From assembly GCF_015645445.1 (NCBI RefSeq), contig NZ_JADOGI010000014.1, positions 1-64,000 on the forward strand: a stretch of 64,000 nucleotides of DNA. Direction: 5' to 3'. Source of the DNA: Nonomuraea cypriaca. GTDB lineage: Bacteria; Actinomycetota; Actinomycetes; Streptosporangiales; Streptosporangiaceae. The notes under the pieces were generated by a model. That model saw only the letters and a list, made by a program, of their open reading frames with translations, was not told the DNA's origin and did not search any database. The translations under genes and the position numbers were made by a program. Of the stretch, positions 1 to 64,000 are shown piece after piece; position 1 is the first letter of the stretch; each line of letters starts with the position of its first letter.

Positions 1-1927
1 GGGCGGGATGGTGCGGCCGGGGCGCGGCGCGGAAGACGTCCGCGCCCGCCGGCGCCACGATGGCGGCGAAACCACCGTCGCGGGCCACGGCGACGTCGAT
101 GCCGTCCGCGGCGGTCGTCGTCGTCTCGGCGAGGCCGGTCGCCGGTGGGGCGTCGGGCGTCGGCGGGGCATACGGCGCCGGTGGGGCGTCGGTGACGATC
201 CACACCTGGGCGTCCGGTCCCACGCCGAGCCGGTCCAGCGGCACGTGGATCACGCGCGCGTCACCGGTGGCGATTCCGCCCAGGAACCACCGGTCGCCGG
301 CGCGGCGGCCGATGACCGCGTGCGTGTCGGGGTCGCCCGCCAGCAACACCGTCTCGTCCCAGACCGGCGCCAGCTCCGCCAGGAACCGGGCCGCGACCGG
401 CCGCGCCGCATAGGCGTCGACGTGATCGGCGAAGTGGGTGATCCCGCATTCGAACGCCACCGAGAGCCCGAGCTCATGGCCGTCACTGGTGGTGCGGCCG
501 GCGGCGCCGAAGGCGACCGGGGTGGCGTCCATCGCCCCGACGATGTTGCGGGTGAACGGCTGGATGACGTTGTGGGCGGCGGTGAGCGCCTGGTTCTCGA
601 AGAAGACGTAGTACTCGGCGCCGCGGATCGCCTCGTACCCGATCACCTGGGGGAACGTGCGCATCCAGCCGCGCGGGATGACCGAGCCATGGAAGTTCAC
701 CATGAGGCCGAGCCGCGCGGATTCGGTCAGGATCGTGTCGTACCAGCGATAACGGTCCTTCGACTCCGACTCCATGAAGTCGACCTTGATCCCGGCGACG
801 CCCCAGGAGCGCCACAGCGCCAGCTTGCGCAGGCCCTCAGGGCTGTTGAGATCGCGCCAGATGGTCCACAGGTGCACCTGGATGCCGCGGCGGCTGGCAT
901 ACGCGACGATCTCCGGTACCCAGGTCTCCTCCCAGCCGCAGTCGATCAGCAGGTGCTCCCAGCCGAGGTCGGCGGCGACATCGACGAAGTGCCGCTGCTT
1001 GGCCTGCTGCGCGCCCGAGTAGAAGTCGGACCACCACGACCAGGCCGCGCGACCGGGGCGTACCCAGGTCGCGTCCGCCAACTCGGGCGCGACGGCCGGC
1101 GCCAGCTCCTCGACGAACAGCGAGGACACGAGCTCGGCGAGGGTTCCGACGAGGAAGACGCGCCACGGCGTCACGACGCCGCGGGTGACCTCGACGGCGT
1201 CGTCGGCCAGGGTGAAGCGCAGCGTCCGGCCGCCTTGCGGCGCCGACCCGTCCGAGCCGCCCGGCGGCTCTGGCTCGCCGGCGCGCACGTGCGCGCCGGC
1301 GAAACGGCCGTCGATCCCGGACTCGGTGATCAGGAGATGCGTCGTCCCGTCCAGGCGGGTGAGGAAGGGAAGCCCGTACGCGCCGCTCGCCAGCTCGGCG
1401 GTGTCCACGCCGAACCGGGCGGTTTCGTACCAGGTCTGGTAGTCGAGGACCCAGCTTCGCGACCAGGCGGGCAGGGTGACGGCGGTGCGATCCCCCGTCA
1501 CACGGGTGGTGCCGTCCAGCGCGGGCAGGGCGTAGCGGATCGCCACGCCGTCGCGCCCGACGCGCAGGATGACCTGCCACTCGACACCGCCGGCCGCGCG
1601 GAACGTGTGCACGCTCTCGTGGTGTTCGTAGTCGTGGTCGCCGGCGGACTTGCCGGAGCGCAAAGTGAACCGATCGCGAACCGTTCGGTCCGAGACATGC
1701 ACGAGCTCCGCGTCCGTGCCCAGGTGGATGCCGTCGATCGAGAATCCGAGCGGAACCCGGTCAAGGACCGTCTCGTCGTCGCGGGTCACGGTCAACTGCA
1801 CGCCCTCGTCCGTGCTACGGATCCAGGCGTTCACTGGGCCGTTCACTGGGCCGTTCACTGGGCCGTTCACTGGGCCCCCGCTCGTCGTTCGGCGGGGGCG
1901 TACATCGTTGCTCAACACGTTCTCCAT
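1..1927 (-). CDS. GH97 family alpha-galactosidase-like glycosidase (3' end outside window)
   Basis: Cytoplasmic glycoside hydrolase of family 97; about 642 codons are visible and the C-terminus lies beyond base 1. An N-terminal beta-sandwich (about residues 35-280) precedes the (beta/alpha)8 barrel, which opens with WVRPGRAAWSWWSD. The motif GIKVDFMES places an Asp (about 383) where retaining GH97 enzymes have their nucleophile. GYEAIRGAEYY supplies the acid/base Glu (about 432). This is the retaining alpha-galactosidase pattern, not the inverting SusB type, although the substrate is inferred. No signal peptide is seen, so it probably acts on imported oligosaccharides. An in-frame stop lies just upstream of ATG 1927. 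A TTG at 1915 has a better-placed GGAG and may be the real start. A PVNG tandem repeat sits at the N-terminus. The neighbour upstream is a secreted GH97. Confidence 0.85.
   Translation of the reverse strand, partial: MENVLSNDVRPRRTTSGGPVNGPVNGPVNGPVNAWIRSTDEGVQLTVTRDDETVLDRVPLGFSIDGIHLGTDAELVHVSDRTVRDRFTLRSGKSAGDHDYEHHESVHTFRAAGGVEWQVILRVGRDGVAIRYALPALDGTTRVTGDRTAVTLPAWSRSWVLDYQTWYETARFGVDTAELASGAYGLPFLTRLDGTTHLLITESGIDGRFAGAHVRAGEPEPPGGSDGSAPQGGRTLRFTLADDAVEVTRGVVTPWRVFLVGTLAELVSSLFVEELAPAVAPELADATWVRPGRAAWSWWSDFYSGAQQAKQRHFVDVAADLGWEHLLIDCGWEETWVPEIVAYASRRGIQVHLWTIWRDLNSPEGLRKLALWRSWGVAGIKVDFMESESKDRYRWYDTILTESARLGLMVNFHGSVIPRGWMRTFPQVIGYEAIRGAEYYVFFENQALTAAHNVIQPFTRNIVGAMDATPVAFGAAGRTTSDGHELGLSVAFECGITHFADHVDAYAARPVAARFLAELAPVWDETVLLAGDPDTHAVIGRRAGDRWFLGGIATGDARVIHVPLDRLGVGPDAQVWIVTDAPPAPYAPPTPDAPPATGLAETTTTAADGIDVAVARDGGFAAIVAPAGADVFRAAPRPHHPA
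1829..1876 (-). repeat. four perfect 12-bp tandem repeats inside the GH97 gene
   Basis: GTTCACTGGGCC is repeated four times head to tail on the + strand. On the coding strand it reads (Pro-Val-Asn-Gly)x4 near the N-terminus of the GH97 protein. The unit is 12 bp, so copy-number change keeps the frame. Each unit contains a GTG codon. It lies before the conserved fold, so it may be a slippage tract tolerated in a linker. Confidence 0.9.
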
Positions 1928-2050
1928 CGGATGCCGTCGGGTTGCTCACGTGGCGATGACCTGCCATCACCAGGGATGTCACAGGTCGCGTCATCCTCGG
2001 GCCCACTGAAATTTCTTAGTTGGGAAAGGGACGATTCGGCAATTCGGCGC

Positions 2051-2078
2051 AGGTCTGGGGCGCAAGCGCCCCAGACCT
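2051..2078 (-). terminator. hairpin after the secreted GH97 gene
   Basis: A 13-bp perfect inverted repeat (AGGTCTGGGGCGC, 2-base centre, complement) begins 6 bases past the stop codon of the gene ending at 2085. There is no long T-tract, as is usual in actinomycetes. It probably separates the two GH97 transcription units. Confidence 0.7.
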
Positions 2079-2084
2079 CTGAGC

Positions 2085-4706
2085 TCACATCACCACGTCG
2101 AGCGAGTCGACCGTCACCCCCGCCCCGGACGCGTCCTTGATCAGAATCGTGTTCACGCCGGCGCTCAGGGGGAGCCCGACGGTGGCGGTGCCGGGGGCGT
2201 CGTCGCCGCCCGTCGCGTGCAGCGGGACCGTCACCGGCATGCCGCCGTTGACCGCGACCTTGATCGACGCGGCGGCGGACGACGCATAGTGGATCCGCAC
2301 CGTCTTGTTGCCGGTGAGGTGGCCCTGGAACGGCACCGAGAGCGAGCCGGCCGCCAGACCGGACACCCCGTTGCCGCCCGAGCATCCCGAGCACACGTCC
2401 ACGGCCGCGCCGCCCGCGCGCGTGTTCGCCGCGGCCTCGGCCTCGACCGTGCGTGAGATCGTCAGCGCGTCGATGTCCGGCGCATGGGCGCCCGCGTTCA
2501 TGAACGTGATCGTGTTCGCGCCGGCGTTGAGCGGCACGTCGAGCGACCACTTGCCCACGTGCTCCCAGCCGCCGGAGTCCTTGACGTTCTCCGTCGCGAT
2601 GGTGGTGCCGTTGACCTGGACCTGGACCGATCGCGGGTCGCCGGAGGTGTAGGTGAAGGTCAGCTTGTGCGGGCCCGCGGTCGCGGTCGTCACGCCATCG
2701 AACCGCACCGAGCCGCCGGCCCCGACGTTGCCCACCTTCTGGCCGCCCGAACAGCCCTTGCACGCCTGGATGCCGGCGCCACCGCCCAGGGTGTTCGACG
2801 CGCTCTCCGCCTCGTACCGGCTGTCACCGGTGCCGATCATCGCGAGGGGCGTCTTCGAGATGCGTACCGAGACGCCGCCGGTGGCGATCATCGGCAGCGA
2901 GAGCGTGGTCGCGCTCGTGACGGTCCGGGTCGACGTGGTGAGCCGGCCCGAGGCGTCGTCAGAGAAGATCGTCGCGGTGTGGTCGCCCGAGCCGAGGAAC
3001 GACAGCGGGACCGAGGCGGTCCTGGCCGGCGACGTCATCGCGCCGACGAACCAGTCGTCGCCGGACCGGCGCGCGACCGTGATGTGGTCGCCGGGGAACC
3101 CTTCGACGACCTTCGTCTCGTCCCACACCGTTGGGATCGCGCGCATCAGGTGACGGCCGGCCCACTGCTCGTAGGCCGCGGCCGAGTCGGCGTAGTTGAC
3201 CATCGCGGAGGTGAAGACGATCGCCTGCGCCAGGGAGTGACCCTGGGTGAGAATCGACGCGTTCTCCGAGATCATCGTTGGCGTGTAGTCCATCCCGCCG
3301 AGCATGTTGCGGATGAAGGGGTACGTCACGTCCTGGCGAGCGGTCGTGGGCGGCGGATACAGGTAGTGCTCGGTGCCGGCGACCGCCTCCGAGGTCACCA
3401 CCCACGGCCAGGTGCGGTTCTCACCGCTCGGCTTGGTGCTGCCGTGGAAGTTGAGCATCATCTGGTGGTTCGCCGCCGCCTGACCGATCGACTGGTACCA
3501 GCTCATCGCCTGCTGCGAGTCGCTGAGGAAGAAGTCCACCTTGAGGCCGTCGATGCCGTAGCCCTTGTGCTCGGCCATCAGGGCCTCGGCGTCGGCGGGT
3601 TCGGCGAACGGCTCGGCGGTGACCCAGGCGAACATCTTCACGCCGCGCTGCTTGGCATACGCGGCGATCGCCGGCAGGTCCGTCGTGCGGTTGTAGCAGC
3701 AGTCCATGGTCACGTACTCGAAGCCCATGGCCTCGGCGAAGTCGACGTACTCCTTCTGCTTGTCGAGATCGCTCGCGCTGTCCCCGTCGGCGTACCAGGA
3801 CCACGCGGCGCGTCCCGGGCGGACCCAGGAGGCGTTCACCGACGCCGGGGGGTTGAGGTGCTGCACCAGATCGGAGTTGTAGAGCGTGTTCAGGTTCCCC
3901 GCGATGATCGCCGCGCGCCAGGGCGTCTGGAAGGGATACGTCGCCGAGATCGGGAACGCCTGATCCGGCGTCCGCTCGAGGTTCAGCAGCCCGTCGTTCG
4001 CCCCGCTGCCTTTCAGCAGGGACGGTACGTAGGAGGCGTTCGAGTTCACCACCTGTGCCTCGGTGATGACCGTGAAGTAGGCGTTGTCGTCGATCGACGC
4101 CAGCAGCGGCATCGTGAGCTCGGTGCCGGAATTCAGCTGGGACGCGTTCCGATAGGTGTAGTCCTGCTCGTAGTTCGCGTTCCACGGTGCCGCCCAGCCA
4201 CCCGTCGTCGTGGGCAGGCGGAATCCGCTGGTCTCATCCGTGATCGACACCGCCCCGCCGCCCGGCAGCCGGTACCGGTAGGCGATGCCGTCGTCGTAGG
4301 CGCGAATCACCAGCTCCAGCGTCTGCCCGCTCTTCGCGTACCGCAGGATCAGCTCGTTGGCATGATCGCGATACGATGGCTTGGCTCCCGCCGGCAACGA
4401 GTAGGTGGTGTCGGTCGTGGTGCGCGCCTCGCTGACATAGCTCAGTCCGGACCGCAGATCGACCGTCGAGGTGGCGATGCCCAGGGGAGAGTCGCCGAAG
4501 ACCGATGTGGTGCCGGCGGTCACCGCGAACGTCAGGGCGCCTGCCGTCTGCTCGGTGACGGTGAAGGTGACCTGTCCGTTGGGGGAGCTCACGCTGCGCG
4601 TGGTGAGCGCGGACGCGGGGGGCGCTGTGAGCAGGGACACGAGCATCCCGAGCACAGCGACGGCGACTAACACGGCTGAGCGTCGCTCTCTTGTCCTTCG
4701 CGACAT
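2085..4706 (-). CDS. secreted GH97 glycoside hydrolase with two C-terminal carbohydrate-binding modules
   Basis: Extracellular alpha-glycosidase of 873 residues. The start at 4706 is chosen because GGAGG lies 6 bases upstream and the protein then begins with a classical Sec signal (MSRRTRERR, hydrophobic core, APPASA cleavage region). The GH97 N-terminal beta-domain covers about 35-280. The barrel begins with WVRPGRAAWSWYADGD. The Asp of GLKVDFF (about 391) is the expected nucleophile and the Glu of TSEAVAG (about 440) the acid/base, as in retaining GH97 alpha-galactosidases. Two CBM35/CBM6-like modules follow at about 630-750 and 755-873. Each carries a CxGCSGG motif that could form a disulphide. 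It probably releases galactose or related sugars from plant polymers outside the cell, which the intracellular GH97 next door would complement. Confidence 0.9.
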   Translation of the reverse strand: MSRRTRERRSAVLVAVAVLGMLVSLLTAPPASALTTRSVSSPNGQVTFTVTEQTAGALTFAVTAGTTSVFGDSPLGIATSTVDLRSGLSYVSEARTTTDTTYSLPAGAKPSYRDHANELILRYAKSGQTLELVIRAYDDGIAYRYRLPGGGAVSITDETSGFRLPTTTGGWAAPWNANYEQDYTYRNASQLNSGTELTMPLLASIDDNAYFTVITEAQVVNSNASYVPSLLKGSGANDGLLNLERTPDQAFPISATYPFQTPWRAAIIAGNLNTLYNSDLVQHLNPPASVNASWVRPGRAAWSWYADGDSASDLDKQKEYVDFAEAMGFEYVTMDCCYNRTTDLPAIAAYAKQRGVKMFAWVTAEPFAEPADAEALMAEHKGYGIDGLKVDFFLSDSQQAMSWYQSIGQAAANHQMMLNFHGSTKPSGENRTWPWVVTSEAVAGTEHYLYPPPTTARQDVTYPFIRNMLGGMDYTPTMISENASILTQGHSLAQAIVFTSAMVNYADSAAAYEQWAGRHLMRAIPTVWDETKVVEGFPGDHITVARRSGDDWFVGAMTSPARTASVPLSFLGSGDHTATIFSDDASGRLTTSTRTVTSATTLSLPMIATGGVSVRISKTPLAMIGTGDSRYEAESASNTLGGGAGIQACKGCSGGQKVGNVGAGGSVRFDGVTTATAGPHKLTFTYTSGDPRSVQVQVNGTTIATENVKDSGGWEHVGKWSLDVPLNAGANTITFMNAGAHAPDIDALTISRTVEAEAAANTRAGGAAVDVCSGCSGGNGVSGLAAGSLSVPFQGHLTGNKTVRIHYASSAAASIKVAVNGGMPVTVPLHATGGDDAPGTATVGLPLSAGVNTILIKDASGAGVTVDSLDVVM

Positions 4707-5017
4707 TTCGCCTCCGGTTGAGCGTGGTGGGCTGGACTTCACTAGACAGACACGCACGGTGAGGCAAAACTATGGGCCCCGCTGAGCGCGGCCGGAATAG
4801 TGGAACCGTTGGATCGGCTGGACATTCCGACTGCGTCGGCTAAGTGTCCGACGGCCCCGCTGGAGGTCCGAGGAGCTTCACTGATCGGCCGGGCGCGCCC
4901 CGCTCGGGCGCACCCCCAGGTGGGCGCACGAACGTCACCCCGGCCGACAGGCAAGACCGACAAAGCTCAGCAGGTCTAATACGGGCTGTACGGTCCGCTG
5001 ATCAAGGAACGCACCTG
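4707..5017. other. intergenic, 311 bases
   Basis: This stretch lies upstream of the secreted GH97 gene on the minus strand and should hold its promoter. I see no convincing operator, RNA or conserved coding frame in it. Confidence 0.5.
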
Positions 5018-5122
5018 ATGAGTGCTGTGATCCAGGCATCGACGGAGATCGGCCTGGAGGGCGCCGGCGTGGCGCGCGAGCCCGCAACCACCGCGAGATC
5101 GGCCGCCGAGACGGCGCCATGA
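5018..5122 (+). CDS. small ORF overlapping the truncated SRPBCC gene
   Basis: A 34-codon frame begins with ATG after AAGGA at good spacing. It ends in an ATGA overlap with the next gene, so the two would be translationally coupled. The peptide (MSAVIQASTEIGLEG...) is not recognised. AHSA1-type genes often follow an ArsR regulator, so this could be the rest of a deleted regulator, but no helix-turn-helix is visible. It may equally be a chance frame. Confidence 0.25.
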   Translation: MSAVIQASTEIGLEGAGVAREPATTARSAAETAP

Positions 5123-5430
5123 GCATGATCCTTCGCCGCGACTACAACGCGTCCATCGAGGATGTGTGGGCGGCGTGCACGGAGCCCGACCGGTTGAGCC
5201 GCTGGTTCCTCAAGGTCAGCGGTGACCTGCGGCTCGGCGGCACGTTCGCGCTCGATGGCAACGCCCACGGTGAGATCCTCCGCTGCGAGCGCCCCCACCT
5301 GTTCGTGATCACCTGGAAGTACAGCGACTCCCCGACAGCCAGGTCGGCCGGCCTCGTCGCCCAGGAGTGGGTGGCCCTGGCGCGGGCCGAAGGGCTCCCA
5401 CTGCTGGCGGAGCTGCCGGACCGGACCTGA
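5119..5430 (+). pseudogene. truncated SRPBCC/AHSA1-domain protein
   Basis: The first 72 or so residues match the start of the AHSA1-type SRPBCC (START-like) fold: an N-terminal strand, EDVWAACTEPDRLSRWF, a glycine-rich GDLRLGGTF turn and RCERPHLFVITWKY. Family members run to about 150-180 residues. Here the homology stops at SDSPT and about 30 unrelated residues follow before the stop at 5430. The ligand-binding helix is therefore missing and the product is probably non-functional. It lies at the edge of a scarred region with transposon remains, so an insertion or deletion probably cut it. Confidence 0.6.
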
Positions 5431-5675
5431 CGGATAGAGATCCTCGGCGAGGCCCCCGGCCGCATCTCTGGCCCGGCTCGCTCACGCTCGGATTGCCCAC
5501 ACACCCATCAAGATCCAGTGCAACGAATCATTATCCCGAATGAGGATCATGGGGGAGTGCACGCGGGAGTTGTCTGACGATAGCCCGTGAGGCTTGCCAG
5601 GGCCGTAAGACTTGGCGATACGTGGGTACATCGTGCCAACTCCAGACAACGCCGAACGCCCGAAGGAGCTGGTGT
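5431..5675. other. non-coding scar
   Basis: About 245 bases with no recognisable gene on either strand, between the broken SRPBCC gene and the repeats that precede the TnsA-like remnant. Confidence 0.4.
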
Positions 5676-5733
5676 TGTCGGTTGCAGGTGAAGCTGTCGG
5701 TGTTCGCGCGTTGTTGTCGGTGCTCGTGTCGGT
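5676..5733 (+). repeat. four TGTCGGT repeats, possible transposon end
   Basis: TGTCGGT occurs at 5676, 5695, 5715 and 5727, all in the same orientation within 58 bases. They lie about 50 bases before a decayed TnsA-like gene. Spaced short direct repeats of this kind are how Tn7-like elements arrange transposase-binding sites at their ends. That assignment is inference from position. Confidence 0.45.
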
Positions 5734-5786
5734 GTTCAGGTTGAGTTGACGGGCTCCGCCTTCGGTTCGGATCTTGGTGGTGCAGA

Positions 5787-6019
5787 ATGGTCAGCCATAA
5801 CGGCTTTGCGCGCGCTGGCCGGTGGGATGGACGCGCCTCCCCGGGACGAGGTGTACGAGGTAGGTCCGGTACGTCGCTGAGGGCGGCAGGTTATGCCGCG
5901 TCTCGTTTGGATGAGGTGGGTGCGGTGCGGTTCGAGGTGGCATCGCCGGCGCGGGGATTGCCTCCTACAAGGGGCAGCGGAACTTCCCGGTGAGGCGGCG
6001 GTCGTCCCCCGTCCGGTGA
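5787..6019 (+). pseudogene. remnant of a TnsA-like heteromeric transposase endonuclease subunit
   Basis: Translation in shifting frames gives pieces typical of the N-terminus of actinobacterial TnsA-like proteins: RFEVASPARGLP in one frame continues as SYKGQRNFP in another, where intact proteins read ...SYKGQRNFPG. At least two frameshifts and an early stop leave only the N-terminal fragment; the catalytic endonuclease domain is gone. No TnsB or TnsC gene follows; the next gene is a hydrolase. It marks an old Tn7-like insertion near the integrase fragment at 7.0-7.6 kb. Confidence 0.55.
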
Positions 6020-6130
6020 ACTGACCTGGCGGCTCGTCGTGGCCGCGGAGAGGATGCATCCGGACGCGACCGTCCCGGGGCGGCGGGTCTGAACCGAACC
6101 TGAAGCCGATCGTAAGTCCCACTGGCCAGC

Positions 6131-6928
6131 ATGAGCCGCATGACGAACCACATGAGCGACTACGCCCCCGTCAACGGCATGCGGATGTACTACGAGATCC
6201 ACGGCACCGGCGACCCGCTGGTCCTGCTCCACGGCACCTTCTCGGCGATCGGCACCTCGTTCGGCCGGCTCCTGCCGCACCTCGCCAAGACTCGAAAGGT
6301 CATCGCCGTCGAGTTCCAGGGGCACGGGCGCACGGCCGACATCGACCGCCCCTTCTCCTCTCAGCTCTTGGCCGACGACGTCGCCGCGCTGCTTGACCAC
6401 TTCGGCATCGGCACGGCCGACCTGTTCGGCTACAGCCTGGGCTCCAGCGTGGCCTTCCACGTGGCGCTCAAGCGGCCCGACCTCGTCCGCAAGCTGGTCC
6501 TCGCCTCATTCTCCTTCTCTGCGGACGGGATGCACCCGGGGCTGTCCGACGGTTTCGAGAGCCTGCGACCGGAACACCTCATCGGGTCGCCCTTCCACGA
6601 CGAGTACCTCCAACTGGCACCGCGGCCCGCCGACTTCCCCGCGCTGGTCGAGAAGGTGAACGACTTCATGCGCAACCTGCGCAATCCCACCGCGGAGGAC
6701 GTGCAATCGATCACGGCGCCCACAATGGTCGTCATCGGGGACTCCGACATCATCCGGCCGGAGCACGCCGTGGAGACGTTCCGGCTGCTCGGCGGCGGTG
6801 TGGCCGGCGACCAGGTCGGGCTGCCGAAGTCGCGGCTCGCCGTGCTACCCGGCACCACGCACGTCACGCTCGTGCACCGCGCCGACTGGCTCTCCTCCAT
6901 GATCGACGAGTTCCTCGACGCGTCCTGA
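6131..6928 (+). CDS. alpha/beta hydrolase
   Basis: A 265-residue soluble alpha/beta-hydrolase-fold enzyme. LLHGTF (about 32-37) forms the oxyanion region. The nucleophile elbow is GYSLGS with Ser at about 102. GDSDIIRPEH carries the catalytic Asp and GTTHVTLV the His, so the triad looks complete. Three ATG codons (6131, 6140, 6149) could start it and none has a clear ribosome site. The fold alone does not give the substrate: esterase, haloperoxidase-like or C-C hydrolase are all possible. It stands alone between two mobile-element remnants, so it may have arrived with them. Confidence 0.8.
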   Translation: MSRMTNHMSDYAPVNGMRMYYEIHGTGDPLVLLHGTFSAIGTSFGRLLPHLAKTRKVIAVEFQGHGRTADIDRPFSSQLLADDVAALLDHFGIGTADLFGYSLGSSVAFHVALKRPDLVRKLVLASFSFSADGMHPGLSDGFESLRPEHLIGSPFHDEYLQLAPRPADFPALVEKVNDFMRNLRNPTAEDVQSITAPTMVVIGDSDIIRPEHAVETFRLLGGGVAGDQVGLPKSRLAVLPGTTHVTLVHRADWLSSMIDEFLDAS

Positions 6929-7042
6929 GGCGGCGGTGTCCACTCCTCCTTCATGCCGTCGCGTAGTTGGTGATCATGGTAAGTGGTTTGAGGATCGTCA
7001 GTTCACCGACAACAACTGGACGACTCCACCAAATCCGTCCGC

Positions 7043-7582
7043 ATGAGCATGTCGGACCGCAGGTCACGCGTGCCCGCTCCGCCAACTTCCATCTGGAAAG
7101 GACAGGTGTGGACCGACGAACGCGTCATGGACTGGAACCGCGAGTTGCACAAGCGCCTGGCCGTCGAACAGCAGCGGCGCGGCACCTGTCTCAGCCGGGC
7201 CAACACGATCAACGTCTATGCCGCCACGCCGCGGCCGTCGCCGGTGATGGTGTGGACCCCCGCCCACACCTTCGCTTTCCTCGCCAAGGCGGCCACGCAC
7301 CGGTTGTTCGCGCTGTATCGGCTGATCGCGCTGCGCGGGCTGCGCCGGGGTGAGGCGGTCGGGCTGCGCTGGAGGGACGTCGATCTGAAGGCCGGAACGG
7401 CCGGAGTGCACTGGCAGATCACCCAACTGGGCTGGGAGCCGGTGCGGGGCAGGCCGAAGACCGAGGCCAGCGACCGCACCATCGCCCTAGACGACGACAC
7501 GGTCACCGCGCTGCGCGCCGTCGACTGCTGCGAGCGAGCCGGCAGCACCAGCCAACCCGCGAGCCGGACGAAGATCAGGTAA
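7043..7582 (+). pseudogene. truncated tyrosine-type site-specific recombinase (integrase)
   Basis: The frame starts inside the protein: VWTDERV and PSPVMVWTPAHT resemble the linker before the catalytic domain of actinobacterial phage or ICE integrases. LRGLRRGEAVGLRWRDVDL contains the first catalytic Arg. RPKTEASDRTIALDD follows as in intact enzymes. The HxxR box and the nucleophilic Tyr (about 80-100 residues) are absent, as are the core-binding domain and the N-terminal third. The product cannot recombine DNA. It converges on the EutA-like gene, whose 3' end also looks altered, so a deletion may have joined the two. Confidence 0.7.
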
Positions 7583-7595
7583 AGCAACCTCAGTG

Positions 7596-9251
7596 CTATG
7601 AACAGCGATCATGCCCGCCAGAAACTGGAACGCCAAACCCCAGGTCAGCCCCAACGGCCGAGTTTCGGGCACCCACAAGTTCCAGTGAGCACGCGCAGCC
7701 AGCGGCATCCATGTCGTTGAAGACCAGCGACTTGATCGTCACCGGCACCGTGCCCGAGGGCTGACGGACGAGCCCGAGGTCGACGTAGTCGAAGTCGCGC
7801 AGGAGCAGGCCGTCGAGGATCAGGAGGTCGTTCTCGACCCCCAGCTCGTCGCGCAGGATCCGGCCGAGCGTCCGGGCGATGTCGCCCTCCACCACGAGGT
7901 AGAGCCGCTCACCGGCGGCGAGTCGTGACGACAGCCCCTTGACGATGCCTTCGCCGAAAGCGCGAAGCCGGTGATACTCGGGGTCACCGCTCCACGACAG
8001 GGCGACGGCGAGATCGCCGTCGCCCTGCGTGAATCGGCCGAGGTGCTCCCTGAGCGCGTCGGCCATGGCTCCGGAGTCGACGGTGTCGCCGAGAACGTAC
8101 GTGGGCCGCGCCACTGGGAGGTTGCGCCGGGGAAGGGTCCGCTCGGCCGAATCGAGGTGACTGGTGATGCCGCTGAGCTGCACGGTGTACTGCGAGGCGC
8201 CGAGCACCGTCGCGCGGATGCGTTCGGCAGCGGGTAGCACGGGCGCGGGGAGGAGCCCGCCTTCCGCGCTGCGTCGCAGCTCACCGCCGAGTCGACGGCC
8301 GAGGTCGCCGAAGTCGGCGGTCTGGGTGCCGTAGACGTACTCGGCCACGCCGCCCGAGAAGACGATGCCGTCGAGCCGCTCCGGGATGCTGAGCGGCTCC
8401 GTGAGCCACAGTCCCTCCGTCGCCTCGGTGTGCTGCCCGTTGAGAACTTCCAGCAGCTCACCTGCCATGAGCGTGGCCACGTCATCGAGCTGGTCGTCGG
8501 TCACCGGTGAGCTGAGCGCCAGGTCGTGCCCGGCCCGCAGAGCGTGTCGGCGGCCGCCGGGCTCGATCCGGGTGACCACGCCGTCGGTGACCGCGATGAG
8601 ACGGCCGCCGACGTGGAACGCCGCCGTCTCGACGACCCGCCCGTCCTCCACCAGGGCAAGTTTGGTGGTGCCACCGCCGATGTCGATGTTGAGCAGGCGG
8701 CCGTGCTCCCGGCTCGACGCCCTGACGGCACCTGAGCCGTAGGCGGCGAGCATGGCTTCCATGTGATGACCGGCCATCGCGCAGACCAGGTCGCCCGCAC
8801 GCTCGCTGACCACCTCGGCGATCGCCTCGGAGTTGCGGCGGCGGAGCGCCTCGCCGGTGAGGATGACCGCACCGGTGTCGATCATCTCGGGCGTGACCCG
8901 CGCCTCGGCGTAGGCCTCGTCGAGGAGCACGCCGAGGCGGGCCGCGTCGATCTCCAGGTCCGCGCCGAACGGCGTCAAGTGGACCGGCGACTCGTAGAGC
9001 GACTCGCGCCGGACCACGATGTACCGGCTGGTGAGGTCCTCGCTCAGCCGCCGGAGATGGAGCCGCGAGAACGCGAGCTGGGTGCCTGAGGAGCCGATGT
9101 CCACGCCGACGCTGTGCAGCGTGACGTTGTCCTGCCGCCAGATCGGGTTCTCGTCCAGCGGGACGTCGGGCTCGTCGTCGTGGTCGTGGTCATGGTCGCG
9201 CCCAGCGCCGTCGACGTAATCATGGTGCCCGTGCCCGTGCCCGGTGCTCAT
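7596..9251 (-). CDS. EutA-like reactivating factor (orphan), His-rich N-terminus
   Basis: An actin/Hsp70-fold ATPase of the EutA family, which in ethanolamine pathways exchanges damaged cobalamin on ethanolamine ammonia-lyase. SVGVDIGSSGTQLAF (about 47-61) is the first phosphate loop and LLNIDIGGGTTKLAL the second, which supports nucleotide binding. The first 27 residues hold a HGHGHH run and a DHDHDHDD run that could bind metal. No EutB, EutC or other B12 enzyme gene is in the window, so the ethanolamine role is doubtful. Its ATG overlaps the stop of the upstream bicupin gene (ATGA), so the two are co-expressed. The conserved part ends at SLVFN; about 38 unrelated residues follow, which suggests a rearranged 3' end. 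Confidence 0.8.
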   Translation of the reverse strand: MSTGHGHGHHDYVDGAGRDHDHDHDDEPDVPLDENPIWRQDNVTLHSVGVDIGSSGTQLAFSRLHLRRLSEDLTSRYIVVRRESLYESPVHLTPFGADLEIDAARLGVLLDEAYAEARVTPEMIDTGAVILTGEALRRRNSEAIAEVVSERAGDLVCAMAGHHMEAMLAAYGSGAVRASSREHGRLLNIDIGGGTTKLALVEDGRVVETAAFHVGGRLIAVTDGVVTRIEPGGRRHALRAGHDLALSSPVTDDQLDDVATLMAGELLEVLNGQHTEATEGLWLTEPLSIPERLDGIVFSGGVAEYVYGTQTADFGDLGRRLGGELRRSAEGGLLPAPVLPAAERIRATVLGASQYTVQLSGITSHLDSAERTLPRRNLPVARPTYVLGDTVDSGAMADALREHLGRFTQGDGDLAVALSWSGDPEYHRLRAFGEGIVKGLSSRLAAGERLYLVVEGDIARTLGRILRDELGVENDLLILDGLLLRDFDYVDLGLVRQPSGTVPVTIKSLVFNDMDAAGCACSLELVGARNSAVGADLGFGVPVSGGHDRCS

Positions 9252-10384
9252 GCGGTGGCGGTGCTCTCGCCCGGCATCGGCGGCAGGTCCTCGAGCTCGG
9301 CCGCGTAGGCGGCGTCCATCTGGGGGGTCAGCCCCTTCTGGGCGAGCGCCTTGGCGAAGGTGTCGCGGACGATGGGGGATTCATCGGCGTAGTCGATCTG
9401 ATCGCCGCCGATCCGCCGGCTGATCCAGGCCTTCGGCACGCCCTGGGCGTTGCGGATCGAGACCACCTCGTGCTTGAACGCCAGGTACCGGGCAGGACTG
9501 TCGCCGGTGTTGAAGTGCTGGTGGAACCACATGTTGGGTGGGACGATGAGCGCGCCCGGCTTCCAGTCGTAGCGCTTCGGCTCCTCGCCCTCGGGCCACA
9601 TCAGGCTGAAGCCCTCACCGCTCATGATGATGACGTGCGCGCCCGGGCCGTGGCGGTGACCCTTCTTGTACGTCGCGATGGGGAACTGCGAGATGTGGCT
9701 GTTCATGGAGCCCTTGGCCATCATGAAGCGGATGTGGCCTCCGCCCGCACCGCGCTCCTTGGCGTGGATGAGCGGGAGGTTCACAGCGTCGGCGACGAAG
9801 TTCGTCTTGAGGAGCAGGCCCTCGACCTCGTCCTTGTCGGCGAAGTAGTCGGGCTCGCCGTTGAAACGGCCGACGAAGTCGTGTGCGGTGTCGAAGACGA
9901 ACTCCGGCTCGTCGTACATGTTCAGCACCGGCGGCATGTTCGTCGAGGAGACGAAGCGGGCGGCGGTGGCCCCCGAGCCGTTGAAGTGCTGGTGCCAGGT
10001 GTTGAGCGGAATCGCGAAGAGGGAGCCCGGGCCCCACTCGAAGGTGACCTTCTTGCCGACGTCGTTCCAAACGCTGGTCGAGCCGTTGCCGGAGAGCACC
10101 ATGATCATCTCTTCGAAGAGCTGGCGCTGCGGGGCCAGCTTGCCGCCGGCGGGGATCTCGCACACATAGCAGTCGTTGGACGTGCGGGAGGCTTCGTGGT
10201 TGATGAAGACACCGCGCCCGCCGCGGCGATCCCAGGGTTTCAGCTCGACCGTGTTGAGGTCAGGGATGTAGTGGGCGGAGATGATGTCCAGACCCTCGTT
10301 GCGGACCCATGAGGCGTACGGGGTGTTCTTCTCGCGGGCGAAGTTCTTCGCCATGCTGTCCGAAACGTTCGCATCTTTTGTCAC
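9248..10384 (-). CDS. bicupin protein, possible mononuclear-metal dioxygenase
   Basis: A 378-residue soluble protein with two cupin barrels. The first has IPLNTWHQHFNGSG and the second KKGHRHGPGAHVIIMSGEG followed by PPNMWFHQHFN, so metal-binding His clusters are visible in both. Bicupins of this type include ring-cleaving dioxygenases such as gentisate 1,2-dioxygenase, but also non-enzymatic members. The start is taken as GTG 10384, because GGAGG lies 5 bases upstream; an upstream GTG at 10396 lacks this. It is translationally coupled to the EutA-like gene and divergent from the GntR gene. A GGTAAGACC operator lies just upstream. Ring cleavage in the local catabolic pathway is the most attractive role but is inferred. 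Confidence 0.75.
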   Translation of the reverse strand: MTKDANVSDSMAKNFAREKNTPYASWVRNEGLDIISAHYIPDLNTVELKPWDRRGGRGVFINHEASRTSNDCYVCEIPAGGKLAPQRQLFEEMIMVLSGNGSTSVWNDVGKKVTFEWGPGSLFAIPLNTWHQHFNGSGATAARFVSSTNMPPVLNMYDEPEFVFDTAHDFVGRFNGEPDYFADKDEVEGLLLKTNFVADAVNLPLIHAKERGAGGGHIRFMMAKGSMNSHISQFPIATYKKGHRHGPGAHVIIMSGEGFSLMWPEGEEPKRYDWKPGALIVPPNMWFHQHFNTGDSPARYLAFKHEVVSIRNAQGVPKAWISRRIGGDQIDYADESPIVRDTFAKALAQKGLTPQMDAAYAAELEDLPPMPGESTATA

Positions 10385-10411
10385 TGAAACCTCCACCTTT
10401 CATCTGGTACA

Positions 10412-10424
10412 ACGGTAAGACCAA
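10412..10424. promoter_or_regulatory. candidate FCD-GntR operator before the bicupin gene
   Basis: ACGGTAAGACCAA fits the GGT-N3-ACC pattern found before most units of the catabolic region. It lies about 30 bases upstream of the bicupin start, where a repressor would block the promoter. FadR/VanR-type GntR proteins bind sites of this form. Confidence 0.5.
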
Positions 10425-10656
10425 TGTCTGCGTGACGTCAACAAACGCCCCCGATCGAACGGGCAGGTGCGAGCGCCGTGGGCATCGCCGTCTGGGTGCG
10501 CCTGCACAGGCGTTGCCCGTCGGGCCGCTTGGCGCACGCGCCGCGCAGGTTACCGCTCCGAGGTGCAAAGGACATACCATCAGACCTGATGTTAGCTACA
10601 ACCTGCATGGGGTGCCCGGCAACGTCTGCCCCACGATGGCCTTGAGGAGTGCGCAA

Positions 10657-11394
10657 ATGGGGACAACGAGATCCGGGAGCAGCGCCGACCCGTCGGAACT
10701 CTTCAGCCGTGTCAACGTCGACCGTGTCTCGCAGGTCATCGTCGACCAGATCAAGCATCTCATCCGTGACGGGCGGCTGAGCTCTGGCGATCGCCTGCCT
10801 AGCGAACGCGAGTTGTGTCAGCGTTTCGGCGTCAGCCGGGTGACCGTGCGTGAGGCCCTGCGCGTGCTGGAGGCCAGCGGGCTCGTCACGATCAAAGTCG
10901 GTTCGCACGGCGGCGCCTTCCTGACCTCACCTTCGGCGGAGCGCCTCGGTGCCGGACTCGCCGACCTCATCTCGCTGACGCCCCAGACGGCGGCGAACGT
11001 CACCGAGGCGCGCATCATCGTGGAACTGGGCATCCTTCCCCTGGTCGTCGAACGAGCGACCGAGGAGGACATCGCTGATCTGCTCACCATGGTCGAGGAG
11101 AGCCGGCAGGCCGTCGAGAAGGGCGAATATGCGATCGAGATGTCGGCCGCGTTCCACACCCGGGTGGCGGCGTGCACGCACAACCCCGCCATCGAGATGC
11201 TGGTCCAGAGCTTCCACGGTCCCCTGCTGATGTCATTGCAGGAGTCGCACGTCGACGCGCCGATGGGACACCAAGGGACCGACGAGCACCGGGCGCTCAC
11301 CTACGCCATCAAGGATCGCGACCAGGCGGCGGCTCGCGAGGTGATGACCAGCCACCTCGAGCGAACGGCTCGCCGTGTGCGGCGCGACGGGTGA
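10657..11394 (+). CDS. FCD-domain GntR-family transcriptional regulator
   Basis: A 245-residue FadR/VanR-type regulator. The winged helix (about 20-90) has SGDRLPSERELCQRFGVS and VTVREALRVLEASGLV. The FCD effector domain includes EARIIVELGILP and two conserved His regions (AFHTRVAACTHNPAIEM, SFHGPLL) that usually coordinate a metal contacting an organic-acid effector. The start at 10657 follows GAGGAG by 8 bases. It is divergent from the bicupin-EutA pair. It is closely similar to the regulator at 37408, so both probably see related acids and share operators. Repression released by a pathway acid is the expected mode (inference). Confidence 0.9.
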   Translation: MGTTRSGSSADPSELFSRVNVDRVSQVIVDQIKHLIRDGRLSSGDRLPSERELCQRFGVSRVTVREALRVLEASGLVTIKVGSHGGAFLTSPSAERLGAGLADLISLTPQTAANVTEARIIVELGILPLVVERATEEDIADLLTMVEESRQAVEKGEYAIEMSAAFHTRVAACTHNPAIEMLVQSFHGPLLMSLQESHVDAPMGHQGTDEHRALTYAIKDRDQAAAREVMTSHLERTARRVRRDG

Positions 11395-11462
11395 CCAGCC
11401 CGCGAGTACGTCGAAACGGGGCCGGCACCGGCGGCCGTTGGTAATCATGAGAGGACGGGGCA

Positions 11463-11705
11463 ATGACGGAGGTCGTCCAGCCGACCGATCGCATTGACGA
11501 GCAGGCTCGTAAGACCATCGTCATCCTGCACTCCCTGACCGATCATCGACGGATGCCGCCGATGGAGCGGCTCGGGGCGTCGCTGGCAGCCCACACTGAC
11601 TTCTTGCTGGTCGCGAGCTACAACCCGGGCTACCAGGCCGTCGGCACCCGACTCGAGCCGCCCCACTACGCGCCGTCCCCGATCCCAAGCGGATCGTCGA
11701 CCTGA
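11463..11705 (+). pseudogene. fragment of a CbbQ/NorQ/GvpN-type AAA+ ATPase
   Basis: ARKTIVILHSLTDHRR and FLLVASYNPGYQ are hallmarks of the middle of MoxR-type AAA+ proteins of the CbbQ/NirQ/NorQ/GvpN family, which remodel or metallate enzymes. The Walker A part before it and the sensor-2 part after it are missing. After GYQ the expected continuation is lost to a frameshift and the frame stops at 11705. A good ATG is present, but the product cannot be an ATPase. It suggests that the locus once held a metalloenzyme needing an AAA+ activator. Confidence 0.6.
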
Positions 11706-11836
11706 ACGTACGCCGACGAGACCGGCCCGGCGGAGTCCTCTACCGAGTACTCGCATGCCGCTTGAACTGCATGGATGGGATTTTCGGCAGGGACGCAGGC
11801 TGCGGCCGGCGGACCTCACGATCGACTGACCGGAGG

Positions 11837-13090
11837 TCACTCCTCGCGCAAGGCGCGCACCTTCCGCAACCACGGTAACACCGCGAGGGCTGCGAGCCCT
11901 GCCGGGATCCCGGCCAGCAGGAGTCCGGCGCGTGCTCCCCACTGCTCGCACACCCACCCCGTGAGCGGGGCTCCCAGAGGAGTGCTGCCGAGAAATACCA
12001 GGCTGTGCAGGGCGATCACCCGCCCCTGCATCGTAGGATCCGCCCTGATCTGCAACAGCGTGCGGGCGAGCGTGTTGAAGCAGATGTTCGCGATACCGAG
12101 GGCGACGACCGCCGCCATCGCCAGGCCGAGTGCGGGAGCGGCCGCGACGGCGACGTTCACGCCGGCGAAGGCGAACGTCCACAACAGCAGGGACCACGCG
12201 GTGGCGTCCACGCGCGCGGCGCTCGCGAGGGCACCGAGCACCGCGCCCACTCCGAGGGCGGAGGTGAGCCAGCCGTAGATCTCGGCGCCTCCGCCGAAGG
12301 TCTCGCGGGCGAGCAGAGGGAACACAACCCGAAAGTTCTGGCCGAGCAGCGCGACCACGGCCACGAGAAACAGGCACGCGCGTAGCTCCGGGTGCTCCCA
12401 TACATATCGCAGGCTCTGCCTGGCCTGGCCCTTGGCTCGGGGAAGAGCCGGAACCCGGTGTAGCTCCCGGGGATTCATGCGCGCGAGCCCGAGCAGGACC
12501 GCCACGAACGACAGCGCGTTGACCGCGAACGCCGCTCCGACGTCGACGGTCGCGATCAGGACTCCGGCGATCGCCGGGCCGACGAGGCGGCCGGCGTTGT
12601 GCACCGCCGAGTTCAGGGCCTGCGCGTTCACATAGTTCTCCGGGCTGACCATCTCGGTGACGAAGGCCTGCCGCGCGGGCACGTCGAGGACGGTGACCAG
12701 GCCGAGTCCGAGGGCGAGCGCGTAGACCATCCAGAGCTGCACCAGGTTGCCCAGCACGAGCACCGCGAGGGCGGCCGCGAGGATGGCGCTGGCCGCCTGC
12801 GTCGCCATGATCGTGCGGCGCCGGTCGAGCCGGTCGACGAGGACACCTCCCCACAGGCCGAACATGAGGGTGGGCAGGAACTGCAGCGCGGTCGAGATGC
12901 CGAGCGCGACGGGCGAGTCCGTCAGTTCGAGCACGAGCCAGTCCTGTGCCACCCGCTGCATCCAGGTTCCGATCACGCTCACCGCGTGACCGGTGAAGAA
13001 GCGTCGGTAGTTGGGCACGGTGAGCGACCGGAAGACACGCCGGTGCGCGGTGCGGACGCGGGCGAGGAACGTGTCATCTGCCGAACCCAT
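11837..13090 (-). CDS. MFS transporter, DHA3/EntS-like
   Basis: A 417-residue integral membrane protein with about 12 hydrophobic helices. The loop GVLVDRLDRRRTIMATQ between helices 2 and 3 is the major-facilitator signature. VTVLDVPARQAFVTEMV and NAQALNSAVHNAGRLVGPAIAG are typical of the EntS/DHA3 exporter branch. AGGGAAGGGG lies upstream of the ATG. A TAATGGTATTACCTTA operator sits 25 bases before the start, so it belongs to the GntR regulon and may move a pathway substrate or a toxic intermediate. Direction of transport cannot be read from the sequence. It is related to the MFS gene at 19027. Confidence 0.85.
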   Translation of the reverse strand: MGSADDTFLARVRTAHRRVFRSLTVPNYRRFFTGHAVSVIGTWMQRVAQDWLVLELTDSPVALGISTALQFLPTLMFGLWGGVLVDRLDRRRTIMATQAASAILAAALAVLVLGNLVQLWMVYALALGLGLVTVLDVPARQAFVTEMVSPENYVNAQALNSAVHNAGRLVGPAIAGVLIATVDVGAAFAVNALSFVAVLLGLARMNPRELHRVPALPRAKGQARQSLRYVWEHPELRACLFLVAVVALLGQNFRVVFPLLARETFGGGAEIYGWLTSALGVGAVLGALASAARVDATAWSLLLWTFAFAGVNVAVAAAPALGLAMAAVVALGIANICFNTLARTLLQIRADPTMQGRVIALHSLVFLGSTPLGAPLTGWVCEQWGARAGLLLAGIPAGLAALAVLPWLRKVRALREE

Positions 13091-13114
13091 GGCAACCCCT
13101 TCCCTGGATCAGGC

Positions 13115-13130
13115 TAATGGTATTACCTTA
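13115..13130. promoter_or_regulatory. candidate FCD-GntR operator before the MFS gene
   Basis: TAATGGTATTACCTTA contains the GGT-N3-ACC core and is nearly identical to the site at 25117. It is 25 bases upstream of the MFS start on the minus strand. Confidence 0.55.
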
Positions 13131-13242
13131 GATCCTCAACGAAGAGATTTGGGGTAATTGTTATGACGTGCCCCTGACCGGCCGTGAAGGGATATTCCAG
13201 TCTCACGGCCCTCGCAGACGCGGGTCGCCTGACAACGAAGGG

Positions 13243-13270
13243 CCTGGCCGGCGCAGTCGCGCCGGCCAGG
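13243..13270. repeat. perfect 12-bp inverted repeat in a divergent intergenic region
   Basis: CCTGGCCGGCGC, AGTC, and the exact complement. It lies between the divergent MFS and ABC units. Neither gene ends there, so it is not an obvious terminator. It may insulate the two promoters. Confidence 0.5.
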
Positions 13271-13396
13271 GGTCGACACGGCGTCCCGCTCGTCTGAGCG
13301 GCCCGCGCGATCTCAACATGTGAGAGACGGCCGGACCTCTATCAAGGAAACCGCTCCGGGGCTTGTCCACCGTGTAACGGTCCGGTAAAAGTATGG

Positions 13397-13416
13397 CTAA
13401 AGGGTTAGACCTTTAG
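13397..13416. promoter_or_regulatory. candidate GntR operator before the ABC importer operon
   Basis: CTAAAGGGTTAGACCTTTAG is a 7-bp palindrome around a six-base centre and includes the GGT-N3-ACC core. It lies 47 bases before the small ORF at 13463 and is probably the control site of the whole importer operon. Confidence 0.6.
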
Positions 13417-13462
13417 TCCGACCGGGGTGTGTACTCGGGTAATTCGCTCAAAGGAGGCAAAA

Positions 13463-13591
13463 ATGTGCGATGACCATCTGGCTGGAGCTCTCGCCGGCGA
13501 GACGGGGAACTGGGACGGGCCGGAGATCGCCGCACGTGATCCGTGGCGCCAGCACTGCAACCTGGGCCACATCGAGACGGGCGTCATCTGA
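13463..13591 (+). CDS. 42-residue small ORF leading the ABC importer operon
   Basis: It starts with ATG five bases after an excellent AAAGGAGG ribosome site, directly downstream of the palindromic operator at 13397. The peptide begins MCDDHLAGAL, has two Cys, three His and two Trp, and shows no signal or membrane segment. I do not recognise it. A metal-binding small protein, a regulatory leader or a modified-peptide precursor are all conceivable. The next gene starts 86 bases later. The strength of the ribosome site compared with its neighbours is the main reason to believe it is translated. Confidence 0.5.
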   Translation: MCDDHLAGALAGETGNWDGPEIAARDPWRQHCNLGHIETGVI

Positions 13592-13676
13592 GCACTATTT
13601 CTCGCGGGGGGGAACAAAGTGCACCATCGCCGGGCCGGTGCTCGCACCGCCCAGTCGAGCTCGCGGGAGAGCATCC

Positions 13677-14801
13677 ATGCATCACCAGAAATTCTTCGGA
13701 TCGGTGGCGGTGGCCGCCGCTGTTCTCCTCCTAGGAGCCTGTGGCGCCTCGCCGACAGCCGGAGGGCCCATGCCGGCCGACGGGGCCGACAAGTCCAGCG
13801 CGAGGGCCCAGGAGGTTTACGACCGCGTCAACGGGCTCACCGGTGACGAACGGACCAAGGCCCTCGTCGACCTCGCAAAGCAAGAGGGCACGCTCACGAT
13901 CTACACCTCGAACACCGACCTGGACAAGGTCATCAAGGGATTCGAGAAGACCTACCCGATCGAGGTGAAGGTCTACCGCGGGAACTCGGAGTCGGTGCTT
14001 CAGCGCGTGGTGCAAGAGCAGCAGGCGCACTACGCCGGCAGCGACCTCATCGAGACGAACGCCGGCGAGCTCAACGTCATGGCCGACCAGAACATGCTCT
14101 ACCCGTACGAAGGCGCGCTGCGCGACGCCGTACGCAAGGAGGGCCAGGCGAACGGCTGGACCGCGACCCGGTTCAACGTGTTCGTGGTCGGGTGGAACAC
14201 CACCAAGGTGAAGCCCGGCGAGGAGCCGAAGACGTTCGAGGAGCTTGCCGACCCGAAGTGGAAGGGACTCGTCTCCCTGGAGGTCGGCGACGTCGACTGG
14301 TTCGCCGCCATGTACAAGCACTACCTCGACCAGGGCAAGACCGACGCCGAGATCCGCGACCTGTTCGACCGGGTCGTCGCCAACGCGAAGATCGCCAAGG
14401 GGCACACGGCGCAGGGTGAGCTGCTCTCGGCCGGACAGTTCGCGGTGACCGCCTCCTCCTACAGCCACACGATCGACAAGGCCGCCGACCAGGGCGCCCC
14501 GGTGAGCTGGCATCCGGCCTCGGGGACTCCGGTGCAGCCCATCGTGATACGGCCCAACGGCGTGGCGCTGATGAAGACGGCGCCACACCCGGCGGCGGCG
14601 ATGCTGTTCGTCGACTACGAGCTCGGTGAGGGACAGAAGATCCTGCACGAGTCCTTCCGGGTCGGCTCGATCCCCACGGCGAACGATCCTCTGGCCGGAC
14701 TCACGACGATTTCCGTGCCCGAGAAGGAAATGCTCGACAACCCCAAGAAATGGGACGCGCTCTACGAAGAGATCGTCCAGTCAGGCCGGGAGAACCAGTG
14801 A
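13677..14801 (+). CDS. ABC importer substrate-binding lipoprotein, copy 1
   Basis: A 374-residue extracellular solute-binding protein. The start at 13677 follows GGGAGA and gives a lipoprotein signal with lipobox LLGAC (Cys about 21). The mature part has the two-lobe fold of the AfuA/FbpA-PotD group: EGTLTIYTSNTD, NGWTATRFNVFVVGWNTTK, DPKWKGLVSLEVGD and QPIVIRPNGVALM. The paired tyrosines used by ferric-binding proteins are not evident, so the ligand may be an organic anion rather than iron. A second, clearly homologous binding protein follows with a GTGA overlap. Both feed the permease at 16031. Confidence 0.85.
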   Translation: MHHQKFFGSVAVAAAVLLLGACGASPTAGGPMPADGADKSSARAQEVYDRVNGLTGDERTKALVDLAKQEGTLTIYTSNTDLDKVIKGFEKTYPIEVKVYRGNSESVLQRVVQEQQAHYAGSDLIETNAGELNVMADQNMLYPYEGALRDAVRKEGQANGWTATRFNVFVVGWNTTKVKPGEEPKTFEELADPKWKGLVSLEVGDVDWFAAMYKHYLDQGKTDAEIRDLFDRVVANAKIAKGHTAQGELLSAGQFAVTASSYSHTIDKAADQGAPVSWHPASGTPVQPIVIRPNGVALMKTAPHPAAAMLFVDYELGEGQKILHESFRVGSIPTANDPLAGLTTISVPEKEMLDNPKKWDALYEEIVQSGRENQ

Positions 14802-15946
14802 ACACCGCACCCCTCTCAGGCCGCCGTAGCGGCAGGCCCGTGAAGCACGTGTTGGCCTCAGCGTCCGCACTCGTGCTCCTGCTCTCAGGCTGCGGAGGCT
14901 CGCCCACAGCAACCGCACCACAAGCCACGACCGGCGGCGGGCCCACCGCGGCGGAGAAGCTCTACGCCGAGGTCAACGGGATGACCGGTCAGCAGCGGCG
15001 CGACAAGCTGGCCTCGCTCGCCGAGAAGGAAGGCACGCTCGACCTCTACACGTCCATGACGAGCGATGTGGCCGACGCGGTCCTGAAGGCGTTCGAGGGA
15101 CAGTTCAACGTCAAGGTGAACCTGTACCGCGCTGGGTCGGAGACGGTGCTCCAGCGGGTCGTGCAGGAGCAGAAGGCCGGCTACCAGGGCAACGACGTGG
15201 TGGAGACCAACGCGACCGAGCTGTTCGACCTGAACAGCGAGGGCGTTCTCGCCGATTACGACGGTGAGCGGCGCCGCATGGTCCCGGAGGTCGGTCGGCA
15301 GCAAGGATGGACGGCGACGCGGCTGAACCTGTTCGCGCCGAGCTGGAACACCGGGCTTGTCACCCCGGAGCAGGCGCCGAAGACCTGGGAGGATCTTGCC
15401 GACCCCAAGTGGGACGGCAAGCTGGCCTTGGAGATCAGCGACTCCGACTGGTACCTGACTCTCTACAAGTACTGGGAGAAGCAGGGCAAGTCCGACGACG
15501 AGATCAACAAGATCTTCGAGGGGATGGCCAGCGGCGCGAAGATCGTCAAGGGCCACACCGTGCAGGGCCAGTTGCTGTCCGCCGGCCAGTTCTCGGTCGC
15601 CGCCTCCAACTACTCCTACATCGTCGAGCAGGCCAAGGCCAAGGGCGCGCCCGTCGACTACCTGCCCTTCGTCCAGCCGGTCATCGCCCGGCCCAACGGC
15701 GTCGGGCTGATGAAGACGGCCAAACACCCCGCCACGGCGATGTTGTTCACGGACTGGCTGCTCCAGGAGGGCCAGGCGCTTCTGGTGAAGCAGGGGCTCA
15801 CCCCGGCCATCGTGGAGGGAGACGACCCCCTCAAGGATGTGGAGATCATCCCGATCGACGTCGAAGAGCTGACGAAGAACGGCGATGAGTGGAACAAGCG
15901 ATATGACCAGGTCATCTCCAACGGTGAGCAGGTCGACGGAAATTGA
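14798..15946 (+). CDS. ABC importer substrate-binding lipoprotein, copy 2
   Basis: A 382-residue solute-binding protein. It starts at GTG 14798, overlapping the stop of copy 1, with GGGAGA upstream. Its lipobox is LLSGC (Cys about 29). It aligns with copy 1 over almost the full length (VLQRVVQEQ, GWTATR, DPKWDGK, VKGHTVQGQLLSAGQFSVAASNYSY), so the pair arose by tandem duplication. Two binding proteins on one permease usually means two related ligands or two affinities. A strong hairpin follows, as is common after binding-protein genes that need higher expression than the permease. Confidence 0.85.
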   Translation: MNTAPLSGRRSGRPVKHVLASASALVLLLSGCGGSPTATAPQATTGGGPTAAEKLYAEVNGMTGQQRRDKLASLAEKEGTLDLYTSMTSDVADAVLKAFEGQFNVKVNLYRAGSETVLQRVVQEQKAGYQGNDVVETNATELFDLNSEGVLADYDGERRRMVPEVGRQQGWTATRLNLFAPSWNTGLVTPEQAPKTWEDLADPKWDGKLALEISDSDWYLTLYKYWEKQGKSDDEINKIFEGMASGAKIVKGHTVQGQLLSAGQFSVAASNYSYIVEQAKAKGAPVDYLPFVQPVIARPNGVGLMKTAKHPATAMLFTDWLLQEGQALLVKQGLTPAIVEGDDPLKDVEIIPIDVEELTKNGDEWNKRYDQVISNGEQVDGN

Positions 15947-15956
15947 GTCACCAATC

Positions 15957-15991
15957 GCGCGGCGGCACCGGTATCGGTGGTGCCGCCGCGC
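15957..15991 (+). terminator. intra-operon hairpin after the binding proteins
   Basis: A 13-bp perfect stem (GCGCGGCGGCACC) with a 9-base loop, between copy 2 and the permease gene. It probably stabilises or partly terminates the upstream mRNA so that binding proteins exceed permease. Confidence 0.7.
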
Positions 15992-16030
15992 TTGTGATCA
16001 TCGCAGACTGGTTCAGAAAGAGGTGAGGGC

Positions 16031-17758
16031 ATGACCACGGCATCTCCCGCCGTCCCTGCCCGCAGGGGAGCCACGCTCGGATGGCTGCGCCGGTTGGGGA
16101 CCCCTAAAATAATCGTCATTGTCGCGGTGGCCGGCTTGATCGGCTATCTCGCGCTCGTGCCCCTTTACTACCTGATCTGGGGCACTTTCTTCGACGCCGG
16201 CGGCTTCACCCTCGGCGGCTTCGCCCGCGCATACGGTGACTCGCGCGTCGGCGACATGATTGGCAACTCACTGTGGTTCGCGGTGGGATCGGCCGTGCTG
16301 TCGCTGTGCGTCGGCACCGCGCTCGCCTACCTCAACGTGCGGACGGATGTCCCGTTCAAGGGGCTTTTCTTCGCGGCCTCGATCATTCCGTTGATCATCC
16401 CGGGGATTCTGTACACCATCGCGTGGATCTTCCTGGCAAGCCCGGACATCGGCCTGCTCAACAAGGTGATCGAACCGATCTTCGGCCCGGGGTTCTTCGA
16501 CATCTTCACCGTGTGGGGAATGGTCTGGGTCGAGGGCCTGCACCTTTCTCCCATCGTGTTCCTCCTCATGGTCGCCGCCTTCCGGTCGATGGACCCCTCG
16601 CTCGAGGAGTCGGCCCTGATGTCCGGGGCCAGCAGGTGGCAGGTCTTCCGCAGGATCACCGCGCCGCTGACGCGCCCGGCGATCGTCGCCGCCGTGCTCA
16701 TCATGGTCGTGCGCAGCCTGGAGAGCTTCGAGGTGCCCGCCCTGCTCGGCCTGCAGAACGGGATCTACGTCTTCACCAGTCGCATCTACTTCGTCCTGCG
16801 CTCCTACCCGCCGGACCTCGCCGCGGCCGGCGCGCTGGCGGTGGGCCTTCTGGTGCTCGCGTTGATCGGCGTCGCGATCTCCAACTTCGTCGGCAGGTCG
16901 GGCAAGACCTACCAGACCGTGACAGGTAAGGGGTTCCGTCCTCGTCCGATGGAGCTCGGCAAGTGGCGGCCGGTCATGGGCGGCGTCATCGTGGTGTACT
17001 TCTTCTTCACCGTCGTCGGGCCGCTGCTCGTGCTGCTCTACACGTCCCTTCTGAAGTTCTACCAGGCGCCGTCGGCCGCCGCCTTCGCGTCGATGTCGCT
17101 GGACAACTATCGCCAGCTCTTCAACATCTCCGACGCGATGACGGCACTGAAGAACTCCCTCGTGCTCGGCCTGGGGTCGGCAACGCTCGTCATGACCCTG
17201 ATGGCGGTCGGCGCCTGGATCGTCGTGCGTTCGCGCATTCCCGGGCGGCAACTCGTGGACCACTTCTCGTTCGTCCCGCTCGTGATCCCCGGTCTGGTAC
17301 TCGGGCTCGCGCTCTCGTTCGTCTACCTGCGCAGCCCTGTCCCGATCTACGGCACGATCTTCATCCTGTTGATCGCCTACGTCACCCGCTACATGCCGTA
17401 CGGCATGCGCTACGCGGTCACGTCGATGCACCAGATCTCGGCCGAGCTGGAGGAGTCGGCACAGGTGAGCGGAGCGAGCTGGTGGCAGACGTTCCGCAGG
17501 GTGCTCCTGCCGCTCCTTTCGCCCGGCCTCCTGGCCGGTTGGATTTACATCCTCGTCGTCTCGTTCCGCGAACTGTCGAGCTCCATCCTGCTCTACAGCC
17601 CCGGCAACGAGGTCCTTTCCATTCTCATCTTCGAGCAGTACGAGAACGGCCAGTTCACCGTCCTGGCAGCACTCGGTGTCGTCATGGTGCTCACCCTTGC
17701 CGTGCTCGTTGTCATCGCCTACAAGCTCGGCGCCAAAGTCGGGCTCCGGCAGGACTGA
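16031..17758 (+). CDS. ABC importer permease, two fused permease domains
   Basis: A 575-residue inner-membrane protein in which two permease halves are fused, as in FbpB/AfuB-type systems. Each half has about six helices and an EAA loop that docks the ATPase: EESALMSGASRWQVFRRI (about 198) and EESAQVSGASWWQTFRRV (about 475). It starts at ATG 16031 after GAGGTGAGG. The binding proteins are upstream and the ATPase downstream, which completes a one-permease, one-ATPase importer. Confidence 0.9.
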   Translation: MTTASPAVPARRGATLGWLRRLGTPKIIVIVAVAGLIGYLALVPLYYLIWGTFFDAGGFTLGGFARAYGDSRVGDMIGNSLWFAVGSAVLSLCVGTALAYLNVRTDVPFKGLFFAASIIPLIIPGILYTIAWIFLASPDIGLLNKVIEPIFGPGFFDIFTVWGMVWVEGLHLSPIVFLLMVAAFRSMDPSLEESALMSGASRWQVFRRITAPLTRPAIVAAVLIMVVRSLESFEVPALLGLQNGIYVFTSRIYFVLRSYPPDLAAAGALAVGLLVLALIGVAISNFVGRSGKTYQTVTGKGFRPRPMELGKWRPVMGGVIVVYFFFTVVGPLLVLLYTSLLKFYQAPSAAAFASMSLDNYRQLFNISDAMTALKNSLVLGLGSATLVMTLMAVGAWIVVRSRIPGRQLVDHFSFVPLVIPGLVLGLALSFVYLRSPVPIYGTIFILLIAYVTRYMPYGMRYAVTSMHQISAELEESAQVSGASWWQTFRRVLLPLLSPGLLAGWIYILVVSFRELSSSILLYSPGNEVLSILIFEQYENGQFTVLAALGVVMVLTLAVLVVIAYKLGAKVGLRQD

Positions 17759-17784
17759 ACAACGGGCTCTTATCAGGAGGACAG

Positions 17785-18936
17785 ATGCTCCGCATCAACA
17801 ACCTCGTCAAGACCTTCGACGGAGAGCGCCGCCGCCGGCGTGACTCGCGCGCATCCTCGGCACAGGAAGCCCGGGTGTTCGCGGTCAACGACGTCAGCTT
17901 CAACGTCGAGAACGGTCAGCTGTTCACCTTGCTCGGACCCTCGGGCTGTGGCAAGACGACGACGCTGCGCTCGATCGCCGGGCTGGAACGCCCTGACTCG
18001 GGAACCATCGAAGTCGGTGGTCGCGTTCTCTTCTCCACCGACGAGGGGAAGAAATCGGTGAACGTCCCCGCGAACGAGCGGGGACTGGGCATGGTCTTCC
18101 AGTCCTATGCCATCTGGCCGCACATGTCGGTCTTCGACAACGTCGCCTTCCCTCTGCAGGTGCGCAGGCGGGGCGACCGGCTGGGCCGCAAGGAGATCTC
18201 CGAGCGGGTGATGCGCGTGCTCGAGACCATGGAGCTCTCCCACCTGGCTGACCGCCAGGCCACCAAACTGTCCGGCGGCCAGCAGCAACGGCTCGCCCTG
18301 GCCCGGGCACTCGTCATCGAACCCCCGCTCCTGCTGCTCGACGAACCGCTGTCCAACCTCGACGCGAAACTGCGGGAGTCATTGCGCTACGAGCTGAAGA
18401 GAGTGCAGCGCGAGCTCGGCATCACCTCGGTGTACGTGACGCATGACCAGGTCGAGGCCCTGGCCCTCAGCAACGCGATCGCGGTGATGCAGGACGGCAA
18501 CATCGTCCAGCTCGGCCGTCCCCGCGAGATCTACGAGAACCCCAACTGCAGGTTCGTCGCCGAGTTCATCGGTACGTCGAACTTCCTGTCCGGCAACGTG
18601 GTGGCCAAGGATGGCGATCGATACACCGTCAACACCATCGACGGGCAGCTCGCACTCGACTCGGCCATGAACCTTCCCATAGGCACGGACGTGATCGTGT
18701 CCGTGAGGCCGGAAGCGGTGGAGGTCAGCACCACCTCACGGGCGGGCGAGGTGCCCAACGAGTGGAAGGGTACGGTCCTGACCCGTGCCTACCTCGGGGA
18801 AAGCCTCGACCACGTGGTGGATGTCGGCAAGCACGAGATGCGGACCCGTGGGAACCCCTCGACGTCGATAGAACCCGGGACCGAGGTCTATCTGCGGATG
18901 GATCCCGCCAAGCTCGTGCTCGTCCCCATTGACTGA
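17785..18936 (+). CDS. ABC importer ATPase with TOBE-type C-terminus
   Basis: A 383-residue ATP-binding subunit. Walker A is GPSGCGKT (about 51-58), the Q-loop is in VFQSYAIWPHMSVFDN, the signature is LSGGQQQR, Walker B is LLLLDEPLSNLD and the switch His is in VYVTHDQVEA. The last 120 residues form a regulatory TOBE-like domain, as in FbpC, PotA and MalK relatives. AGGAGG precedes the ATG. An Arg-rich insertion lies at about 14-31, between the first strand and the aromatic region, and is unusual for the family. It pairs with the fused permease at 16031. Confidence 0.9.
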   Translation: MLRINNLVKTFDGERRRRRDSRASSAQEARVFAVNDVSFNVENGQLFTLLGPSGCGKTTTLRSIAGLERPDSGTIEVGGRVLFSTDEGKKSVNVPANERGLGMVFQSYAIWPHMSVFDNVAFPLQVRRRGDRLGRKEISERVMRVLETMELSHLADRQATKLSGGQQQRLALARALVIEPPLLLLDEPLSNLDAKLRESLRYELKRVQRELGITSVYVTHDQVEALALSNAIAVMQDGNIVQLGRPREIYENPNCRFVAEFIGTSNFLSGNVVAKDGDRYTVNTIDGQLALDSAMNLPIGTDVIVSVRPEAVEVSTTSRAGEVPNEWKGTVLTRAYLGESLDHVVDVGKHEMRTRGNPSTSIEPGTEVYLRMDPAKLVLVPID

Positions 18937-19026
18937 CCGTACGTCCGATAGTGAATCGCCGGGCTCGGCAGTGTCCGGGCCCTGGCGTGAACAGGGGTGC
19001 GTGATCGGGAAGGTGGGGGGCACCGC

Positions 19027-20313
19027 GTGACATCAGCGATCATGCGGAACCGCGACTTCACGCTGTACTGGGCAGGGGTCGTCCTGTCCCAGATCGGCAC
19101 CCGCGGGACCGTGGCGGCGAATTTCTATCAGGTCTACCAGCTCACCGGCTCCGTCGCCTACACCGGACTGGTCGGCGCCGCGCAGGCGGTCGCGCTGCTT
19201 CTCCTCAGTCCGCTGGGCGGGGCGCTCGCCGACCGCCTGGACCGGCGCCGTCTGCTCCAGGCCGCGCAGGCCGTCGCGTTGCTCGTCGCCGTTGTGCTCT
19301 CCTGGCTGACGCTGACCGGCCAGGCCGAGGCATGGCACGTCGTGCTCTCCGTGGTGCTCACCACCGCCGCGGCGACCTTCGACCAGCCGGCCAGGCAGGC
19401 GCTGATCCCCGCTCTGGTGCCGAAGAACCAGATCGGGCAGGCGGTCGCGCTGCTCAACCCGTCGAGGGAGCTGGCCGTGCTGGTGGGCCCGCTGCTGTCC
19501 GGCGTGCTCATCAGCCTGGCCGGGCCCGGACTGATGTACGTGGTCGACGCGGTGACTTACGCGGTGCTGGTCGGGGTGCTCGCCACGCTCCGGATCCCCA
19601 AGCTTGAGCCGGCCGCGGAGCGCCGCTCGATACTGGGATCGATCGCCGAGGGCGCCAAGTACATCGCCCACCGGCCGCTCATCTACAACCTCATGCTGCT
19701 CGACCTGTCGGCGACCGTGTTCAGCGCCTATCGCGTCCTGCTACCGGTGCTCGCGCTGGATGTGCTGCACGTCGGCGCGACCGGATACGGAGTGCTGTCC
19801 GGTGCCCCGTCCGCCGGTGCGTTGATCGCGACATATGCGGTCTTCCGTACGGTGCAGCGAAGTCAGAGGCAGGGCCGGGTCCTGCTGGTTTCCACGGTCC
19901 TCTACGGCATCTCCGCCATTCTCCTGGCGCACTCGCCGGTCTTCTTCCTGGCCGTGCTCGCCGCCCTGCTCCTCGGCGCCTTTGACGCCATGGCGACCAC
20001 GATCCGGCATGCCGCGGTCCAGATCGACACCCCGGACGAGATCCGGGGCCGGGTCACCGCCTTCTACCAGATGTCTTCGCGGGGAGGTCCGGCGATCGGG
20101 GACGTCGTCGTCGGGGCGGTGGCCGGTGCGATCGGACCCGTGGCGGCACTCACCGTCGGAGGGCTGGGTCCGATGGTCGTCGCCGGGTGGTCATGGCTGC
20201 GGGGCGGCGTGGTGCGGTCCTACACCGGAATCGTCAAGGCCGATGGGGAGGGGGTGGCGGAGTCGTTCGACGAAAATCCCGAAGAGAAGCGGCGCTCCAC
20301 GCCGGGGACATGA
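19027..20313 (+). CDS. MFS transporter, DHA3/EntS-like, second copy
   Basis: A 428-residue major-facilitator protein starting at GTG 19027 after AAGGTGGGGGG. RNRDFTLYWAGVVLSQIG opens the first helix. GALADRLDRRRLLQ is the signature loop. DQPARQALIPALVPKNQ is typical of the EntS branch. The C-terminal third (LLGAFDAMATTIRHAA, FYQMSSRGGPAIGDVVVGA) matches the broken MFS gene at 36779, so the region once held at least three such carriers. It follows the importer operon by 90 bases and may share its transcript. The substrate is unknown. Confidence 0.85.
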   Translation: MTSAIMRNRDFTLYWAGVVLSQIGTRGTVAANFYQVYQLTGSVAYTGLVGAAQAVALLLLSPLGGALADRLDRRRLLQAAQAVALLVAVVLSWLTLTGQAEAWHVVLSVVLTTAAATFDQPARQALIPALVPKNQIGQAVALLNPSRELAVLVGPLLSGVLISLAGPGLMYVVDAVTYAVLVGVLATLRIPKLEPAAERRSILGSIAEGAKYIAHRPLIYNLMLLDLSATVFSAYRVLLPVLALDVLHVGATGYGVLSGAPSAGALIATYAVFRTVQRSQRQGRVLLVSTVLYGISAILLAHSPVFFLAVLAALLLGAFDAMATTIRHAAVQIDTPDEIRGRVTAFYQMSSRGGPAIGDVVVGAVAGAIGPVAALTVGGLGPMVVAGWSWLRGGVVRSYTGIVKADGEGVAESFDENPEEKRRSTPGT

Positions 20314-20343
20314 CCGTCAAGGTCGGGAGAGCGGACGCCTCGC

Positions 20344-20460
20344 GTGGCCGCGGTGCAAGCCGTCGTGCGACGCCTTCGCCGCGCCTGAGCCGTAGGCGGC
20401 GGGCATCGCCTCCATGTTGTGGCTCGCGCTCGCATTGACGCGCTCGCCCCCGCGCTCGGC
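20344..20460 (-). pseudogene. short remnant of a second EutA-like gene
   Basis: One continuous frame of about 39 codons aligns residue for residue with the intact EutA-like protein. Where the intact protein has ERAGDLVCAMAGHHMEAM followed by LAAYGSGAVRAS, the remnant reads ERGGERVNASASHNMEAM then PAAYGSGAAKAS. Nothing else of the gene is left. It lies directly after the stop codon of the mutase gene, in the same orientation. It shows that a EutA paralogue once belonged to the decayed catabolic cluster. Confidence 0.65.
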
Positions 20461-21198
20461 TCAACGCCCTTGGTCCGCCACCGCCAGGGCACCCACAGCG
20501 GCCGCCTCCGGGTCAAGGTAGCGGCCACCGCGCAGGACCGGCTTCAGATCGTCGTCGAGGTCATAGCGCAGGGGAATGCCGGTCGGGATGTTCAGCGCCA
20601 TGACCTCCTCACGGTCGAGGCCGTCGAGGTGCGCGACGAGTGCCCGCAGCGAGTTGCTGTGCGCCACGACAAGCACCGTATACCCGGCGCGTAGGTCAGG
20701 AGCGATGACGTCGTACCAGTAGGGCAGCAGGCGGGCGACGACGTCAGCGAGTGACTCGGCCCGCGGCACGAGGCCGCGGGGTAGCCCGGCGTAGCGCGGG
20801 TCGCTCCGCACGTGCCACTCGTCGTCCGGGTCGCCCGGCGGCGGCACGTCGTACGACCGGCGCCAGAGTCGGAACCGCTCCTCGCCGTACTCTTGGAGAA
20901 TCGCCTTTTTCTCCTTGCCCTGCAGTGCACCGTAATGCCGCTCGTTGAGCCGCCAATGCCTGCGGGCCGGGATCCAGACCCGACCGGCCGCCTCCAGCGC
21001 AAGATTCCCGGTGCGCACCGCGCGTGTGAGCAGGGACGTGTGCACCACGGTCGGCAGCAGTCCGGCCTGGTGCAGTAGTTGCCCACCCTGCCGTGCCTGC
21101 TCCTCACCGAACGGCGTCAGGTCGACATCGACCCACCCCGTGAACAGGTTCTTGGAGTTCCACTCGCTCTCACCGTGCCGAAGGAGGACCAGTCTCAT
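20461..21198 (-). CDS. gpmA: 2,3-bisphosphoglycerate-dependent phosphoglycerate mutase family protein
   Basis: A 245-residue histidine phosphatase-fold enzyme close to GpmA, which interconverts 3- and 2-phosphoglycerate. [12 protein letters not shown] carries the phosphorylated His8. [10 protein letters not shown] holds the catalytic Glu. [12 protein letters not shown] has the second His (about 180), where GpmA usually reads AHGNS. The start at 21198 gives the canonical N-terminus MRLVLLRHG and overlaps (ATGA) a decarboxylase-like remnant. It is probably not the housekeeping copy: it is embedded in catabolic-gene ruins, so a role on a pathway phosphate ester, or plain duplication, is possible. 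Confidence 0.8.
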
Positions 21199-21353
21199 CG
21201 TGGCTTCCGCATTCTGCGCCGGCGCGTCATCAGATGACCGCCGACTCCAACGGGAGCGAACAGCTCCTCGGGTCTCCACAGCCGCTTCGACTCGGCGCGG
21301 GCACGCGTGCGGTCGTAGTCGCCGCAGGCGGAGGTGAGATGCGGCCGGGACAT
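21195..21353 (-). pseudogene. internally deleted dihydroxyphthalate-decarboxylase-like gene
   Basis: A 52-codon frame. Its start ([18 protein letters not shown]) matches the first 18 residues of the protein at 27538 ([18 protein letters not shown]). Its later part ([12 protein letters not shown]) resembles that protein's C-terminal REPEAIFAPESL. About 280 residues between are missing in frame. The stop overlaps the mutase start. It is a deletion relic of a paralogue. Confidence 0.6.
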
Positions 21354-21357
21354 GGGT

Positions 21358-21564
21358 CTACCTGCCTTCCGCGGTCAGTCGCGCGTGCCGACGGGGGTAG
21401 ACGCGCCGGGTGTTCGCCACAGGAACAGTTACAGCCGCATTCCGCGACGCCCCCGGGACGCCGTGCTTGGCCGCGGTCGCCATGACCGTGTCGCCGGCAG
21501 TCGCGTCTACGGCGTACTCGCGACCGGCGCTGTCGATGTAGATCACTTTGGACAGGGTGCCCAT
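21358..21564 (-). pseudogene. ferredoxin remnant fused to an amidohydrolase tail
   Basis: The first 40 residues (MGTLSKVIYIDSAG, GDTVMATAAKHGVPG) match the N-terminal half of the ferredoxin at 36352. The cluster loop with all four Cys is missing. The last part, ANTRRVYPRRHARL, matches the C-terminus of the amidohydrolase at 28526 ([14 protein letters not shown]). A deletion has therefore joined two pathway genes that were once separate. The product cannot hold a [2Fe-2S] cluster. Confidence 0.6.
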
Positions 21565-21608
21565 ATCCCTCTCACGGTCGTTCAACTCCCATGTGCCGGG
21601 CGCGCCGA

Positions 21609-22922
21609 TCAAGTCCATAAGTGCGATCCCGCACTTAGCGGTTCGCCGATCCCGTTCACGGTTCCGCTCGATGAGCCGCTGGCGTTGATGAGGGATTTCA
21701 GGGGAATGGCGGGATCGCCGGCGCGGTCGGGAGCGACGGTCGCTCCCTGGCTGAGGGCCTTGCGTACGGCCATGTAGTCGGCTGGGCGGTTGACGGCGTC
21801 AATGGCCAGCAGTCGGTCGTCTCGGTAGTACAGGACCGAGAACTGCCCGTCATCCGGATCACCCCGCACGACCTGGCTGTCGTAACCGGTGGTGAGACCG
21901 GCGATCTGCAACTTGAGGTCACCCTGATAGGACCAGAACCACGGTACCGATATCACGCTGTCGAGCCGGCCGAGCAACGTCGCGGCCGCCACGTGGGCCT
22001 GGGCCACGGCGTTCTGAACCGATTCGATCCGTACCCGCCCCTCCCCGGTGATCGGGTGCGGTCGCACGGTGCAGTCGCCGGCGGCGACGATCGAGGGGTC
22101 GCTGGTGCGGGCATGGGCATCGACGACGATGCCTTGGTCGCACACGAGTCCTAGCTGTTCGGGGAGTTCGGTGCGAGGGAGGACGCCGACCCCGATCAGG
22201 ACCAGATCGGCCGGCAGATGCGTGCCGTCGGACAGCTTGACGCTGGTGACCCTGTCGCGTTCACCCTGGAACCCGGACACCACGGACGAGAGCCGGACGT
22301 CGATGCCGTGGCGCAGGTGCGCCCGACGGTAGAACTCCGAGATCACCGGTCCCACCGACCGTGCCATCAGTCGTTCCGCGGCCTCGACCACCGTGACGGA
22401 TCGGCCAAGGGCGCGGGCCGCCGAAGCCACCTCCAGGCCGATGAACCCGCCGCCGACGACGACGACGTTCGTGGCGGTCGCGAGCCGCGTCCGCAGGTCG
22501 GCGGCATCGTTGTATTCGCGCAGGTAGCAGATCCCGCCGAGGTCGGCGCCGGGCACGGGGAGCCGTCTGGCGCCCGCTCCCACGGTCAACGCCAGCCGAT
22601 CGAAGGGCAGTTCGCGCCCGCTCGTGGTGATCGCGACTCCTGGCCCCGGAGGGCCCGATGGGGACAGGCTCACCTCACATACCCGCTCACCGCATACCAG
22701 GTCGATTCCGGAGTCGGCGTAGAAGCCGGGCGTGCGGAAGGCCAGTGAGTCGAGCTCTTCCTCGCCGGCGAGGAACTCCTTCGAAAGGGGCGGCCGCTGG
22801 TACGGCGGATGTTCCTCCTCGCCGACCAGGGTGATCGGCGAGGTGTCGCCGAGCTGCCGCAGTGACACGGCCACTTGCAGACCGGCCTGGCTGCCACCGA
22901 TGATCAGCGTCCCCTTGCTCAT
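21609..22922 (-). CDS. FAD-dependent NAD(P)H:ferredoxin reductase, copy 1
   Basis: A 437-residue flavoprotein of the oxygenase-reductase group (putidaredoxin/ferredoxin reductase type). It carries electrons from NAD(P)H to a [2Fe-2S] ferredoxin for a Rieske oxygenase or P450. The N-terminal FAD loop is LIIGGSQAGLQVAVSLR. PPYQRPPLSKEFLAG is the family motif. VVVVGGGFIGLEVA is the NAD(P)H loop. VAAGDCTVRPHP is the second FAD motif. The start at 22922 follows GGAGG by 8 bases. Its neighbour is a destroyed ferredoxin gene, so it must use another ferredoxin, probably the one at 36352. It is paralogous to 25515. Confidence 0.9.
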   Translation of the reverse strand: MSKGTLIIGGSQAGLQVAVSLRQLGDTSPITLVGEEEHPPYQRPPLSKEFLAGEEELDSLAFRTPGFYADSGIDLVCGERVCEVSLSPSGPPGPGVAITTSGRELPFDRLALTVGAGARRLPVPGADLGGICYLREYNDAADLRTRLATATNVVVVGGGFIGLEVASAARALGRSVTVVEAAERLMARSVGPVISEFYRRAHLRHGIDVRLSSVVSGFQGERDRVTSVKLSDGTHLPADLVLIGVGVLPRTELPEQLGLVCDQGIVVDAHARTSDPSIVAAGDCTVRPHPITGEGRVRIESVQNAVAQAHVAAATLLGRLDSVISVPWFWSYQGDLKLQIAGLTTGYDSQVVRGDPDDGQFSVLYYRDDRLLAIDAVNRPADYMAVRKALSQGATVAPDRAGDPAIPLKSLINASGSSSGTVNGIGEPLSAGSHLWT

Positions 22923-23476
22923 CAGGCCCTCCGGAAGTCGGGTCGGAAGGGCCGCCCCTGTGGAGATGGCCGGGCATCTTGAGCCCGGCAAGGGCGACAC
23001 CGATGATCCCTGCGTGACATGGAATCCTCTCGTGGAGGCGGTCATACGGAACTCGCGGTTGTCAGTCCGCGCACGTGCCGCTGTCCGGGCGGCCTCTACC
23101 ATCGTCGGGACGATGTTCATGTCGAGCACGGAGCCGTTGACCCCGGGCCCGCTCGGCGAGATCGAGCGCCGGGTCTCCCTCGGCGTAGGCCAGGTCGGAG
23201 AATGCGCCGGCGCAGCTCAGGGTGCGATATCCGCTGCACCTGACGCTGCCCGAGGCGACGGCCGTCAGGCCCGGATCTGCTCCGCGACCGTCCGCCACGC
23301 ACAACGCGGGGTGTCGCGGAACAGAGGCCGGGCCGACAGCACGATCAACTCAGCTCACACGGTGATCCGTTAACCAGCCGGCCACCTGGTCGAAGGTCGT
23401 CTTTACTGTGTCGCCGTACTGCCCCGGTGGCGTCCGGTAGTGACCGGTCATCGCCATCATGAGCGGCGGCGAACCA
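22923..23476 (-). other. decayed stretch without an intact gene
   Basis: About 550 bases between the reductase and the second bicupin. Minus-strand frames look like worn protein pieces, for example MNIVPTMVEAARTAARARTD and GHYRTPPGQYGDTVKTTFDQ. The latter resembles an alpha/beta hydrolase tail. None is long enough to name. I take the stretch as residue of the decayed cluster. Confidence 0.4.
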
Positions 23477-23501
23477 CCTCGCTCCGGGTGTTGGAGCGAG
23501 G
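23477..23501 (-). terminator. hairpin after the second bicupin gene
   Basis: A 9-bp perfect stem (CCTCGCTCC / GGAGCGAGG) with a 7-base loop begins about 20 bases past the bicupin stop at 23523. Confidence 0.6.
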
Positions 23502-23522
23502 CGCCCTTCGTCCGCGAGGTCA

Positions 23523-24518
23523 CTACATCGTATTCGAGGCCGGCTCGAAGTAGTGGACGGTGTCGTAGCCGAGGTGCTTGAAGACGCGGTTCTGCGCGTT
23601 GAACAGACGCAACGGGGTCCCGTCCGCCGCGAAGATCTGGCAGACGTGATTCTGCGGGACATAGAGCGTGTCGCCCCGCCTGATGTCATAGCGCTTCGGC
23701 TCAAGGGCGATCCTCGCGTAGTACTTCTCCGCGATCTCCGCCTCGACCTCCCACTGGAGCGCGTACCCGTCGCCGTCGAGGACGTAGTAGACCTCGTCGG
23801 CCATCTTCCAGTACTTGCCGCTGTGGCCGCCCGCCGGGATGTCCAGCTCGAAGGCGTCCACGCTGAAGATGCGGGCGTCCGTGCGCTCCGGTGACGACAT
23901 GACGCGGGTCCGCCCGAGCGGGGTCTGCTCCCAGGTCGTGTCCGAGGGAGAGATCACCTTCTTACGGTCGAGCACCCCCGGCGTCCAGATGCGCGACCAG
24001 TCCTCACGGGGACCGAAACGCTCCTCCTGCTCGACCGGTCCCGACCGGCCCTGCTGGATCAGCCCCATGAACATCCACGTGCACTTCGCCTTCACCACGA
24101 GCGCGACGGCCCGCTCCTGGTACGGGTTGAAGTGCCGGTGCACGGAGTCGGTGTGCACGAAGACCAGGTCGTCCTTGCTCCAGTCGTAGCGCTGGTCGTC
24201 GTGGATCTCGTAGCCCCTGCCCTCGAGGATGTAGAAGGCGGCCTCGTTCTGGTGCCCGTGCCCGTGATTCGACGACTCAGGGGGGAGCTCCACGAAGTGC
24301 ACCTGGATCGTCTGGGTGAGGAAGTCCTCATCACCCGGACCGATCCGCCACCAGGTCCGGCTCTTCGCGCTGTCGCCCGAGTGCCCGACCTTCGCGTCGT
24401 CCACGACGACGCTGTCGTCACGCACCCGCTCGACTGCCAATTGGCGGCTCCGGAACTCTCCGAGACCGTACGTCTGCGAGGTCAGTCCGCGCACGAACAC
24501 TCGTCCGCTCTTGCCCAT
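23523..24518 (-). CDS. bicupin protein 2, gentisate-dioxygenase-like
   Basis: A 331-residue two-cupin protein. NHGHGHQNEAAFYILEGRG matches cupin motif 1 (HxH...E...G) and DLVFVHTDSVHRHFN motif 2, giving a three-His/one-Glu metal site at about 85-140. The second barrel (GGHSGKYWKMADEVYYVLDG) has fewer canonical ligands. Such bicupins often cleave dihydroxylated aromatic rings with Fe(II). AGGAGG precedes the ATG at 24518. It is downstream of the unknown gene at 24671 and the operator at 25117, and is followed by a hairpin. A deleted paralogue lies at 25155. Substrate and activity are inferred from family and context only. Confidence 0.75.
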   Translation of the reverse strand: MGKSGRVFVRGLTSQTYGLGEFRSRQLAVERVRDDSVVVDDAKVGHSGDSAKSRTWWRIGPGDEDFLTQTIQVHFVELPPESSNHGHGHQNEAAFYILEGRGYEIHDDQRYDWSKDDLVFVHTDSVHRHFNPYQERAVALVVKAKCTWMFMGLIQQGRSGPVEQEERFGPREDWSRIWTPGVLDRKKVISPSDTTWEQTPLGRTRVMSSPERTDARIFSVDAFELDIPAGGHSGKYWKMADEVYYVLDGDGYALQWEVEAEIAEKYYARIALEPKRYDIRRGDTLYVPQNHVCQIFAADGTPLRLFNAQNRVFKHLGYDTVHYFEPASNTM

Positions 24519-24670
24519 GGGTCCTCCTATTTTCGATCATCGTCCTGCTCGGGCGCCGGTGTCCCACCGGTACCCGTGTCACGGTTGCTTCGATCGGCCA
24601 GCCGAATGGTCTCCGTGTCCACGCCTACCCGTCCCCCCTTCGAGACTCCGCCGGGATCCCCCCAGCGGAG

Positions 24671-25087
24671 TCAGATGGCCAGGCAGGAGGTCGTCGAAGA
24701 GACGCGCGTTGTCCTGTATGTGCTCATATGCCGCTTCGGGCTCCGGTCACCGACGATCGCGTCGACGGGGCAGAACGGGTCAAGTGTCCGGGGAACGGGT
24801 CGAATGACCACGGCCGCTTCGTTGACCGAAGTGGCCGCCTCGTCCGGCGCGAAGTGCTCCAGCTCACGACCGAGGAGCTCTTGCCCGGCGGGGGTCGGCC
24901 CGAGGAGGTCCGCGATGATGTGGCTCATGTTCTCCGGGTACATCGCGCTGGTCCGCTCTCCGGGCTCCTGCAACGAGTCCGGGATCCCCGTTGCCGGGCC
25001 CCGGGAGCCGGCGTAGTACGCGCCGAAACGCCTCACGGGGCCGGCGCCTACGACCGAACCCTTGACTTCGAACGCGTGCGTATCCAT
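24671..25087 (-). CDS. hypothetical protein, 138 residues
   Basis: The ATG at 25087 directly follows AGAGGAGGAG, and the frame lies 30 bases after a GGTATTACC operator, so it is probably the first gene of the unit ending with bicupin 2. The sequence (MDTHAFEVKGSV..., AMYPENMSHIIADLLG, ELEHFAPDEAA) matches nothing I recognise. No membrane segment, signal or Cys cluster is seen. The last 40 residues are low-complexity and basic, which may mean that the 3' end has been replaced by a frameshift or deletion. Confidence 0.45.
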   Translation of the reverse strand: MDTHAFEVKGSVVGAGPVRRFGAYYAGSRGPATGIPDSLQEPGERTSAMYPENMSHIIADLLGPTPAGQELLGRELEHFAPDEAATSVNEAAVVIRPVPRTLDPFCPVDAIVGDRSPKRHMSTYRTTRVSSTTSCLAI

Positions 25088-25116
25088 CTCCTCCTCTCAC
25101 GGGATCCAATTAGGGT

Positions 25117-25132
25117 CAATGGTATTACCTTC
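25117..25132. promoter_or_regulatory. candidate FCD-GntR operator
   Basis: CAATGGTATTACCTTC is nearly identical to the operator at 13115. It lies about 30 bases upstream of the gene starting at 25087. Confidence 0.55.
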
Positions 25133-25154
25133 CTACCGACAGCCGCAATGGCCG

Positions 25155-25465
25155 TTCGACTGCAGCTATCTCCCATCTATGAGTCTTCCGGGTGTCCTCG
25201 AAGTAGTGCACGGTGTCGTAGCCCAGGCGCTTGAAGATCCGGTTCTGGACCGAGATCAGGTGCAGGGGTGTTGGCGCCATAGGGCTGGAGCTCGACGAAG
25301 TGAATCTGCACCGTCTGGGTGAGGAACGGCTCGTCGCCGGGACCAATCCGCCACCACCCCGCGACTTCGCGGAGTCGCCGGAGCGGGCGGCGTTGTCACC
25401 GGTGTCGACGACGATCGAGTCGTCGCGTACTCGTGGCGCCGCCAACCAGGAGGTTGAGTGAAGGT
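25155..25465 (-). pseudogene. deleted paralogue of the bicupin at 23523
   Basis: In one frame RVRDDSIVVDTGDNAARSGD matches RVRDDSVVVDDAKVGHSGD of bicupin 2. After a frameshift WWRIGPGDEPFLTQTVQIHF matches its next block. Then QNRIFKRLGYDTVHYFE matches its C-terminus. Most of both cupin barrels is missing, so this is an internal deletion plus a frameshift. It sits between two operators. Confidence 0.7.
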
Positions 25466-25477
25466 CCGGAAGGTAAT

Positions 25478-25498
25478 AAGGTATAAATGTTATACCTT
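25478..25498. promoter_or_regulatory. palindromic operator before FAD reductase copy 2
   Basis: A perfect 9-bp inverted repeat: AAGGTATAA, centre ATG, TTATACCTT. Another AAGGTAAT half-site lies just upstream. It ends 16 bases before the reductase start, so a bound regulator would block transcription or ribosome access. Confidence 0.6.
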
Positions 25499-25514
25499 TG
25501 AAGGAGGTGCGGCG

Positions 25515-26792
25515 GTGAACTCCAGCGACCCGGAACGCGTTGGCACGCTGATCGTGGGCGCCAGTCAGGCTGGGCTGCAGGTGGCGACGAGCCTTCGGGA
25601 GCTGGGCGCGACCGATCCGATCACGCTGATCGGCGGCGAGGCGCGCCCGCCCTACCAGCGGCCACCGCTGTCCAAGCGGTTCCTCCAAGGCGATCTCCCC
25701 GAGGACCGTCTCGCGCTGCGCGGCGAGGGCTTTTACGCGAGCAACGCGATCGAGCTGATCTGTGGGGAATGGGTCGAGACCATCCGTCTCACCGATCCCG
25801 TCACCGGCTCGGGTGAGGCGCTGACGCGCGGTGGCCGGCGGCTCGCCTTCACTGGGCTCGCCCTGACCGTCGGTGGCACCCCTCGGCGCATGCGCGTACC
25901 CGGTCACGGTCTGGCCGGCATCCACTACCTCCGAGACGTCGACGACGCGCTCGCGCTGCGCCACGACCTGGAGGCCGCCGAGCGCGTCGTGGTCGTCGGC
26001 GGCGGATTCGTCGGCCTCGAGGCCGCTGCCGCTGCGCGAGCCGCGGGCAAGGACGTCACCGTGGTGGAGGCCGCCGACCGGCTGATGGCGCGTGCGGTCG
26101 CGCCCGCCGTCTCCGGCTTCTATGCCGAAGCGCACCGGCGCCGTGGCACGGCGGTGCGCCTCGGCGCGACGGTGACCGCGTTCACCGGCGACGAGCACGT
26201 ACAGGGCGTGGAGGTGAGCGATGGCGCCACCCTTCCGGCGGACGTGGTGGTCGTGGGTATCGGCCTGGAGCCTCGCACCGAGCTCGCCGAGCAGCTGGGG
26301 CTGCGGGTGGACCGCGGCATCGTCGTCGACGCCGACGCGAGGACCAGCAACCCGGCGATCGTCGCCGCCGGCGACTGCACCGTTCTTCCCCATCCGCTGA
26401 CCCGGCAGGGCCAGGTGCGGATCGAGTCGGTGCAGAACGCCGTGTCGCAGGCGCAGGTCGCCGCAGCCTCGCTGCTCGGGCTCAGCAGAGAGACGCGTTC
26501 CGTGCCGTGGTTCTGGTCGGATCAGGCCGATCTGAAGCTGCAGATCGCCGGCCTGTCCGCGGGCTACGACTACTGCGTCGTGCGTGGCGATCCGGCGACC
26601 GAGCAGTTCTCGGTGTTCTACTACAAGACCGGCCGACTCATTGCGTCGGACTCCGTCAACGCGCCCCGTGACTACATGGTCGTGCGCAAGGTGCTCGGTG
26701 ATGGGGGCACGCTGCCACCCGACCGGGTCGGTGACGAGTTGGTCTCCCTCAAGGACCTGATGAGCCCCTCGACCTCGACCGCGGTCGCCTGA
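25515..26792 (+). CDS. FAD-dependent NAD(P)H:ferredoxin reductase, copy 2
   Basis: A 425-residue flavoprotein, paralogue of the reductase at 21609. It starts at GTG 25515 after AAGGAGGTG. TLIVGASQAGLQVATSLR is the FAD loop, PPYQRPPLSKRFLQGD the family motif, VVVVGGGFVGLEAAAAA the NAD(P)H loop and VAAGDCTVLPHPL the second FAD motif. The C-terminal domain is complete (FSVFYYKTGRLIASDSVN). With the ferredoxin at 36352 and the Rieske oxygenase at 34992 it would make a three-component ring-hydroxylating system. It is convergent with the class II aldolase gene. Confidence 0.9.
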   Translation: MNSSDPERVGTLIVGASQAGLQVATSLRELGATDPITLIGGEARPPYQRPPLSKRFLQGDLPEDRLALRGEGFYASNAIELICGEWVETIRLTDPVTGSGEALTRGGRRLAFTGLALTVGGTPRRMRVPGHGLAGIHYLRDVDDALALRHDLEAAERVVVVGGGFVGLEAAAAARAAGKDVTVVEAADRLMARAVAPAVSGFYAEAHRRRGTAVRLGATVTAFTGDEHVQGVEVSDGATLPADVVVVGIGLEPRTELAEQLGLRVDRGIVVDADARTSNPAIVAAGDCTVLPHPLTRQGQVRIESVQNAVSQAQVAAASLLGLSRETRSVPWFWSDQADLKLQIAGLSAGYDYCVVRGDPATEQFSVFYYKTGRLIASDSVNAPRDYMVVRKVLGDGGTLPPDRVGDELVSLKDLMSPSTSTAVA

Positions 26793-26803
26793 AGGCCCGC
26801 GCG

Positions 26804-27541
26804 TCAGCCGACGTCCGCGAGACCCTGCAGCTCCAGGAGCCCCACGTGGTGGCGCCACAGCAACTGTTCGTTGAACGCCGCACCGAGATCGGGCAGGTGC
26901 TCACGGTCCTGTTCGGTCACCGCGGACGGCGCGGCACCCAGCTGGGCCAGCTCGACGCTGATCCGCAGCAGCTCGTCGAGCGCGAGCAAATGGCTCAGCA
27001 CCTGTGGTACATCCTGGCCGACCGTTGCGACACCGTGGCCGCGGAGCAGAACGACAGCGGACCCGCCGAGGGCGCGGGCGAGCTCTCCGCCCGCGGCGGC
27101 GGTGCGGACCAGGCCGGCATGGGGGTAGACGGGCACGCCGCCGTCGGCCAGCCGGAACGCCGGGATGTCGTAGGCGCCGAAGATCGGGCGGATCGGCACC
27201 GCCGCGAGCCCGCCGAGAAGGGCCGAGCGGGGATGGGCGTGCAGCACGGAGGCGATGTCCGGGCGTGCGCGCAGGATCTCGGCGTGGATCGGATACTCGT
27301 TGGGCAGCCGGTAGCCGTCGCCGACGTCGCCCTCGTCGTCGAGGGAGACGAGCCGGACGTCGGACACGGTGGTGAAGAGCAGGCCGCGCTCCTGAGGGCC
27401 GCGGCAGCGGACCAGGACCCGGTCCGGGCCGACGCGCAGGCTGATGTGCCCGAGCAGCGGCGTGGTCAGCCCGGCCGCCGCCACGATGCGGCAGCCGAGG
27501 GCCACTGTCCTGCGCAGCTCGTCGAGTTCGTCGGCCATCAT
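26804..27541 (-). CDS. class II aldolase/adducin family protein
   Basis: A 245-residue zinc-type aldolase or decarboxylase of the fuculose-phosphate aldolase superfamily. NEYPIHAEIL (about 81-90) has the catalytic acidic region. HAHP (101-104) and LLRGHGVATVG supply the zinc histidines. Relatives include 5-oxovanillate/4-hydroxyphthalate-type decarboxylases as well as sugar aldolases. It overlaps the upstream decarboxylase-like gene by an ATGA and is the last gene of the operon 31373-26804. In this setting cleavage or decarboxylation of a hydroxy-acid intermediate is likely. Confidence 0.8.
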   Translation of the reverse strand: MMADELDELRRTVALGCRIVAAAGLTTPLLGHISLRVGPDRVLVRCRGPQERGLLFTTVSDVRLVSLDDEGDVGDGYRLPNEYPIHAEILRARPDIASVLHAHPRSALLGGLAAVPIRPIFGAYDIPAFRLADGGVPVYPHAGLVRTAAAGGELARALGGSAVVLLRGHGVATVGQDVPQVLSHLLALDELLRISVELAQLGAAPSAVTEQDREHLPDLGAAFNEQLLWRHHVGLLELQGLADVG

Positions 27542-28524
27542 ATGACGAACGCTTCCAGGCTCTCCGGGGCGAAGATCGCCTCCGGCTCGCGAAGCCGGCG
27601 GGACAGGCCCTGCTCATGGTGATAGCGCAGGAACGTAGCCAGCACGTGCTGGTTCGCCTGCACGCCGTACGACCAGTAGTCGGCGCCGAGCAGGTCACGG
27701 GCCTGCTCGATCTCCTGGATCAGCCACGGCGTCATGAAGCGCAGCGCGGAGGAATCGTAGATCCGTCCGTAGGCGTCGTCGCGCGCGGCCACGAAGGCCT
27801 TGTAGAGCGACTGCGCCACCCAGCGGTGCCGTTCGTAGACGTCGCGGCGGATGACGACGACGTGCATGATCGGGAAGATCCCCGTCGCGGCGAAGTAGGC
27901 ATGTTCCGCCCCGACGACGTCGGGGAAGAGCCGCTTGACACGAGGGTCCCGCCGCTGGAAGGGGCTCGGCACGCGAGGGGTGTAGAGCGCGTCGATCTCG
28001 CCGTTCGCGAGCATGTCGGCCAGGGTCCGACCGGGCGGTGCCGTCTCCATCCGGAACGGTGTCTCGACCCGGCCCTTCTCGATGCGTCCCGGCGACTCCT
28101 GGCCGCCGGAGACGTAGGTGACCGAGTCGAGGGGGACGCCGTGATGCTCGGCGAGGATGCCGCGGATCCACACCCCCGCGGTCAGCTGGAACTCTGGGTT
28201 GCCGACGCGCTTGCCGCACAGGTCGGATGGCTTGTCGATGCCGGCGTCGGCGTTGAGGTAGATGCCGCCGTGCCGGAACATCCGTGAGGTGAAGACGGGC
28301 AGCGCCACGAACGGCGGTGTCTCCGCGTCGAGGGTGGCGACGTACGTCGACAGCGACATCTCCGCCACGTCGAACTCGCGGTGCCGCAGCATCCGGAAGA
28401 AGGTCTCCTCGACCGGGAGCCGCAAGTAGGTCAGATCGATGCCGTCAGGGCGGATGCTGCCGTCCTCGAGGGCACGGGTGCGGTCGTAGTCGCCACAGGC
28501 GAGTGTCAGCGCCACGCGGCCCAT
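27538..28524 (-). CDS. 4,5-dihydroxyphthalate-decarboxylase-like protein (PBP2 fold), copy 1
   Basis: A 328-residue soluble protein of the Pht5-like family, whose members use the type-2 periplasmic-binding-protein fold but are usually cytoplasmic. No signal peptide: it begins [36 protein letters not shown] and GKRVGNPEFQLTAGVWIRG are family blocks. FPIMHVVVIRRDVY is near the hinge. Homologues decarboxylate 4,5-dihydroxyphthalate to protocatechuate, but many are uncharacterised. The gene is one base from the amidohydrolase stop and overlaps the aldolase. A second copy is at 31420 and a deleted one at 21195, so the protein is central to the pathway. Confidence 0.75.
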   Translation of the reverse strand: MGRVALTLACGDYDRTRALEDGSIRPDGIDLTYLRLPVEETFFRMLRHREFDVAEMSLSTYVATLDAETPPFVALPVFTSRMFRHGGIYLNADAGIDKPSDLCGKRVGNPEFQLTAGVWIRGILAEHHGVPLDSVTYVSGGQESPGRIEKGRVETPFRMETAPPGRTLADMLANGEIDALYTPRVPSPFQRRDPRVKRLFPDVVGAEHAYFAATGIFPIMHVVVIRRDVYERHRWVAQSLYKAFVAARDDAYGRIYDSSALRFMTPWLIQEIEQARDLLGADYWSYGVQANQHVLATFLRYHHEQGLSRRLREPEAIFAPESLEAFVI

Positions 28525-28525
28525 G

Positions 28526-29530
28526 TCAGGCTCCCGCCGCGACGCGCTCGAGCCGGGTCGCCAACCGCGGGTAGACCCGCCGCGCGTTCGCCTCGCAGAC
28601 GGCCGCCAGTTCGGCGGGGGACAGGCCCGCGGCCTCGACGTACCTCAGCGTGTCGTCCCACGCGATGCCGGTCTCGGGGTCCGCGCCGCGTACCGCGCCG
28701 AGCATCTCCGAGGCGAAGAGCACGTTCGCCACCGGTACGACGCGGGTCAGCAAGTCGATTCCGGCCTGGTGGTAGACCGCGGTGTCGAAGAAGATGTTGC
28801 CGAGCAGCTCGGCGGGATCCTGCCAGCCGTAGCGGATCGCCAGTCCCCGGTAGCGGCCCCAGTGGTAGGGGACCGCGCCTCCGCCGTGCGGGATGACGAA
28901 GCGCAGGCCGGGGAACCGCCGGAAGAGGTCGCTCTGCAGCAGCTGGACGAAGACATTCGTGTCGGCGTTGAGGTAGTGCGCGCCGAGGGTGTGGAAGTTC
29001 GGGTTGCACGCGGTCGAGACGTGCACCATGGCAGGGACGTCCAGCTCCTGCAGCACCTCGTAGACCGGGAACCACGACTCGTCGGTCAGCGGCAGCCCGG
29101 ACCAGGTGCCGGACGGGTCGGGGTTGAGGCTGCAGCCGACGAAGCCCAGCTCCCCGACCACACGGCGCAGCTCCGCGATCACGCCGTCGAGGTTGCCGTC
29201 GGGCGTCTGCGGCAGCTGCGCGACCGGGGCGAAGTGCTGGGGATAGAGCTCGGAGACCCGGTGGACCAGGTCGTTGGACGCGCGTGCCCAGGCATCGGCC
29301 ACCGCGGGGTCGGGAACGTGGTGCTCCATGCCGGAGGCCCTGGGAGACAACAGCATCACGTCCCCGCCGCGCTCACCCAAAATGCGCACCTGGTTGCCCT
29401 CGACGCTCTCCCGCAGCCGGTCGTCGGAGATCGGGGCCGGTACGGCGTCGCCGCCGGCGAGCTGGGCGTTGCGGAAGGCCTGGAGCGCGGGCGGCGCGGT
29501 GGTGTAGTGGCCGTGGACGTCGATGATCAC
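28526..29530 (-). CDS. amidohydrolase-2 family enzyme, LigJ/ACMSD-like
   Basis: A 334-residue metal-dependent enzyme. [13 protein letters not shown] gives the HxH metal motif at residues 6 and 8. [13 protein letters not shown] and [14 protein letters not shown] hold further ligands, and the terminal ANARRVYP is a family signature. Close relatives are 4-oxalomesaconate hydratase (LigJ) of the protocatechuate 4,5-cleavage path and aromatic decarboxylases of the ACMSD group. The GTG start overlaps the stop of the RraA-like gene (GTGA). An RraA/LigK-like aldolase next door fits a hydratase-aldolase pair, but the decarboxylase alternative is open. Confidence 0.8.
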
Positions 29531-30231
29531 GCTTGCTCCCTGCGGTAGGTCTCGTAGCCGACGTAGCGCAGCCCCTTGTGCTCGAGCCGCTCGCGCATAG
29601 CGTTCACGTCCAGCCCGAGCTCGCCGGCGGCGTACCGCCGGCGCGAGCGCGCCTCCTTCTCCTCGCGCGCCTTCGAGGCCGCGAGCACGGTCGCCGCCTC
29701 GGTCCGGCGGACGACCACCACGCCGTCATCGTCGGCGACGATCACGTCACCGGGCTCGACCAGCCGCCCGGCGCAGACGACCGGCACGTTGACCGCGCCG
29801 AGGGTCTCCTTGACGGTGCCCTCGGCCGAGACGCACTTCGACCAGGCAGGGAAGCCTATCGCCTCGAGCTCGGCGACGTCGCGCACGCCGGCGTCGATCA
29901 CCAGGCCCCGCACCTCGCGGGCCTTGAGCGAGATCGCGATCAGTTCGCCGAAGTAGCCGGCATCCGACGGCGAGGTCGGGGCCACCACGAGGATATCGCC
30001 GGGCCGGCACTGCTCGACGGCGACGTGGATCATCCAGTTGTCGCAGGGCGGCACGCTGACCGTGACCGCCGTGCCGGAGATGCGGGTGCCGCGGTAGACC
30101 GGGGAGATGGAGGACGCCAGCAGCCCGGTGCGGCCCTGCGCCTCATGGACCGTGGCGACGCCGTACTCGCCGAGGCCGTCGCGCAGGTCGGCCGGCGTGC
30201 GCGGCGGATCGGTGACGACGATGCCGTTCAA
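29527..30231 (-). CDS. RraA-like / 4-carboxy-4-hydroxy-2-oxoadipate aldolase-like protein
   Basis: A 234-residue member of the RraA/LigK fold family. [21 protein letters not shown] and [16 protein letters not shown] are the blocks where the aldolases bind Mg2+ and pyruvate enolate (D-x20-R-D pattern). [13 protein letters not shown] is the terminal signature. Such enzymes split 4-carboxy-4-hydroxy-2-oxoadipate to pyruvate and oxaloacetate. The start is taken as TTG 30231, whose bases overlap the stop of the dehydrogenase gene; no better codon is near. Together with the LigJ-like neighbour it suggests the end of a meta-cleavage route. Confidence 0.8.
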
Positions 30232-31373
30232 CGCGTCACCGCCCCGCCGGCCTGGCCGATCAGCTCGGGCATGAGTGAGATGTGGATCGCGTCCTGCTCG
30301 GTCTCTCCGGCCAGCACGCGGATGGCGTGGTCGACCTGGTCGATGCCGTAGCGGTGGGTGGCCAGCTTCTCCAGCGGGAAGCGGCGGGAGGCGAGCTGGT
30401 CGAGGGCGAGCTCGCATGCCTTGAACGAGTGACCGCGAGCGCTCTTGATGGTGATCGCCTTCTCGGTCAGCTTCTTGACCGGGAAGGCGGGGAAGGCGGC
30501 CAGCTCGCCCTGGATGAGGAGCGTGCCCTCCCGCCGTACCAGCGCGTCGATCCCGAGCAGCATGGGTCCGGTCCCGGCGCGCGAGGTGCAGTCGAGCACG
30601 AAGTCGACCCCACGGCCGCCGGTGAGGTCCATGACCTTCTCCAGCGGGTCCTGCTGCAGGATGTCGATGACGTCGTCGGCGCCGAGCTCGCGGGCCAGGT
30701 CGAGCCGCGTCTTGTCACGGGTGGTGCCGCTGACGATGATCCGCGAGGCGCCGGCCTGCTTGCAGGCCACCACCTGGGAGAGGCCCTGCTGGCCCGGGCC
30801 CTGGATCAGCACGGTGTCGCTGTAGCCCACTCCGGCCGCCCGCAGCGCCCACTCGATCCCGTTCGACAGCGGAGTGACGAGACCGGCGAGCTCGGCGGTG
30901 ACGGTTTCGGGCACACGGTGGAGCACGGCGTTCCAGGGCAGGTACATGTACTCACCGAAACCGCCCCACAGGCTGCCCGGGTTCTCCGCCGAGGTGTAGC
31001 CGTAGCGGCGCGCGTCGGGGTTGGTGCGCCAGTCGGTGGCCTCGCAGTGGCGGTATTCGCCGATGCGACACCACTCGCAGGTGAAGCAGCCGACATAGTG
31101 CTCGACGAAGACCCGGTCGCCCTCGCCCAGGCCGTGTCGCTCCTTGAACCGGGCGCCGGCCTGGGCGATCACGCCGACGTTCTCGTGGCCCATGATCACC
31201 CGGCCGTGGATCATGCTCGGCGGGCTGGCGTACATCTTCACGTCGGTGCCGCAGATGCCTGCGACCTCCACCTGCAACAGGGCCGAATCCTCGTCGATCG
31301 CCGGGAGAGGGAACTCCTGCATCTCGGTCGTGCCGGGCGCGACGCGCACCGCCGCGCGCACCGTGTCGCTCAT
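30228..31373 (-). CDS. zinc-dependent medium-chain alcohol dehydrogenase
   Basis: A 381-residue NAD(P)-dependent dehydrogenase. ICGTDVKMY and MGHENVGVI carry catalytic zinc ligands. [21 protein letters not shown] holds the four-Cys structural zinc site. [14 protein letters not shown] is the nucleotide loop, in which the usual GxGxxG reads GPGQQG. AAAGGAGAGAT lies before the ATG at 31373. It is the first gene of a five-gene operon with RraA-like, amidohydrolase, decarboxylase-like and aldolase genes, tightly overlapped. It may oxidise a cis-diol or hydroxymethyl intermediate. The divergent promoter region with operators is just upstream. Confidence 0.85.
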
Positions 31374-31390
31374 ATCTCTCCTTTTGGCAA

Positions 31391-31413
31391 AATGGTAATG
31401 CCATTAGTACCAT
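31391..31413. promoter_or_regulatory. candidate GntR operator in the divergent promoter
   Basis: ATGGTA at 31392 and TACCAT at 31408 form a spaced inverted repeat. AATGGTAATGCCATT inside it is itself near-palindromic. It lies 18 bases from the dehydrogenase start and 6 from the opposite gene's GTG, so one site could control both directions. Confidence 0.5.
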
Positions 31414-31419
31414 AGACCA

Positions 31420-32352
31420 GTGCGCTACGTAACTCTCACCCGAGCCCAAGGCAACAACCGAGCCGTCATCGACGGGAGCGTCGTCCCCCAGGGCTTCCCG
31501 CTCGAGTTCGCCCAGGAGGCGGCCCTCGTCCAGGGCTTCCGCAAGATGGTCCGCAACCTGGCGTACGACGTCAGCGAGATGGCGCTGACGACCTACCTGT
31601 GCGCCCGCGAGCACGGCGTCCGCTTCAGCGCGCTGCCGGTCTTCCTGGTCCGCGGCTTCCACCACGGCGCGATCCTGGTGCGCCGCGACGGCACGATCAC
31701 CGGCGCCAAGCAGTTGGCCGGCCGCCGGGTCGGCGTCAACCGCGGCTACACGGTCACCACGGGCGTCTGGGGTCGGGCGATCTTGGGCACCGAGGGCGGG
31801 CTCGACCTCGACTCGGTCACGTGGGTGCGCTCCGGTGACGAACACGTCGCCGACTACCGCCAGCCCGCGAACGTCGTCTCGGCCCCCTCGGGCCGCACCC
31901 TGATCGACCTGCTGAAGGCGGGTGAGCTGGACGCGGTGATCGGCGTCGACACGGACGACCCGGACGTCACGCCGCTCATCGCCAACCCCGGGAAGGCCGG
32001 CTTCGCCGCCCTGCGCGAGCGCGGCCTCTACCCGATCAACCATCTCGTCGTCGTCAAGGACGACGTCCTGGCCGCCGAGCCCGGGATCGCCGCCGCCGTC
32101 TTCGAGGCCTTCGCCGAGTCCAAGCGACGCTACGTCGAGCGGCTCCGCTCCGGGACGGTGGAGAACGCCAGCGACCGGATGTACGCCCGCGTGCTGGCCG
32201 AGACCGGCGCGGACCCGTTGCCGTACGGGCTCGAGCCCAACCGGGCCGTCCTGGAGGAGCTCATGGGCCACGCCGTGCGGCAGCACATCCTCGCCGCGCC
32301 GGTCCGGCTCGAAGACCTCTTCGCACCCTCGACCCTCGACCTGGCGGGCTGA
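31420..32352 (+). CDS. 4,5-dihydroxyphthalate-decarboxylase-like protein (PBP2 fold), copy 2
   Basis: A 310-residue soluble protein related to 27538. MRYVTLTRAQGNNRAVIDGS opens it without a signal peptide. FRKMVRNLAYDVSEMALTTY, LPVFLVRGFHHGAIL, GRRVGVNRGYTVTTGVWGR and YPINHLVVVKDD are family blocks. It starts at GTG 31420 with no ribosome site; the promoter or operator region ends a few bases before, so the mRNA may be leaderless. The RpiB-like gene follows after three bases. Two divergent decarboxylase-like copies may act on different intermediates, or one may be a ligand-binding partner. Confidence 0.75.
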   Translation: MRYVTLTRAQGNNRAVIDGSVVPQGFPLEFAQEAALVQGFRKMVRNLAYDVSEMALTTYLCAREHGVRFSALPVFLVRGFHHGAILVRRDGTITGAKQLAGRRVGVNRGYTVTTGVWGRAILGTEGGLDLDSVTWVRSGDEHVADYRQPANVVSAPSGRTLIDLLKAGELDAVIGVDTDDPDVTPLIANPGKAGFAALRERGLYPINHLVVVKDDVLAAEPGIAAAVFEAFAESKRRYVERLRSGTVENASDRMYARVLAETGADPLPYGLEPNRAVLEELMGHAVRQHILAAPVRLEDLFAPSTLDLAG

Positions 32353-32355
32353 GAC

Positions 32356-32799
32356 ATGCGAGTCGCGATCGCGGCTGACCACAACGGCGTCCTGCTCAAG
32401 AGCCGACTGGCCGACTGGCTCATGGCGCGCGGCCACCTGGTCGACGACCTCGGTGCCTACACGACCGACATCGTCGACTATCCGCCACTGTGCGCCGAGG
32501 TCGGGCGGCGGGTGGCCACGGGGCACGACGACCTCGGCATCGTCATCGGCGGAAGCGGCCAGGGCGAGGTGATCGCCTGCAACAAGATGCGCGGCGTGCG
32601 CGCCGGTCTGGCCTACAGCCGCTTCGCGGTCGAGATCTCCCGTGGCAACAACGATGCCAACGTGATGGTGCTCGGCACCAAGGTCCTCGGCGACGACGAA
32701 GCCGAGGAACTGCTCGCGCTGTGGCTCGGCACGCCCTTCAAGGGCGGTGTGCACGCGGCCCGCGTGGCGCAGATCAGCGCACTCGAACAGCAGGCCTGA
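32356..32799 (+). CDS. RpiB/LacA/LacB family isomerase
   Basis: A 147-residue enzyme of the ribose-5-phosphate isomerase B family. MRVAIAADHNGVLLK has the N-terminal Asp/His motif. GIVIGGSGQGEVIACNKMRGVRAG has Ser where many RpiB proteins carry the catalytic Cys. SRGNNDANVMVLG is the substrate loop. Family members isomerise pentose or hexose phosphates. An aldose-ketose type isomerisation of a pathway hydroxy-keto acid is a possible recruited role. It is read with the decarboxylase-like gene upstream and converges on the alpha/beta hydrolase. A Cys-to-Ser change at the catalytic position would argue against normal RpiB chemistry. Confidence 0.8.
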   Translation: MRVAIAADHNGVLLKSRLADWLMARGHLVDDLGAYTTDIVDYPPLCAEVGRRVATGHDDLGIVIGGSGQGEVIACNKMRGVRAGLAYSRFAVEISRGNNDANVMVLGTKVLGDDEAEELLALWLGTPFKGGVHAARVAQISALEQQA

Positions 32800-32802
32800 T
32801 CA

Positions 32803-33657
32803 TCATCTGTCGTGGGACCGGAGGAACTCCAGGATGCGGGCCGGTGCCGTCTCCGCCGTCTGCTCGATCACCGGGACGTCCCAGTACTCGTGGACGGGCA
32901 GGCACTCCTCCAGGTAGCGCGCGGCCGAGGGCGCGTGCGAGGCGTCCTGGCCGGGCACGATCAGCGCCGGCACGTCGAGCGCCATCAGCTCCTCCGGCTC
33001 CACACCCGGGACGGTGTCGCGGTCGAATAGCCCGCGCACACTGCCCGTCACGATCAGGTCGTAGCGGGCCTGGTCAAGGGCGGCGTAGGCTGCGGCGAAC
33101 ACCTCGTCGGTGCGCAGCGGAGCCGCCCACGGACCGACGCGCGGGTCCTTGCTGAAGCCGGCCGTCGTGGCGCGGGCCAGCTCGACGACCGCGCCCAGCC
33201 CCTGCTCGGCGACGAACGCGAGGTGCCGCACGAAGCGGCGGTGCTGGGCCATCCGGTAGCGGGGCCCGCCGGCGGGGGAGAAGAGCACCATGCCGCGGAC
33301 CCGGTCCGGGGCCTCGACGGCGAGCGCGGCAGCCGTCGAGCAGCCCACGCAGCCCCCCATCGTGTGGGCGGAGTCGATGCCGAGGTGGTCGAGCAGCCCG
33401 AGAGCCTGGCCGACGTACTTCTTCCAGGTGAGCCGCTCGACCTTGCCGCCCGACTGGGCGGCCTCCCGCCGGTCGAAGACCACGCAGGTGTAGTGCGGCG
33501 CGAACGCGTCGACGAAGCCCAGGTCCCGGTAGCGGCTGAAGCTGGTCCAGTTCTCCAGGCCGGAGTCGAAGCCGCCCGGGCTGAACATCAACAGCGCCGG
33601 ACCCTCGCCCACTGTCTCGTAGCGGGTGCGGATGCCGTCGAGGTCGACGAAGGGCAT
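32803..33657 (-). CDS. alpha/beta hydrolase with Cys at the nucleophile elbow
   Basis: A 284-residue alpha/beta-hydrolase-fold protein. The nucleophile elbow reads MGGCVGCS, so the G-x-Nuc-x-G position is Cys103 instead of Ser, as in dienelactone hydrolase. GQDASHAP holds the probable acid Asp. No GHxx motif is clear near the C-terminus; the tail is CLPVHEYWDVPVIEQT. This could be a hydrolase for an activated lactone or C-C bond, or a non-hydrolytic member. It starts at 33657, nine bases after the PanB-like gene, as the last gene of the operon 36275-32803. Confidence 0.75.
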   Translation of the reverse strand: MPFVDLDGIRTRYETVGEGPALLMFSPGGFDSGLENWTSFSRYRDLGFVDAFAPHYTCVVFDRREAAQSGGKVERLTWKKYVGQALGLLDHLGIDSAHTMGGCVGCSTAAALAVEAPDRVRGMVLFSPAGGPRYRMAQHRRFVRHLAFVAEQGLGAVVELARATTAGFSKDPRVGPWAAPLRTDEVFAAAYAALDQARYDLIVTGSVRGLFDRDTVPGVEPEELMALDVPALIVPGQDASHAPSAARYLEECLPVHEYWDVPVIEQTAETAPARILEFLRSHDR

Positions 33658-33665
33658 GGAGGCTC

Positions 33666-34496
33666 CTAGATCTTGATGCCGCCGCGGATCTGCCGACCGG
33701 CGCGGATGTCGGCCGCGCACTGGCTGAGCGCGTCGTAGGCGAGCCGGGCGACGTTGAGGTAGGTGTCCGGCGCCCTGTCGAGGTTGTCGGCCGAGTATCC
33801 GAGCGCCGCGGTCGTCATCCTGATCCGGCCGTCGAGCCACGGCCCGCCGCCGAAGCCGCCCAGCACAGGGATCGACACCGCCTCGACCACGGCGGGCCCG
33901 ACGACGGGACCGGAGTTGGTGAAGTTGAGCGCGACGGCGCCGGCCGACTCCAGCCGCCTCGCCTCGCCGACCAGCTCGTCCAACATCTCCTCGGGAACCT
34001 GCACGGAACTGGCCGCCGAGTACTCGATGCCGTACTTGAGCGCGGTCTGCGGAGTGATCCCGAACTGCGCGAAGACGGGGATGCCGGCGCGGGTCACCGC
34101 TTCCACGGCCTCGGGGAAGTCCGCGGCGCCGTCGAGCTTGACCAGGTCGACGCCGGCCTCCTTGACCAGCCGGATGGCGGCGCGGACGGCGCCGGCCAGG
34201 CCCTGCTGAAGCGGGCCGAACGGGAAGTCGCAGCTCAGCAGCGCGCGGCTGACGCCTCGCCGCACCGCCTTCGCGACGACGAGCATCTCCTCCATCGTGA
34301 TCTCCAGCGGATGCGGCTGACCCCAGAGGTTCACCCCGACGGTGTCGCCGACCGAGACGATCTCGACGCCGACCCGGTCGGCGATGCGCGCCATCTGGTA
34401 GTCCCAGGCGACGAGGCACACGCTCTTCTCGCCGGCGGCCTTCATCGCCTGCAGCGACGGAACGGTCACCTTGCCGGGAGCGGCCGCGGCGCTCAT
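33666..34496 (-). CDS. ketopantoate hydroxymethyltransferase-like (PanB-fold) enzyme
   Basis: A 276-residue protein of the PanB/PEP-mutase-like superfamily. VGDTVGVNLWGQPHPLEITMEEM resembles the PanB metal and substrate site (the Asp of GDT). ALLSCDFPFG has the second metal region, VDLVKLDGA the catalytic Lys block and GGFGGGPWLDGR the C-terminal block. Authentic PanB adds a hydroxymethyl group to 2-oxoisovalerate. Here the Rieske and hydrolase neighbours suggest a retro-aldol or aldol step on a pathway keto acid. Its ATG overlaps the stop of the unknown gene at 34493 (ATGA), so the two products probably work together. Confidence 0.7.
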   Translation of the reverse strand: MSAAAAPGKVTVPSLQAMKAAGEKSVCLVAWDYQMARIADRVGVEIVSVGDTVGVNLWGQPHPLEITMEEMLVVAKAVRRGVSRALLSCDFPFGPLQQGLAGAVRAAIRLVKEAGVDLVKLDGAADFPEAVEAVTRAGIPVFAQFGITPQTALKYGIEYSAASSVQVPEEMLDELVGEARRLESAGAVALNFTNSGPVVGPAVVEAVSIPVLGGFGGGPWLDGRIRMTTAALGYSADNLDRAPDTYLNVARLAYDALSQCAADIRAGRQIRGGIKI

Positions 34497-34972
34497 GCGC
34501 GGGTCGCCCTGAGCAGCTCGAAGAGGTCGTCCTCCTCGGCGGGGACCAGCAGGATGCGGGCATAGGGCCGGAGCGCGAACAGCGCCTCACTGGTCAACTG
34601 CCCCGGCGTGACGGCCAGGCCCGCCGTCATGATGCCGCGAACCTTGCAGGCGGCACCGATGGTCGCGGCAGCCTCGGTGTTCTCACCATTGGTGGAGACG
34701 AGTACGAGGGTGTTGCTGTCCTCCAGCTCCCCGACGAGCGGCACCCTCTCACCGGACATGGTGACGAGGCTGTGCCCCGGGTCGACGGCCGAGTAGAACC
34801 TCGCCTGCGCCCACTGCGTCTGCGCCGCCTGGCGCACGATCTCCCCGGCCGCGGCGTCCAGTGCCACCACCCGGGTGTTCCGGGCGGCAGCCAGGGGATA
34901 GTCGATGCGGAAGGCCGCCTCCTCGGCGGTCGCCGCGCGAGCGCAGCTACTGACCAGGCGGGATTGTGTCAT
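34493..34972 (-). CDS. unrecognised protein coupled to the PanB-like gene
   Basis: A 159-residue soluble protein with alternating strands and helices. TRVVALDAAAGEIVRQAAQ and NTLVLVSTNGENTEAAATIG look like Rossmann-type beta-alpha units. VRGIMTAGLAVTPGQ and ILLVPAEEDDLFELLRATRA follow. It distantly resembles the C-terminal alpha/beta domain of pyruvate kinase or SIS-type domains, but I cannot assign a family. It lies between the Rieske gene and the PanB-like gene, with an ATGA overlap into the latter. A ligand-binding or regulatory subunit for PanB-like is a reasonable guess only. Confidence 0.6.
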   Translation of the reverse strand: MTQSRLVSSCARAATAEEAAFRIDYPLAAARNTRVVALDAAAGEIVRQAAQTQWAQARFYSAVDPGHSLVTMSGERVPLVGELEDSNTLVLVSTNGENTEAAATIGAACKVRGIMTAGLAVTPGQLTSEALFALRPYARILLVPAEEDDLFELLRATRA

Positions 34973-34991
34973 CGGTGTACTCCTCGGGATG

Positions 34992-36275
34992 TCAGACAGT
35001 GGTCTGCGGGACGCCAGGCTTGGCGACCATGGCCTCGCCGATGCCTTCGACGAACGACTGGTCGGCTGGCAGCACGATGGCGACGGAGCGCACCTTCTGG
35101 TCCTGCGTGCGGTTGCCGACCGGATCGGCGCCCTCCTGCGCGAGCGCCAGCGCCGCCTTGCGGAGCTTCTGACGTGCCTTGATGATGCCGGCGTCGGTGG
35201 CGACCAGGCGCTCCTTGGTGCGGTCGACGATCGGGCCCATCGACTCCTGCAGCGAGGCGTCCTGGAGGGCGATGCCCTTGATCCCGGAGTACGTCTCGCC
35301 GCGGCGCTGGGCCTCGCGGTCCATCAGGTAGTCGTTGTCCTTGTTGGCGAGCGGACGGTAGTTCTCGTCGTTCGCGCTGTGGACGCCCATGCCGGCGCGC
35401 ATGGCCGCGACCTCGGCCTCGGTGAGCGGGCGGGTCGGGTGGTAGTCGAAGCTCCAGGCCCAGCAGTTCTCGTCGTCGATCGGCACCCAGAAGTGGCCGT
35501 GCATCGGGTGGTCGCCGCGCGGCGGCACCATCGTGAAGTTGGGCAGCACCCACGGCGTCACCCGCCAGTAGTAGTGGCCCTCCTCGGCGTTGCGCCGGGC
35601 GCCGATCAGCAGGCCGCCCTCGTAGTCGACGACCTCGAAGAACGGCTTGAGGTCGCCCTTGTTGTAGGCGTTGCCCCTCGACCCCTTGAACAGCGGGTCG
35701 CTGTCGAGGCTGCCGGAGTGCAGGAAGGTGACGTGGCTGGAGTCGATGCCGCCCTCGAGGGCCTGCAGCCAGTTGCACTCCTGGAACCGCTTGGAGGTGT
35801 ACGCCTGCCCCTCCGGCACGGTGATGAACTCCCACTCCGGCAGCGGCGGCCGCTTGTCCGGGTCGCCGAGGTAGGCCCACAGCACGTCACCGCGCTTGAT
35901 CATGGGATAGGACTTCAGCTTCACATTGGCGCAGAAGTTGCTGCTCTCGGGCTCGCTGGGCACCTCGATGGCCTGGCCGGTGTAGTCGTACTTCCAGCCG
36001 TGGTAGGGGCAGCGCAGGCCCCCTTCCTCGTTGCGGCCGAACCAGAGCGAGACACCGCGGTGGGCACAGAACTCGTCCATCAGGCCGTAGCGGCCCTCGG
36101 AGTCGCGGAAGGCGATCAGCCGCTCCGAGAGGACCTTGACGCGGACCGGCGGACAGTTGTTCGCCGAGAGCTCCTCCGCCAGCAACACCGGCTGCCAGTA
36201 GCGGCGGAACAGGTCGCCCATCGGGGTGCCCGGTCCGGTCTGGGTCAGCAGCTCGTTGATCTCGGTGCGCAGCAT
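34992..36275 (-). CDS. Rieske non-heme iron ring-hydroxylating oxygenase, phthalate 4,5-dioxygenase-like
   Basis: The 427-residue catalytic subunit of an aromatic-ring oxygenase. MLRTEINELLTQTGPGTPMG is typical of the phthalate dioxygenase (OphA2/Pht3) group. The Rieske cluster is C70-A-H72 and C89-P-Y-H92. The mononuclear iron site includes His181 and His186 in IDSSHVTFLH. Length fits single-component alpha3-type oxygenases. It takes electrons from a [2Fe-2S] ferredoxin and FAD reductase, both in this region (36352, and 25515 or 21609). It is the first gene of a four-gene operon ending at 32803. Mono- versus dioxygenation, and the substrate, cannot be told from sequence. Confidence 0.9.
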   Translation of the reverse strand: MLRTEINELLTQTGPGTPMGDLFRRYWQPVLLAEELSANNCPPVRVKVLSERLIAFRDSEGRYGLMDEFCAHRGVSLWFGRNEEGGLRCPYHGWKYDYTGQAIEVPSEPESSNFCANVKLKSYPMIKRGDVLWAYLGDPDKRPPLPEWEFITVPEGQAYTSKRFQECNWLQALEGGIDSSHVTFLHSGSLDSDPLFKGSRGNAYNKGDLKPFFEVVDYEGGLLIGARRNAEEGHYYWRVTPWVLPNFTMVPPRGDHPMHGHFWVPIDDENCWAWSFDYHPTRPLTEAEVAAMRAGMGVHSANDENYRPLANKDNDYLMDREAQRRGETYSGIKGIALQDASLQESMGPIVDRTKERLVATDAGIIKARQKLRKAALALAQEGADPVGNRTQDQKVRSVAIVLPADQSFVEGIGEAMVAKPGVPQTTV

Positions 36276-36317
36276 ATGCGGTCCTTTCGCCCCCTAAGGG
36301 GATAACTATCAGACCAT

Positions 36318-36331
36318 TTGCCAGCTGGCAA
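36318..36331. promoter_or_regulatory. perfect 14-bp palindrome upstream of the Rieske gene
   Basis: TTGCCAGCTGGCAA lies 43 bases before the Rieske start, next to ATCAGACCATT at 36309, a half-site like those of the GntR regulon. A dimeric regulator site is likely. It also sits between the ferredoxin stop and the Rieske start. Confidence 0.5.
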
Positions 36332-36351
36332 TGGCCGGGAGATGGTGGATG

Positions 36352-36675
36352 CTAGGCCTGGGCCGGGGGCACGTCGACGACCAGACCGTCGAGGTCGTCG
36401 GTGAGCTCGATCTGGCAGCCGAGCCGGCTGGTGGCGCGTCGGTCCTCGACGCCGAGGTCGAGCAGATCGTCCTCGAGGTCGCCGGGACCTCCTACGCGAC
36501 CTGCGAAATCGTCGCGCACCCAGACGTGGCACGTGGCGCAGGAGTTGTTGCCCCCGCACTCGCCGATGATTCCCGGCACGCCGTTGCGGACCGCGGCGGA
36601 CATCACCGTCTCTCCAGCTGCGGCTTCGACGACGCGCTCGTCGCCCATGGTGCTGACGTAGACCACTTTCGGCAC
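36352..36675 (-). CDS. [2Fe-2S] ferredoxin, adrenodoxin/putidaredoxin type
   Basis: A 107-residue electron carrier. The cluster ligands are Cys40, Cys46, Cys49 (ECGGNNSCATC) and Cys87 (LGCQIE), matching the C-x5-C-x2-C-x37-C pattern of oxygenase ferredoxins. It starts at GTG 36675 after AGAAGGAGG. It is the probable link between the FAD reductases and the Rieske oxygenase just downstream. The GGCCTAACC operator at 36695 precedes it. A fragment of a paralogue survives at 21358. Confidence 0.9.
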   Translation of the reverse strand: MPKVVYVSTMGDERVVEAAAGETVMSAAVRNGVPGIIGECGGNNSCATCHVWVRDDFAGRVGGPGDLEDDLLDLGVEDRRATSRLGCQIELTDDLDGLVVDVPPAQA

Positions 36676-36694
36676 GTACGCCTCCTTCTGGGAG

Positions 36695-36709
36695 AATGGC
36701 CTAACCAAT
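36695..36709. promoter_or_regulatory. candidate GntR operator before the ferredoxin gene
   Basis: AATGGCCTAACCAAT resembles the site at 37327 read on the other strand (AATGGTCTAACCAATT), with one change in the left half. It lies 20 bases before the ferredoxin start. Confidence 0.5.
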
Positions 36710-36778
36710 ATACCTAGAATCGCATCGGGTAGGTCAACCTTTGCCACGCGCGGGAGCTGAAGTGCCGTGGTGGGCTGC

Positions 36779-37222
36779 CTACGACTGTTCCGCCGGGACC
36801 CGGGCGACGGAATATCGGCTGACCCGGCTGCCTCGCAGGTAGTGGAGGCCCGCAGAGGCGATCGAGACGAAGCCGCCCAAGGACAACGCGGCGACCGGAC
36901 CCAGAAACCGGCGACCCAGCCGATGTCGACGTCGTCCAGCGCGGGCCCGCCGCGCGAAGTCATCTGGTGGATCGCCGACACCCGGCCTCACATCGCGTCC
37001 GGAGCTCCAGCTGCGCCGCCGCCTGGCGTTTCGTCGTCGCCAGCGTGTCGAAAGCGCCGATCAGCAGGCCGGGCGTGAGTGCGAGCGGCAACCAGGGCGA
37101 CTGGGCCGGCGCCAGGGTGGCGACGCCGTAGCCGGCCGAGGCCAGCACCGCCAGGGCGGCGGCGACGACACCGACCAGCAGAGGGTGAAGTCGTGATGGC
37201 GCAGGGCCGGCGGCAGTTTCAT
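36779..37222 (-). pseudogene. broken MFS transporter gene
   Basis: MKLPPALRHHDFTLCW after a good GGAG resembles the start of the MFS protein at 19027. After a shift, LLIGAFDTLATTKRQAA matches its LLGAFDAMATTIRHAA. SAIHQMTSRGGPALDDVDIG matches its FYQMSSRGGPAIGDVVVG. GPVAALSLGGF and YLRGSRVSRYS give the C-terminus. At least three frameshifts and a deletion of about 250 residues are needed. It lies between the ferredoxin gene and the second GntR gene. Confidence 0.7.
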
Positions 37223-37280
37223 GAAAGTCGCTCCCCATTCGGCGGTGTCGCGAACGGCTCGACACGGCCGCAATCTAGCA

Positions 37281-37343
37281 AATGATAAGACCATTGCCGG
37301 ATAGGGGGCCGTTAGGCTGCTCTAACAATTGGTTAGACCATTT
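37281..37343. promoter_or_regulatory. two operators before the second FCD-GntR gene
   Basis: AATGATAAGACCATT at 37281-37295 and AATTGGTTAGACCATTT at 37327-37343 share the GGT/AGACCATT half-sites of the regulon. They lie 65-127 bases upstream of the regulator's start, which suggests autoregulation. Confidence 0.6.
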
Positions 37344-37407
37344 CTTGGTACGATGTAGCCGGGGGAGGACCGAGATCGACGGACGAGATCGTGAAGGGGG
37401 CGCCGGC

Positions 37408-38175
37408 ATGGCCAATGCGTCAGTGGGGCCATCGGATGGGACGCCGGGCAAGAGGAGCACCGCCGACCTGTTCAGACCGGTGAGCGTCGATCGCATCTCC
37501 GAGGTCATCGTGGAACAGATGCGGCTCCTGATCAGGGAGGGCAAGCTCGTCCCCGGTGATCGGCTGCCCAGTGAGCGGAGTCTGTGCGAGCGATTCGGGG
37601 TCAGCAGAGTGACCGTCCGTGAGGCTCTCCGCGTACTCGAGGCCAGCGGCCTGGTGGAGATCCGCGTCGGGGCCCGGGGCGGCGCCTTCGTCACCCGTCC
37701 GTCGAGCGAACGCGTCGGGAAGGGTCTGGCGGAGTTGCTGACCCTGGCCCCGATGACCGCCCTCGACGTCACAGAAGCCCGCATGGTCGTCGAGCTCGGC
37801 ATCCTTCCCTTGGTGGTGGAGCGCGCCACCGAAGAGGACATCGCGGAGTTGCGCGTCCTGGTCGATCAGGGTCTCAGCGCGCTGGAGAACGGCTCCTACA
37901 CCATGGCGATGTCGGCGGCCTTCCACGTGCGGGTCGCCTCCTCCGTGCACAATCCGGCGATCGAGATGCTGGTGCACACGTTCCACGGCCCCCTGCTCAT
38001 GTCGCTCCAGCAGGCACAGGTCGCCGCGCCGTTGATGGGCCTTCGGGGAGCCCACGAACACTTCGAGCTGGTTGAGGCGATTGAGCAGCGGGACGTCGAA
38101 CGAGCACGCAACGTCATGACCCGCCATCTTCAGCGCACTGCCGATCGCCTGGCGAATCCGGACGGCGAGGAGTAG
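37408..38175 (+). CDS. FCD-domain GntR-family transcriptional regulator, second copy
   Basis: A 255-residue FadR/VanR-type regulator, clearly paralogous to 10657. The winged helix includes PGDRLPSERSLCERFGVSRV and VREALRVLEASGLV. The FCD domain has EARMVVELGILPLVVERATEE and the His-bearing AFHVRVASSVHNPAIEM and TFHGPLLMSLQ. The start at 37408 follows GAAGGGGG. Two operators lie upstream. It is at the edge of the catabolic region, next to the ferredoxin and Rieske unit, and probably senses an organic acid of the pathway. Two paralogues with shared sites may compete or respond to different acids. Confidence 0.9.
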   Translation: MANASVGPSDGTPGKRSTADLFRPVSVDRISEVIVEQMRLLIREGKLVPGDRLPSERSLCERFGVSRVTVREALRVLEASGLVEIRVGARGGAFVTRPSSERVGKGLAELLTLAPMTALDVTEARMVVELGILPLVVERATEEDIAELRVLVDQGLSALENGSYTMAMSAAFHVRVASSVHNPAIEMLVHTFHGPLLMSLQQAQVAAPLMGLRGAHEHFELVEAIEQRDVERARNVMTRHLQRTADRLANPDGEE

Positions 38176-38232
38176 CTCTGCCGGGATCAGCCGGCCTCGC
38201 CCTGCACCGCCGGTCTGGGCCACGAGTTGTTG

Positions 38233-39270
38233 TCACCGCGTGTGCGGATGGGCGGGTGGGCGGACGGAGCCGCGGACGACGATGTGGGTGCCGAGCACGA
38301 CGTGCTGGCGCTCCTGCCGGTTGAGGGCCAGCCGGACCGCAGTCCGGCCCAGTTCCTCCGTGGGGATGTGCACGGTGGTCAGGCCCGGGGACAGATCGGC
38401 GGCGAACGGGATGTCGTCGTAGCCGGCGAGTGAGACGTCCTCCGGCACGCGGAGCCCGGCCTCCCGCAGCGCGGCCAGGACGCCGATCGCCACCATGTCG
38501 GTGGCGGCGAAGACGGCGGTGAACTCGGTGCCCAGCGCGATCAGCCGGCGCGCGGCGTCGTACCCGTCGGCTCGGCTGAACCCCGCGGGGACGATCAGCC
38601 CGGGGTTGTGCGGGACGCCGAACGCCTCGTGCGCGCGGATGAACCCGCGGACGCGGTCGAGCTTGGTGGTGCTGAGGTCGTCGGGGGCGGAGGCGCCGAC
38701 CAGGGCGATGTGCCGGTGCCCCTGCGAGAGCAGGTGGCTGGTCATCGCGTAGGCGCCGCCCTCGTTGTCGTACTCCACCACGGTCGTCGGCACGTCCTCG
38801 CCCAGCGGCGGGCGCCCGCACAGCACGAGCCTGGAGCCCGCCTTGTCGAGCGCGTGCGCGAAGTGCGACATGCGTTCGCGATAGGTGTCGTCGAGCGAAC
38901 CGCCGCCCACCAGGATGACGGCGTCGGCCCGCTGCTCGCGCATGGCTTCGACGACGGCCAGTTCGCGTGAGGGGTCGCCGTGGGTGGCGCAGACCATGCA
39001 CAGCCGTCCCTCGGCCGTGGCCTGCTGCTCGACGCCCTTGGCGACATAGGCGAAGGACGGGCCGGTGACGTCGTCGAGCACGAAGGCCACCATCTTCGTG
39101 CTTGCCCCGGAAAGGGCGCGTGCGTGCACGTTGAGCACGTAGTCGAGCTCGCGCATCGCGCGCAGCACGCGTGCCTTGGTGGAGGAGGCGACGGGGTAGT
39201 CGCCCTTGATCACCCGGGATACCGTGGTGGCCGAGACTCCCGCCCGCGCGGCGACGTCGCGTACGGTGAC
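38233..39270 (-). CDS. LacI-family transcriptional regulator
   Basis: About 345 residues. VTVRDVAARAGVSATTVSRV is the LacI helix-turn-helix and PVASSTKARVLRAM the hinge-side helix. A periplasmic-binding-like sensor follows (VVEYDNEGGAYAMTSHLL, AVFAATDMVAIGVLAALRE, SLAGYDDIPFAADLSPGLTT). The start is uncertain: GTG 39270 begins at the HTH, while TTG 39318 or ATG 39366 would add up to 32 residues and overlap the GH36 stop. It follows GH36 in the same direction and probably controls the local glycoside genes through sites such as those at 41949, 52110 and 53374. Confidence 0.85.
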   Translation of the reverse strand, partial: VTVRDVAARAGVSATTVSRVIKGDYPVASSTKARVLRAMRELDYVLNVHARALSGASTKMVAFVLDDVTGPSFAYVAKGVEQQATAEGRLCMVCATHGDPSRELAVVEAMREQRADAVILVGGGSLDDTYRERMSHFAHALDKAGSRLVLCGRPPLGEDVPTTVVEYDNEGGAYAMTSHLLSQGHRHIALVGASAPDDLSTTKLDRVRGFIRAHEAFGVPHNPGLIVPAGFSRADGYDAARRLIALGTEFTAVFAATDMVAIGVLAALREAGLRVPEDVSLAGYDDIPFAADLSPGLTTVHIPTEELGRTAVRLALNRQERQHVVLGTHIVVRGSVRPPAHPHTR

Positions 39271-39302
39271 GCGCTCGTCGTCGGCGTTCGGGCCCTTGGG
39301 GC

Positions 39303-40925
39303 TCAGGTTTCGCGACAAGTCGGGCCTTCCACGGTCTTCGACAGACGGAGCAGTGCTGCTGAGCAAGGTTCGGGCAGCGTGATGCGGAGGGTTTCGGCCT
39401 CCCAGCGGGCGTCCGCCGTCTCCGGCAGCAGCAGCGGGGTGAGATCATAACCCGCCGGCCAGGGCACGTCGATCATGTCCGAGGGGGAATGCCTGCGCCA
39501 TATCGCGAGGTACGCGACCTCACCGCAGTCTACGGCCAGCGCGATCTGCTCGGCGTCCCAGCGCGGCAGGCCCAGGGGCCATCGTGGCACGCCCCTGGCC
39601 AGGTCGCCGCGGTAGCCCTGGTAAATCTCGACTGCCCGTCTGGCTTGCGCCAGCTGCTCGGGACTCAGCAGGTCGAGGCGACCGCTGAGGTGGATGCGCC
39701 CGAGCATGGCGGTGACCATGCCGAAGGTGATCAGGTCGTCGTGCGGGTAGGCCCAGACCGCGCCCTGCTCGGGTGGCACGGCGGTGGGCGCGGCTGCCGC
39801 GATGGCCGGCAGCAGCAGGTCGTCCTGCTGATCGGTGAGCGACTGGACGGGGAACGTCCGCAGCGTCGCTCCGTCGAGCCGCATGCCGCCTGCCGCACAC
39901 GCTTCGAGGACCAGGCCGGGGTGACGCTCCATGACGCGCTCGGCCCACGCGAGGTAGGCCCGGTTGTGTTCGAGCAGGCGGTCGGCGGGCCCGATGTCGA
40001 TGTTGTAGTCGAGCTTGAGGTAGCCGACACCGAAGTCGGCGATCAGGCGGTCGACGGCCGCGTCCAGGTGCGCGACGGCTGCCGGGTGGCTCAGGTCGAG
40101 CTGGTGGCGGCCCCATTCGGTCAGGCGCACGCCTTCGCGGCGCAGGTACGCCTCGTCGGGGAGGCCGACGTCGCTGCGAACGCCGACCACCTCGGGTTCC
40201 AGCCACAGGCCCGGGATCATGCCCGCTGCCCTGATCGCGCCGGTGACCTCGGCCAGGCCGTCGGGGAAGCGGCTCTTCGAGGGCTCCCATGCGCCGACGG
40301 TGTCCCACCAGCCGGGCACGCCGCCGTCACCGGGGCCCGCCCGCTCGTCGTCGTACCAGCCGGCGTCGATGCAGAAGTACTCGGCTCCGGCCTCGGCGGC
40401 GGCGGCGATCAGGGGACGCAGGCGCTCGGTGGTGGGGTCTCCCATGAGGCCGTTCATGAAGTCGTTGAAGACCACAGACAGCTCGGCGTTGTCCCGGTGC
40501 GGCCTGCGCAGGGCCCGGCGGTAGCGGGTGAGCGCGGCCACCGCCTGCTCATAATCGCCGGCCAGGGTGAAGGCGGCCGGGACGGTGGTGAACGACTCGC
40601 CCGCCGCCAGGCGCACCGACCATTGGTGCTCGCGCAGGGACGGGCCCGACAGCAGGAGGTAGATCTCGCCGTGGCGCTTGCCCGCGGTGCCGCTCCTGCC
40701 GGTGCTGGTGACCTCGATCTCGACCACGGGCAGCGCGGCCTCGCCGGCGCCCGCGAGGCCGCCGATCGCCAGCAGTCGCGGCGGTCCGTCATCGGGGAGG
40801 TCGAACCGCAGCTCACGCCAGTCGAGCACGCCTCCGCCGGCGTGTCCGGCGGCTGCGGGGGTGTTCACGTACGGTGCGCGTGATGGGTTCTCGCCGTCGG
40901 CGTCCCCCCTGCCGGGGATCCCCAC
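39303..40925 (-). CDS. GH36 family alpha-galactosidase (melibiase-like)
   Basis: A 540-residue clan GH-D enzyme without a signal peptide. The barrel includes YFCIDAGWYDD, GMIPGLWLEPEVV and YLKLDYNIDIG, whose Asp is the expected nucleophile. SLTDQQDDLLLPAIA lies where the acid/base Asp is found. Typical GH36 proteins have about 700 residues; here the N-terminal beta-domain is short, starting at GTG 40925 three bases after the dehydrogenase stop, so either the domain is reduced or the gene is 5'-truncated. It would release galactose or arabinose-like sugars from imported oligosaccharides. Confidence 0.85.
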   Translation of the reverse strand: MGIPGRGDADGENPSRAPYVNTPAAAGHAGGGVLDWRELRFDLPDDGPPRLLAIGGLAGAGEAALPVVEIEVTSTGRSGTAGKRHGEIYLLLSGPSLREHQWSVRLAAGESFTTVPAAFTLAGDYEQAVAALTRYRRALRRPHRDNAELSVVFNDFMNGLMGDPTTERLRPLIAAAAEAGAEYFCIDAGWYDDERAGPGDGGVPGWWDTVGAWEPSKSRFPDGLAEVTGAIRAAGMIPGLWLEPEVVGVRSDVGLPDEAYLRREGVRLTEWGRHQLDLSHPAAVAHLDAAVDRLIADFGVGYLKLDYNIDIGPADRLLEHNRAYLAWAERVMERHPGLVLEACAAGGMRLDGATLRTFPVQSLTDQQDDLLLPAIAAAAPTAVPPEQGAVWAYPHDDLITFGMVTAMLGRIHLSGRLDLLSPEQLAQARRAVEIYQGYRGDLARGVPRWPLGLPRWDAEQIALAVDCGEVAYLAIWRRHSPSDMIDVPWPAGYDLTPLLLPETADARWEAETLRITLPEPCSAALLRLSKTVEGPTCRET

Positions 40926-40926
40926 G

Positions 40927-41925
40927 TCAGGCCACCCGGTCGAGGTCGTCGTGCGTCACCTGGTGGGCGAGGGGGAAGCCGGATGCCAGCCGTTCCAGCT
41001 CGTCGAGCACGGCGGCGCCCATCCTGGCCAGCTCGTTGCCATGGGAGCCGGCGATGTGCGGGGTCAGGAACGCGTTCGGCAGCTCGAACAGCGGCGAGTC
41101 GCTCGGCAGCGGCTCAGGCTCCGTCACATCCAGCACCGCGGACAGCCTGCCCGTCCGCAGTTCCTCCACCAGCGCGCCGGTGTCCACGAGCGCTCCCCGG
41201 GCGGTGTTGACCAGTGTCGCGCCGTCCCGCATGAGCGCCAGCCGTCCGCGGTCCAGCATGTGCCTGGTCTCGTCGGTCTCGGGCGCGTGCAGGCTGACGA
41301 CGTCGCATGTCCTCAGCAACTCGTCGAGCTCCACCTGGCGCACGCCCTCCACCTGCGTGTACGGGTCGTACAGGCACACATCCAGATCGTGTGGCGCGAG
41401 CAGTTCGAGCACCCTGCGCCCGATGCGGGAGGCGCCGACGACGCCCACCCGCCTGCCGTAGTTTCCCACCGCCGCCTCGATCTCGCCGATCGTGAAGGCC
41501 CGATTCCGCCGGTAGCGCTCACGCAGCGCGAAAACTCCCTTGCCGGCCAGCAGAATGACGGAGACGGAGTACTCGGCCACGGGCATCGCGTTGGCGTCGG
41601 CGGCCGATGAGACGAGCAGCCCGCGTTCCCACAGAGCGGGAGAGATCAGGCTCTTGACCGAGCCCGCCGCGTGCAGCACCGCCCGGAGCCCGGGCGCCTC
41701 GTGCAACAGCGCCTCGTCCAGTGGCGGGCAGCCCCACCCGGTGATCAGGACGTCCAGCTCGGGGAGCACCTGGGCCAGTCGCGGGTCGTCGAAACGCTCG
41801 GCGACCAGCGACACATCGATGTCGGCGACCCTCTCCAGCCGCTGTATGAGCGGCGCGGGGAAGAGCATCGCGAGGTGTTCCGCGCGCATGGCGAACAGCA
41901 CCTTCGGGCGGGCTAGCACAGGCAT
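40927..41925 (-). CDS. D-isomer-specific 2-hydroxyacid dehydrogenase family protein
   Basis: A 332-residue NAD(P)-dependent dehydrogenase. VGVVGASRIGRRVLELL is the dinucleotide loop. LVNTARGALVD has the catalytic Arg, DVTEPEPLP the Glu and LTPHIAGSHGNE the His, so the active site is complete. It may reduce or oxidise sugar-derived 2-hydroxy/2-keto acids. It leads an operon with GH36 and LacI. A motif resembling LacI-type sites is upstream at 41949. Confidence 0.85.
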   Translation of the reverse strand: MPVLARPKVLFAMRAEHLAMLFPAPLIQRLERVADIDVSLVAERFDDPRLAQVLPELDVLITGWGCPPLDEALLHEAPGLRAVLHAAGSVKSLISPALWERGLLVSSAADANAMPVAEYSVSVILLAGKGVFALRERYRRNRAFTIGEIEAAVGNYGRRVGVVGASRIGRRVLELLAPHDLDVCLYDPYTQVEGVRQVELDELLRTCDVVSLHAPETDETRHMLDRGRLALMRDGATLVNTARGALVDTGALVEELRTGRLSAVLDVTEPEPLPSDSPLFELPNAFLTPHIAGSHGNELARMGAAVLDELERLASGFPLAHQVTHDDLDRVA

Positions 41926-41948
41926 GGCCTCCGTCCAGGGAAATGCTA

Positions 41949-41960
41949 TAGAAACCGATA
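41949..41960. promoter_or_regulatory. candidate LacI-type half-site in the divergent promoter
   Basis: TAGAAACCGATA resembles TAGAAATCGGT found before the lyase operon at 53374. It lies 24 bases upstream of the 2-hydroxyacid dehydrogenase start and opposite the GH43/ABC operon. Confidence 0.35.
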
Positions 41961-42122
41961 ACTACCGTAAGAGTGTCACTAATCCAAGGTCAACTGCGAT
42001 CTGGCTTTGAGATCTCTGCAGGAAGGAGTGCCTGTATGTAACTTATATGTAACGTATCCTTGTGGTGCCCGTCTCTCCGCCGTAGCGTTCGCAGCGACCG
42101 GTTTCTGTGACTGGAGGCAGAA

Positions 42123-42293
42123 ATGAGACGGACGGCCACGACAGAGGCCGCGGCCCCGGTGACCGCTCTGGCCGACTCCGGCCGAGGCCGGACCCCGGCC
42201 GCAGCGCACCGTTCAGCGGGCTTCGTGCAGATCGGCTACTGGAGACGGATCACGGCCGTCGGCGAGCCGGTCGCCGCGAGGCCTCTTCGGTGA
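42123..42293 (+). CDS. 56-residue small ORF overlapping GH43
   Basis: ATG 42123 follows CTGGAGGCAGAA, a strong ribosome site. The frame ends with a TGA whose bases overlap the GH43 start (GTGA), so the small ORF would couple translation into GH43. The peptide (MRRTATTEAAAPVTALADSG...) is basic, without a signal, and unrecognised. It may be a leader or the rest of a deleted gene. GH43 itself has only a weak ribosome site, which supports coupling. Confidence 0.45.
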   Translation: MRRTATTEAAAPVTALADSGRGRTPAAAHRSAGFVQIGYWRRITAVGEPVAARPLR

Positions 42294-43759
42294 TCCGCAA
42301 TCCCGTGCTGCCCGGCTGCCATCCCGATCCGTCCATTCTGCGGGTGGGCGACGACTACTACCTGGCCACCTCGACCTTCGAGTGGTATCCCGGCGTACGC
42401 GTCCACCACTCGCGCGACCTGGTCAACTGGCGGCCTTTGGGCGGCATTCTCACTGATCGGCGACTGCTCGACCTGTCGGGCGTGCCCGACTCCGGCGGAG
42501 TGTGGGCGCCCGATCTCACCTATGCCGACGGCCTGTTCCACCTGGTGTACGGCGTGATGGACAACTACGCCTTCGGCTTCAAGGACATCGCCAACTACCT
42601 GATCACCGCTCCGTCCGTCGAGGGTCCGTGGTCGGATCCGGTTCCGCTTGCGGGGCGCGGGTTCGACGCCGCGCTGTTCCACGATGAGGACCGGACATAC
42701 CTGTTGAGCATGGTGTTCGACTCTCGCCCCGGCCACGGGTTCGGCGGGATCGAGTTACGGCCGCTCGACGGTGGCGAGCCGAGGATGATTCTCGGCAACC
42801 GGCACGTCACGGAAGGGCCGCATCTCTACCGGGTCGGCGGCTGGTACTACCTGATGGTGGCCGAGGGCGGCACCGGTTACGACCACGGCATCACGGTGTT
42901 GCGGGCACGGACGCTGGAGGGCCCGTACGAGCCCGACCCGGCAGGCCCGATGCTCACCTCGCGCCACGACCCAGATCTTGAGCTGCAGAAGGCCGGGCAC
43001 GGCTGTCTGGTTCAGACCCGCGACGGCAACTGGTACGTCTCACACCTGGCAGCCCGCCCCTATGGCCGGCGCGGCCGGTGCGTGCTCGGCAGGGAGACCG
43101 CGATCCAAGGCGTCGAGTGGGTGGACGGGTGGCCGCGGGTGGCCGGGGGAGTGCCCGCCGTCGAGGTCGCCGTGCCCGCCCTGCCACCTCACCCGTGGCC
43201 GGCCTCCGACCCCGGCTGGAGCACGCTGCGCCGCCCGGCTTCGCCGGACTGGCTGAAGGAACAGAACGGGAGCATGACGATCCGGGGCGGACAGTCGCCC
43301 TACGGCTTGCGCAGCCCCAGCCTCGCCGGCCGGCCTGTGACCGCCAAGAGGTGCCGGTTCGCGTCGACCGTCGTCTTCGAGACCGACAGCGTGCACCAGT
43401 CCGCCGGCATCACCGCCTACTACAACTCGCGTAACTGGTATCACCTGGCGCTCACGGCCGACGGTCTGGTCCTGACCGGTAGCGACCGGGGTGTGCGGAC
43501 CGTCCACTTCACGGCGGAGCCGGCGAGCCGGCTCGGCGTCGAGTTCGACGGCCCGGCGCTGCGCTTCACCTGCGACGGCCGGACCATCCCCGCCGAACTC
43601 GACGCCACGGTCCTGAGTGACGAGAACGCCGACGAGATCGCCGATGGTCAGGTGCGCGCCTTCGGCTTCACCGGCGCGTTCGTTGGCCTGTGGGTGCAGG
43701 ACCTCGCAGGCGAGGGCTGCCAGGCCACCTTCCACGACATCACCTACGACGCGCTGTGA
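42290..43759 (+). CDS. GH43 family glycosidase (beta-xylosidase/alpha-L-arabinofuranosidase type)
   Basis: A 489-residue intracellular enzyme with a five-bladed propeller. NPVLPGCHPDPSI gives the general base Asp13, GFDAALFHDEDRTYLL the modulating Asp126 and HVTEGPHLY the acid Glu175. The C-terminal 200 residues form the GH43-associated beta-sandwich (RPASPDWLKEQNG, AGITAYYNSRNWYHL). The start is GTG 42290, overlapping the small ORF; GHs of this type begin just before the PDPS motif. With the ABC importer downstream it would break down imported arabinoxylan- or pectin-derived oligosaccharides. Confidence 0.9.
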   Translation: MIRNPVLPGCHPDPSILRVGDDYYLATSTFEWYPGVRVHHSRDLVNWRPLGGILTDRRLLDLSGVPDSGGVWAPDLTYADGLFHLVYGVMDNYAFGFKDIANYLITAPSVEGPWSDPVPLAGRGFDAALFHDEDRTYLLSMVFDSRPGHGFGGIELRPLDGGEPRMILGNRHVTEGPHLYRVGGWYYLMVAEGGTGYDHGITVLRARTLEGPYEPDPAGPMLTSRHDPDLELQKAGHGCLVQTRDGNWYVSHLAARPYGRRGRCVLGRETAIQGVEWVDGWPRVAGGVPAVEVAVPALPPHPWPASDPGWSTLRRPASPDWLKEQNGSMTIRGGQSPYGLRSPSLAGRPVTAKRCRFASTVVFETDSVHQSAGITAYYNSRNWYHLALTADGLVLTGSDRGVRTVHFTAEPASRLGVEFDGPALRFTCDGRTIPAELDATVLSDENADEIADGQVRAFGFTGAFVGLWVQDLAGEGCQATFHDITYDAL

Positions 43760-43793
43760 TGGTCGCGCTGACGAACCCCCCGAGGAGAAACGT

Positions 43794-45107
43794 ATGAGAA
43801 GTCTGCGATGGCTCGCCCTGGCCGGGGTCCTCACCCTGACCGCGTGTGGCGGTGACCCTGCCACGTCGTCCCCGCCGGTCGGGCAGGCGGGGACGGGCCC
43901 GGTCACGCTGGACTACTGGACCGACAAGCAGGGCTCGGAGGCGGCAGTCGCCGCCTTCAACGCCGCCCACAAGGACGTGCAGCTGAAATACGTGAAGGCG
44001 CCCGCCGTCGACCTGGTGAAGAACCTGCGCAACGCGCACAAGGCCGGCGACAAGGCGACGATGCCGTGCGTCGTTCAGACCGACAACCGCAACGGCGGCC
44101 AGCTCCTGGCCGAGGGCGTGATCAAGGACATCACCCAGGAGGTGAGCGGCAGCGCGGCCACGTTCTCCCCGGGTGCGGTCGAGGAGCTCACCCTGGCCGG
44201 GATCACCTATGGAGTGCCGGACAAGCGGGACCCGCTGTTCAGCATGTACTACAAGCCGATCTTCGAAAAGCGCGGGCTGAAGTACCCCACGACGTGGGAG
44301 GAGCTTATCGAGATCGGCAAAGACCTGAAGAAGGACGGCATCGCGGTCTTCAACCTGGCCGGTGAGGACCCCTCGACCATGATGGGGCTGGCGTGGCAGG
44401 CCGGCGCCCGGTGGTACACCGTGCAGGGTGACGCCTGGAAGATCAACTTCACTGATGACGCGTCGAAGTGGGCGGCCGGCATCATGCAGCAGCTCCTCGA
44501 CAACGGCTTGGTGGAGAAGATCTCCTACGCCGAATACGCCGCCATGATGCAGGAGTACGACCAGGGCAAGATCGCGATGCGGCAGGTGTCCACCTGGCAG
44601 CTCTCCGGTCACCAGCGCAGCATGAAGGACTCACTGGGGCAGTGGGAGGCGGGTCCGAACCTGCTGGTCAAGGGCCAGAACGAGCCCGTCTCAGCCGCGG
44701 ATACCGGCGCGCTGTCGGTGCCGTCGCTGTGCAAGGACCCCGCCAAGGCGGCGCAGGCGGCGATCTGGCTGGCCACGGAGAGCACGCCGGTGGCGGCCAT
44801 GGCCGACCCGGTGGACGGCTCCGGCTGGTACCCGGCCGTCGCCGACCCTGCCCCCTACCTGGACGCGGTGGTGCCCAGGCAACTGTGGGGCGAGCACGCC
44901 GAGGCGGGCAAGCAGGTCATCGCCGACTCGGACAACTTCGCCTCCGGCTGGGTGTACGGGCCCAACTCCACCGCCATGTACGAGGAACTGGCCGACAAGT
45001 GGGGCAAGGCCATGAACGGCGACATGAAAGTCGAGGACGTGCTGACCCACATGCAGCAATGGACGGTCAACGACCTGAAGCAGAAGGGCGTCAAGGTCGT
45101 CGAGTGA
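43794..45107 (+). CDS. sugar ABC importer substrate-binding lipoprotein
   Basis: A 437-residue family 1 (MalE/UgpB-type) binding protein. GAGGAGAAACGT precedes the ATG, and the signal ends with lipobox LTLTAC (Cys about 18). VTLDYWTDKQGSEAAVAAFN and YKPIFEKRGLKYPTTWEEL are typical. LSVPSLCKDPAKAAQAAIWL is the hinge-distal block. It delivers an oligosaccharide to the permeases at 45173 and 46042. No ATPase gene is adjacent, so a shared MsiK/MalK-type ATPase elsewhere is expected, as is usual in actinomycetes. Confidence 0.9.
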   Translation: MRSLRWLALAGVLTLTACGGDPATSSPPVGQAGTGPVTLDYWTDKQGSEAAVAAFNAAHKDVQLKYVKAPAVDLVKNLRNAHKAGDKATMPCVVQTDNRNGGQLLAEGVIKDITQEVSGSAATFSPGAVEELTLAGITYGVPDKRDPLFSMYYKPIFEKRGLKYPTTWEELIEIGKDLKKDGIAVFNLAGEDPSTMMGLAWQAGARWYTVQGDAWKINFTDDASKWAAGIMQQLLDNGLVEKISYAEYAAMMQEYDQGKIAMRQVSTWQLSGHQRSMKDSLGQWEAGPNLLVKGQNEPVSAADTGALSVPSLCKDPAKAAQAAIWLATESTPVAAMADPVDGSGWYPAVADPAPYLDAVVPRQLWGEHAEAGKQVIADSDNFASGWVYGPNSTAMYEELADKWGKAMNGDMKVEDVLTHMQQWTVNDLKQKGVKVVE

Positions 45108-45112
45108 TCGCT

Positions 45113-45152
45113 GTGAGGGAGGCCTCCGAGAAGACTCCGCGGCCTCCCTCAC
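45113..45152 (+). terminator. intra-operon hairpin after the sugar-binding protein
   Basis: A perfect 12-bp stem (GTGAGGGAGGCC / GGCCTCCCTCAC) with a 16-base loop between the binding protein and the first permease. It is the same arrangement as at 15957 and probably sets high binding-protein to permease ratios. Confidence 0.7.
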
Positions 45153-45172
45153 ACCTGATTAGGGAACCCCTC

Positions 45173-46045
45173 ATGTCTTCTGTCACGCAACGCAAGGGCG
45201 CGGCCTTCTCCGCGCCGTTCTTCATCGGCTTCGCCTGCCTGTTCGTCATCCCGCTGCTGTACGCCGTGTACCAGAGCCTGTTCACCATGCGCACCTCGGG
45301 GCTCGGCATCGGACCGCGCCAGGAGGTGTTCACCGGGTTCGGCAACTTCGCCCGCGGCCTGTCCGACTCCACCTTCTGGGCGGCCGTGGCCAGGGTGTGC
45401 GCCTTCGCGGTGGTGCAGATCCCGGTCATGCTGGCGCTGTCGCTCACGATGGCGCTGCTGCTGGACTCGGTCACCAAGCGGACGGCGCACCGCTACCGGC
45501 TGGCCTTCCTGGTGCCGTACATGATCCCCGGCATCGTGGCGGCACTGATGTGGATGTACATCTACAGCCCCCGGCTGGGCCCGCTGATGGACCTGACCGG
45601 GATCAACTTCTTCGCCTCCGAGCTGATCTGGGTGTCGATGGGCAATCTGCTGACCTGGGTGGGCGCCGGGTTCAACATGCTCATCGTCTACGGGGCACTG
45701 CAGTCGGTGCCGCGCGAGATCTTCGAGGCCGCGCGCATGGACGGCGCCTCGGAGCTGCGCATCGCGCTGTCCATCAAGATCCCGTACGTGCGGGGCGCGC
45801 TCGTGCTGACCGGCATGTTGTCGATCATCCACATGCTGCAGATCTTCAACGAGCCGCTGCTGTTCCGCAACGTGGTGCCGGAGATCGTCACCAAGGACTT
45901 CACCCCGATCATGATGATCTACTACGAGGCGTTCGACAGCAACGACTACAACTACGCCGCCGCCCTGTCGATCATCCTGGCCGTCATCGTCGGCGTCATC
46001 TCCATGCTCTTCTACCGCGTCACGAACAGGGCCCAGCAACCATGA
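45173..46045 (+). CDS. sugar ABC importer permease, MalF-type
   Basis: A 290-residue membrane protein with six helices. FEAARMDGASELRIALSIKIPYVRG is the EAA loop for ATPase docking (shown as one motif at about residues 184-208). It starts at ATG 45173 after a weak AGGG. The next permease starts inside its stop (ATGA), so the two halves are made together. Confidence 0.9.
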   Translation: MSSVTQRKGAAFSAPFFIGFACLFVIPLLYAVYQSLFTMRTSGLGIGPRQEVFTGFGNFARGLSDSTFWAAVARVCAFAVVQIPVMLALSLTMALLLDSVTKRTAHRYRLAFLVPYMIPGIVAALMWMYIYSPRLGPLMDLTGINFFASELIWVSMGNLLTWVGAGFNMLIVYGALQSVPREIFEAARMDGASELRIALSIKIPYVRGALVLTGMLSIIHMLQIFNEPLLFRNVVPEIVTKDFTPIMMIYYEAFDSNDYNYAAALSIILAVIVGVISMLFYRVTNRAQQP

Positions 46046-46932
46046 CCGCAGTCGCATCGGTACGGACGCTGGACGGGCTGCCCGTCGGCGCCACCCAGTC
46101 ACGCACCTCACAGGCCCTCGTCCTGGGCGGCCTCGGACTGTTCGCGCTCTACTCGATCGCGCCCGTCTGGTGGCTCGTGGTCTCGGCGACCAAGTCCCAG
46201 ACCGACATGCTCTACACCAACGGCCTGTGGTTCGGCGAGTTCAACCTGGGCCGCAACCTGGAACAGGTCTTCACCTACGGCGACGGCATCTTCCTGCGCT
46301 GGGTGCTGAACTCCTTCCTGTACGCGGGCGTGGGCGCCGCCGTGTGCACGCTCATCTCGCTGGCCGCCGGCTACTCGCTGTCCCGCTTCACCTTCCGCGG
46401 CCGCGGCACGGGGCTGGCCCTGGTGATCGGCTCGTTCCTGATCCCCGGCGCCATGCTGACCATGCCGCTCTACCTGCTGTTCGCCAAGCTCGGCCTGGTC
46501 GACACCGTGTGGGCGGTGCTGATGCCCGCCTTCGTCAGCCCGTTCTCGGTCTACCTGGCCAAGGTCTACGTCGATGGTGCCGTGCCCCCCGAGCTGCTGG
46601 AAGCGGCCAGGGTGGACGGGGCGGGCGAGTTGCGGATCTTCTTCCAGATCGTCACCCGGCTGATGAAGACCGGCGCCGCCACCGTGTTCCTGCTCGCCTT
46701 CGTCAGCAACTGGAACGGCTTCTACCTGCCGCTCACCATGCTGCGTGGCGAGGACAAATGGCCGCTCAGCCTCGGCCTGTACGCCTGGAACCTGCAGCGC
46801 ACCGAGGCCGAGACCGACCTGACCGCCCTCGTGCTCACCGGCTCTCTGCTCGCCATCATCCCGCTCGCCGTCTTCATGATCGCGATGCGCCGCTACTGGC
46901 AGTCGGGCGTCACCCTGGGCAGCCTCAAATGA
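46042..46932 (+). CDS. sugar ABC importer permease, MalG-type
   Basis: A 296-residue membrane protein, partner of the permease at 45173 (ATGA overlap). The EAA motif is LLEAARVDGAGELRIFFQIV. The C-terminus ends in the usual RRYWQSGVTLGSLK of CUT1 importers, so it is complete. A truncated LacI gene overlaps its stop. Confidence 0.9.
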   Translation: MTAVASVRTLDGLPVGATQSRTSQALVLGGLGLFALYSIAPVWWLVVSATKSQTDMLYTNGLWFGEFNLGRNLEQVFTYGDGIFLRWVLNSFLYAGVGAAVCTLISLAAGYSLSRFTFRGRGTGLALVIGSFLIPGAMLTMPLYLLFAKLGLVDTVWAVLMPAFVSPFSVYLAKVYVDGAVPPELLEAARVDGAGELRIFFQIVTRLMKTGAATVFLLAFVSNWNGFYLPLTMLRGEDKWPLSLGLYAWNLQRTEAETDLTALVLTGSLLAIIPLAVFMIAMRRYWQSGVTLGSLK

Positions 46933-47456
46933 CCTCCGGGTGGGGTGCGCCGAAGCTGACGGCCATCGCCCGCGAGGCCGGCGTGTCGCCGTCCACCGTG
47001 TCCAAGGTGATCAACGGCAGGATGGACGTGTCGACGCCGACCAGAGCCCGTGTCATGGACATCCTGCGCCGCCGCGGCTACCGGCGGCGCACCCCACCCA
47101 ACCAGCGGCTGTTCGACCTGCTCCTCGACGACCTGGCCGCGCCCTACGCCGGTCAAGTCATCGCCGCCGCCGAGCGCGCCGCCCGCAGAGTGCGCGCGGA
47201 CCTGGTGGTCTGCACGCCTTGCGCCGCCTGGCTCGGCCGGGTGACCGCGAGAGGAAGCGCGGGAGTGCTGCTGGCGGGCGCCCGGCTCACGCCGCTCCAG
47301 TCGGCCTGGCTGGCCGACCACCACCTGCCGGTGGCCACCATCGACATCTCCCATCGGCCGCTGGACGAGCTGTGCATGGCCGTGGTCGCCTCCTTCGCCG
47401 AGCCGGATCCCGCTCTGGAACCCGTGCTGAACGCCTGCCAGGAATCGGACTCGTAG
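46929..47456 (+). pseudogene. truncated LacI-family regulator
   Basis: 175 residues. The DNA-binding part is intact (LTAIAREAGVSPSTVSKVI, TPTRARVMDILRRRGYR) and the first sensor lobe begins (DLLLDDLAAPYAGQVIAAAE). Family members have about 330-350 residues. Here the sensor breaks off after LPVATIDISHRPL and ends in an unrelated tail. It may bind DNA without responding to a sugar, or be non-functional. It overlaps the permease by an ATGA, so it is still transcribed with the importer. Confidence 0.65.
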
Positions 47457-47466
47457 ATCGTCGTTC

Positions 47467-47504
47467 GGATCAGGCCCGGGAGCACGTGCTCCCGGGCCTG
47501 ATCC
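47467..47504. terminator. perfect 38-bp palindrome between convergent genes
   Basis: Two 19-base arms beginning GGATCAGGCCCGGGAGCAC form an uninterrupted palindrome. It lies 11 bases past the LacI fragment stop and 7 before the stop of the opposite gene, so it should terminate both transcripts. Confidence 0.85.
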
Positions 47505-47510
47505 ATGGCG

Positions 47511-50500
47511 TCATCCCACGGGTTCCACCCGCACGTCGTCCACCTGGAAGGTGCCCGACGAGCCGCGCAAGCCGAAGGTGAGCTCCAGGTTGTCGATGTC
47601 TGCGTCCACCGAGGTGTACTCGCGCTCGAACCTGGCCCACGTGCCGGCGGGGGTGTCGCCGGCGGGCAGCCAATTGCGCTGCTCGCTACCGACCCCGGTA
47701 CCGCCCTTGAAGGAGCGGACGAAGGCGTAGGCCCCAACCGTCCGCCCCGGCACGTAGTCCGTCAGCCGATAGTCGAAGGACACCTTGTAGCGGGTGTTCG
47801 GTTTGGCCGCGATCGGAGAGATCCCGCCCGCCTTCCGGCTGTTGAACCACAGGTTGTAGCCGCCGTTGCCGGTGGTGTCGGTGCTGGAGAAGAACAGGCC
47901 GCGCTCGCCGTTGTGCGCTCCGTCCTCGCTGATCACCCGCTGGTAGCTGCCGGGTGCCGAGCCACCGGCCGCCCAGATGTCGGGCTCGCCGGCCTCGAAC
48001 CCGTGCTGGAACACCGGAACCAGCAGCGCGTACGCGTCGTACACCCGCTTGACCCTGGCCGACTCGTCGCCGTCCGGGTCCGCCTCGACAGCGTCAATCT
48101 CGGCCTTGAAGGCCGCGTAACTGTCCTGGGTGTAGTCCCCGGCCTTGACCGCCCGAGCCTGTTCCAGCACCGTGTCGATGCCTTCCGCCGTCACCTGGAC
48201 GGCGTCGGACGCGGTCCCGAGCGCGGCGACCTTGTAGAACAGCTCACCGGCCAGGATCCGGTCGTCGTGGACCAGCGAGGCGGAGTTCTCCGCCACCTTC
48301 GTCCAGCCGGGGGCGGTCAGTGGGTCAGTGGCGGCCACCGCGGGGTCGGCGGTCCGGTAGACGTCGAAGGCCACCGCATCGTCCGGCTTGCTCCACTGCA
48401 CGCGCACGGCTCCGCGCTCGCCGCGCACCGCCGTGGCCGTGACCAGGCTGCGGTCACGCTGCTCGACCGCCACGCCCGCGAACGTGGCATCCGCGGCGGC
48501 GGCCACACCCGCGTGGATCACCTCCGTCATGGGCACGACCAGCGTGCCGACGCTTGCCCACGTCTGTCCGTCGGCGGAGGCGTAGCCGGTGACCTGATGC
48601 GAGCCGACCGCGCGCACCAGCTTGAGGTACTCGAGAGGCTCGGACCGCGCGACGGTGTAGGGGCTGCGGGTCACGCCCCCCGAGTTGTTGCTGCCGGCCA
48701 GGCCCGCACCGGCATCGGCCCGGGTGTCCAGGGTGCGGGTGCGCATGGCGAGCTTGCCGTCGGCGTCGAGGCCGAACCACACGTATCGCCCGACCGGGTC
48801 GGTGTTGTCGCGCAGGATGACGCCGCCGGCGCCGGAGCGCAGCTCGGCGCGGACTTCGACGCTGCCCGCCACCAGCTTGCTCGCCATGGCGTAGGAGTCC
48901 TCGGCGTAGCGCCGGTAGATGACGGAGTCGTCGCCTTCGCCGAAGCCCTTGCCGTTCACACCGGACAGGGTGATCTCGGAGCCGTTCACCGCGGCCTTGC
49001 CGGAGGTCGCGCCGATGAGATCGTCACGCCAGCCGGTCCGTGCGAGGTCGCGCGTGTGCGGAGCGGTGACGCGGGCCTTGACCGGATTGGAGGGTTGTCC
49101 CGCTCCGGCGGCGACCTTGTAGTAATACGTGCCCTCGCCGGGCACCTCGTCGATGTGTGAGGTGGTCGTCACCTCGGAGACCTTGGCGTACGGGCCGTTC
49201 TCCCGGGTGGCTCGGCTGATGGTGTACGACTCGGCGCCCGCCGCGGGCAGCCAGCTCAGGCCGACCGACCGGGTGCCGGGTGTGGCCACGGCCACATCCA
49301 CGGCGGCGGGAGGCTCGGCGCCCACCGTGTCGCTGCCCAGCTTCAGCACCATCGCGCTTTCCGGGGGAAGCGTCACGGCGTTCTTCTTGACCTTCACCGG
49401 CTTGCCGGACACCAGGTCGGCGACCTCGCCGCCCCAGTCACCGGCGGGCAGCGCCACGGTGAAGGACTGCTTGTTGCCGAACTCGGCCCTGGTGGTGTTC
49501 ACGGCCATGAAGTACTGGCCGTAGCGGGAGGTGATCAGGTTCGGGTAGCCGCTGTAGGGGGTGTCCTGAGCAAAGTTGTCCCTGACGACCGTCCCCACCC
49601 CCGGCTGGTAGGACACCGGCATGAGGTCGCCGACCCAGGCCAGCGGGGGAGCTCCTGCGGTCTCGGTCCAGTCGTAGGCGAGGATCTGCTGCGCCGAGTT
49701 CGAGCCGCGTGGGTAGTAGTCCTGGCTGTCCAGCCTGGCTTGCGTCTGAATCTCGGCCAGGTGCTCGTAGCCCGCGCTCTGCACGTGCACCCGGCCCGCG
49801 CCGGTGTAGCCGATGTTGCGCTCATTGAGTGCCGCGTACAGGTGCGTGTCGCCGTCCCTGACGGTGAGCAGCAGGTTGTCGATGTCCGCCCACGCCGTCG
49901 CGGTGCCGAACGCCGCCCGGTCCACGCCCAGCGCGGACAGCTCGGCATCGGTGTAGCGGGCCGGATCGGTGTGGGGCAGCAGCACCCCCGCTGCGGCCTT
50001 GCCGCCGAACCGCTCATAGCCGGCGCGGCCCGCCGTCACGTAGCCGTACTCCTCGGTCAGACGCAGGTCGTATGTCTGCTTGGCGACCACCGAGTCGAAG
50101 TACGGGAAGAACTGGTTGTCGGCGAGTTGCTGCTGCATGAATCCGACGGCTGAGCGCGCGTACTCCCAGTACGGCTCCCACTCCTTGCCCCGGTACCGGC
50201 CGGGGTTGTCGGCCATGAACGTCTCCAGGCCGGCGAAGGCGAACGCCTGCGGGGTGCCGACCTCGGTCCCATAGGCGGACTTCCCCGGATAGGCGCTGTT
50301 GCGCCAGTCGACCACCTGCTGCATGGTCATGACCCGGTTGCCCGCCGCGTCAGTGCCCTGGTAGCGGGTCTGACCCCGGGCGTGGACGTTCTTCAGCGAC
50401 AGCTTGAGGATCTCGTCGTTGAGCTGCTCGTCGCCCTTGTGACCGAGCGTGCGGTAGAACCAGGCCGGCAGGTAGTTGGTGGACTCGCCGTAGCTGCCGA

Positions 50501-52085
50501 CGTAGCCGTTCTCGCGCGTCAGACCGGCCTCGGTGATGCCGGTGTAGTGCGTGCCGTACGGAGTGCGCCTGACGACCTCGCCCTTGCGGTCGAGCTTGCT
50601 CTTGGCCAACCCCTTCATGACGACCTGGAGGTAGTCGTCGGTGTATTGCGCCGTCTGGTCATGATTGAACAGCGAGTGATAGAGATCCAGGTCCTCGCCA
50701 TCGGGGCCGACCAGCACCTCCTCTCCCAGGAACGGCTTGGCCCCCAGCGCCTCCTCGACGATCCTGTTGCTGCGCTTCTTGCCCTCGTAGAACCGCGAGC
50801 CGATGATGCGAAGGCCCTCGTGCGCCTTCCACGCGCCCTCATAGGTGTACATCATCTGGTTGTAGATGTAGGACAGGCGGCTTCTGGCGAAGTCGAAGTT
50901 GGCCTTGAGCACGCGCTCCCAGGCCTCGCCTCGGGTCAGCTCGCCGCCCTTCCAGTCGACGCCCGCGATGCTGTTCGGGCCGTCCTGGGTGCCGGTCGTG
51001 AACGGCTCCTTCAGGAACGCGTCGAACTCCTTGCGGTCGATCAGGTTCTCCACGATGTAGAGAGCCTCACCGAGTGCGCCGTAGTAGCCGCCCCAGTCGG
51101 ACTGGTGACCACCGTTGCCCAGGCTCTTGACATCGCCGTAGTACTGCCGGGTGTAGTTGTCGATCGAGGCGAAGATCCGCTGCAGGCCCTTGCGCTTGTC
51201 CTGGGTCGGCGACCAGTCCATGAGCAGCGACTCGGCGTAGAAACGCAGCTCGTCCTTGTAGCGGACGATCGACATGGTGGCCTTGGGGTCGGCGTCCACC
51301 CGGGCTTCCAGCGCTTTGACGTCGGCGATCTGCTTGGCGCGGTACGCGTCCACCTTCGCCTGCTCCTCTGCGGGAGTCAGCTTGGCGGCGGCCTGCGTGG
51401 AGGGCTGGTACCCGGTGTCGTCCGTCGGTGTGATCTTCGGCGAGGTGTGCGTGAACGCCTGGTAGAAGCTGCGGGAGTCCTCGGTGGACTTGGCCGTCAG
51501 GGTGGGGTGATAGGTGCGCAAAGTGATCCGCGCTTCGGTTCTACCCTGGGTCGAGGCCAGGGGGAGCATCGCCGTGCTGTAGAAGAACCGGCCGGGCTGG
51601 GCGTTGCCTCGGGTACCGACGTTGATCGGCTCGTGGTCGCCGTTGGCGCGGTAGCTCACGTACTCGCCGTTGATCATGACCACGGTCTTGTATGTCGAGT
51701 CGTCGCCGCCCCAGAACTTGACCGACAGGTAGTTCTGCAGCTTGGGATGGACTTTCACGGTGAAGGTGAGGTCGCCCAGGTTGTAGCCGGGCGGGGTGAG
51801 CGGGCGGGAGACCCTGGCCTTCTGTCCGTTCGAGCCGTCTACCACCGCGGTCGACCCGCCGTTGAAAGCGTGCGCCTGCTCCGATGCCGTGTCCCCGAAC
51901 GTGATCTCGTCCAGCCGGTCTGCGGCCTGGGCCACGTGCGCCCGGGCCGGGATGGCCGAGACTGCCGACGCCTGGGCCGGTACCGCTGACAGCGCTCCGG
52001 CCAGGACGGCAGCCAGGAGGGCTGCGCCTGTCCGGCGCAGCCGCGATCGTCTGGGCCGGTGTGAGCCGGGCCCGATGTGCTTCAT
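47511..52085 (-). CDS. large secreted multidomain protein, probable polysaccharide-degrading enzyme
   Basis: A 1524-residue exported protein. MKHIGPGSHRPRRSRLRR precedes a hydrophobic stretch ending in VPAQASA. A beta-sandwich region (about 55-200; DLTFTVKVHPKLQNYLSVKF) is followed by a long, mostly helical region rich in Trp and Tyr (about 230-850; GGHQSDWGGYYGALGEALY, YGESTNYLPAWFYRTLG), which looks like the alpha-toroid of polysaccharide lyases or related hydrolases. A C-terminal beta cap follows, then a fibronectin III domain (about 925-1008), an LamG/CBM-like domain, a FIVAR-like helical segment (about 1300-1360) and a final carbohydrate-binding-like domain. I cannot place it in a CAZy family. 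The lyase-like gene upstream is in the same orientation. A LacI-type site at 52110 precedes it. Confidence 0.7.
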   Translation of the reverse strand: MKHIGPGSHRPRRSRLRRTGAALLAAVLAGALSAVPAQASAVSAIPARAHVAQAADRLDEITFGDTASEQAHAFNGGSTAVVDGSNGQKARVSRPLTPPGYNLGDLTFTVKVHPKLQNYLSVKFWGGDDSTYKTVVMINGEYVSYRANGDHEPINVGTRGNAQPGRFFYSTAMLPLASTQGRTEARITLRTYHPTLTAKSTEDSRSFYQAFTHTSPKITPTDDTGYQPSTQAAAKLTPAEEQAKVDAYRAKQIADVKALEARVDADPKATMSIVRYKDELRFYAESLLMDWSPTQDKRKGLQRIFASIDNYTRQYYGDVKSLGNGGHQSDWGGYYGALGEALYIVENLIDRKEFDAFLKEPFTTGTQDGPNSIAGVDWKGGELTRGEAWERVLKANFDFARSRLSYIYNQMMYTYEGAWKAHEGLRIIGSRFYEGKKRSNRIVEEALGAKPFLGEEVLVGPDGEDLDLYHSLFNHDQTAQYTDDYLQVVMKGLAKSKLDRKGEVVRRTPYGTHYTGITEAGLTRENGYVGSYGESTNYLPAWFYRTLGHKGDEQLNDEILKLSLKNVHARGQTRYQGTDAAGNRVMTMQQVVDWRNSAYPGKSAYGTEVGTPQAFAFAGLETFMADNPGRYRGKEWEPYWEYARSAVGFMQQQLADNQFFPYFDSVVAKQTYDLRLTEEYGYVTAGRAGYERFGGKAAAGVLLPHTDPARYTDAELSALGVDRAAFGTATAWADIDNLLLTVRDGDTHLYAALNERNIGYTGAGRVHVQSAGYEHLAEIQTQARLDSQDYYPRGSNSAQQILAYDWTETAGAPPLAWVGDLMPVSYQPGVGTVVRDNFAQDTPYSGYPNLITSRYGQYFMAVNTTRAEFGNKQSFTVALPAGDWGGEVADLVSGKPVKVKKNAVTLPPESAMVLKLGSDTVGAEPPAAVDVAVATPGTRSVGLSWLPAAGAESYTISRATRENGPYAKVSEVTTTSHIDEVPGEGTYYYKVAAGAGQPSNPVKARVTAPHTRDLARTGWRDDLIGATSGKAAVNGSEITLSGVNGKGFGEGDDSVIYRRYAEDSYAMASKLVAGSVEVRAELRSGAGGVILRDNTDPVGRYVWFGLDADGKLAMRTRTLDTRADAGAGLAGSNNSGGVTRSPYTVARSEPLEYLKLVRAVGSHQVTGYASADGQTWASVGTLVVPMTEVIHAGVAAAADATFAGVAVEQRDRSLVTATAVRGERGAVRVQWSKPDDAVAFDVYRTADPAVAATDPLTAPGWTKVAENSASLVHDDRILAGELFYKVAALGTASDAVQVTAEGIDTVLEQARAVKAGDYTQDSYAAFKAEIDAVEADPDGDESARVKRVYDAYALLVPVFQHGFEAGEPDIWAAGGSAPGSYQRVISEDGAHNGERGLFFSSTDTTGNGGYNLWFNSRKAGGISPIAAKPNTRYKVSFDYRLTDYVPGRTVGAYAFVRSFKGGTGVGSEQRNWLPAGDTPAGTWARFEREYTSVDADIDNLELTFGLRGSSGTFQVDDVRVEPVG

Positions 52086-52109
52086 CAGGGGTCTTTCGCC
52101 TTTCTTCTC

Positions 52110-52124
52110 GGGAAGCGCTTTCCC
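52110..52124. promoter_or_regulatory. candidate LacI-family operator
   Basis: GGGAAGCGCTTTCCC is centred on AAGCGCTT, the central-CG palindrome typical of LacI-family sites. It lies about 25 bases before the start of the 1524-residue protein. Confidence 0.5.
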
Positions 52125-52150
52125 GGGTGGGATGCGGAAAGAGGAGCGGA

Positions 52151-53356
52151 TCAGCTGCGAGTGCAGGTGAGGGTGCCGAAGCCGAGGTGGTCGAAACCGC
52201 CGCTGTTCGGGCCGTAATGGCCGCCGCCGCCCTCGGGGCGCACCCGGGCGGCGTACGCGGTGATGTTCGGCACGGACAGGCCGCGCCGGACGGCGTAGTG
52301 GTTGTACAGGGCCTCCCAGATCGGCCGGTCGCCGCCGCGCCCGGTCGCGGAGATCGCCGTGTGGGAGTTGGGCGCGCAGGTGGTGCCGCTGCCCCAGTTG
52401 TAGGTGGTGAAGGGGACGTCCTGGCCGAGGTTGTAGCGGGCGACGTACTCGGCGGCGCGCATGAAGCGGTTGCCGCTGTAGCCGTACAGGTCCTGCCCCT
52501 GGTTCCAGGCCATCTCGCAAAAGGTGCCCATCAGGCCGATGCCGAGCATCGCGTGCCCCTGGTCGCGGCCGCTTTCCTGCCACTGCGCGAGGTTGCCCGG
52601 GTGCAGGAACGGCACCGCTTTGGTGATGGAGCCGTTGCCCGCGCCGCTCTTGAAGTATGTGACCGCCTGGTCGAACTTGGCCTGGTCGTCGCACAGGATC
52701 CCGATGGCCAGCACGGAGGCCATGTTGCACAGGTCCCAGTTGGCCCAGTAGTGGGTGATGCAGGCGCCGTTGTGCCTGGTCAGGAAGTCGTTGTTCATCG
52801 GGTAAAAGACGCCGAGCATCATGTTGCGCAGCCGGTTGAACTCCAAGCCGGAGTAGCCGCGCATGATCTCGGCGACGTTGGCGAGCTGGTAGCCGTACAG
52901 GCCGGCGGCCAGATACTTGTCGGACGTGCCGGTGATCGTGGTGAGCGTGCCCGACCAGGCGTTCAGGATGTCGCGGGCGGTGTCGCCGTGGGCGGTGCTG
53001 CCGCTGATCTTCCAGCGCAGCGCATTCTGGTAGGCGGCCGCGATGTCGCGGTAGAGCTGGGGGTAGTTCTCTCCGGTGCCGCCCCGCACCACGGTGGCTA
53101 CCGGACGCGGTGTCCAGCCGCTTTGCGCGTAGGAGTTGGCGATCAGCCTGTCCCACCCCGCCTTGTACGGCTGGACCTCGGCTGCGACCCGGGTGGCCAT
53201 GCGGGTGAAGTCGGCCTGGGTGTGCAGCATGCCCGGGTGGGCGAAGGCGAGGCGGGTGGCGACGGCTGCGGGTGCCTGGCCGCCGACCAGGGCCGTGCCG
53301 GCTCCAGCGATGAGGGCGGATTTCAGTAAGTCGCGACGGCTCGGGATCATAGACAT
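52151..53356 (-). CDS. Tat-exported alginate-lyase-domain protein (PL-type)
   Basis: A 401-residue protein. The N-terminus SRRDLLKSALIAGAGTALVG is a twin-arginine signal. The mature part is helical and resembles the alginate-lyase/PL38-like (alpha/alpha) fold: HPGMLHTQADFTRMATRV, THYWANWDLCNMASVLAIG, FCEMAWNQGQDLYGY and FGTLTCTRS. The NWD...N and HYW regions are where these lyases keep catalytic His, Asn and Tyr. It starts at 53356 after AAAGGAGCGATC. It probably cleaves a uronic-acid polymer outside the cell. The giant secreted protein downstream would assist. Confidence 0.75.
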   Translation of the reverse strand: MSMIPSRRDLLKSALIAGAGTALVGGQAPAAVATRLAFAHPGMLHTQADFTRMATRVAAEVQPYKAGWDRLIANSYAQSGWTPRPVATVVRGGTGENYPQLYRDIAAAYQNALRWKISGSTAHGDTARDILNAWSGTLTTITGTSDKYLAAGLYGYQLANVAEIMRGYSGLEFNRLRNMMLGVFYPMNNDFLTRHNGACITHYWANWDLCNMASVLAIGILCDDQAKFDQAVTYFKSGAGNGSITKAVPFLHPGNLAQWQESGRDQGHAMLGIGLMGTFCEMAWNQGQDLYGYSGNRFMRAAEYVARYNLGQDVPFTTYNWGSGTTCAPNSHTAISATGRGGDRPIWEALYNHYAVRRGLSVPNITAYAARVRPEGGGGHYGPNSGGFDHLGFGTLTCTRS

Positions 53357-53373
53357 GATCGCTCCTTTCGCCG

Positions 53374-53384
53374 TAGAAATCGGT
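53374..53384. promoter_or_regulatory. TAGAAATCGGT motif before the lyase gene
   Basis: The same motif occurs inverted at 53610-53620 (ACCGATTTCTA), and a variant is at 41949. The spacing and the glycosidase context suggest LacI-type regulator sites. Confidence 0.35.
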
Positions 53385-53617
53385 ACCAGGACCGTACGGT
53401 GTCGCACAGTGATCGACAAGAGCCGGTGAAACCTCACCGCACGGGTGCACGGGGTCCGATACGAAGCGAAGTTATCCCTGTTCAGATGCGGTTCTAAATC
53501 GCTAGACGGCGGCGGTCGCATGGCATCAGCGCCGGCCGCGAAAGTTTTCGTTGACCTGAGAGCTGCAGGGCCGTTGCCTCTCCGAGCCAACCGAATCTAG
53601 CCTTATGGGACCGATTT

Positions 53618-54006
53618 CTATGACCGTTCACGTTCAGCGGAAGGCAACGTCCCGGCGCCGTCATGAAGAGATTCCATGAGCCATTGTGTGAGGAGTGCGG
53701 CGAAAGCCGCCGGGCGCTCAAGGTGCAGGAAGTGGCCGGTGCCAGGCCAGGTGACGACCCTGCTGCCGGGTGGCGCGGGAATGGCCGACTCCCAAGTGGC
53801 GGCCTTGGGCAGCGAATGCAGGGACAACGCCGGGCAAGCCCGCCTCGCCAGGAACTTTTCGGCGGTCCGGCGGGTGCCGAACGCGCCGGCGGTGACGTAC
53901 AGGCCTTCGTAACACATGAGCACCACCAGGTCCCCAGCCAGCTCGGCGGGTCGGTATCCCGACGGAGGAGCCGAGGACCGGCCGTGGCCACGCAGGTCGG
54001 GGCCAT
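53618..54006 (-). pseudogene. alpha/beta hydrolase remnant
   Basis: GPDLRGHGRSSAPPSGYRPAEL comes from the region just before the nucleophile elbow of alpha/beta hydrolases (quoted here as residues; the key part is DLRGHGRSS). It runs straight into a C-terminal part ending TGHFLHLERPAAFA, which holds the catalytic His. The nucleophile and about 100 residues are missing, and no proper start remains. It is a deletion relic. Confidence 0.6.
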
Positions 54007-54026
54007 GCAGATGCTACGCGAGGATC

Positions 54027-55052
54027 ATGAACGCACGACATCCGGCCCGCTTTCTCACGCTGTGGTCCATCAACGCCCCGCTCGCCGAAGAGGAACTGTT
54101 CGCGCAGCTCCAGGTCTTCGCGGCACACGGGCTCGACGGCGTCGTCTTCCATCCGCGCCACCACCCTGGGCCGCCCGCCTGCCTGAGCGGCCCGTACTTC
54201 GACGTCGTCTCACGGGTGATCCTGCGGGCCAAAGAACTGCCTTCCGCGCGGTCATACGGTCCGACCTCGCCGAGCCCGCCGACCTGTTGCTCGTCTTCGC
54301 CGACCCGCTACGGGCTCTATCGATCGACGACATCGCCACCTGCTGGACGGCGCGGACGCCGATCACATGCCGGGCGGGGGATGCGCCGATCCTGCGCGGG
54401 GCAGAAGAAGCGGTCGCGCGGCTCAGGCTCGGTGCAGGTATGCACGAGACGGTGGTGAGGTTCGTACCTGAGACGCCGGTCGAGCGCCCCTTCGCCTGGG
54501 TGCGCGGTGACATGCTGGTACGCAGCCGGCTACTGGGACGCGCCAGACGCGACCGAAGTCCTCACCGACGGCCCGTTCACCATCACGGGTGTCCCGTCCG
54601 CTCCCGCACAAACTGGGCCCACGTGGAAGGAAGTCGATCTCGTCGCGGCCGGCTACGCGTTCACCCGCGAGCCCATCGCCCTCCATGCCGAGATCCAGGT
54701 GACCGGGCACACCAAGATCCTCGCCCTGAGCCCCGTCCACGCCGACGCCGTCCATGTGCGAATCGCCAGCGTCGACTATGGATGGCACTGGCCGGCCGCC
54801 CGCGGTCAGGGCCTTGCGGTCCCGGCCGAACTGACTCCCGGCTCGTACACCCTCCGCCTCGACCTCGTCCCCAGCTCGTACAACGTGTACGGCCCGCATC
54901 ACTATGTCCTCGGTGACGCTCCCGCGATCAGCCCAGCACAGGTCATAGGCCAGCGGAATTTCATCGACGAGGCGCTGCCCCACCTCGGCACGCACGAAGC
55001 CGCCTGGCATCTCAAGCGCTTCTCCGCGCCGTCGCGGATCGAGCCCATATGA
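54027..55052 (+). pseudogene. frameshifted and deleted glycosidase-like gene
   Basis: MNARHPARFLTLWSINAPL after GAGGATC begins a protein like large actinobacterial glycosyl hydrolases (VFAAHGLDGVVFHPR, VSRVILRAKEL). It then changes frame to AVIRSDLAEPADLLLVFADP, and again to YAAGYWDAPDATEVLTDGPF and a C-terminal domain (GPHHYVLGDAPAISPAQ). The catalytic centre is missing, so it is not functional. It probably once belonged to the adjacent polysaccharide locus. Confidence 0.55.
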
Positions 55053-55092
55053 AGGGCGACCAACTCGACCAGAACGAAAGGTTGATGCCCTG

Positions 55093-55302
55093 ATGTCGAT
55101 ACCCCCGGGACCGATCCGGCTCACCGGCTCTGCACACAGCGCGCTGTGGCCACTTGCCTCCACCCGTATCACTGGTGGATTCTGGGCAACCCGCCGGCGC
55201 ACCAACGAGCAAGTGAGCATCCCGCAGGGCCCTGCACTTCTCGAAGCCGCGGGGGGAGGTCCCGGAGATGCCTCCGGCCGGCACAGCGCTACGCTCAAAT
55301 GA
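55093..55302 (+). pseudogene. N-terminal fragment of a GH127 (beta-L-arabinofuranosidase) gene
   Basis: A 69-codon frame with GSAHSALWPLASTRITGGFW and RRRTNEQVSIPQGPALLEAAG, the opening of GH127 proteins, which continue for about 600 more residues. Here the frame ends at 55302 after unrelated residues. It indicates that arabinan breakdown genes were once present beside GH43. Confidence 0.6.
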
Positions 55303-55567
55303 TCTGCTCGGTCGGCAGAATAGTGATCTCGGTGAGGTTGACGTGCCTGGGCACCGCCGCCATGAACGCCACCGTCTCGGCGATGTCTTCCGACTGCAGC
55401 ACATCAATCTGCTTGATGAGGTCAGCCATCAGCCGGCTCGCGTCGGCGTCGGTGACGTGGCTCGGCAGCTCGGTGTCGACCATGCCGGGCTCCACCGCCG
55501 AGACACGCACCTTCTTGCGGCCGAGCTCGGTGCGCAGCAGCCGGGTCAGTGGATGGCTGCCGAACAT
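55295..55567 (-). pseudogene. C-terminal fragment of an SDR-family dehydrogenase
   Basis: RTELGRKKVRVSAVEPGMVDTEL is the end of the Rossmann core of short-chain dehydrogenases (the PG motif after the active site). IAETVAFMAAVPRHVNLTEI is the usual C-terminus. The NAD loop, Ser, Tyr and Lys are absent. About 150 residues are missing at the N-terminus. Confidence 0.65.
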
Positions 55568-55717
55568 ACGGTCACACCTGGTCGGCGACTTCGCTGCGGC
55601 CCTGCGGTGTCATCAGCAGGCTGCCGGGTCCCAGCCGCAGGCGATGATCCGCTTTCGGTTGGAACGGTGCTACCCATGGCTACGAGCGCAAACTCGCGAA
55701 CGCTGTCCGGGCGGGCA

Positions 55718-55888
55718 TCACCGTCTGAGAGGGCGTCTGAAGCGCGTAGTTTGTAATTGATTGCCAGTTACGTGTATCGCCAGGTTGAGACTCGGTAGTC
55801 GATGCCCGGCCTCGAAAGTGAATGACTTGCCGATGGTGTGTCTGCCGGATGGGAGCGGTACAGAGCCGAAGTCCATGGACTTCCCCAT
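55718..55888 (-). pseudogene. N-terminal fragment of a 6-pyruvoyltetrahydropterin/6-carboxytetrahydropterin synthase-like gene
   Basis: A 56-codon frame. IGKSFTFEAGHRLPSL carries the first zinc-His motif of the PTPS/QueD family. The frame runs into unrelated sequence and stops after 56 residues, while intact proteins have about 120-140. No other queuosine or pterin gene is nearby. Confidence 0.45.
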
Positions 55889-56248
55889 GAGATGAGGTGG
55901 CGCGCCGGTCGGCCATCAGGCGGGGCAGCAGCCGGGCCGTGAGGTGGCCCAGTGCACGTATTCGATCGCGCCGCCCTTGGAGACGACGCGGGCGCGGCGA
56001 AATTCGACACACGAAAGAAGGGGTGGGCCGGTCGATCGACCGGCCCGGGACTCTCCGAGGCGATCCGCGATCGGTGTCGCCCTGCGGACGCTCAATCGCT
56101 CGATATTCCGCCGTCGCGGTTGCCGTCGTCGGCGGTGGGCTCAGGCTTTGCCGCGCCCGGCACCGCGCATACTCCGGTCACGGGATCGCAATAGCCGTCC
56201 GGGTCGCTCTCGATGAGCTGCAGCGGCAGCGCCGGCATGGGCGTCTCG
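55889..56248. other. intergenic scar with a 22-bp palindrome
   Basis: No intact gene is seen. GGGCCGGTCGA and its exact complement form an uninterrupted 22-bp palindrome at 56025-56046, which may be a terminator for a lost gene. Confidence 0.4.
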
Positions 56249-56920
56249 TCAACCATGGACCTGCTCCCATGCCTGGTCGATGGCGCTCACATATTGGCTG
56301 ACGCTGACCGCGCCCGGGATGCCGAGTCGTTCGCCGAGGACGGTGAACGGCACTCCTCGCGCACCCAGAGCCACGGCGGCGTCGTGATCGGCTCGCACCG
56401 CGTCGGCGTAGCGGTCCGTGGCGAGGACATCGCGGATCTCGCCGCCGGGGATGCCGAGTTCCTCACCGAGCCGGATGAGTGTGCTGTGCTCAAAGGCATC
56501 GTCGTTGCCGCTGAACACCTCGGCCTGCATCGCACGCAGGTACTCCCACGAGAGGCCGTACTCCGCGCCCAGATGCACCAGGCGCAGCAGGTCGAACGTG
56601 TTGCGTGCGGGACGGTCGACCTCGTACCTCAAACCTTCGGCGGCGGCCTGCCTGGCCATCCCCTCCTCCATCGACCGAGCCTGCGCCGCCGAGACCCCGT
56701 ACTTCTTCGACAGGTAGCCGAGAGTCGCGAAGACCTCAGCAGGCGCGGTGGGATCGAGCTGGAAGGTATGGACCTTCACGTCGATGTCGTTCGCATGGGA
56801 GGACTGGGCGATGGCGGCGCTCAGCCGCTGTTCGCCCAGATAGCACCACGGGCAGAGCACGTCCGCCCACACATCGATCGTCAGTCGCGTGGACGCCGCG
56901 ACGTCTGCTGTCGGTTTCAT
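56249..56920 (-). CDS. DsbA-family oxidoreductase, FrnE-like
   Basis: A 223-residue cytoplasmic thioredoxin-fold protein. WADVLCPWCYLGEQR has the CPWC active site (Cys23, Cys26) of the FrnE group. FQLDPTAPAE and the helical insertion LSKKYGVSAAQARSMEEGMA follow. GVPFTVLGERLGIPGAVSVSQY has the cis-Pro loop. FrnE proteins act in thiol redox, oxidative stress or polyketide chemistry. It is divergent from a TetR regulator with two palindromic operators between them, so it is probably the regulator's target. Confidence 0.9.
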   Translation of the reverse strand: MKPTADVAASTRLTIDVWADVLCPWCYLGEQRLSAAIAQSSHANDIDVKVHTFQLDPTAPAEVFATLGYLSKKYGVSAAQARSMEEGMARQAAAEGLRYEVDRPARNTFDLLRLVHLGAEYGLSWEYLRAMQAEVFSGNDDAFEHSTLIRLGEELGIPGGEIRDVLATDRYADAVRADHDAAVALGARGVPFTVLGERLGIPGAVSVSQYVSAIDQAWEQVHG

Positions 56921-56941
56921 CGTGGCCCGCCTTTCGGTAAG

Positions 56942-56994
56942 TTTGAGGAGACCCTCAAAGTCACTTTAGCACCGACTTTGAGTGCACCCTCAAA
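56942..56994. promoter_or_regulatory. two TetR-type operators between frnE-like and tetR-like genes
   Basis: TTTGAGGAGACCCTCAAA (56942-56959) and TTTGAGTGCACCCTCAAA (56977-56994) are 18-bp palindromes with the same half-site, 35 bases apart centre to centre. They occupy the whole divergent promoter, so the TetR protein probably represses both genes. Confidence 0.75.
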
Positions 56995-57004
56995 CTGTGA
57001 CGGG

Positions 57005-57580
57005 ATGGACATGACGCGATCGAAGAGCGTGCGGCGGGACGCCCGCGAGAACGTGGCGAAGCTGCATGCGGCCGCGCTGGACATCTTTCTGGCGAAGGGC
57101 CTTGACGCCCCGCTGGAGGAGATCGCACGGGCCGCGGGCGTGAGCATCGGGACCCTCTACTACCGCTTCGGGTCTCGCGAAGGCCTCATCGATGCGGTCA
57201 TTCCCGAGATCGCGGGCAGCAGGCTGCAAACCCTCGCCTCCACCGTGATGGCGAAAGACACCCCCAGCCAGCGTCTCGGAGCCTTTGTGCACGGCATGAT
57301 CGAACTGCAACGCGACGACCCCGCGCTCAACGATGCGATCCTGCGCCGTTATCCGGACGCCGTCGCGTTGCTCGGAATTTGTGACCGATCGGCTGAGCTA
57401 GGTCAAACCCTGGTGCGCGAAGCACATGCGGACGGGTCGCTCTCGCCGGACTTCACCGAGCATGACCTGTTCTGCCTGCTCTGGCTGGCCGGCACCGCAA
57501 GCAGAGACCCCAATGCACCGACAGGCTGGCACCGCGTGATCACGCGCGCTCTTGACTCCGCGTGGGTTGCTGTGACGTGA
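57005..57580 (+). CDS. TetR-family transcriptional regulator
   Basis: A 191-residue repressor. The HTH lies at about 12-60: ALDIFLAKGLDAPLEEIARA and GVSIGTLYYRFGSREGLIDAV. The effector domain follows and ends LLWLAGTASRDPNAPTGW as in actinobacterial members. ATG 57005 or 57011 may be the start. The paired operators lie 10 bases upstream, so it is autoregulated and controls the FrnE-like gene. Confidence 0.9.
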   Translation: MDMTRSKSVRRDARENVAKLHAAALDIFLAKGLDAPLEEIARAAGVSIGTLYYRFGSREGLIDAVIPEIAGSRLQTLASTVMAKDTPSQRLGAFVHGMIELQRDDPALNDAILRRYPDAVALLGICDRSAELGQTLVREAHADGSLSPDFTEHDLFCLLWLAGTASRDPNAPTGWHRVITRALDSAWVAVT

Positions 57581-57683
57581 GGGCTGCGTCGGACAGGAAG
57601 CCGCGCCCTTGCGGCGTACGCGGCCGCGCTTGGGGCGGGAGTTTGGGGTGTCGGCCCATCGCCCGTAGAGACGGGGCGACCTC

Positions 57684-58787
57684 TCAGCCCTCAGGCCCTG
57701 ATGCTTGCCTGGCGTCGCCCGCGGCCGGATCCGAGGCACGGAAGGTGCGCCGGTACGCCGACGGGGCGACCCCCGCCTCCGCCGCCAGGTGCCGCCGCAG
57801 TGAGGTGGCGGTGGCGAAGCCGACCTCGTGGGCGACCCGTTCCACCGGCAGGTCGCTGGATTCCAGCAGGTGTCGCGCCCGTCGTAGCCGCTGCTGGGTC
57901 AGCCAGCGGCCGGGGCTCAGACCGGTCTCCTGCCGGAAGCGCCGGGCGAAGGTACGGGTGCTCATCGCCGCGTGGGCGGCCAGTTCGTCCAGTGACAGAG
58001 GCAGTTCCAGCCGCTGCAGCGCCCAGTCGCGGGTCGGCCCGGTGCCGGTTTCGCTCGCCGGCGGCAGCGGCCGCTCGATGTACTGCGCCTGCCCGCCGTC
58101 CCGGTACGGCGGCACGACGCAGCGGCGGGCGACCTGGTTGGCCACCTCGCTGCCGTGGTCCTGTCGCACCAGGTGCAGGCAGACGTCGACACCGCTGGCC
58201 GCCCCCGCGGAGGTCAGCACGTCACCGTGGTCGACGAAGAGCACGCCGGCGTCGAGCTGGACCCGGGGGAACAACTCCTGGAAGTGGTCGGTGAGGGCCC
58301 AGTGGGTGGTGGCCCGGCGCCCGTCCAGGAGACCTGCGGCGGCCAGCAGGAAGGCGCCGGTGCAGATGGACACCAGACGGGTGCCGGGGCGGACGCGGGA
58401 CAGGGCGGCGAGGGCCTGCGGGTCCGGGGCGGCGGCCGAGGCCCGGGAGATCGCGTACGGAGGGATGACCACGGTGTCCGCCTCGGCCAGCACCTGGGGA
58501 CCGTGGCCGGGGGTGACGGTCAGGTCCGCGTCGGTACGCACGGGCTGCCCGTCCACGCTCGCGGACAGCACCTCGTAGCGGCCGTCGGCGGAACCCAGGA
58601 CCCGGTGCGGGATGCCGAGTTCGAAGGGGTAGACGCCGTCGAGGGCAAGGACGACGACCTTGTGGGCGCCGGGCCGCGGGCCCGGGTCCAGTTCGGCCGC
58701 ACGGTCGGCGAGGTCACGGGCCCGGGAGGACGCGGCGGACGCGGGGCGGGCGCCGGGAACGCAGCGGGCGGCAGGGTCGATGGGCAT
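57684..58787 (-). CDS. GlxA-type AraC regulator with DJ-1/PfpI domain
   Basis: A 367-residue protein. The N-terminal DJ-1/PfpI domain (about 40-210) has VVVLALDGVYPFELGIPHRV and LVSICTGAFLLAAAGLLDG with the Cys nucleophile position. The C-terminal AraC DNA-binding domain (about 260-350) has two HTHs: LDELAAHAAMSTRTFARRF and VERVAHEVGFATATSLRRHL. It is divergent from the quinone-oxidoreductase-like gene at 58858, 70 bases away, and probably activates it. Confidence 0.9.
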   Translation of the reverse strand: MPIDPAARCVPGARPASAASSRARDLADRAAELDPGPRPGAHKVVVLALDGVYPFELGIPHRVLGSADGRYEVLSASVDGQPVRTDADLTVTPGHGPQVLAEADTVVIPPYAISRASAAAPDPQALAALSRVRPGTRLVSICTGAFLLAAAGLLDGRRATTHWALTDHFQELFPRVQLDAGVLFVDHGDVLTSAGAASGVDVCLHLVRQDHGSEVANQVARRCVVPPYRDGGQAQYIERPLPPASETGTGPTRDWALQRLELPLSLDELAAHAAMSTRTFARRFRQETGLSPGRWLTQQRLRRARHLLESSDLPVERVAHEVGFATATSLRRHLAAEAGVAPSAYRRTFRASDPAAGDARQASGPEG

Positions 58788-58857
58788 GGCAAGAATGTAT
58801 CGGAGGCCGACCTTCTTGCCATCGCCCCGGGCCGGACCGTACCGCCAGGATCGAGGC

Positions 58858-59883
58858 ATGACTTCGACGGACACCCCTGAGAACCTTGATTTTCCGGACC
58901 CGGCGGCCGCCACGGACTCCCCGAACCCCGCCGCCTCGGACGGCGCCCCCGTGATGCTCGCCCTGCACCAGACGGCCCTCGGCGGCCCCGAGGTCCTGCA
59001 GCTGACCGAGCTTCCGCGGCCCGCGCCCGGCCCCGGGGAGATCCTCGTCGCCGTGCACGCGGCCGGACTCAACCCCACGGACTTCAAGCACCGCGCCCTG
59101 AGTATTTTCCTGCCGCCCCCGCCGCTGACCCTCGGTTGGGACGTCTCCGGCACCGTGGTGGAGACCGGCCCAGGCGTCACCCTCTTCCAGCCCGGTGACG
59201 AGGTGTTCGGCATGCTGCCCTACCCGTACGGGGCCGGCTCCCACGCCGAGTACGTGACCGGCCCCACCCGCGCCTTCGCCGTCAAGCCCGCCGGGATCGA
59301 CCACGTCCAGGCGGCCGCTCTGCCACTGGCCGCGCTCACCGCCTGGCAGGCCCTCGTCGAGACCGCGGGCCTGCGGGCCGGGCAGCGGGTGCTGATCCAC
59401 GCCGCGGCCGGCGGTGTCGGTCATCTCGCCGTACAGATCGCCAAGGAACGCGGCGCGCACGTCACCGGGACGGCGAGCGCCCCCAAGCATGACTTCCTGC
59501 GCGAGCTCGGCGCGGATGCCTGCATCGACCACCACTCTGAGGACTTCACCGACACCGAGGAGCGCTACGACGTCGTCCTTGACGCCCTCGGCGGGGAGAC
59601 CGCCACCCGTTCCGTGGGTGTGCTCCGCCCCGGGGGCGTCCTCGTCTCCCTGCTGCCGGGTGCCGAGGACACCCGGGCCGCGGCGGAGAAGGCACAGGTC
59701 CGCGCCGTCACCCTGATCGTTGAGCACGACCAGGCCGGGATGCGCGCCGTCGCCGAGCTCGTCGACCGGGGCAGGCTCCGCGCCCACGTCTCCGGCACCT
59801 TCCCCCTCGCCGAAGGCGCCCGGGCTCACGTCCTGGGGGAGACGGGCCGCACCACCGGCAAGCTGGTCATTACCGTGCGCTGA
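58858..59883 (+). CDS. NADP-dependent zinc-independent oxidoreductase (quinone oxidoreductase family)
   Basis: A 341-residue MDR enzyme. HAAGLNPTDFKHRALSIF and LGWDVSGTVVETGPGV are the GroES-like part. AAAGGVGHLAVQIAKERGAHV is the NADP loop. The zinc Cys cluster is absent, as in quinone oxidoreductases. The first 30 residues are a Pro/Asp/Ala-rich extension before the usual start, so a later start is possible. A hairpin follows at 59894. Confidence 0.9.
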   Translation: MTSTDTPENLDFPDPAAATDSPNPAASDGAPVMLALHQTALGGPEVLQLTELPRPAPGPGEILVAVHAAGLNPTDFKHRALSIFLPPPPLTLGWDVSGTVVETGPGVTLFQPGDEVFGMLPYPYGAGSHAEYVTGPTRAFAVKPAGIDHVQAAALPLAALTAWQALVETAGLRAGQRVLIHAAAGGVGHLAVQIAKERGAHVTGTASAPKHDFLRELGADACIDHHSEDFTDTEERYDVVLDALGGETATRSVGVLRPGGVLVSLLPGAEDTRAAAEKAQVRAVTLIVEHDQAGMRAVAELVDRGRLRAHVSGTFPLAEGARAHVLGETGRTTGKLVITVR

Positions 59884-59893
59884 GGCGGGATGA

Positions 59894-59911
59894 CCCGGGA
59901 GTCGTCCCGGG
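59894..59911 (+). terminator. hairpin after the oxidoreductase gene
   Basis: CCCGGGA, GTCG, TCCCGGG: a 7-bp perfect stem 11 bases past the stop. The rest of 59912-60121 holds no gene I can support. Confidence 0.6.
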
Positions 59912-60121
59912 CCACGGCACAGGACCGTGGACGTCCCGTGCCGTGCGTGCTCCGACGGTCCGTGCCCACGCCTCAAGGAGAAGGCTCCCGACGCCACGAA
60001 CACACGGCCAGTGACCTGCGCTAACGCAATCGCGTGTACCTGGCGACAACACTCTTACCGACACCCCGACTACTTCGCGCCCGAGGAGGTGGCTCGAACG
60101 ACCCCGGCGTCATAGCCGGAA

Positions 60122-61393
60122 TCACGACCCGCAGTGCAGGCTCACCTGCAGGACGGTCGGACCGCCAGGAGGGCTGTCCAGCAGGAAGGTCCCGTCGTGG
60201 GCTTCGACGCGGCGGCGCATGCCGACGAGCCCCGATCCGCGGCGCTCGTCCGCCCCGCCGCGGCCGTCGTCGATGATCTGGACGTGCAGCCGGTCGACGT
60301 GACGGCGCACCTTGACGGCGGCTTGCCGGGCCTGGCTGTGCTTGGCGATGTTGGTCAGTGCCTCGGCCACCACGAAGTAGGTGGTGGCCTCGACGGACGC
60401 GGCGGCCCTGGCCGGAATGTCAGCGTCGATCCGGCAGGGCAGCGGGCAGGACGTGGCCAGGCCGGTGAGCGCGTCTGCCAGGCTCCGGTCGGTCAGCACG
60501 GGCGGCAGGATGCTCCGTACGACCCCCCGAAGCTCGGCCAGCGCCTGCTCGGCGGCGCCCTGCGCCCGTTCGAGGGGCTCCCTGGCCGCGGACGGTGTCC
60601 CCTCTAGCGCACGCAGCCCCGCCCCGAGCAGCACGTTGACCGCCACGAGCCGATTCTGGGTCCCGTCGTGCAACGACCGTTCGATCCGCCGCAACTCGGT
60701 GGCATGCGCGTCCAGCGCGGCGGCGCGGGTAGCCGTGAGCTGCGCGACGCGCAGGGTCAGGTCGGTGTCGGGATCAGGCGCCAGAAGTCGCCGCCCTGGC
60801 CAGGCCTGCAAGCGCGCCATACCAGGCGCGACGATCATGGTCACGGCGATCCCGATCGGGGCCAGCACCGCGACGCCGAGAGCGCTGGGCAGGTCCCGCA
60901 CGATCCAGAGCTCCAAGGCACCGGTCGCGGCTTCCTCCGGAGGCAGCACCCACCACCACAACCAGAAGGTGGCGTCCTGCACCGCGTGAACGGGGAACGT
61001 GAGCCCGACCAGGCCGAGGGCGAGCCCAGAGGTGGCGTGCGCGACCACCCAGCCCGCCTCGCGCCGCACGGTCCGGTCGGCGAGCGCGCCGCGCAGCCCG
61101 GCCGGCGTCCGCTCGGGCGCGATGATCTCGGGACCCCAGCGTGAGAGCCGGGCCCGCTCCCTGTTGGCGACCGCGCGCAGCCCGCGCAACGCCATGGGAA
61201 CCAGTAGCAACCCCACACCGACCAGGCAGGCCAGCAAGGTGACGACCAGCAAGACGACCGTGACCATCGCCAGAATGCTCGTGCCGAGCCCGATGGCGAG
61301 GTGCTCGTGCGCGTCGAGGGTGGCGCGGGCACGCACGAACACGTTCCACCGAGCGGCCGGCCGCCGATGCCCCCCGGTCATCATGGCCCGCAT
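60122..61393 (-). CDS. NarL-type sensor histidine kinase
   Basis: A 423-residue membrane kinase. Two pairs of hydrophobic helices (about 30-60 and 110-190) form the sensor; DUF-like WLWWWVLPPEEA lies between the later pair. The HisKA_3 motif is ELRRIERSLHDGTQNRLVAV with the phosphorylated His in SLHDG. The ATPase domain has FVVAEALTNIAKHSQA (N box) and DDGRGGAD...GLVGMRRRV (G boxes). The start at 61393 follows GAGGAGG. No response-regulator gene is adjacent in the window, so the partner is elsewhere. Confidence 0.9.
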   Translation of the reverse strand: MRAMMTGGHRRPAARWNVFVRARATLDAHEHLAIGLGTSILAMVTVVLLVVTLLACLVGVGLLLVPMALRGLRAVANRERARLSRWGPEIIAPERTPAGLRGALADRTVRREAGWVVAHATSGLALGLVGLTFPVHAVQDATFWLWWWVLPPEEAATGALELWIVRDLPSALGVAVLAPIGIAVTMIVAPGMARLQAWPGRRLLAPDPDTDLTLRVAQLTATRAAALDAHATELRRIERSLHDGTQNRLVAVNVLLGAGLRALEGTPSAAREPLERAQGAAEQALAELRGVVRSILPPVLTDRSLADALTGLATSCPLPCRIDADIPARAAASVEATTYFVVAEALTNIAKHSQARQAAVKVRRHVDRLHVQIIDDGRGGADERRGSGLVGMRRRVEAHDGTFLLDSPPGGPTVLQVSLHCGS

Positions 61394-61681
61394 GCGCACC
61401 TCCTCATCCGGACGCTAGCCGCCCCGGGCGGTCGTAGATCATCATCGGAAGGTATAGCAGCCTATACCGAACTTGTCTCACTGTTAGGGGAGTTGTCAGG
61501 TTTTAACCGCCCGTTGCCGCCTGGGTTCGCGGCCGTCCAGGACGCCCCGCACCGCCTCCGCGTCGACGTCAGGCCGCATCAGGTCCGCGCGCCCGTCGCG
61601 GAGAGTGGGAACCCGGCGCTCGCGTCCGCGCCACCGCCGGAGCGACCAGCGATCGGGCCGGCATCGGTTGAACAGGGCGAC
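61394..61681. other. intergenic with inverted repeat
   Basis: 288 bases without a convincing gene. GGTATAG and CTATACC at 61451-61468 form an inverted repeat related to those before the aminopeptidase at 62531, and lie 58 bases upstream of the kinase start, so the XRE protein at 62594 might also act here. Confidence 0.5.
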
Positions 61682-62506
61682 TTAGGCGTCCTTTGTGGAG
61701 AGCCGACTGGCGGAATCAGCCCGCATTGCTGGGTTCTCCGGTTCACGCCGGGTGAGCACCAAGGGGGCGTCCTCGGTGATGGCTACCGTGTGCTCGGAGT
61801 GGGCCGTGCGCGAGCCGTCCGCCGACCGAATGGTCCAGCCATCGGCGTCGTAGACGATCCGGCCGGTCGTGCGGGCGAACCAGGGTTCGAGCGCGAGGGT
61901 CAGGCCCGGCCGGAGCGTAAGACCGCGCCCTGCCCGGCCCTTGTTCGAAACGTGGGGCCCCTCGTGCATGGTGCGGCCAATGCCGTGGCCACCGAACTCG
62001 TTGTTGACCGGGTAACCGTAGTCGTGGGCTACCGCCCAGATGGCCGCCGAGATGTCACCCAGGCGGTTGCCCGGACGTGCCACCTCGATCGCCGCCTCCA
62101 ACGCTTCCTCGGTGGCGCGGATGATCCGCAGGTCCTCCTCGGCGGCGGTCCCGACGACGACCGTGCGCGCCGAGTCGGCCACCCAGCCGTCGACGCTGAC
62201 CGCGAGGTCCGCGCCGAGTACGTCGCCGTCGCGCAGCGTGTAGTCGTGGGGTAGGCCGTGCAGGACGGCGTCGTTGACCGACAGGCAGATGACGTTGCGG
62301 AACGGGCCGCGTCCGAAGGACGGCGCGTAGTCCCAGTAGCACGACTCCGCCCCGCGCCGTTTGATCATGCCGCGCACGTGGTGCTCCAGGTCCAGGAGGT
62401 TGACGCCCACGTCGGCGAGTCGGCCGACCTCGGAGAGCACCTCGGCGACGAAACGCCCGGCCACGTGCATGCGTTGGATCTCCGCAGGCGTCTTCAGTTC
62501 AATCAC
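61682..62506 (-). CDS. map: type I methionyl aminopeptidase
   Basis: A 274-residue metalloprotease that removes N-terminal Met. The metal ligands are visible: the Asp of GADLAVSVDGWVADSARTV, the His of GHGIGRTMHEGP, the Glu of LALEPWF and the Glu of SEHTVAI. Two copies of map are common in actinomycetes; this one is divergent from a small XRE regulator with palindromic sites between, so it is probably a conditionally expressed second copy. The start at 62506 gives the canonical MIELKTPAEIQRM. Confidence 0.9.
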   Translation of the reverse strand: MIELKTPAEIQRMHVAGRFVAEVLSEVGRLADVGVNLLDLEHHVRGMIKRRGAESCYWDYAPSFGRGPFRNVICLSVNDAVLHGLPHDYTLRDGDVLGADLAVSVDGWVADSARTVVVGTAAEEDLRIIRATEEALEAAIEVARPGNRLGDISAAIWAVAHDYGYPVNNEFGGHGIGRTMHEGPHVSNKGRAGRGLTLRPGLTLALEPWFARTTGRIVYDADGWTIRSADGSRTAHSEHTVAITEDAPLVLTRREPENPAMRADSASRLSTKDA

Positions 62507-62530
62507 GAATACCTCGCGTCACAGAGTATT

Positions 62531-62576
62531 GGTATAGTTATACCGGAACTCTAACACTTGCCGGTATAATAATACC
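62531..62576. promoter_or_regulatory. two GGTAT-palindromes in the map/XRE divergent promoter
   Basis: GGTATAGTTATACC (62531-62544) and GGTATAATAATACC (62563-62576) have the same arms and are 32 bases apart. They lie 25-87 bases from the two starts. The XRE protein at 62594 is the natural binder. Confidence 0.7.
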
Positions 62577-62593
62577 AGCCCTATCCTGGAAGC

Positions 62594-62863
62594 ATGGTCC
62601 GTCAACCGCTCACACCCGAGCAGATCGAAGCCGGCAGGCGTCTCGGCGCCCTGCTGCGCCACGCGCGAGCGGGACGCGACCTGGCGGAAGTCGCGCACGC
62701 GGCTGGCATCTCGCCGGAAACCCTGCGCAAGATCGAGACCGGACGACTACCCTCTCCCGGATTCGGCACGATCGTCTGCCTCGGCGAGGCACTCAACGTG
62801 CCGGTTCAGGAGTTGGCAGCTACCTGGCGCGGCAACGACCTACCGCTGGAATCCGTCTCGTAG
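62594..62863 (+). CDS. XRE-family helix-turn-helix regulator
   Basis: An 89-residue protein that is almost entirely a DNA-binding domain: GRRLGALLRHARAGRDLAEVA, then AGISPETLRKIETGRLPSPG as the recognition region, and CLGEALNVPVQELAATW. The divergent pairing with methionine aminopeptidase and the GGTAT palindromes between them indicate control of map and autoregulation. Confidence 0.9.
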   Translation: MVRQPLTPEQIEAGRRLGALLRHARAGRDLAEVAHAAGISPETLRKIETGRLPSPGFGTIVCLGEALNVPVQELAATWRGNDLPLESVS

Positions 62864-62892
62864 CCGCTGTTGCGCCCGCCCAGGGAGTCCCG

Positions 62893-63564
62893 GTGGACAC
62901 CGGCCGGCCCCTCATCGGTATCCGGCCCACACCGGGCCGGTGGTCCACGCCCTGCTCAACACCGCCGATGCGGTCAGCGGCGCGCAGGACGTGGTCGTCG
63001 ACACCGACGTCGCCCAGCTCGACGCGGTGGCGTGGGTGTGCGGTGCGCCTCTTGCGGACGGTGTGGGGTATCGGCTGGTTCCGGCGTGTTCGGCCGCGTC
63101 GGGCGATCTGTCGCGGGTGTGGCCGGACGCATGTGTTGCTGCCGGTCGGCGTGCTATGGCATCGACGCGATGAGGTGTCGATGATCGGTGAGGCGTTGAC
63201 GCGCTCAGCGCTGGGTGAGGGGTTCCGGTCGATCGGCCGGGTGCTGGGGCGGCCCGAGGCCACGGTGTGGGCGTGGATCCGGCGGATACGATCAGTCGCC
63301 GACCAGGTGCGGTCGGCGTTCACGCTGGTGCGGGCCATCTTGGTGGCCGAGGTGGCGGCGTTGGCCGGGGTGGCCTCGCCGCTGGCCGATGCGGTGCTGG
63401 CGGCAGCGGCGGCGGCCGGGCAGGCCTTCGCCGAGTTGGGGGATATCGCTGCGGGGGCGCCCTGGGAGGTGGCCTGCGCGGTCACCGGCGGGATGCTGCT
63501 GGCTCCGCCGATCATCGGCTTTCGGATCAACATGAATCACACTCTGGTCGCTTTCGGTTGCTGA
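62893..63564 (+). CDS. DUF6431-type transposon-associated protein
   Basis: The conserved part starts near 63060: RRVRPRRAICRGCGRTHVLLPV (a CxxC zinc-knuckle-like motif) and IGEALTRSALGEGFRSIGRVLGRPEATVWAWIRR (a helix-turn-helix; key part GRPEATVWAW). The frame stays open to 63564. The first 55 codons look unconserved, so the start is uncertain and the 5' end may be damaged. Proteins like this usually precede a DDE transposase, as here (46 bases). They are thought to be accessory DNA-binding proteins of the element. Confidence 0.6.
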   Translation: MDTGRPLIGIRPTPGRWSTPCSTPPMRSAARRTWSSTPTSPSSTRWRGCAVRLLRTVWGIGWFRRVRPRRAICRGCGRTHVLLPVGVLWHRRDEVSMIGEALTRSALGEGFRSIGRVLGRPEATVWAWIRRIRSVADQVRSAFTLVRAILVAEVAALAGVASPLADAVLAAAAAAGQAFAELGDIAAGAPWEVACAVTGGMLLAPPIIGFRINMNHTLVAFGC

Positions 63565-63610
63565 CCGTCAGCCTCGTGGGGGTGTTTCACCGACCCTTCG
63601 AGGAGGACGA

Positions 63611-64000
63611 ATGGTGACGAAAGCCGAAGAGGAACGGCGGGGGCGGGCCGAGGAGGCCCGCGCCATCGGGTTGTGGCGGTATGAAATCGTCCAAGACCTC
63701 ATCGACCCGGCCCTGACCGCCAAGCAGCGCGGCGCGATGGCCCGCTCGATGGCCGAGCGGGTCCATATCGACTTGTCCGGCGAGCCGGTCACGGTCTCGC
63801 GCAAGACGATCGACCGGTGGCTGCGCTGGTATCGCATCGGCGGGTTCGACGCGCTGGTCCCTGCCCCGAAGCAAGCGCCGCCGCGCACCGCGCCGGAGGT
63901 GCTGGCGCTGGCCGAGGCGCTCAAGCGGGAGAATCCGGCGCGCACCGCCGCGCAGGTGCGGCGGATTCTGCGCATGAGCGCCGGCTCATCGCCCTCCGAT
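63611..64000 (+). CDS. DDE-type transposase/integrase, 5' part
   Basis: 130 codons are visible and the gene runs off the window. ATG follows GAGGAGGACGA. The N-terminal HTH region has GEPVTVSRKTIDRWLRWYRIGGFDALVP, whose key part SRKTIDRWL is typical of Mu/IS481-like transposases of the rve superfamily. ALAEALKRENPARTAAQVRRIL is the second helix block before the catalytic core, which lies outside. With the DUF6431-type gene it makes up an insertion element. Confidence 0.8.
   Translation, partial: MVTKAEEERRGRAEEARAIGLWRYEIVQDLIDPALTAKQRGAMARSMAERVHIDLSGEPVTVSRKTIDRWLRWYRIGGFDALVPAPKQAPPRTAPEVLALAEALKRENPARTAAQVRRILRMSAGSSPSD

Follow-up and report, generated by a model that had tools for sequence, protein, structure and literature searches.

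Gene content and organisation

The source organism, Nonomuraea cypriaca, is a soil actinobacterium. The window analysed here is the whole stretch of 64,000 nucleotides; within it, the gene set in question spans about 30 kb (Table 1). The preliminary description of this DNA had marked only 25515..36675 as a candidate organic-acid, probably aromatic, catabolic region. The unit extends further, over about 7.6-38.2 kb, and its members recur near the same Rieske gene elsewhere. Much of it is found again in distant actinobacterial relatives and in plant-associated rhizobia. Searches against Pfam, NCBIfam and PDB recovered every gene class named in that description, and its three operons were also recovered: 36981 to 32803 (-), 31373 to 26804 (-) and 31420 to 32799 (+). 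Overlaps of 4 nt are present at the PanB/34493, LigJ/LigK and PhtC/PhtD27 junctions. PhtD27 starts 1 nt past the LigJ stop, the hydrolase ATG lies 8 nt past the PanB stop, and the LigK TTG at 30231 overlaps the dehydrogenase stop. The longest LigK ORF is 29527-30417, with the family match from residue 64 onward. Genes for the EutA-like protein, a cupin, two solute-binding proteins, an ABC permease, an MFS transporter, a phosphoglycerate-mutase-like protein, a second reductase, a bicupin and two GntR regulators each turn up in 6 to 10 of the 22 stretch sets. ORF 24671-25087 had matches in none of the 22 sets and probably does not belong to the unit as a gene.

Table 1. Features of the unit, with positions in the window and supporting evidence (score vs cut-off where a family model applies)
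Feature	Position	Strand	Evidence
EutA-family ATPase-like protein, 551 aa	7596..9251	-	PF06277 365.8 bits; 10/22 stretch sets
cupinA, bicupin-like, overlaps EutA	9248..10396	-	Nearest profile match 3bu7; 10/22 sets
GntR/FCD regulator	10309..11394	+	9/22 sets; cross-matches other GntR
Solute-binding protein	13470..14801	+	9/22 sets; cross-matches SBP 14750..15946
Solute-binding protein (SBP)	14750..15946	+	9/22 sets; cross-matches SBP 13470..14801
ABC permease	16031..17758	+	PF00528; 7/22 sets
ABC ATPase	17779..18936	+	PF00005, TOBE_2; outside the conservation table
MFS transporter	18997..20313	+	6/22 sets
Phosphoglycerate-mutase-like protein	20461..21279	-	NF010718 388.1 vs 366; 7/22 sets
FAD ferredoxin reductase	21609..23129	-	9/22 sets; cross-matches other reductase
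bicupin23, HGHxxxE...H-type motif in first domain	23523..24518	-	7/22 sets
FAD ferredoxin reductase	25458..26792	+	9/22 sets
Class II aldolase family, PhtC-type (3,4-dihydroxyphthalate decarboxylase)	26804..27541	-	NF053537 306.6 vs 200
PhtD27, 4,5-dihydroxyphthalate-decarboxylase-like	27538..28524	-	9jp7 288 bits
LigJ-like 4-oxalomesaconate hydratase	28526..29530	-	2gwg 401 bits, 6dxq 393 bits
LigK-type CHA aldolase	29527..30231	-	TIGR02798 320.8 vs 304.5; NF006731 346.7 vs 179
Zn-dependent medium-chain dehydrogenase	30228..31373	-	PF08240/PF00107; 16/16 cluster sets
PhtD31, divergent 4,5-dihydroxyphthalate-decarboxylase-like	31420..32352	+	9jp7 114 bits; 16/16 cluster sets
RpiB-like isomerase	32356..32799	+	NF004051 143.8 vs 135
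Alpha/beta hydrolase, GGC[VM]GCS elbow	32803..33657	-	Alignment of 7 members
PanB-like protein	33666..34496	-	Without a His and a Glu present in the genome's other PanB
34493 protein, Rieske-associated, unknown family	34493..34972	-	16/16 cluster sets, themselves found through 34493
Rieske oxygenase, isophthalate-dioxygenase-like, Arg253	34992..36275	-	Structure, alignment and clade comparisons
Fer2 ferredoxin	36352..36981	-	Other clusters match only from residue 70-105 of this ORF onward, which makes an internal start probable
GntR/FCD regulator	37282..38175	+	9/22 sets

Conservation in actinobacteria and rhizobia

Sixteen cluster sets, 11 actinobacterial and 5 rhizobial, were chosen through the 34493 protein. 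All 16 contain a seven-gene core of the Rieske oxygenase, the 34493-type protein, the Zn-dehydrogenase, the second PhtD-like protein, the Cys-elbow hydrolase, the LigJ-like and the RraA/LigK-like protein. The rhizobial cores are located on plasmids. Of the window genes outside the span, 16 served as controls; 13 of these had no match at all, and the other 3 had two weak matches each. A profile search added five actinobacterial genomes with the core. The unit is rare: counting the own genome, 6 of 394 genomes sampled from the class carry it. The preliminary description depended on a conserved neighbourhood, and the seven-gene core was found in 11/11 other actinobacterial and 5/5 rhizobial sets.

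Three operons with some genes facing each other, and the central-metabolism families PanB, RpiB and phosphoglycerate mutase (PGM), could indicate several unrelated catabolic operons that were joined only by the reader. This is very improbable: it is contradicted by the finding that the genes, compared with the controls, are conserved together in other genera and in a second phylum, and further PanB, RpiB and PGM copies exist elsewhere in the genome.

In rhizobia, identities are 31-37% for the PhtD31 counterparts, 28-33% between the class II aldolases and the window PhtC-type protein, and 29-33% between the RraA protein and the window LigK. Because of this last value, LigK activity in rhizobia is only a possibility; the equivalog score is that of the window protein. 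The stretches of Rhizobium WYJ-E13, S. cellulosae, G116 and Phyllobacterium yielded no clear orthologue of PhtD27. Tricarboxylate-type transporters adjoin the rhizobial cluster.

Genes for PanB-like and RpiB-like proteins were found in actinobacteria alone and not in the five rhizobial sets. The PanB-like, 34493 and RpiB-like proteins had been regarded as the key combination of a dedicated, undescribed catabolic pathway. Conservation across phyla, together with the LigJ/LigK and Rieske assignments, supports a dedicated unit, but this combination is not its core. The 34493 protein follows the Rieske oxygenase, staying with its gene in sets without PanB. It had no Pfam or NCBIfam match, and its predicted structure is a low-confidence Rossmann-like model. 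Literature searches turned up no published route that uses these genes together; the unit is apparently undescribed.

The PanB-like protein belongs to the family of the ketopantoate hydroxymethyltransferase PanB and scores below the NCBIfam cut-offs (177 vs 272, 142 vs 208). Compared to the genome's other PanB, AHLGL is changed to AQFGI and VVLE to NFT. The His and Glu are replaced in 7/7 aligned PanB-like members; the Asp and Lys motifs are kept. The RpiB-like protein passes the subfamily models (NF004051, Table 1; TIGR00689, 129.2 vs 88.3) and fails the equivalogs TIGR02133 (132.8 vs 168.2) and TIGR01120 (118.2 vs 138.65). The PGM-like protein is a paralogue (64%) of another genomic copy. 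Together with the RpiB-like protein it looks like an ordinary phospho-sugar enzyme, a poor fit to any proposed step.

The Rieske oxygenase and the lower pathway

The Rieske oxygenase contains the motifs CAH 70, CPYH 89 and DSSHVTFLH 178, which correspond to the Rieske CxH/CxxH and the mononuclear Fe ligands with the bridging Asp. The preliminary description called it phthalate-dioxygenase-like; the best solved relative is the isophthalate dioxygenase (IPDO) 9ina, with 48.5% identity and 444 bits vs 38% and 250 bits for phthalate dioxygenase. For IPDO, a published study describes a bridging Asp and the pocket residues G172, T175, V178, R234, I246, F249, H257, I294 and F333 (PMC12445078). Mapped onto the window enzyme, the G, the V, R234 and H257 are kept, T is replaced by S, I246 and I294 by V, and F333 by I. 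In the alignment, Arg253 replaces the active-site F249. The full pocket set is not present in the window Rieske enzyme. The arginine is present in 19/19 clade members: 14/14 alignment rows (12 cluster members and 2 Caballeronia) and the 5/5 added genomes. Phenylalanine occupies the position in 7/7 isophthalate-type rows and arginine in 0/7; these rows are IPDO and six plasmid relatives labelled isophthalate-type in this analysis. The Arg clade had a support of 100/99 in a tree with long branches for IPDO, phthalate dioxygenase, RO-CH34, Peribacillus and R. fascians.

The unit shares with iphA2CBA1 of Comamonas testosteroni the homologous Rieske oxygenase, the carboxylate-facing Arg, a His and a nearby dehydrogenase gene. 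Unlike iphA2CBA1, it has the Arg in place of Phe249, a Fer2 ferredoxin and an FAD reductase, and it adds the 34493, decarboxylase-like, LigJ/LigK, hydrolase and PanB/RpiB/EutA/cupin genes.

The LigJ-like amidohydrolase is closer to LigJ (Table 1) than to LigY (165 bits) or gamma-resorcylate decarboxylase (59 bits), and LigK exceeds its equivalog cut-off. Both assignments are convincing at the sequence level, so the pathway probably ends with the transformation of 4-oxalomesaconate to pyruvate and oxaloacetate. Since the genome also carries a second gallate/syringate-type locus, which has GalB-like and RraA-like genes of its own, this end point may belong to shared metabolism and not be diagnostic. 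By score, LigJ and LigK resemble those of the protocatechuate 4,5-cleavage and gallate pathways; the upper part of the unit is unrelated to these. Like the phthalate pathways (Pht/Oph; 4,5- and 3,4-dihydroxyphthalate decarboxylases), the unit has two PhtD-like proteins and a PhtC-like protein, the latter above its family cut-off. Unlike them, it combines an isophthalate-type oxygenase, two divergent PhtD-like proteins (PhtD31 with altered motifs relative to the solved enzyme 9jp7) and LigJ/LigK.

Ring opening and the proposed pathway

The absence of LigAB from the window, noted before, held: queries with LigA and LigB from the genome's own locus on contig C112 gave no match. Across the window and the 16 cluster sets, these queries yielded no LigA match and one LigB-family match, in G031 (30.6% to the own LigB), on the same contig and about 9 kb from the bicupin. 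A conventional phthalate/trimellitate-type funnel would form 3,4- or 4,5-dihydroxyphthalate by Rieske oxygenase and dehydrogenase and protocatechuate by PhtC/PhtD; a LigAB-type 4,5-cleavage encoded elsewhere would yield 4-oxalomesaconate for the cluster LigJ/LigK. The PhtC and PhtD families, the G031 gene and LigB-family genes somewhere in 12/12 actinobacterial genomes tested are in agreement, as are 31-kb Caballeronia stretches that keep the Rieske-R253, dehydrogenase, 34493-type and PhtD27 genes and in which LigJ/LigK were not found. However, the single LigB-family match and the missing LigA in the sets, together with G101, G291 and G135, which had no LigB match covering the start of the model, make the funnel unlikely. 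It also needs less than two PhtD-like, one PhtC-like and the PanB/RpiB/EutA/cupin proteins.

The preliminary description had suggested the bicupins for ring opening. They are possible candidates for this step, with the LigB-family genes of the 12/12 actinobacterial genomes as an alternative. cupinA/EutA occur in 10/16 cluster sets and the bicupin in 7/16; for neither cupin was a homologue found in the stretches of G116, G118, G135 and Microbacterium or on the whole Rhizobium WYJ-E13 plasmid. The HxH and a later His of cupinA are invariant in 8/8 aligned rows, and its nearest profile is the gentisate 1,2-dioxygenase 3bu7 (E 4e-7). The EutA-like protein shares PF06277 with the ethanolamine ammonia-lyase reactivase and differs in its pairing with a cupin. 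EutB was not found in the own genome. It is encoded in 2/16 genomes or records, G446 (another contig) and the S. terangae plasmid (about 150 kb away), and was not found in 9/11 EutA-bearing genomes or plasmids, three of the nine being plasmids only. Paired EutA-like and cupin genes form an additional module, for the most part in genomes where EutB was not found. Speculatively, a Ni- or Co-dependent bicupin, serviced by the EutA-family ATPase, might open a hydroxylated isophthalate derivative made by the Arg-bearing Rieske oxygenase with the 34493 accessory protein. This new ring-opening chemistry is rather improbable; in it, EutA would reactivate a non-cobalamin enzyme or act as an ATPase at its metal site.

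The Cys-elbow hydrolase offers a different ring opening. Its GGC[VM]GCS elbow is invariant in 7/7 aligned members, the gene occurs in all 16 sets, and among solved structures its profile comes closest to esterases and meta-cleavage-product hydrolases (E 5e-13 and weaker). On a non-benzenoid substrate, e.g. a pyridine or pyrone polycarboxylate, Rieske hydroxylation could be followed by hydrolytic opening, and therefore no dioxygenase would be needed; the seven-gene core contains no recognised ring-cleavage dioxygenase in 16/16 sets. The closest solved Rieske relative, however, acts on isophthalate, and a dioxygenase may be encoded elsewhere in the genomes. This explanation is improbable.

The best explanation for the span 7.6-38.2 kb, with a probability of about 0.5, is a horizontally spread unit for the catabolism of an isophthalate-type aromatic acid with an extra acidic or polar group. 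Candidate substrates are, in order, 5-hydroxyisophthalate, lignin-derived hydroxy- or methoxy-isophthalates such as 5-carboxyvanillate, and a benzenetricarboxylate. The sequence itself shows the gene content and conservation, the LigJ/LigK and Rieske relationships and the Arg substitution. The substrate, the order of steps, the ring-opening enzyme and what the PanB-like, RpiB-like, PGM-like, EutA-like and 34493 proteins do are inferred. Uptake would proceed by ABC and MFS transporters in N. cypriaca and by tricarboxylate-type transporters in rhizobia. The Rieske oxygenase with ferredoxin and reductase may dihydroxylate the substrate at a carboxyl-bearing carbon. Dehydrogenation and CO2 loss by the Zn-dehydrogenase, aided by the 34493 protein, would follow. 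PhtD/PhtC-type decarboxylases may strip surplus carboxyls to a gallate- or protocatechuate-level compound. The ring would be opened by the cupins where present, else by an enzyme encoded outside the core, followed by hydrolysis by the Cys-elbow hydrolase. LigJ would hydrate 4-oxalomesaconate, and LigK would cleave the product into pyruvate and oxaloacetate.

The diagnostic substitution in the Rieske oxygenase narrows the substrate question to a small compound panel. The 34493 protein represents a family that accompanies these Rieske oxygenases and has neither a Pfam nor an NCBIfam model. The EutA-like proteins suggest a role of EutA outside ethanolamine metabolism. The unit could show by what route condensed-lignin isophthalates or polycarboxylates are used by bacteria of soil and nodules.

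Gene content and conservation of the unit

Gene families were assigned from Pfam, NCBIfam and PDB searches, and all families named in the preliminary description were found in the window. The three operons it proposed were also borne out. Overlaps of 4 nt occur at three junctions: PanB/34493, LigJ/LigK and PhtC/PhtD27. In the longest LigK ORF, the NCBIfam match begins at residue 64, and a TTG at that point overlaps the ADH stop.

Operons and features in the window
Feature	Position	Strand
Operon 1: Fer2-Rieske-34493-PanB-like-hydrolase	36981 to 32803	minus
Operon 2: ADH-LigK-LigJ-PhtD27-PhtC	31373 to 26804	minus
Operon 3: PhtD31-RpiB-like	31420 to 32799	plus
EutA-like	7596-9251	minus
cupinA, bicupin-like	9248-10396	minus
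bicupin23, bicupin-like	23523-24518	minus
Short piece like bicupin23	25270-25359	minus
PhtD27, decarboxylase-like	27538-28524	minus
LigJ28, LigJ-like	28526-29530	minus
LigK29, RraA/LigK-like	29527-~30231	minus
ADH, Zn-dehydrogenase	30228-31373	minus
PhtD31, decarboxylase-like	31420-32352	plus
RpiB32, RpiB-like	32356-32799	plus
Hydrolase, Cys-elbow alpha/beta	32803-33657	minus
PanB33, PanB-like	33666-34496	minus
34493 protein	34493-34972	minus
Rieske oxygenase	34992-36275	minus
Very long ORF, 1979 aa	47511-53450	minus

For comparison with 22 stretch sets, 28 ORFs were taken from the candidate unit and 16 genes from the rest of the window. Of the sets, 16 are cluster sets (11 from actinobacteria, 5 from rhizobia), two come from Caballeronia and four from Rhodococcus or Arthrobacter. 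The 16 cluster sets were chosen with the 34493 protein as bait, so its presence in all of them is by selection. The stretches (22 to 68 kb) were centred on the cluster: an absent gene may lie beyond, and distant controls are disfavoured. Cross-matches occur within the pairs PhtD27/PhtD31, two reductases, two SBPs, two MFS and two GntR proteins, and low-identity matches need not be orthologues.

Conservation of the neighbourhood, on which the preliminary description had made its proposal depend, was found. Seven genes occur in 16/16 cluster sets, actinobacterial and rhizobial: Rieske, ADH, 34493, PhtD31-like, hydrolase, LigJ and RraA/LigK. The PanB-like gene is present in 11/11 actinobacterial and 0/5 rhizobial sets, the RpiB-like gene in 10/11 and 0/5, bicupin23 in 7/11 and 0/5, and EutA with cupinA in 6/11 and 4/5. 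The Streptomyces cellulosae counterpart of bicupin23 is split and only 37-44% identical. Two Caballeronia plasmids carry the Rieske gene, PhtD27 (56-57%), ADH (44-46%) and a homologue of 34493 (E 2.5e-20 and 3e-17 with the profile); their 31-kb stretches showed no LigJ, LigK or hydrolase. Among the 16 outside genes, 13 had no match in the 22 sets; the other three matched weakly (25-34%), twice each.

The unit had been placed at 25.5-36.7 kb. This part holds, with limits that are too narrow: because the unit ORFs recur in the stretch sets and the outside genes almost never do, the unit spans about 7.6 to 38.2 kb (28 unit ORFs and 16 outside genes against 22 sets). ORF 24671-25087, with matches in 0/22 sets, was rejected as a member; ORF 21358-21618 has matches in 3/22. 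ORF 17773-18288 (minus; hyp17) is antisense to the ABC ATPase and was not counted as a gene. A phosphoglycerate-mutase-like gene travels with the unit in 7/22 sets and shares 64% identity with another copy in the genome.

Several remnants were seen. The short window piece resembles bicupin23 (73% over 30 residues), as does a piece at G000:C112:49495-49863 (minus) in the same genome (96% over 123 residues); both are apparently fragments from duplication or rearrangement. In Streptomyces carpinensis some cluster genes occur a second time in a partly decayed state: pieces of a Rieske gene adjoin RpiB-like and PhtD31-like genes (L041 16551-17116), and two in-frame stops interrupt a copy of cupinA (G098:C5:19636-20658). 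The very long ORF lies outside the unit and served as a control query.

The Rieske oxygenase and the 34493 protein

Among solved structures, isophthalate dioxygenase (9ina) is closest to the Rieske oxygenase, with 444 bits and 48.5% identity; RO-CH34 follows with 330 bits and phthalate dioxygenase with 250. According to the review PMC13040137, isophthalate genes are validated in two Comamonas strains only. Pocket residues of isophthalate dioxygenase, as given in PMC12445078, map onto the window enzyme, which retains a His and the Arg that faces the carboxylate and has Arg253 at the position of Phe249. This arginine occurs in 14/14 rows of its clade and in five additional genomes. Elsewhere the position holds Phe (7/7 isophthalate-type rows), Gln (RO-CH34) or Asn (phthalate dioxygenase). 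In a 23-row tree the Arg clade is supported at 100/99, with a long-branch warning for rows outside it. An extra positive charge, as predicted for this pocket, hints at a substrate bearing a further acidic or polar group.

The Rieske protein matched 107 plasmid records, 13 of which were examined (5 first met via the 34493 search and 8 more). In Rhodococcus and Arthrobacter plasmid modules (L019-L021, L025, L026), a 56-59% identical Rieske protein is encoded together with a Zn-dehydrogenase, a VanB-type reductase and a protein of ~170 residues; ABC transporter genes are interposed in R. fascians. Two Rhodococcus modules examined in detail adjoin a two-subunit dioxygenase and a PdxA-type dehydrogenase, neighbours that fit terephthalate operons. 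The Arthrobacter 68b module is near a two-subunit dioxygenase, that of A. crystallopoietes close to the alpha subunit of a dioxygenase at the stretch edge. The plasmid modules look like uncharacterised actinobacterial isophthalate operons. Four of the five ~170-residue proteins (R. fascians left out) matched the 34493 profile at E 0.06-0.25 and are borderline relatives at best.

The 34493 protein, a small protein, had no Pfam or NCBIfam match. It is present in 4/98 relatives and 6/394 genomes of the class, own genome counted in both. One contig scan of named genomes, which detects close relatives only, found it in two Nonomuraea, S. carpinensis, S. cellulosae and Microbacterium; the plasmid search found it in Sinorhizobium (3), Phyllobacterium and Rhizobium. 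A role as partner of the PanB-like protein was rejected: the 34493 gene stays with the Rieske gene in sets that lack PanB. Its predicted structure (mean pLDDT 67.5) had no Foldseek match at E <= 0.001. The top matches were weak, namely 2aml (E 2e-3), presumably a SIS-type sugar-isomerase-like protein, and then FtsZ chains (E 1e-2).

Lower pathway and ring opening

Against two LigJ structures, LigJ28 reached 401 and 393 bits; its score was 165 bits for LigY and at most 59 for decarboxylases. LigK29 is above the NCBIfam equivalog cut-off. Enzymes of these families transform 4-oxalomesaconate via 4-carboxy-4-hydroxy-2-oxoadipate into pyruvate and oxaloacetate. LigJ28 followed by LigK29 would be expected to take 4-oxalomesaconate to the same products. 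The rhizobial RraA-family gene shares only 29-33% identity with the window LigK, so a non-orthologous aldolase may catalyse this step in rhizobia. Against the solved 4,5-dihydroxyphthalate decarboxylase 9jp7, PhtD27 reached 288 bits and PhtD31, with altered motifs, 114 bits. The class II aldolase scores above the cut-off of the 3,4-dihydroxyphthalate decarboxylase model. The hydrolase elbow GGC[VM]GCS is invariant in 7/7 aligned members, and the closest solved structures to its profile are esterases and meta-cleavage-product hydrolases.

Compared with the other PanB of the genome, PanB33 keeps the VGD, CDFPF and KLDG stretches and has lost two residues, His in AHLGL and Glu in VVLE, which we take to be metal-binding and catalytic positions. 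The loss is common to 7/7 aligned cluster members. With these residues lost, PanB33 is unlikely to make ketopantoate; the other PanB copy also speaks against a pantothenate enzyme. The GGSGxGE stretch found in the other RpiB of the genome is conserved in RpiB32.

Rhizobial clusters adjoin genes for an alpha-hydroxy-acid oxidase and a ThDP enzyme in Rhizobium (L012 22980-24468) and for a ThDP enzyme and an NAD(P) oxidoreductase in Phyllobacterium (L048 5026-7698). The Phyllobacterium oxidoreductase shares 58% identity with one encoded next to the Rieske gene in genome G446. These neighbouring genes possibly form an upstream funnel.

No recognised ring-cleavage dioxygenase was found within the seven-gene core. 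The preliminary description had considered the bicupins for ring opening. Both bicupin-like proteins, cupinA and bicupin23, are accessory members with gentisate 1,2-dioxygenase as the closest solved structure (E 4e-7 and 5e-6), and both keep His-rich motifs, read here as putative metal-binding sites. As a universal ring-opening enzyme they fail, since homologues are missing from some cluster-bearing hosts: cupinA was not found anywhere in Microbacterium Bi121, nor on the Rhizobium WYJ-E13 plasmid. Homologues of cupinA (E <= 1e-10) occur in 4/72,556 plasmid records; all four bear the cluster, and each has two cupinA copies. LigB-family genes exist somewhere in 12/12 actinobacterial genomes. Given these genes and the hosts without cupinA, the ring-cleavage enzyme may be encoded outside the core. 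In genome G031, a LigB-family gene is ~9 kb from the bicupin (G031:C723; L087 12625-13224); its counterpart in the own genome is on another contig (G000:C584; L040 9503-10102). A gallate/syringate-type locus of the own genome (G000:C112, ~157.5-162.3 kb; L038 7533-12255), separate from the unit, encodes a PIG-L (GalB-like) hydratase, RraA, GCV_T (folate-dependent O-demethylase-like), LigA, LigB and an alpha/beta hydrolase.

Accessory genes and relation to known pathways

The EutA-like gene and cupinA are either together or both absent in the stretch sets. Among 11 genomes or plasmids with the EutA-like gene, 9 are without EutB (6 genomes, 3 plasmids); the remaining two have it on another contig (G446) or ~150 kb off (Sinorhizobium terangae plasmid). 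EutB was not found in the own genome, and on that ground the EutA-like protein was rejected as an ethanolamine enzyme there. Nickel or cobalt handling genes are located near EutA/cupin clusters: NikR and HoxN/HupN/NixA in Phyllobacterium (L010 4695-6297), HupE/UreJ in S. terangae (L049 30551-31144), and CbiM, CbiQ and an ABC ATPase in G446 (L076 13588-16180). The Caballeronia NK8 plasmid, on which cupinA was not found, has a CobW-type GTPase (L022 13588-14505). In these distant hosts the genes belong to unrelated families; none was found among the Pfam-scanned window genes. The possible association with nickel or cobalt handling is a lead only.

The CC-licensed literature searched (titles and beginnings of abstracts) showed no matching cluster, which does not imply absence from print, and neither the combination of EutA, cupin and Rieske nor a wider one with hydroxymethyltransferase, Rieske and dihydroxyphthalate genes. 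Dihydroxyphthalate decarboxylase and 4-oxalomesaconate hydratase appeared together in one genome announcement only. Parts of the unit are similar to isophthalate, phthalate or gallate/protocatechuate pathways; as a whole it corresponds to none of these. The complete route, ring opening above all, is unproven. Support is moderate for an isophthalate carrying a further acidic or polar group as the substrate, and strong for a conserved, dedicated catabolic unit.
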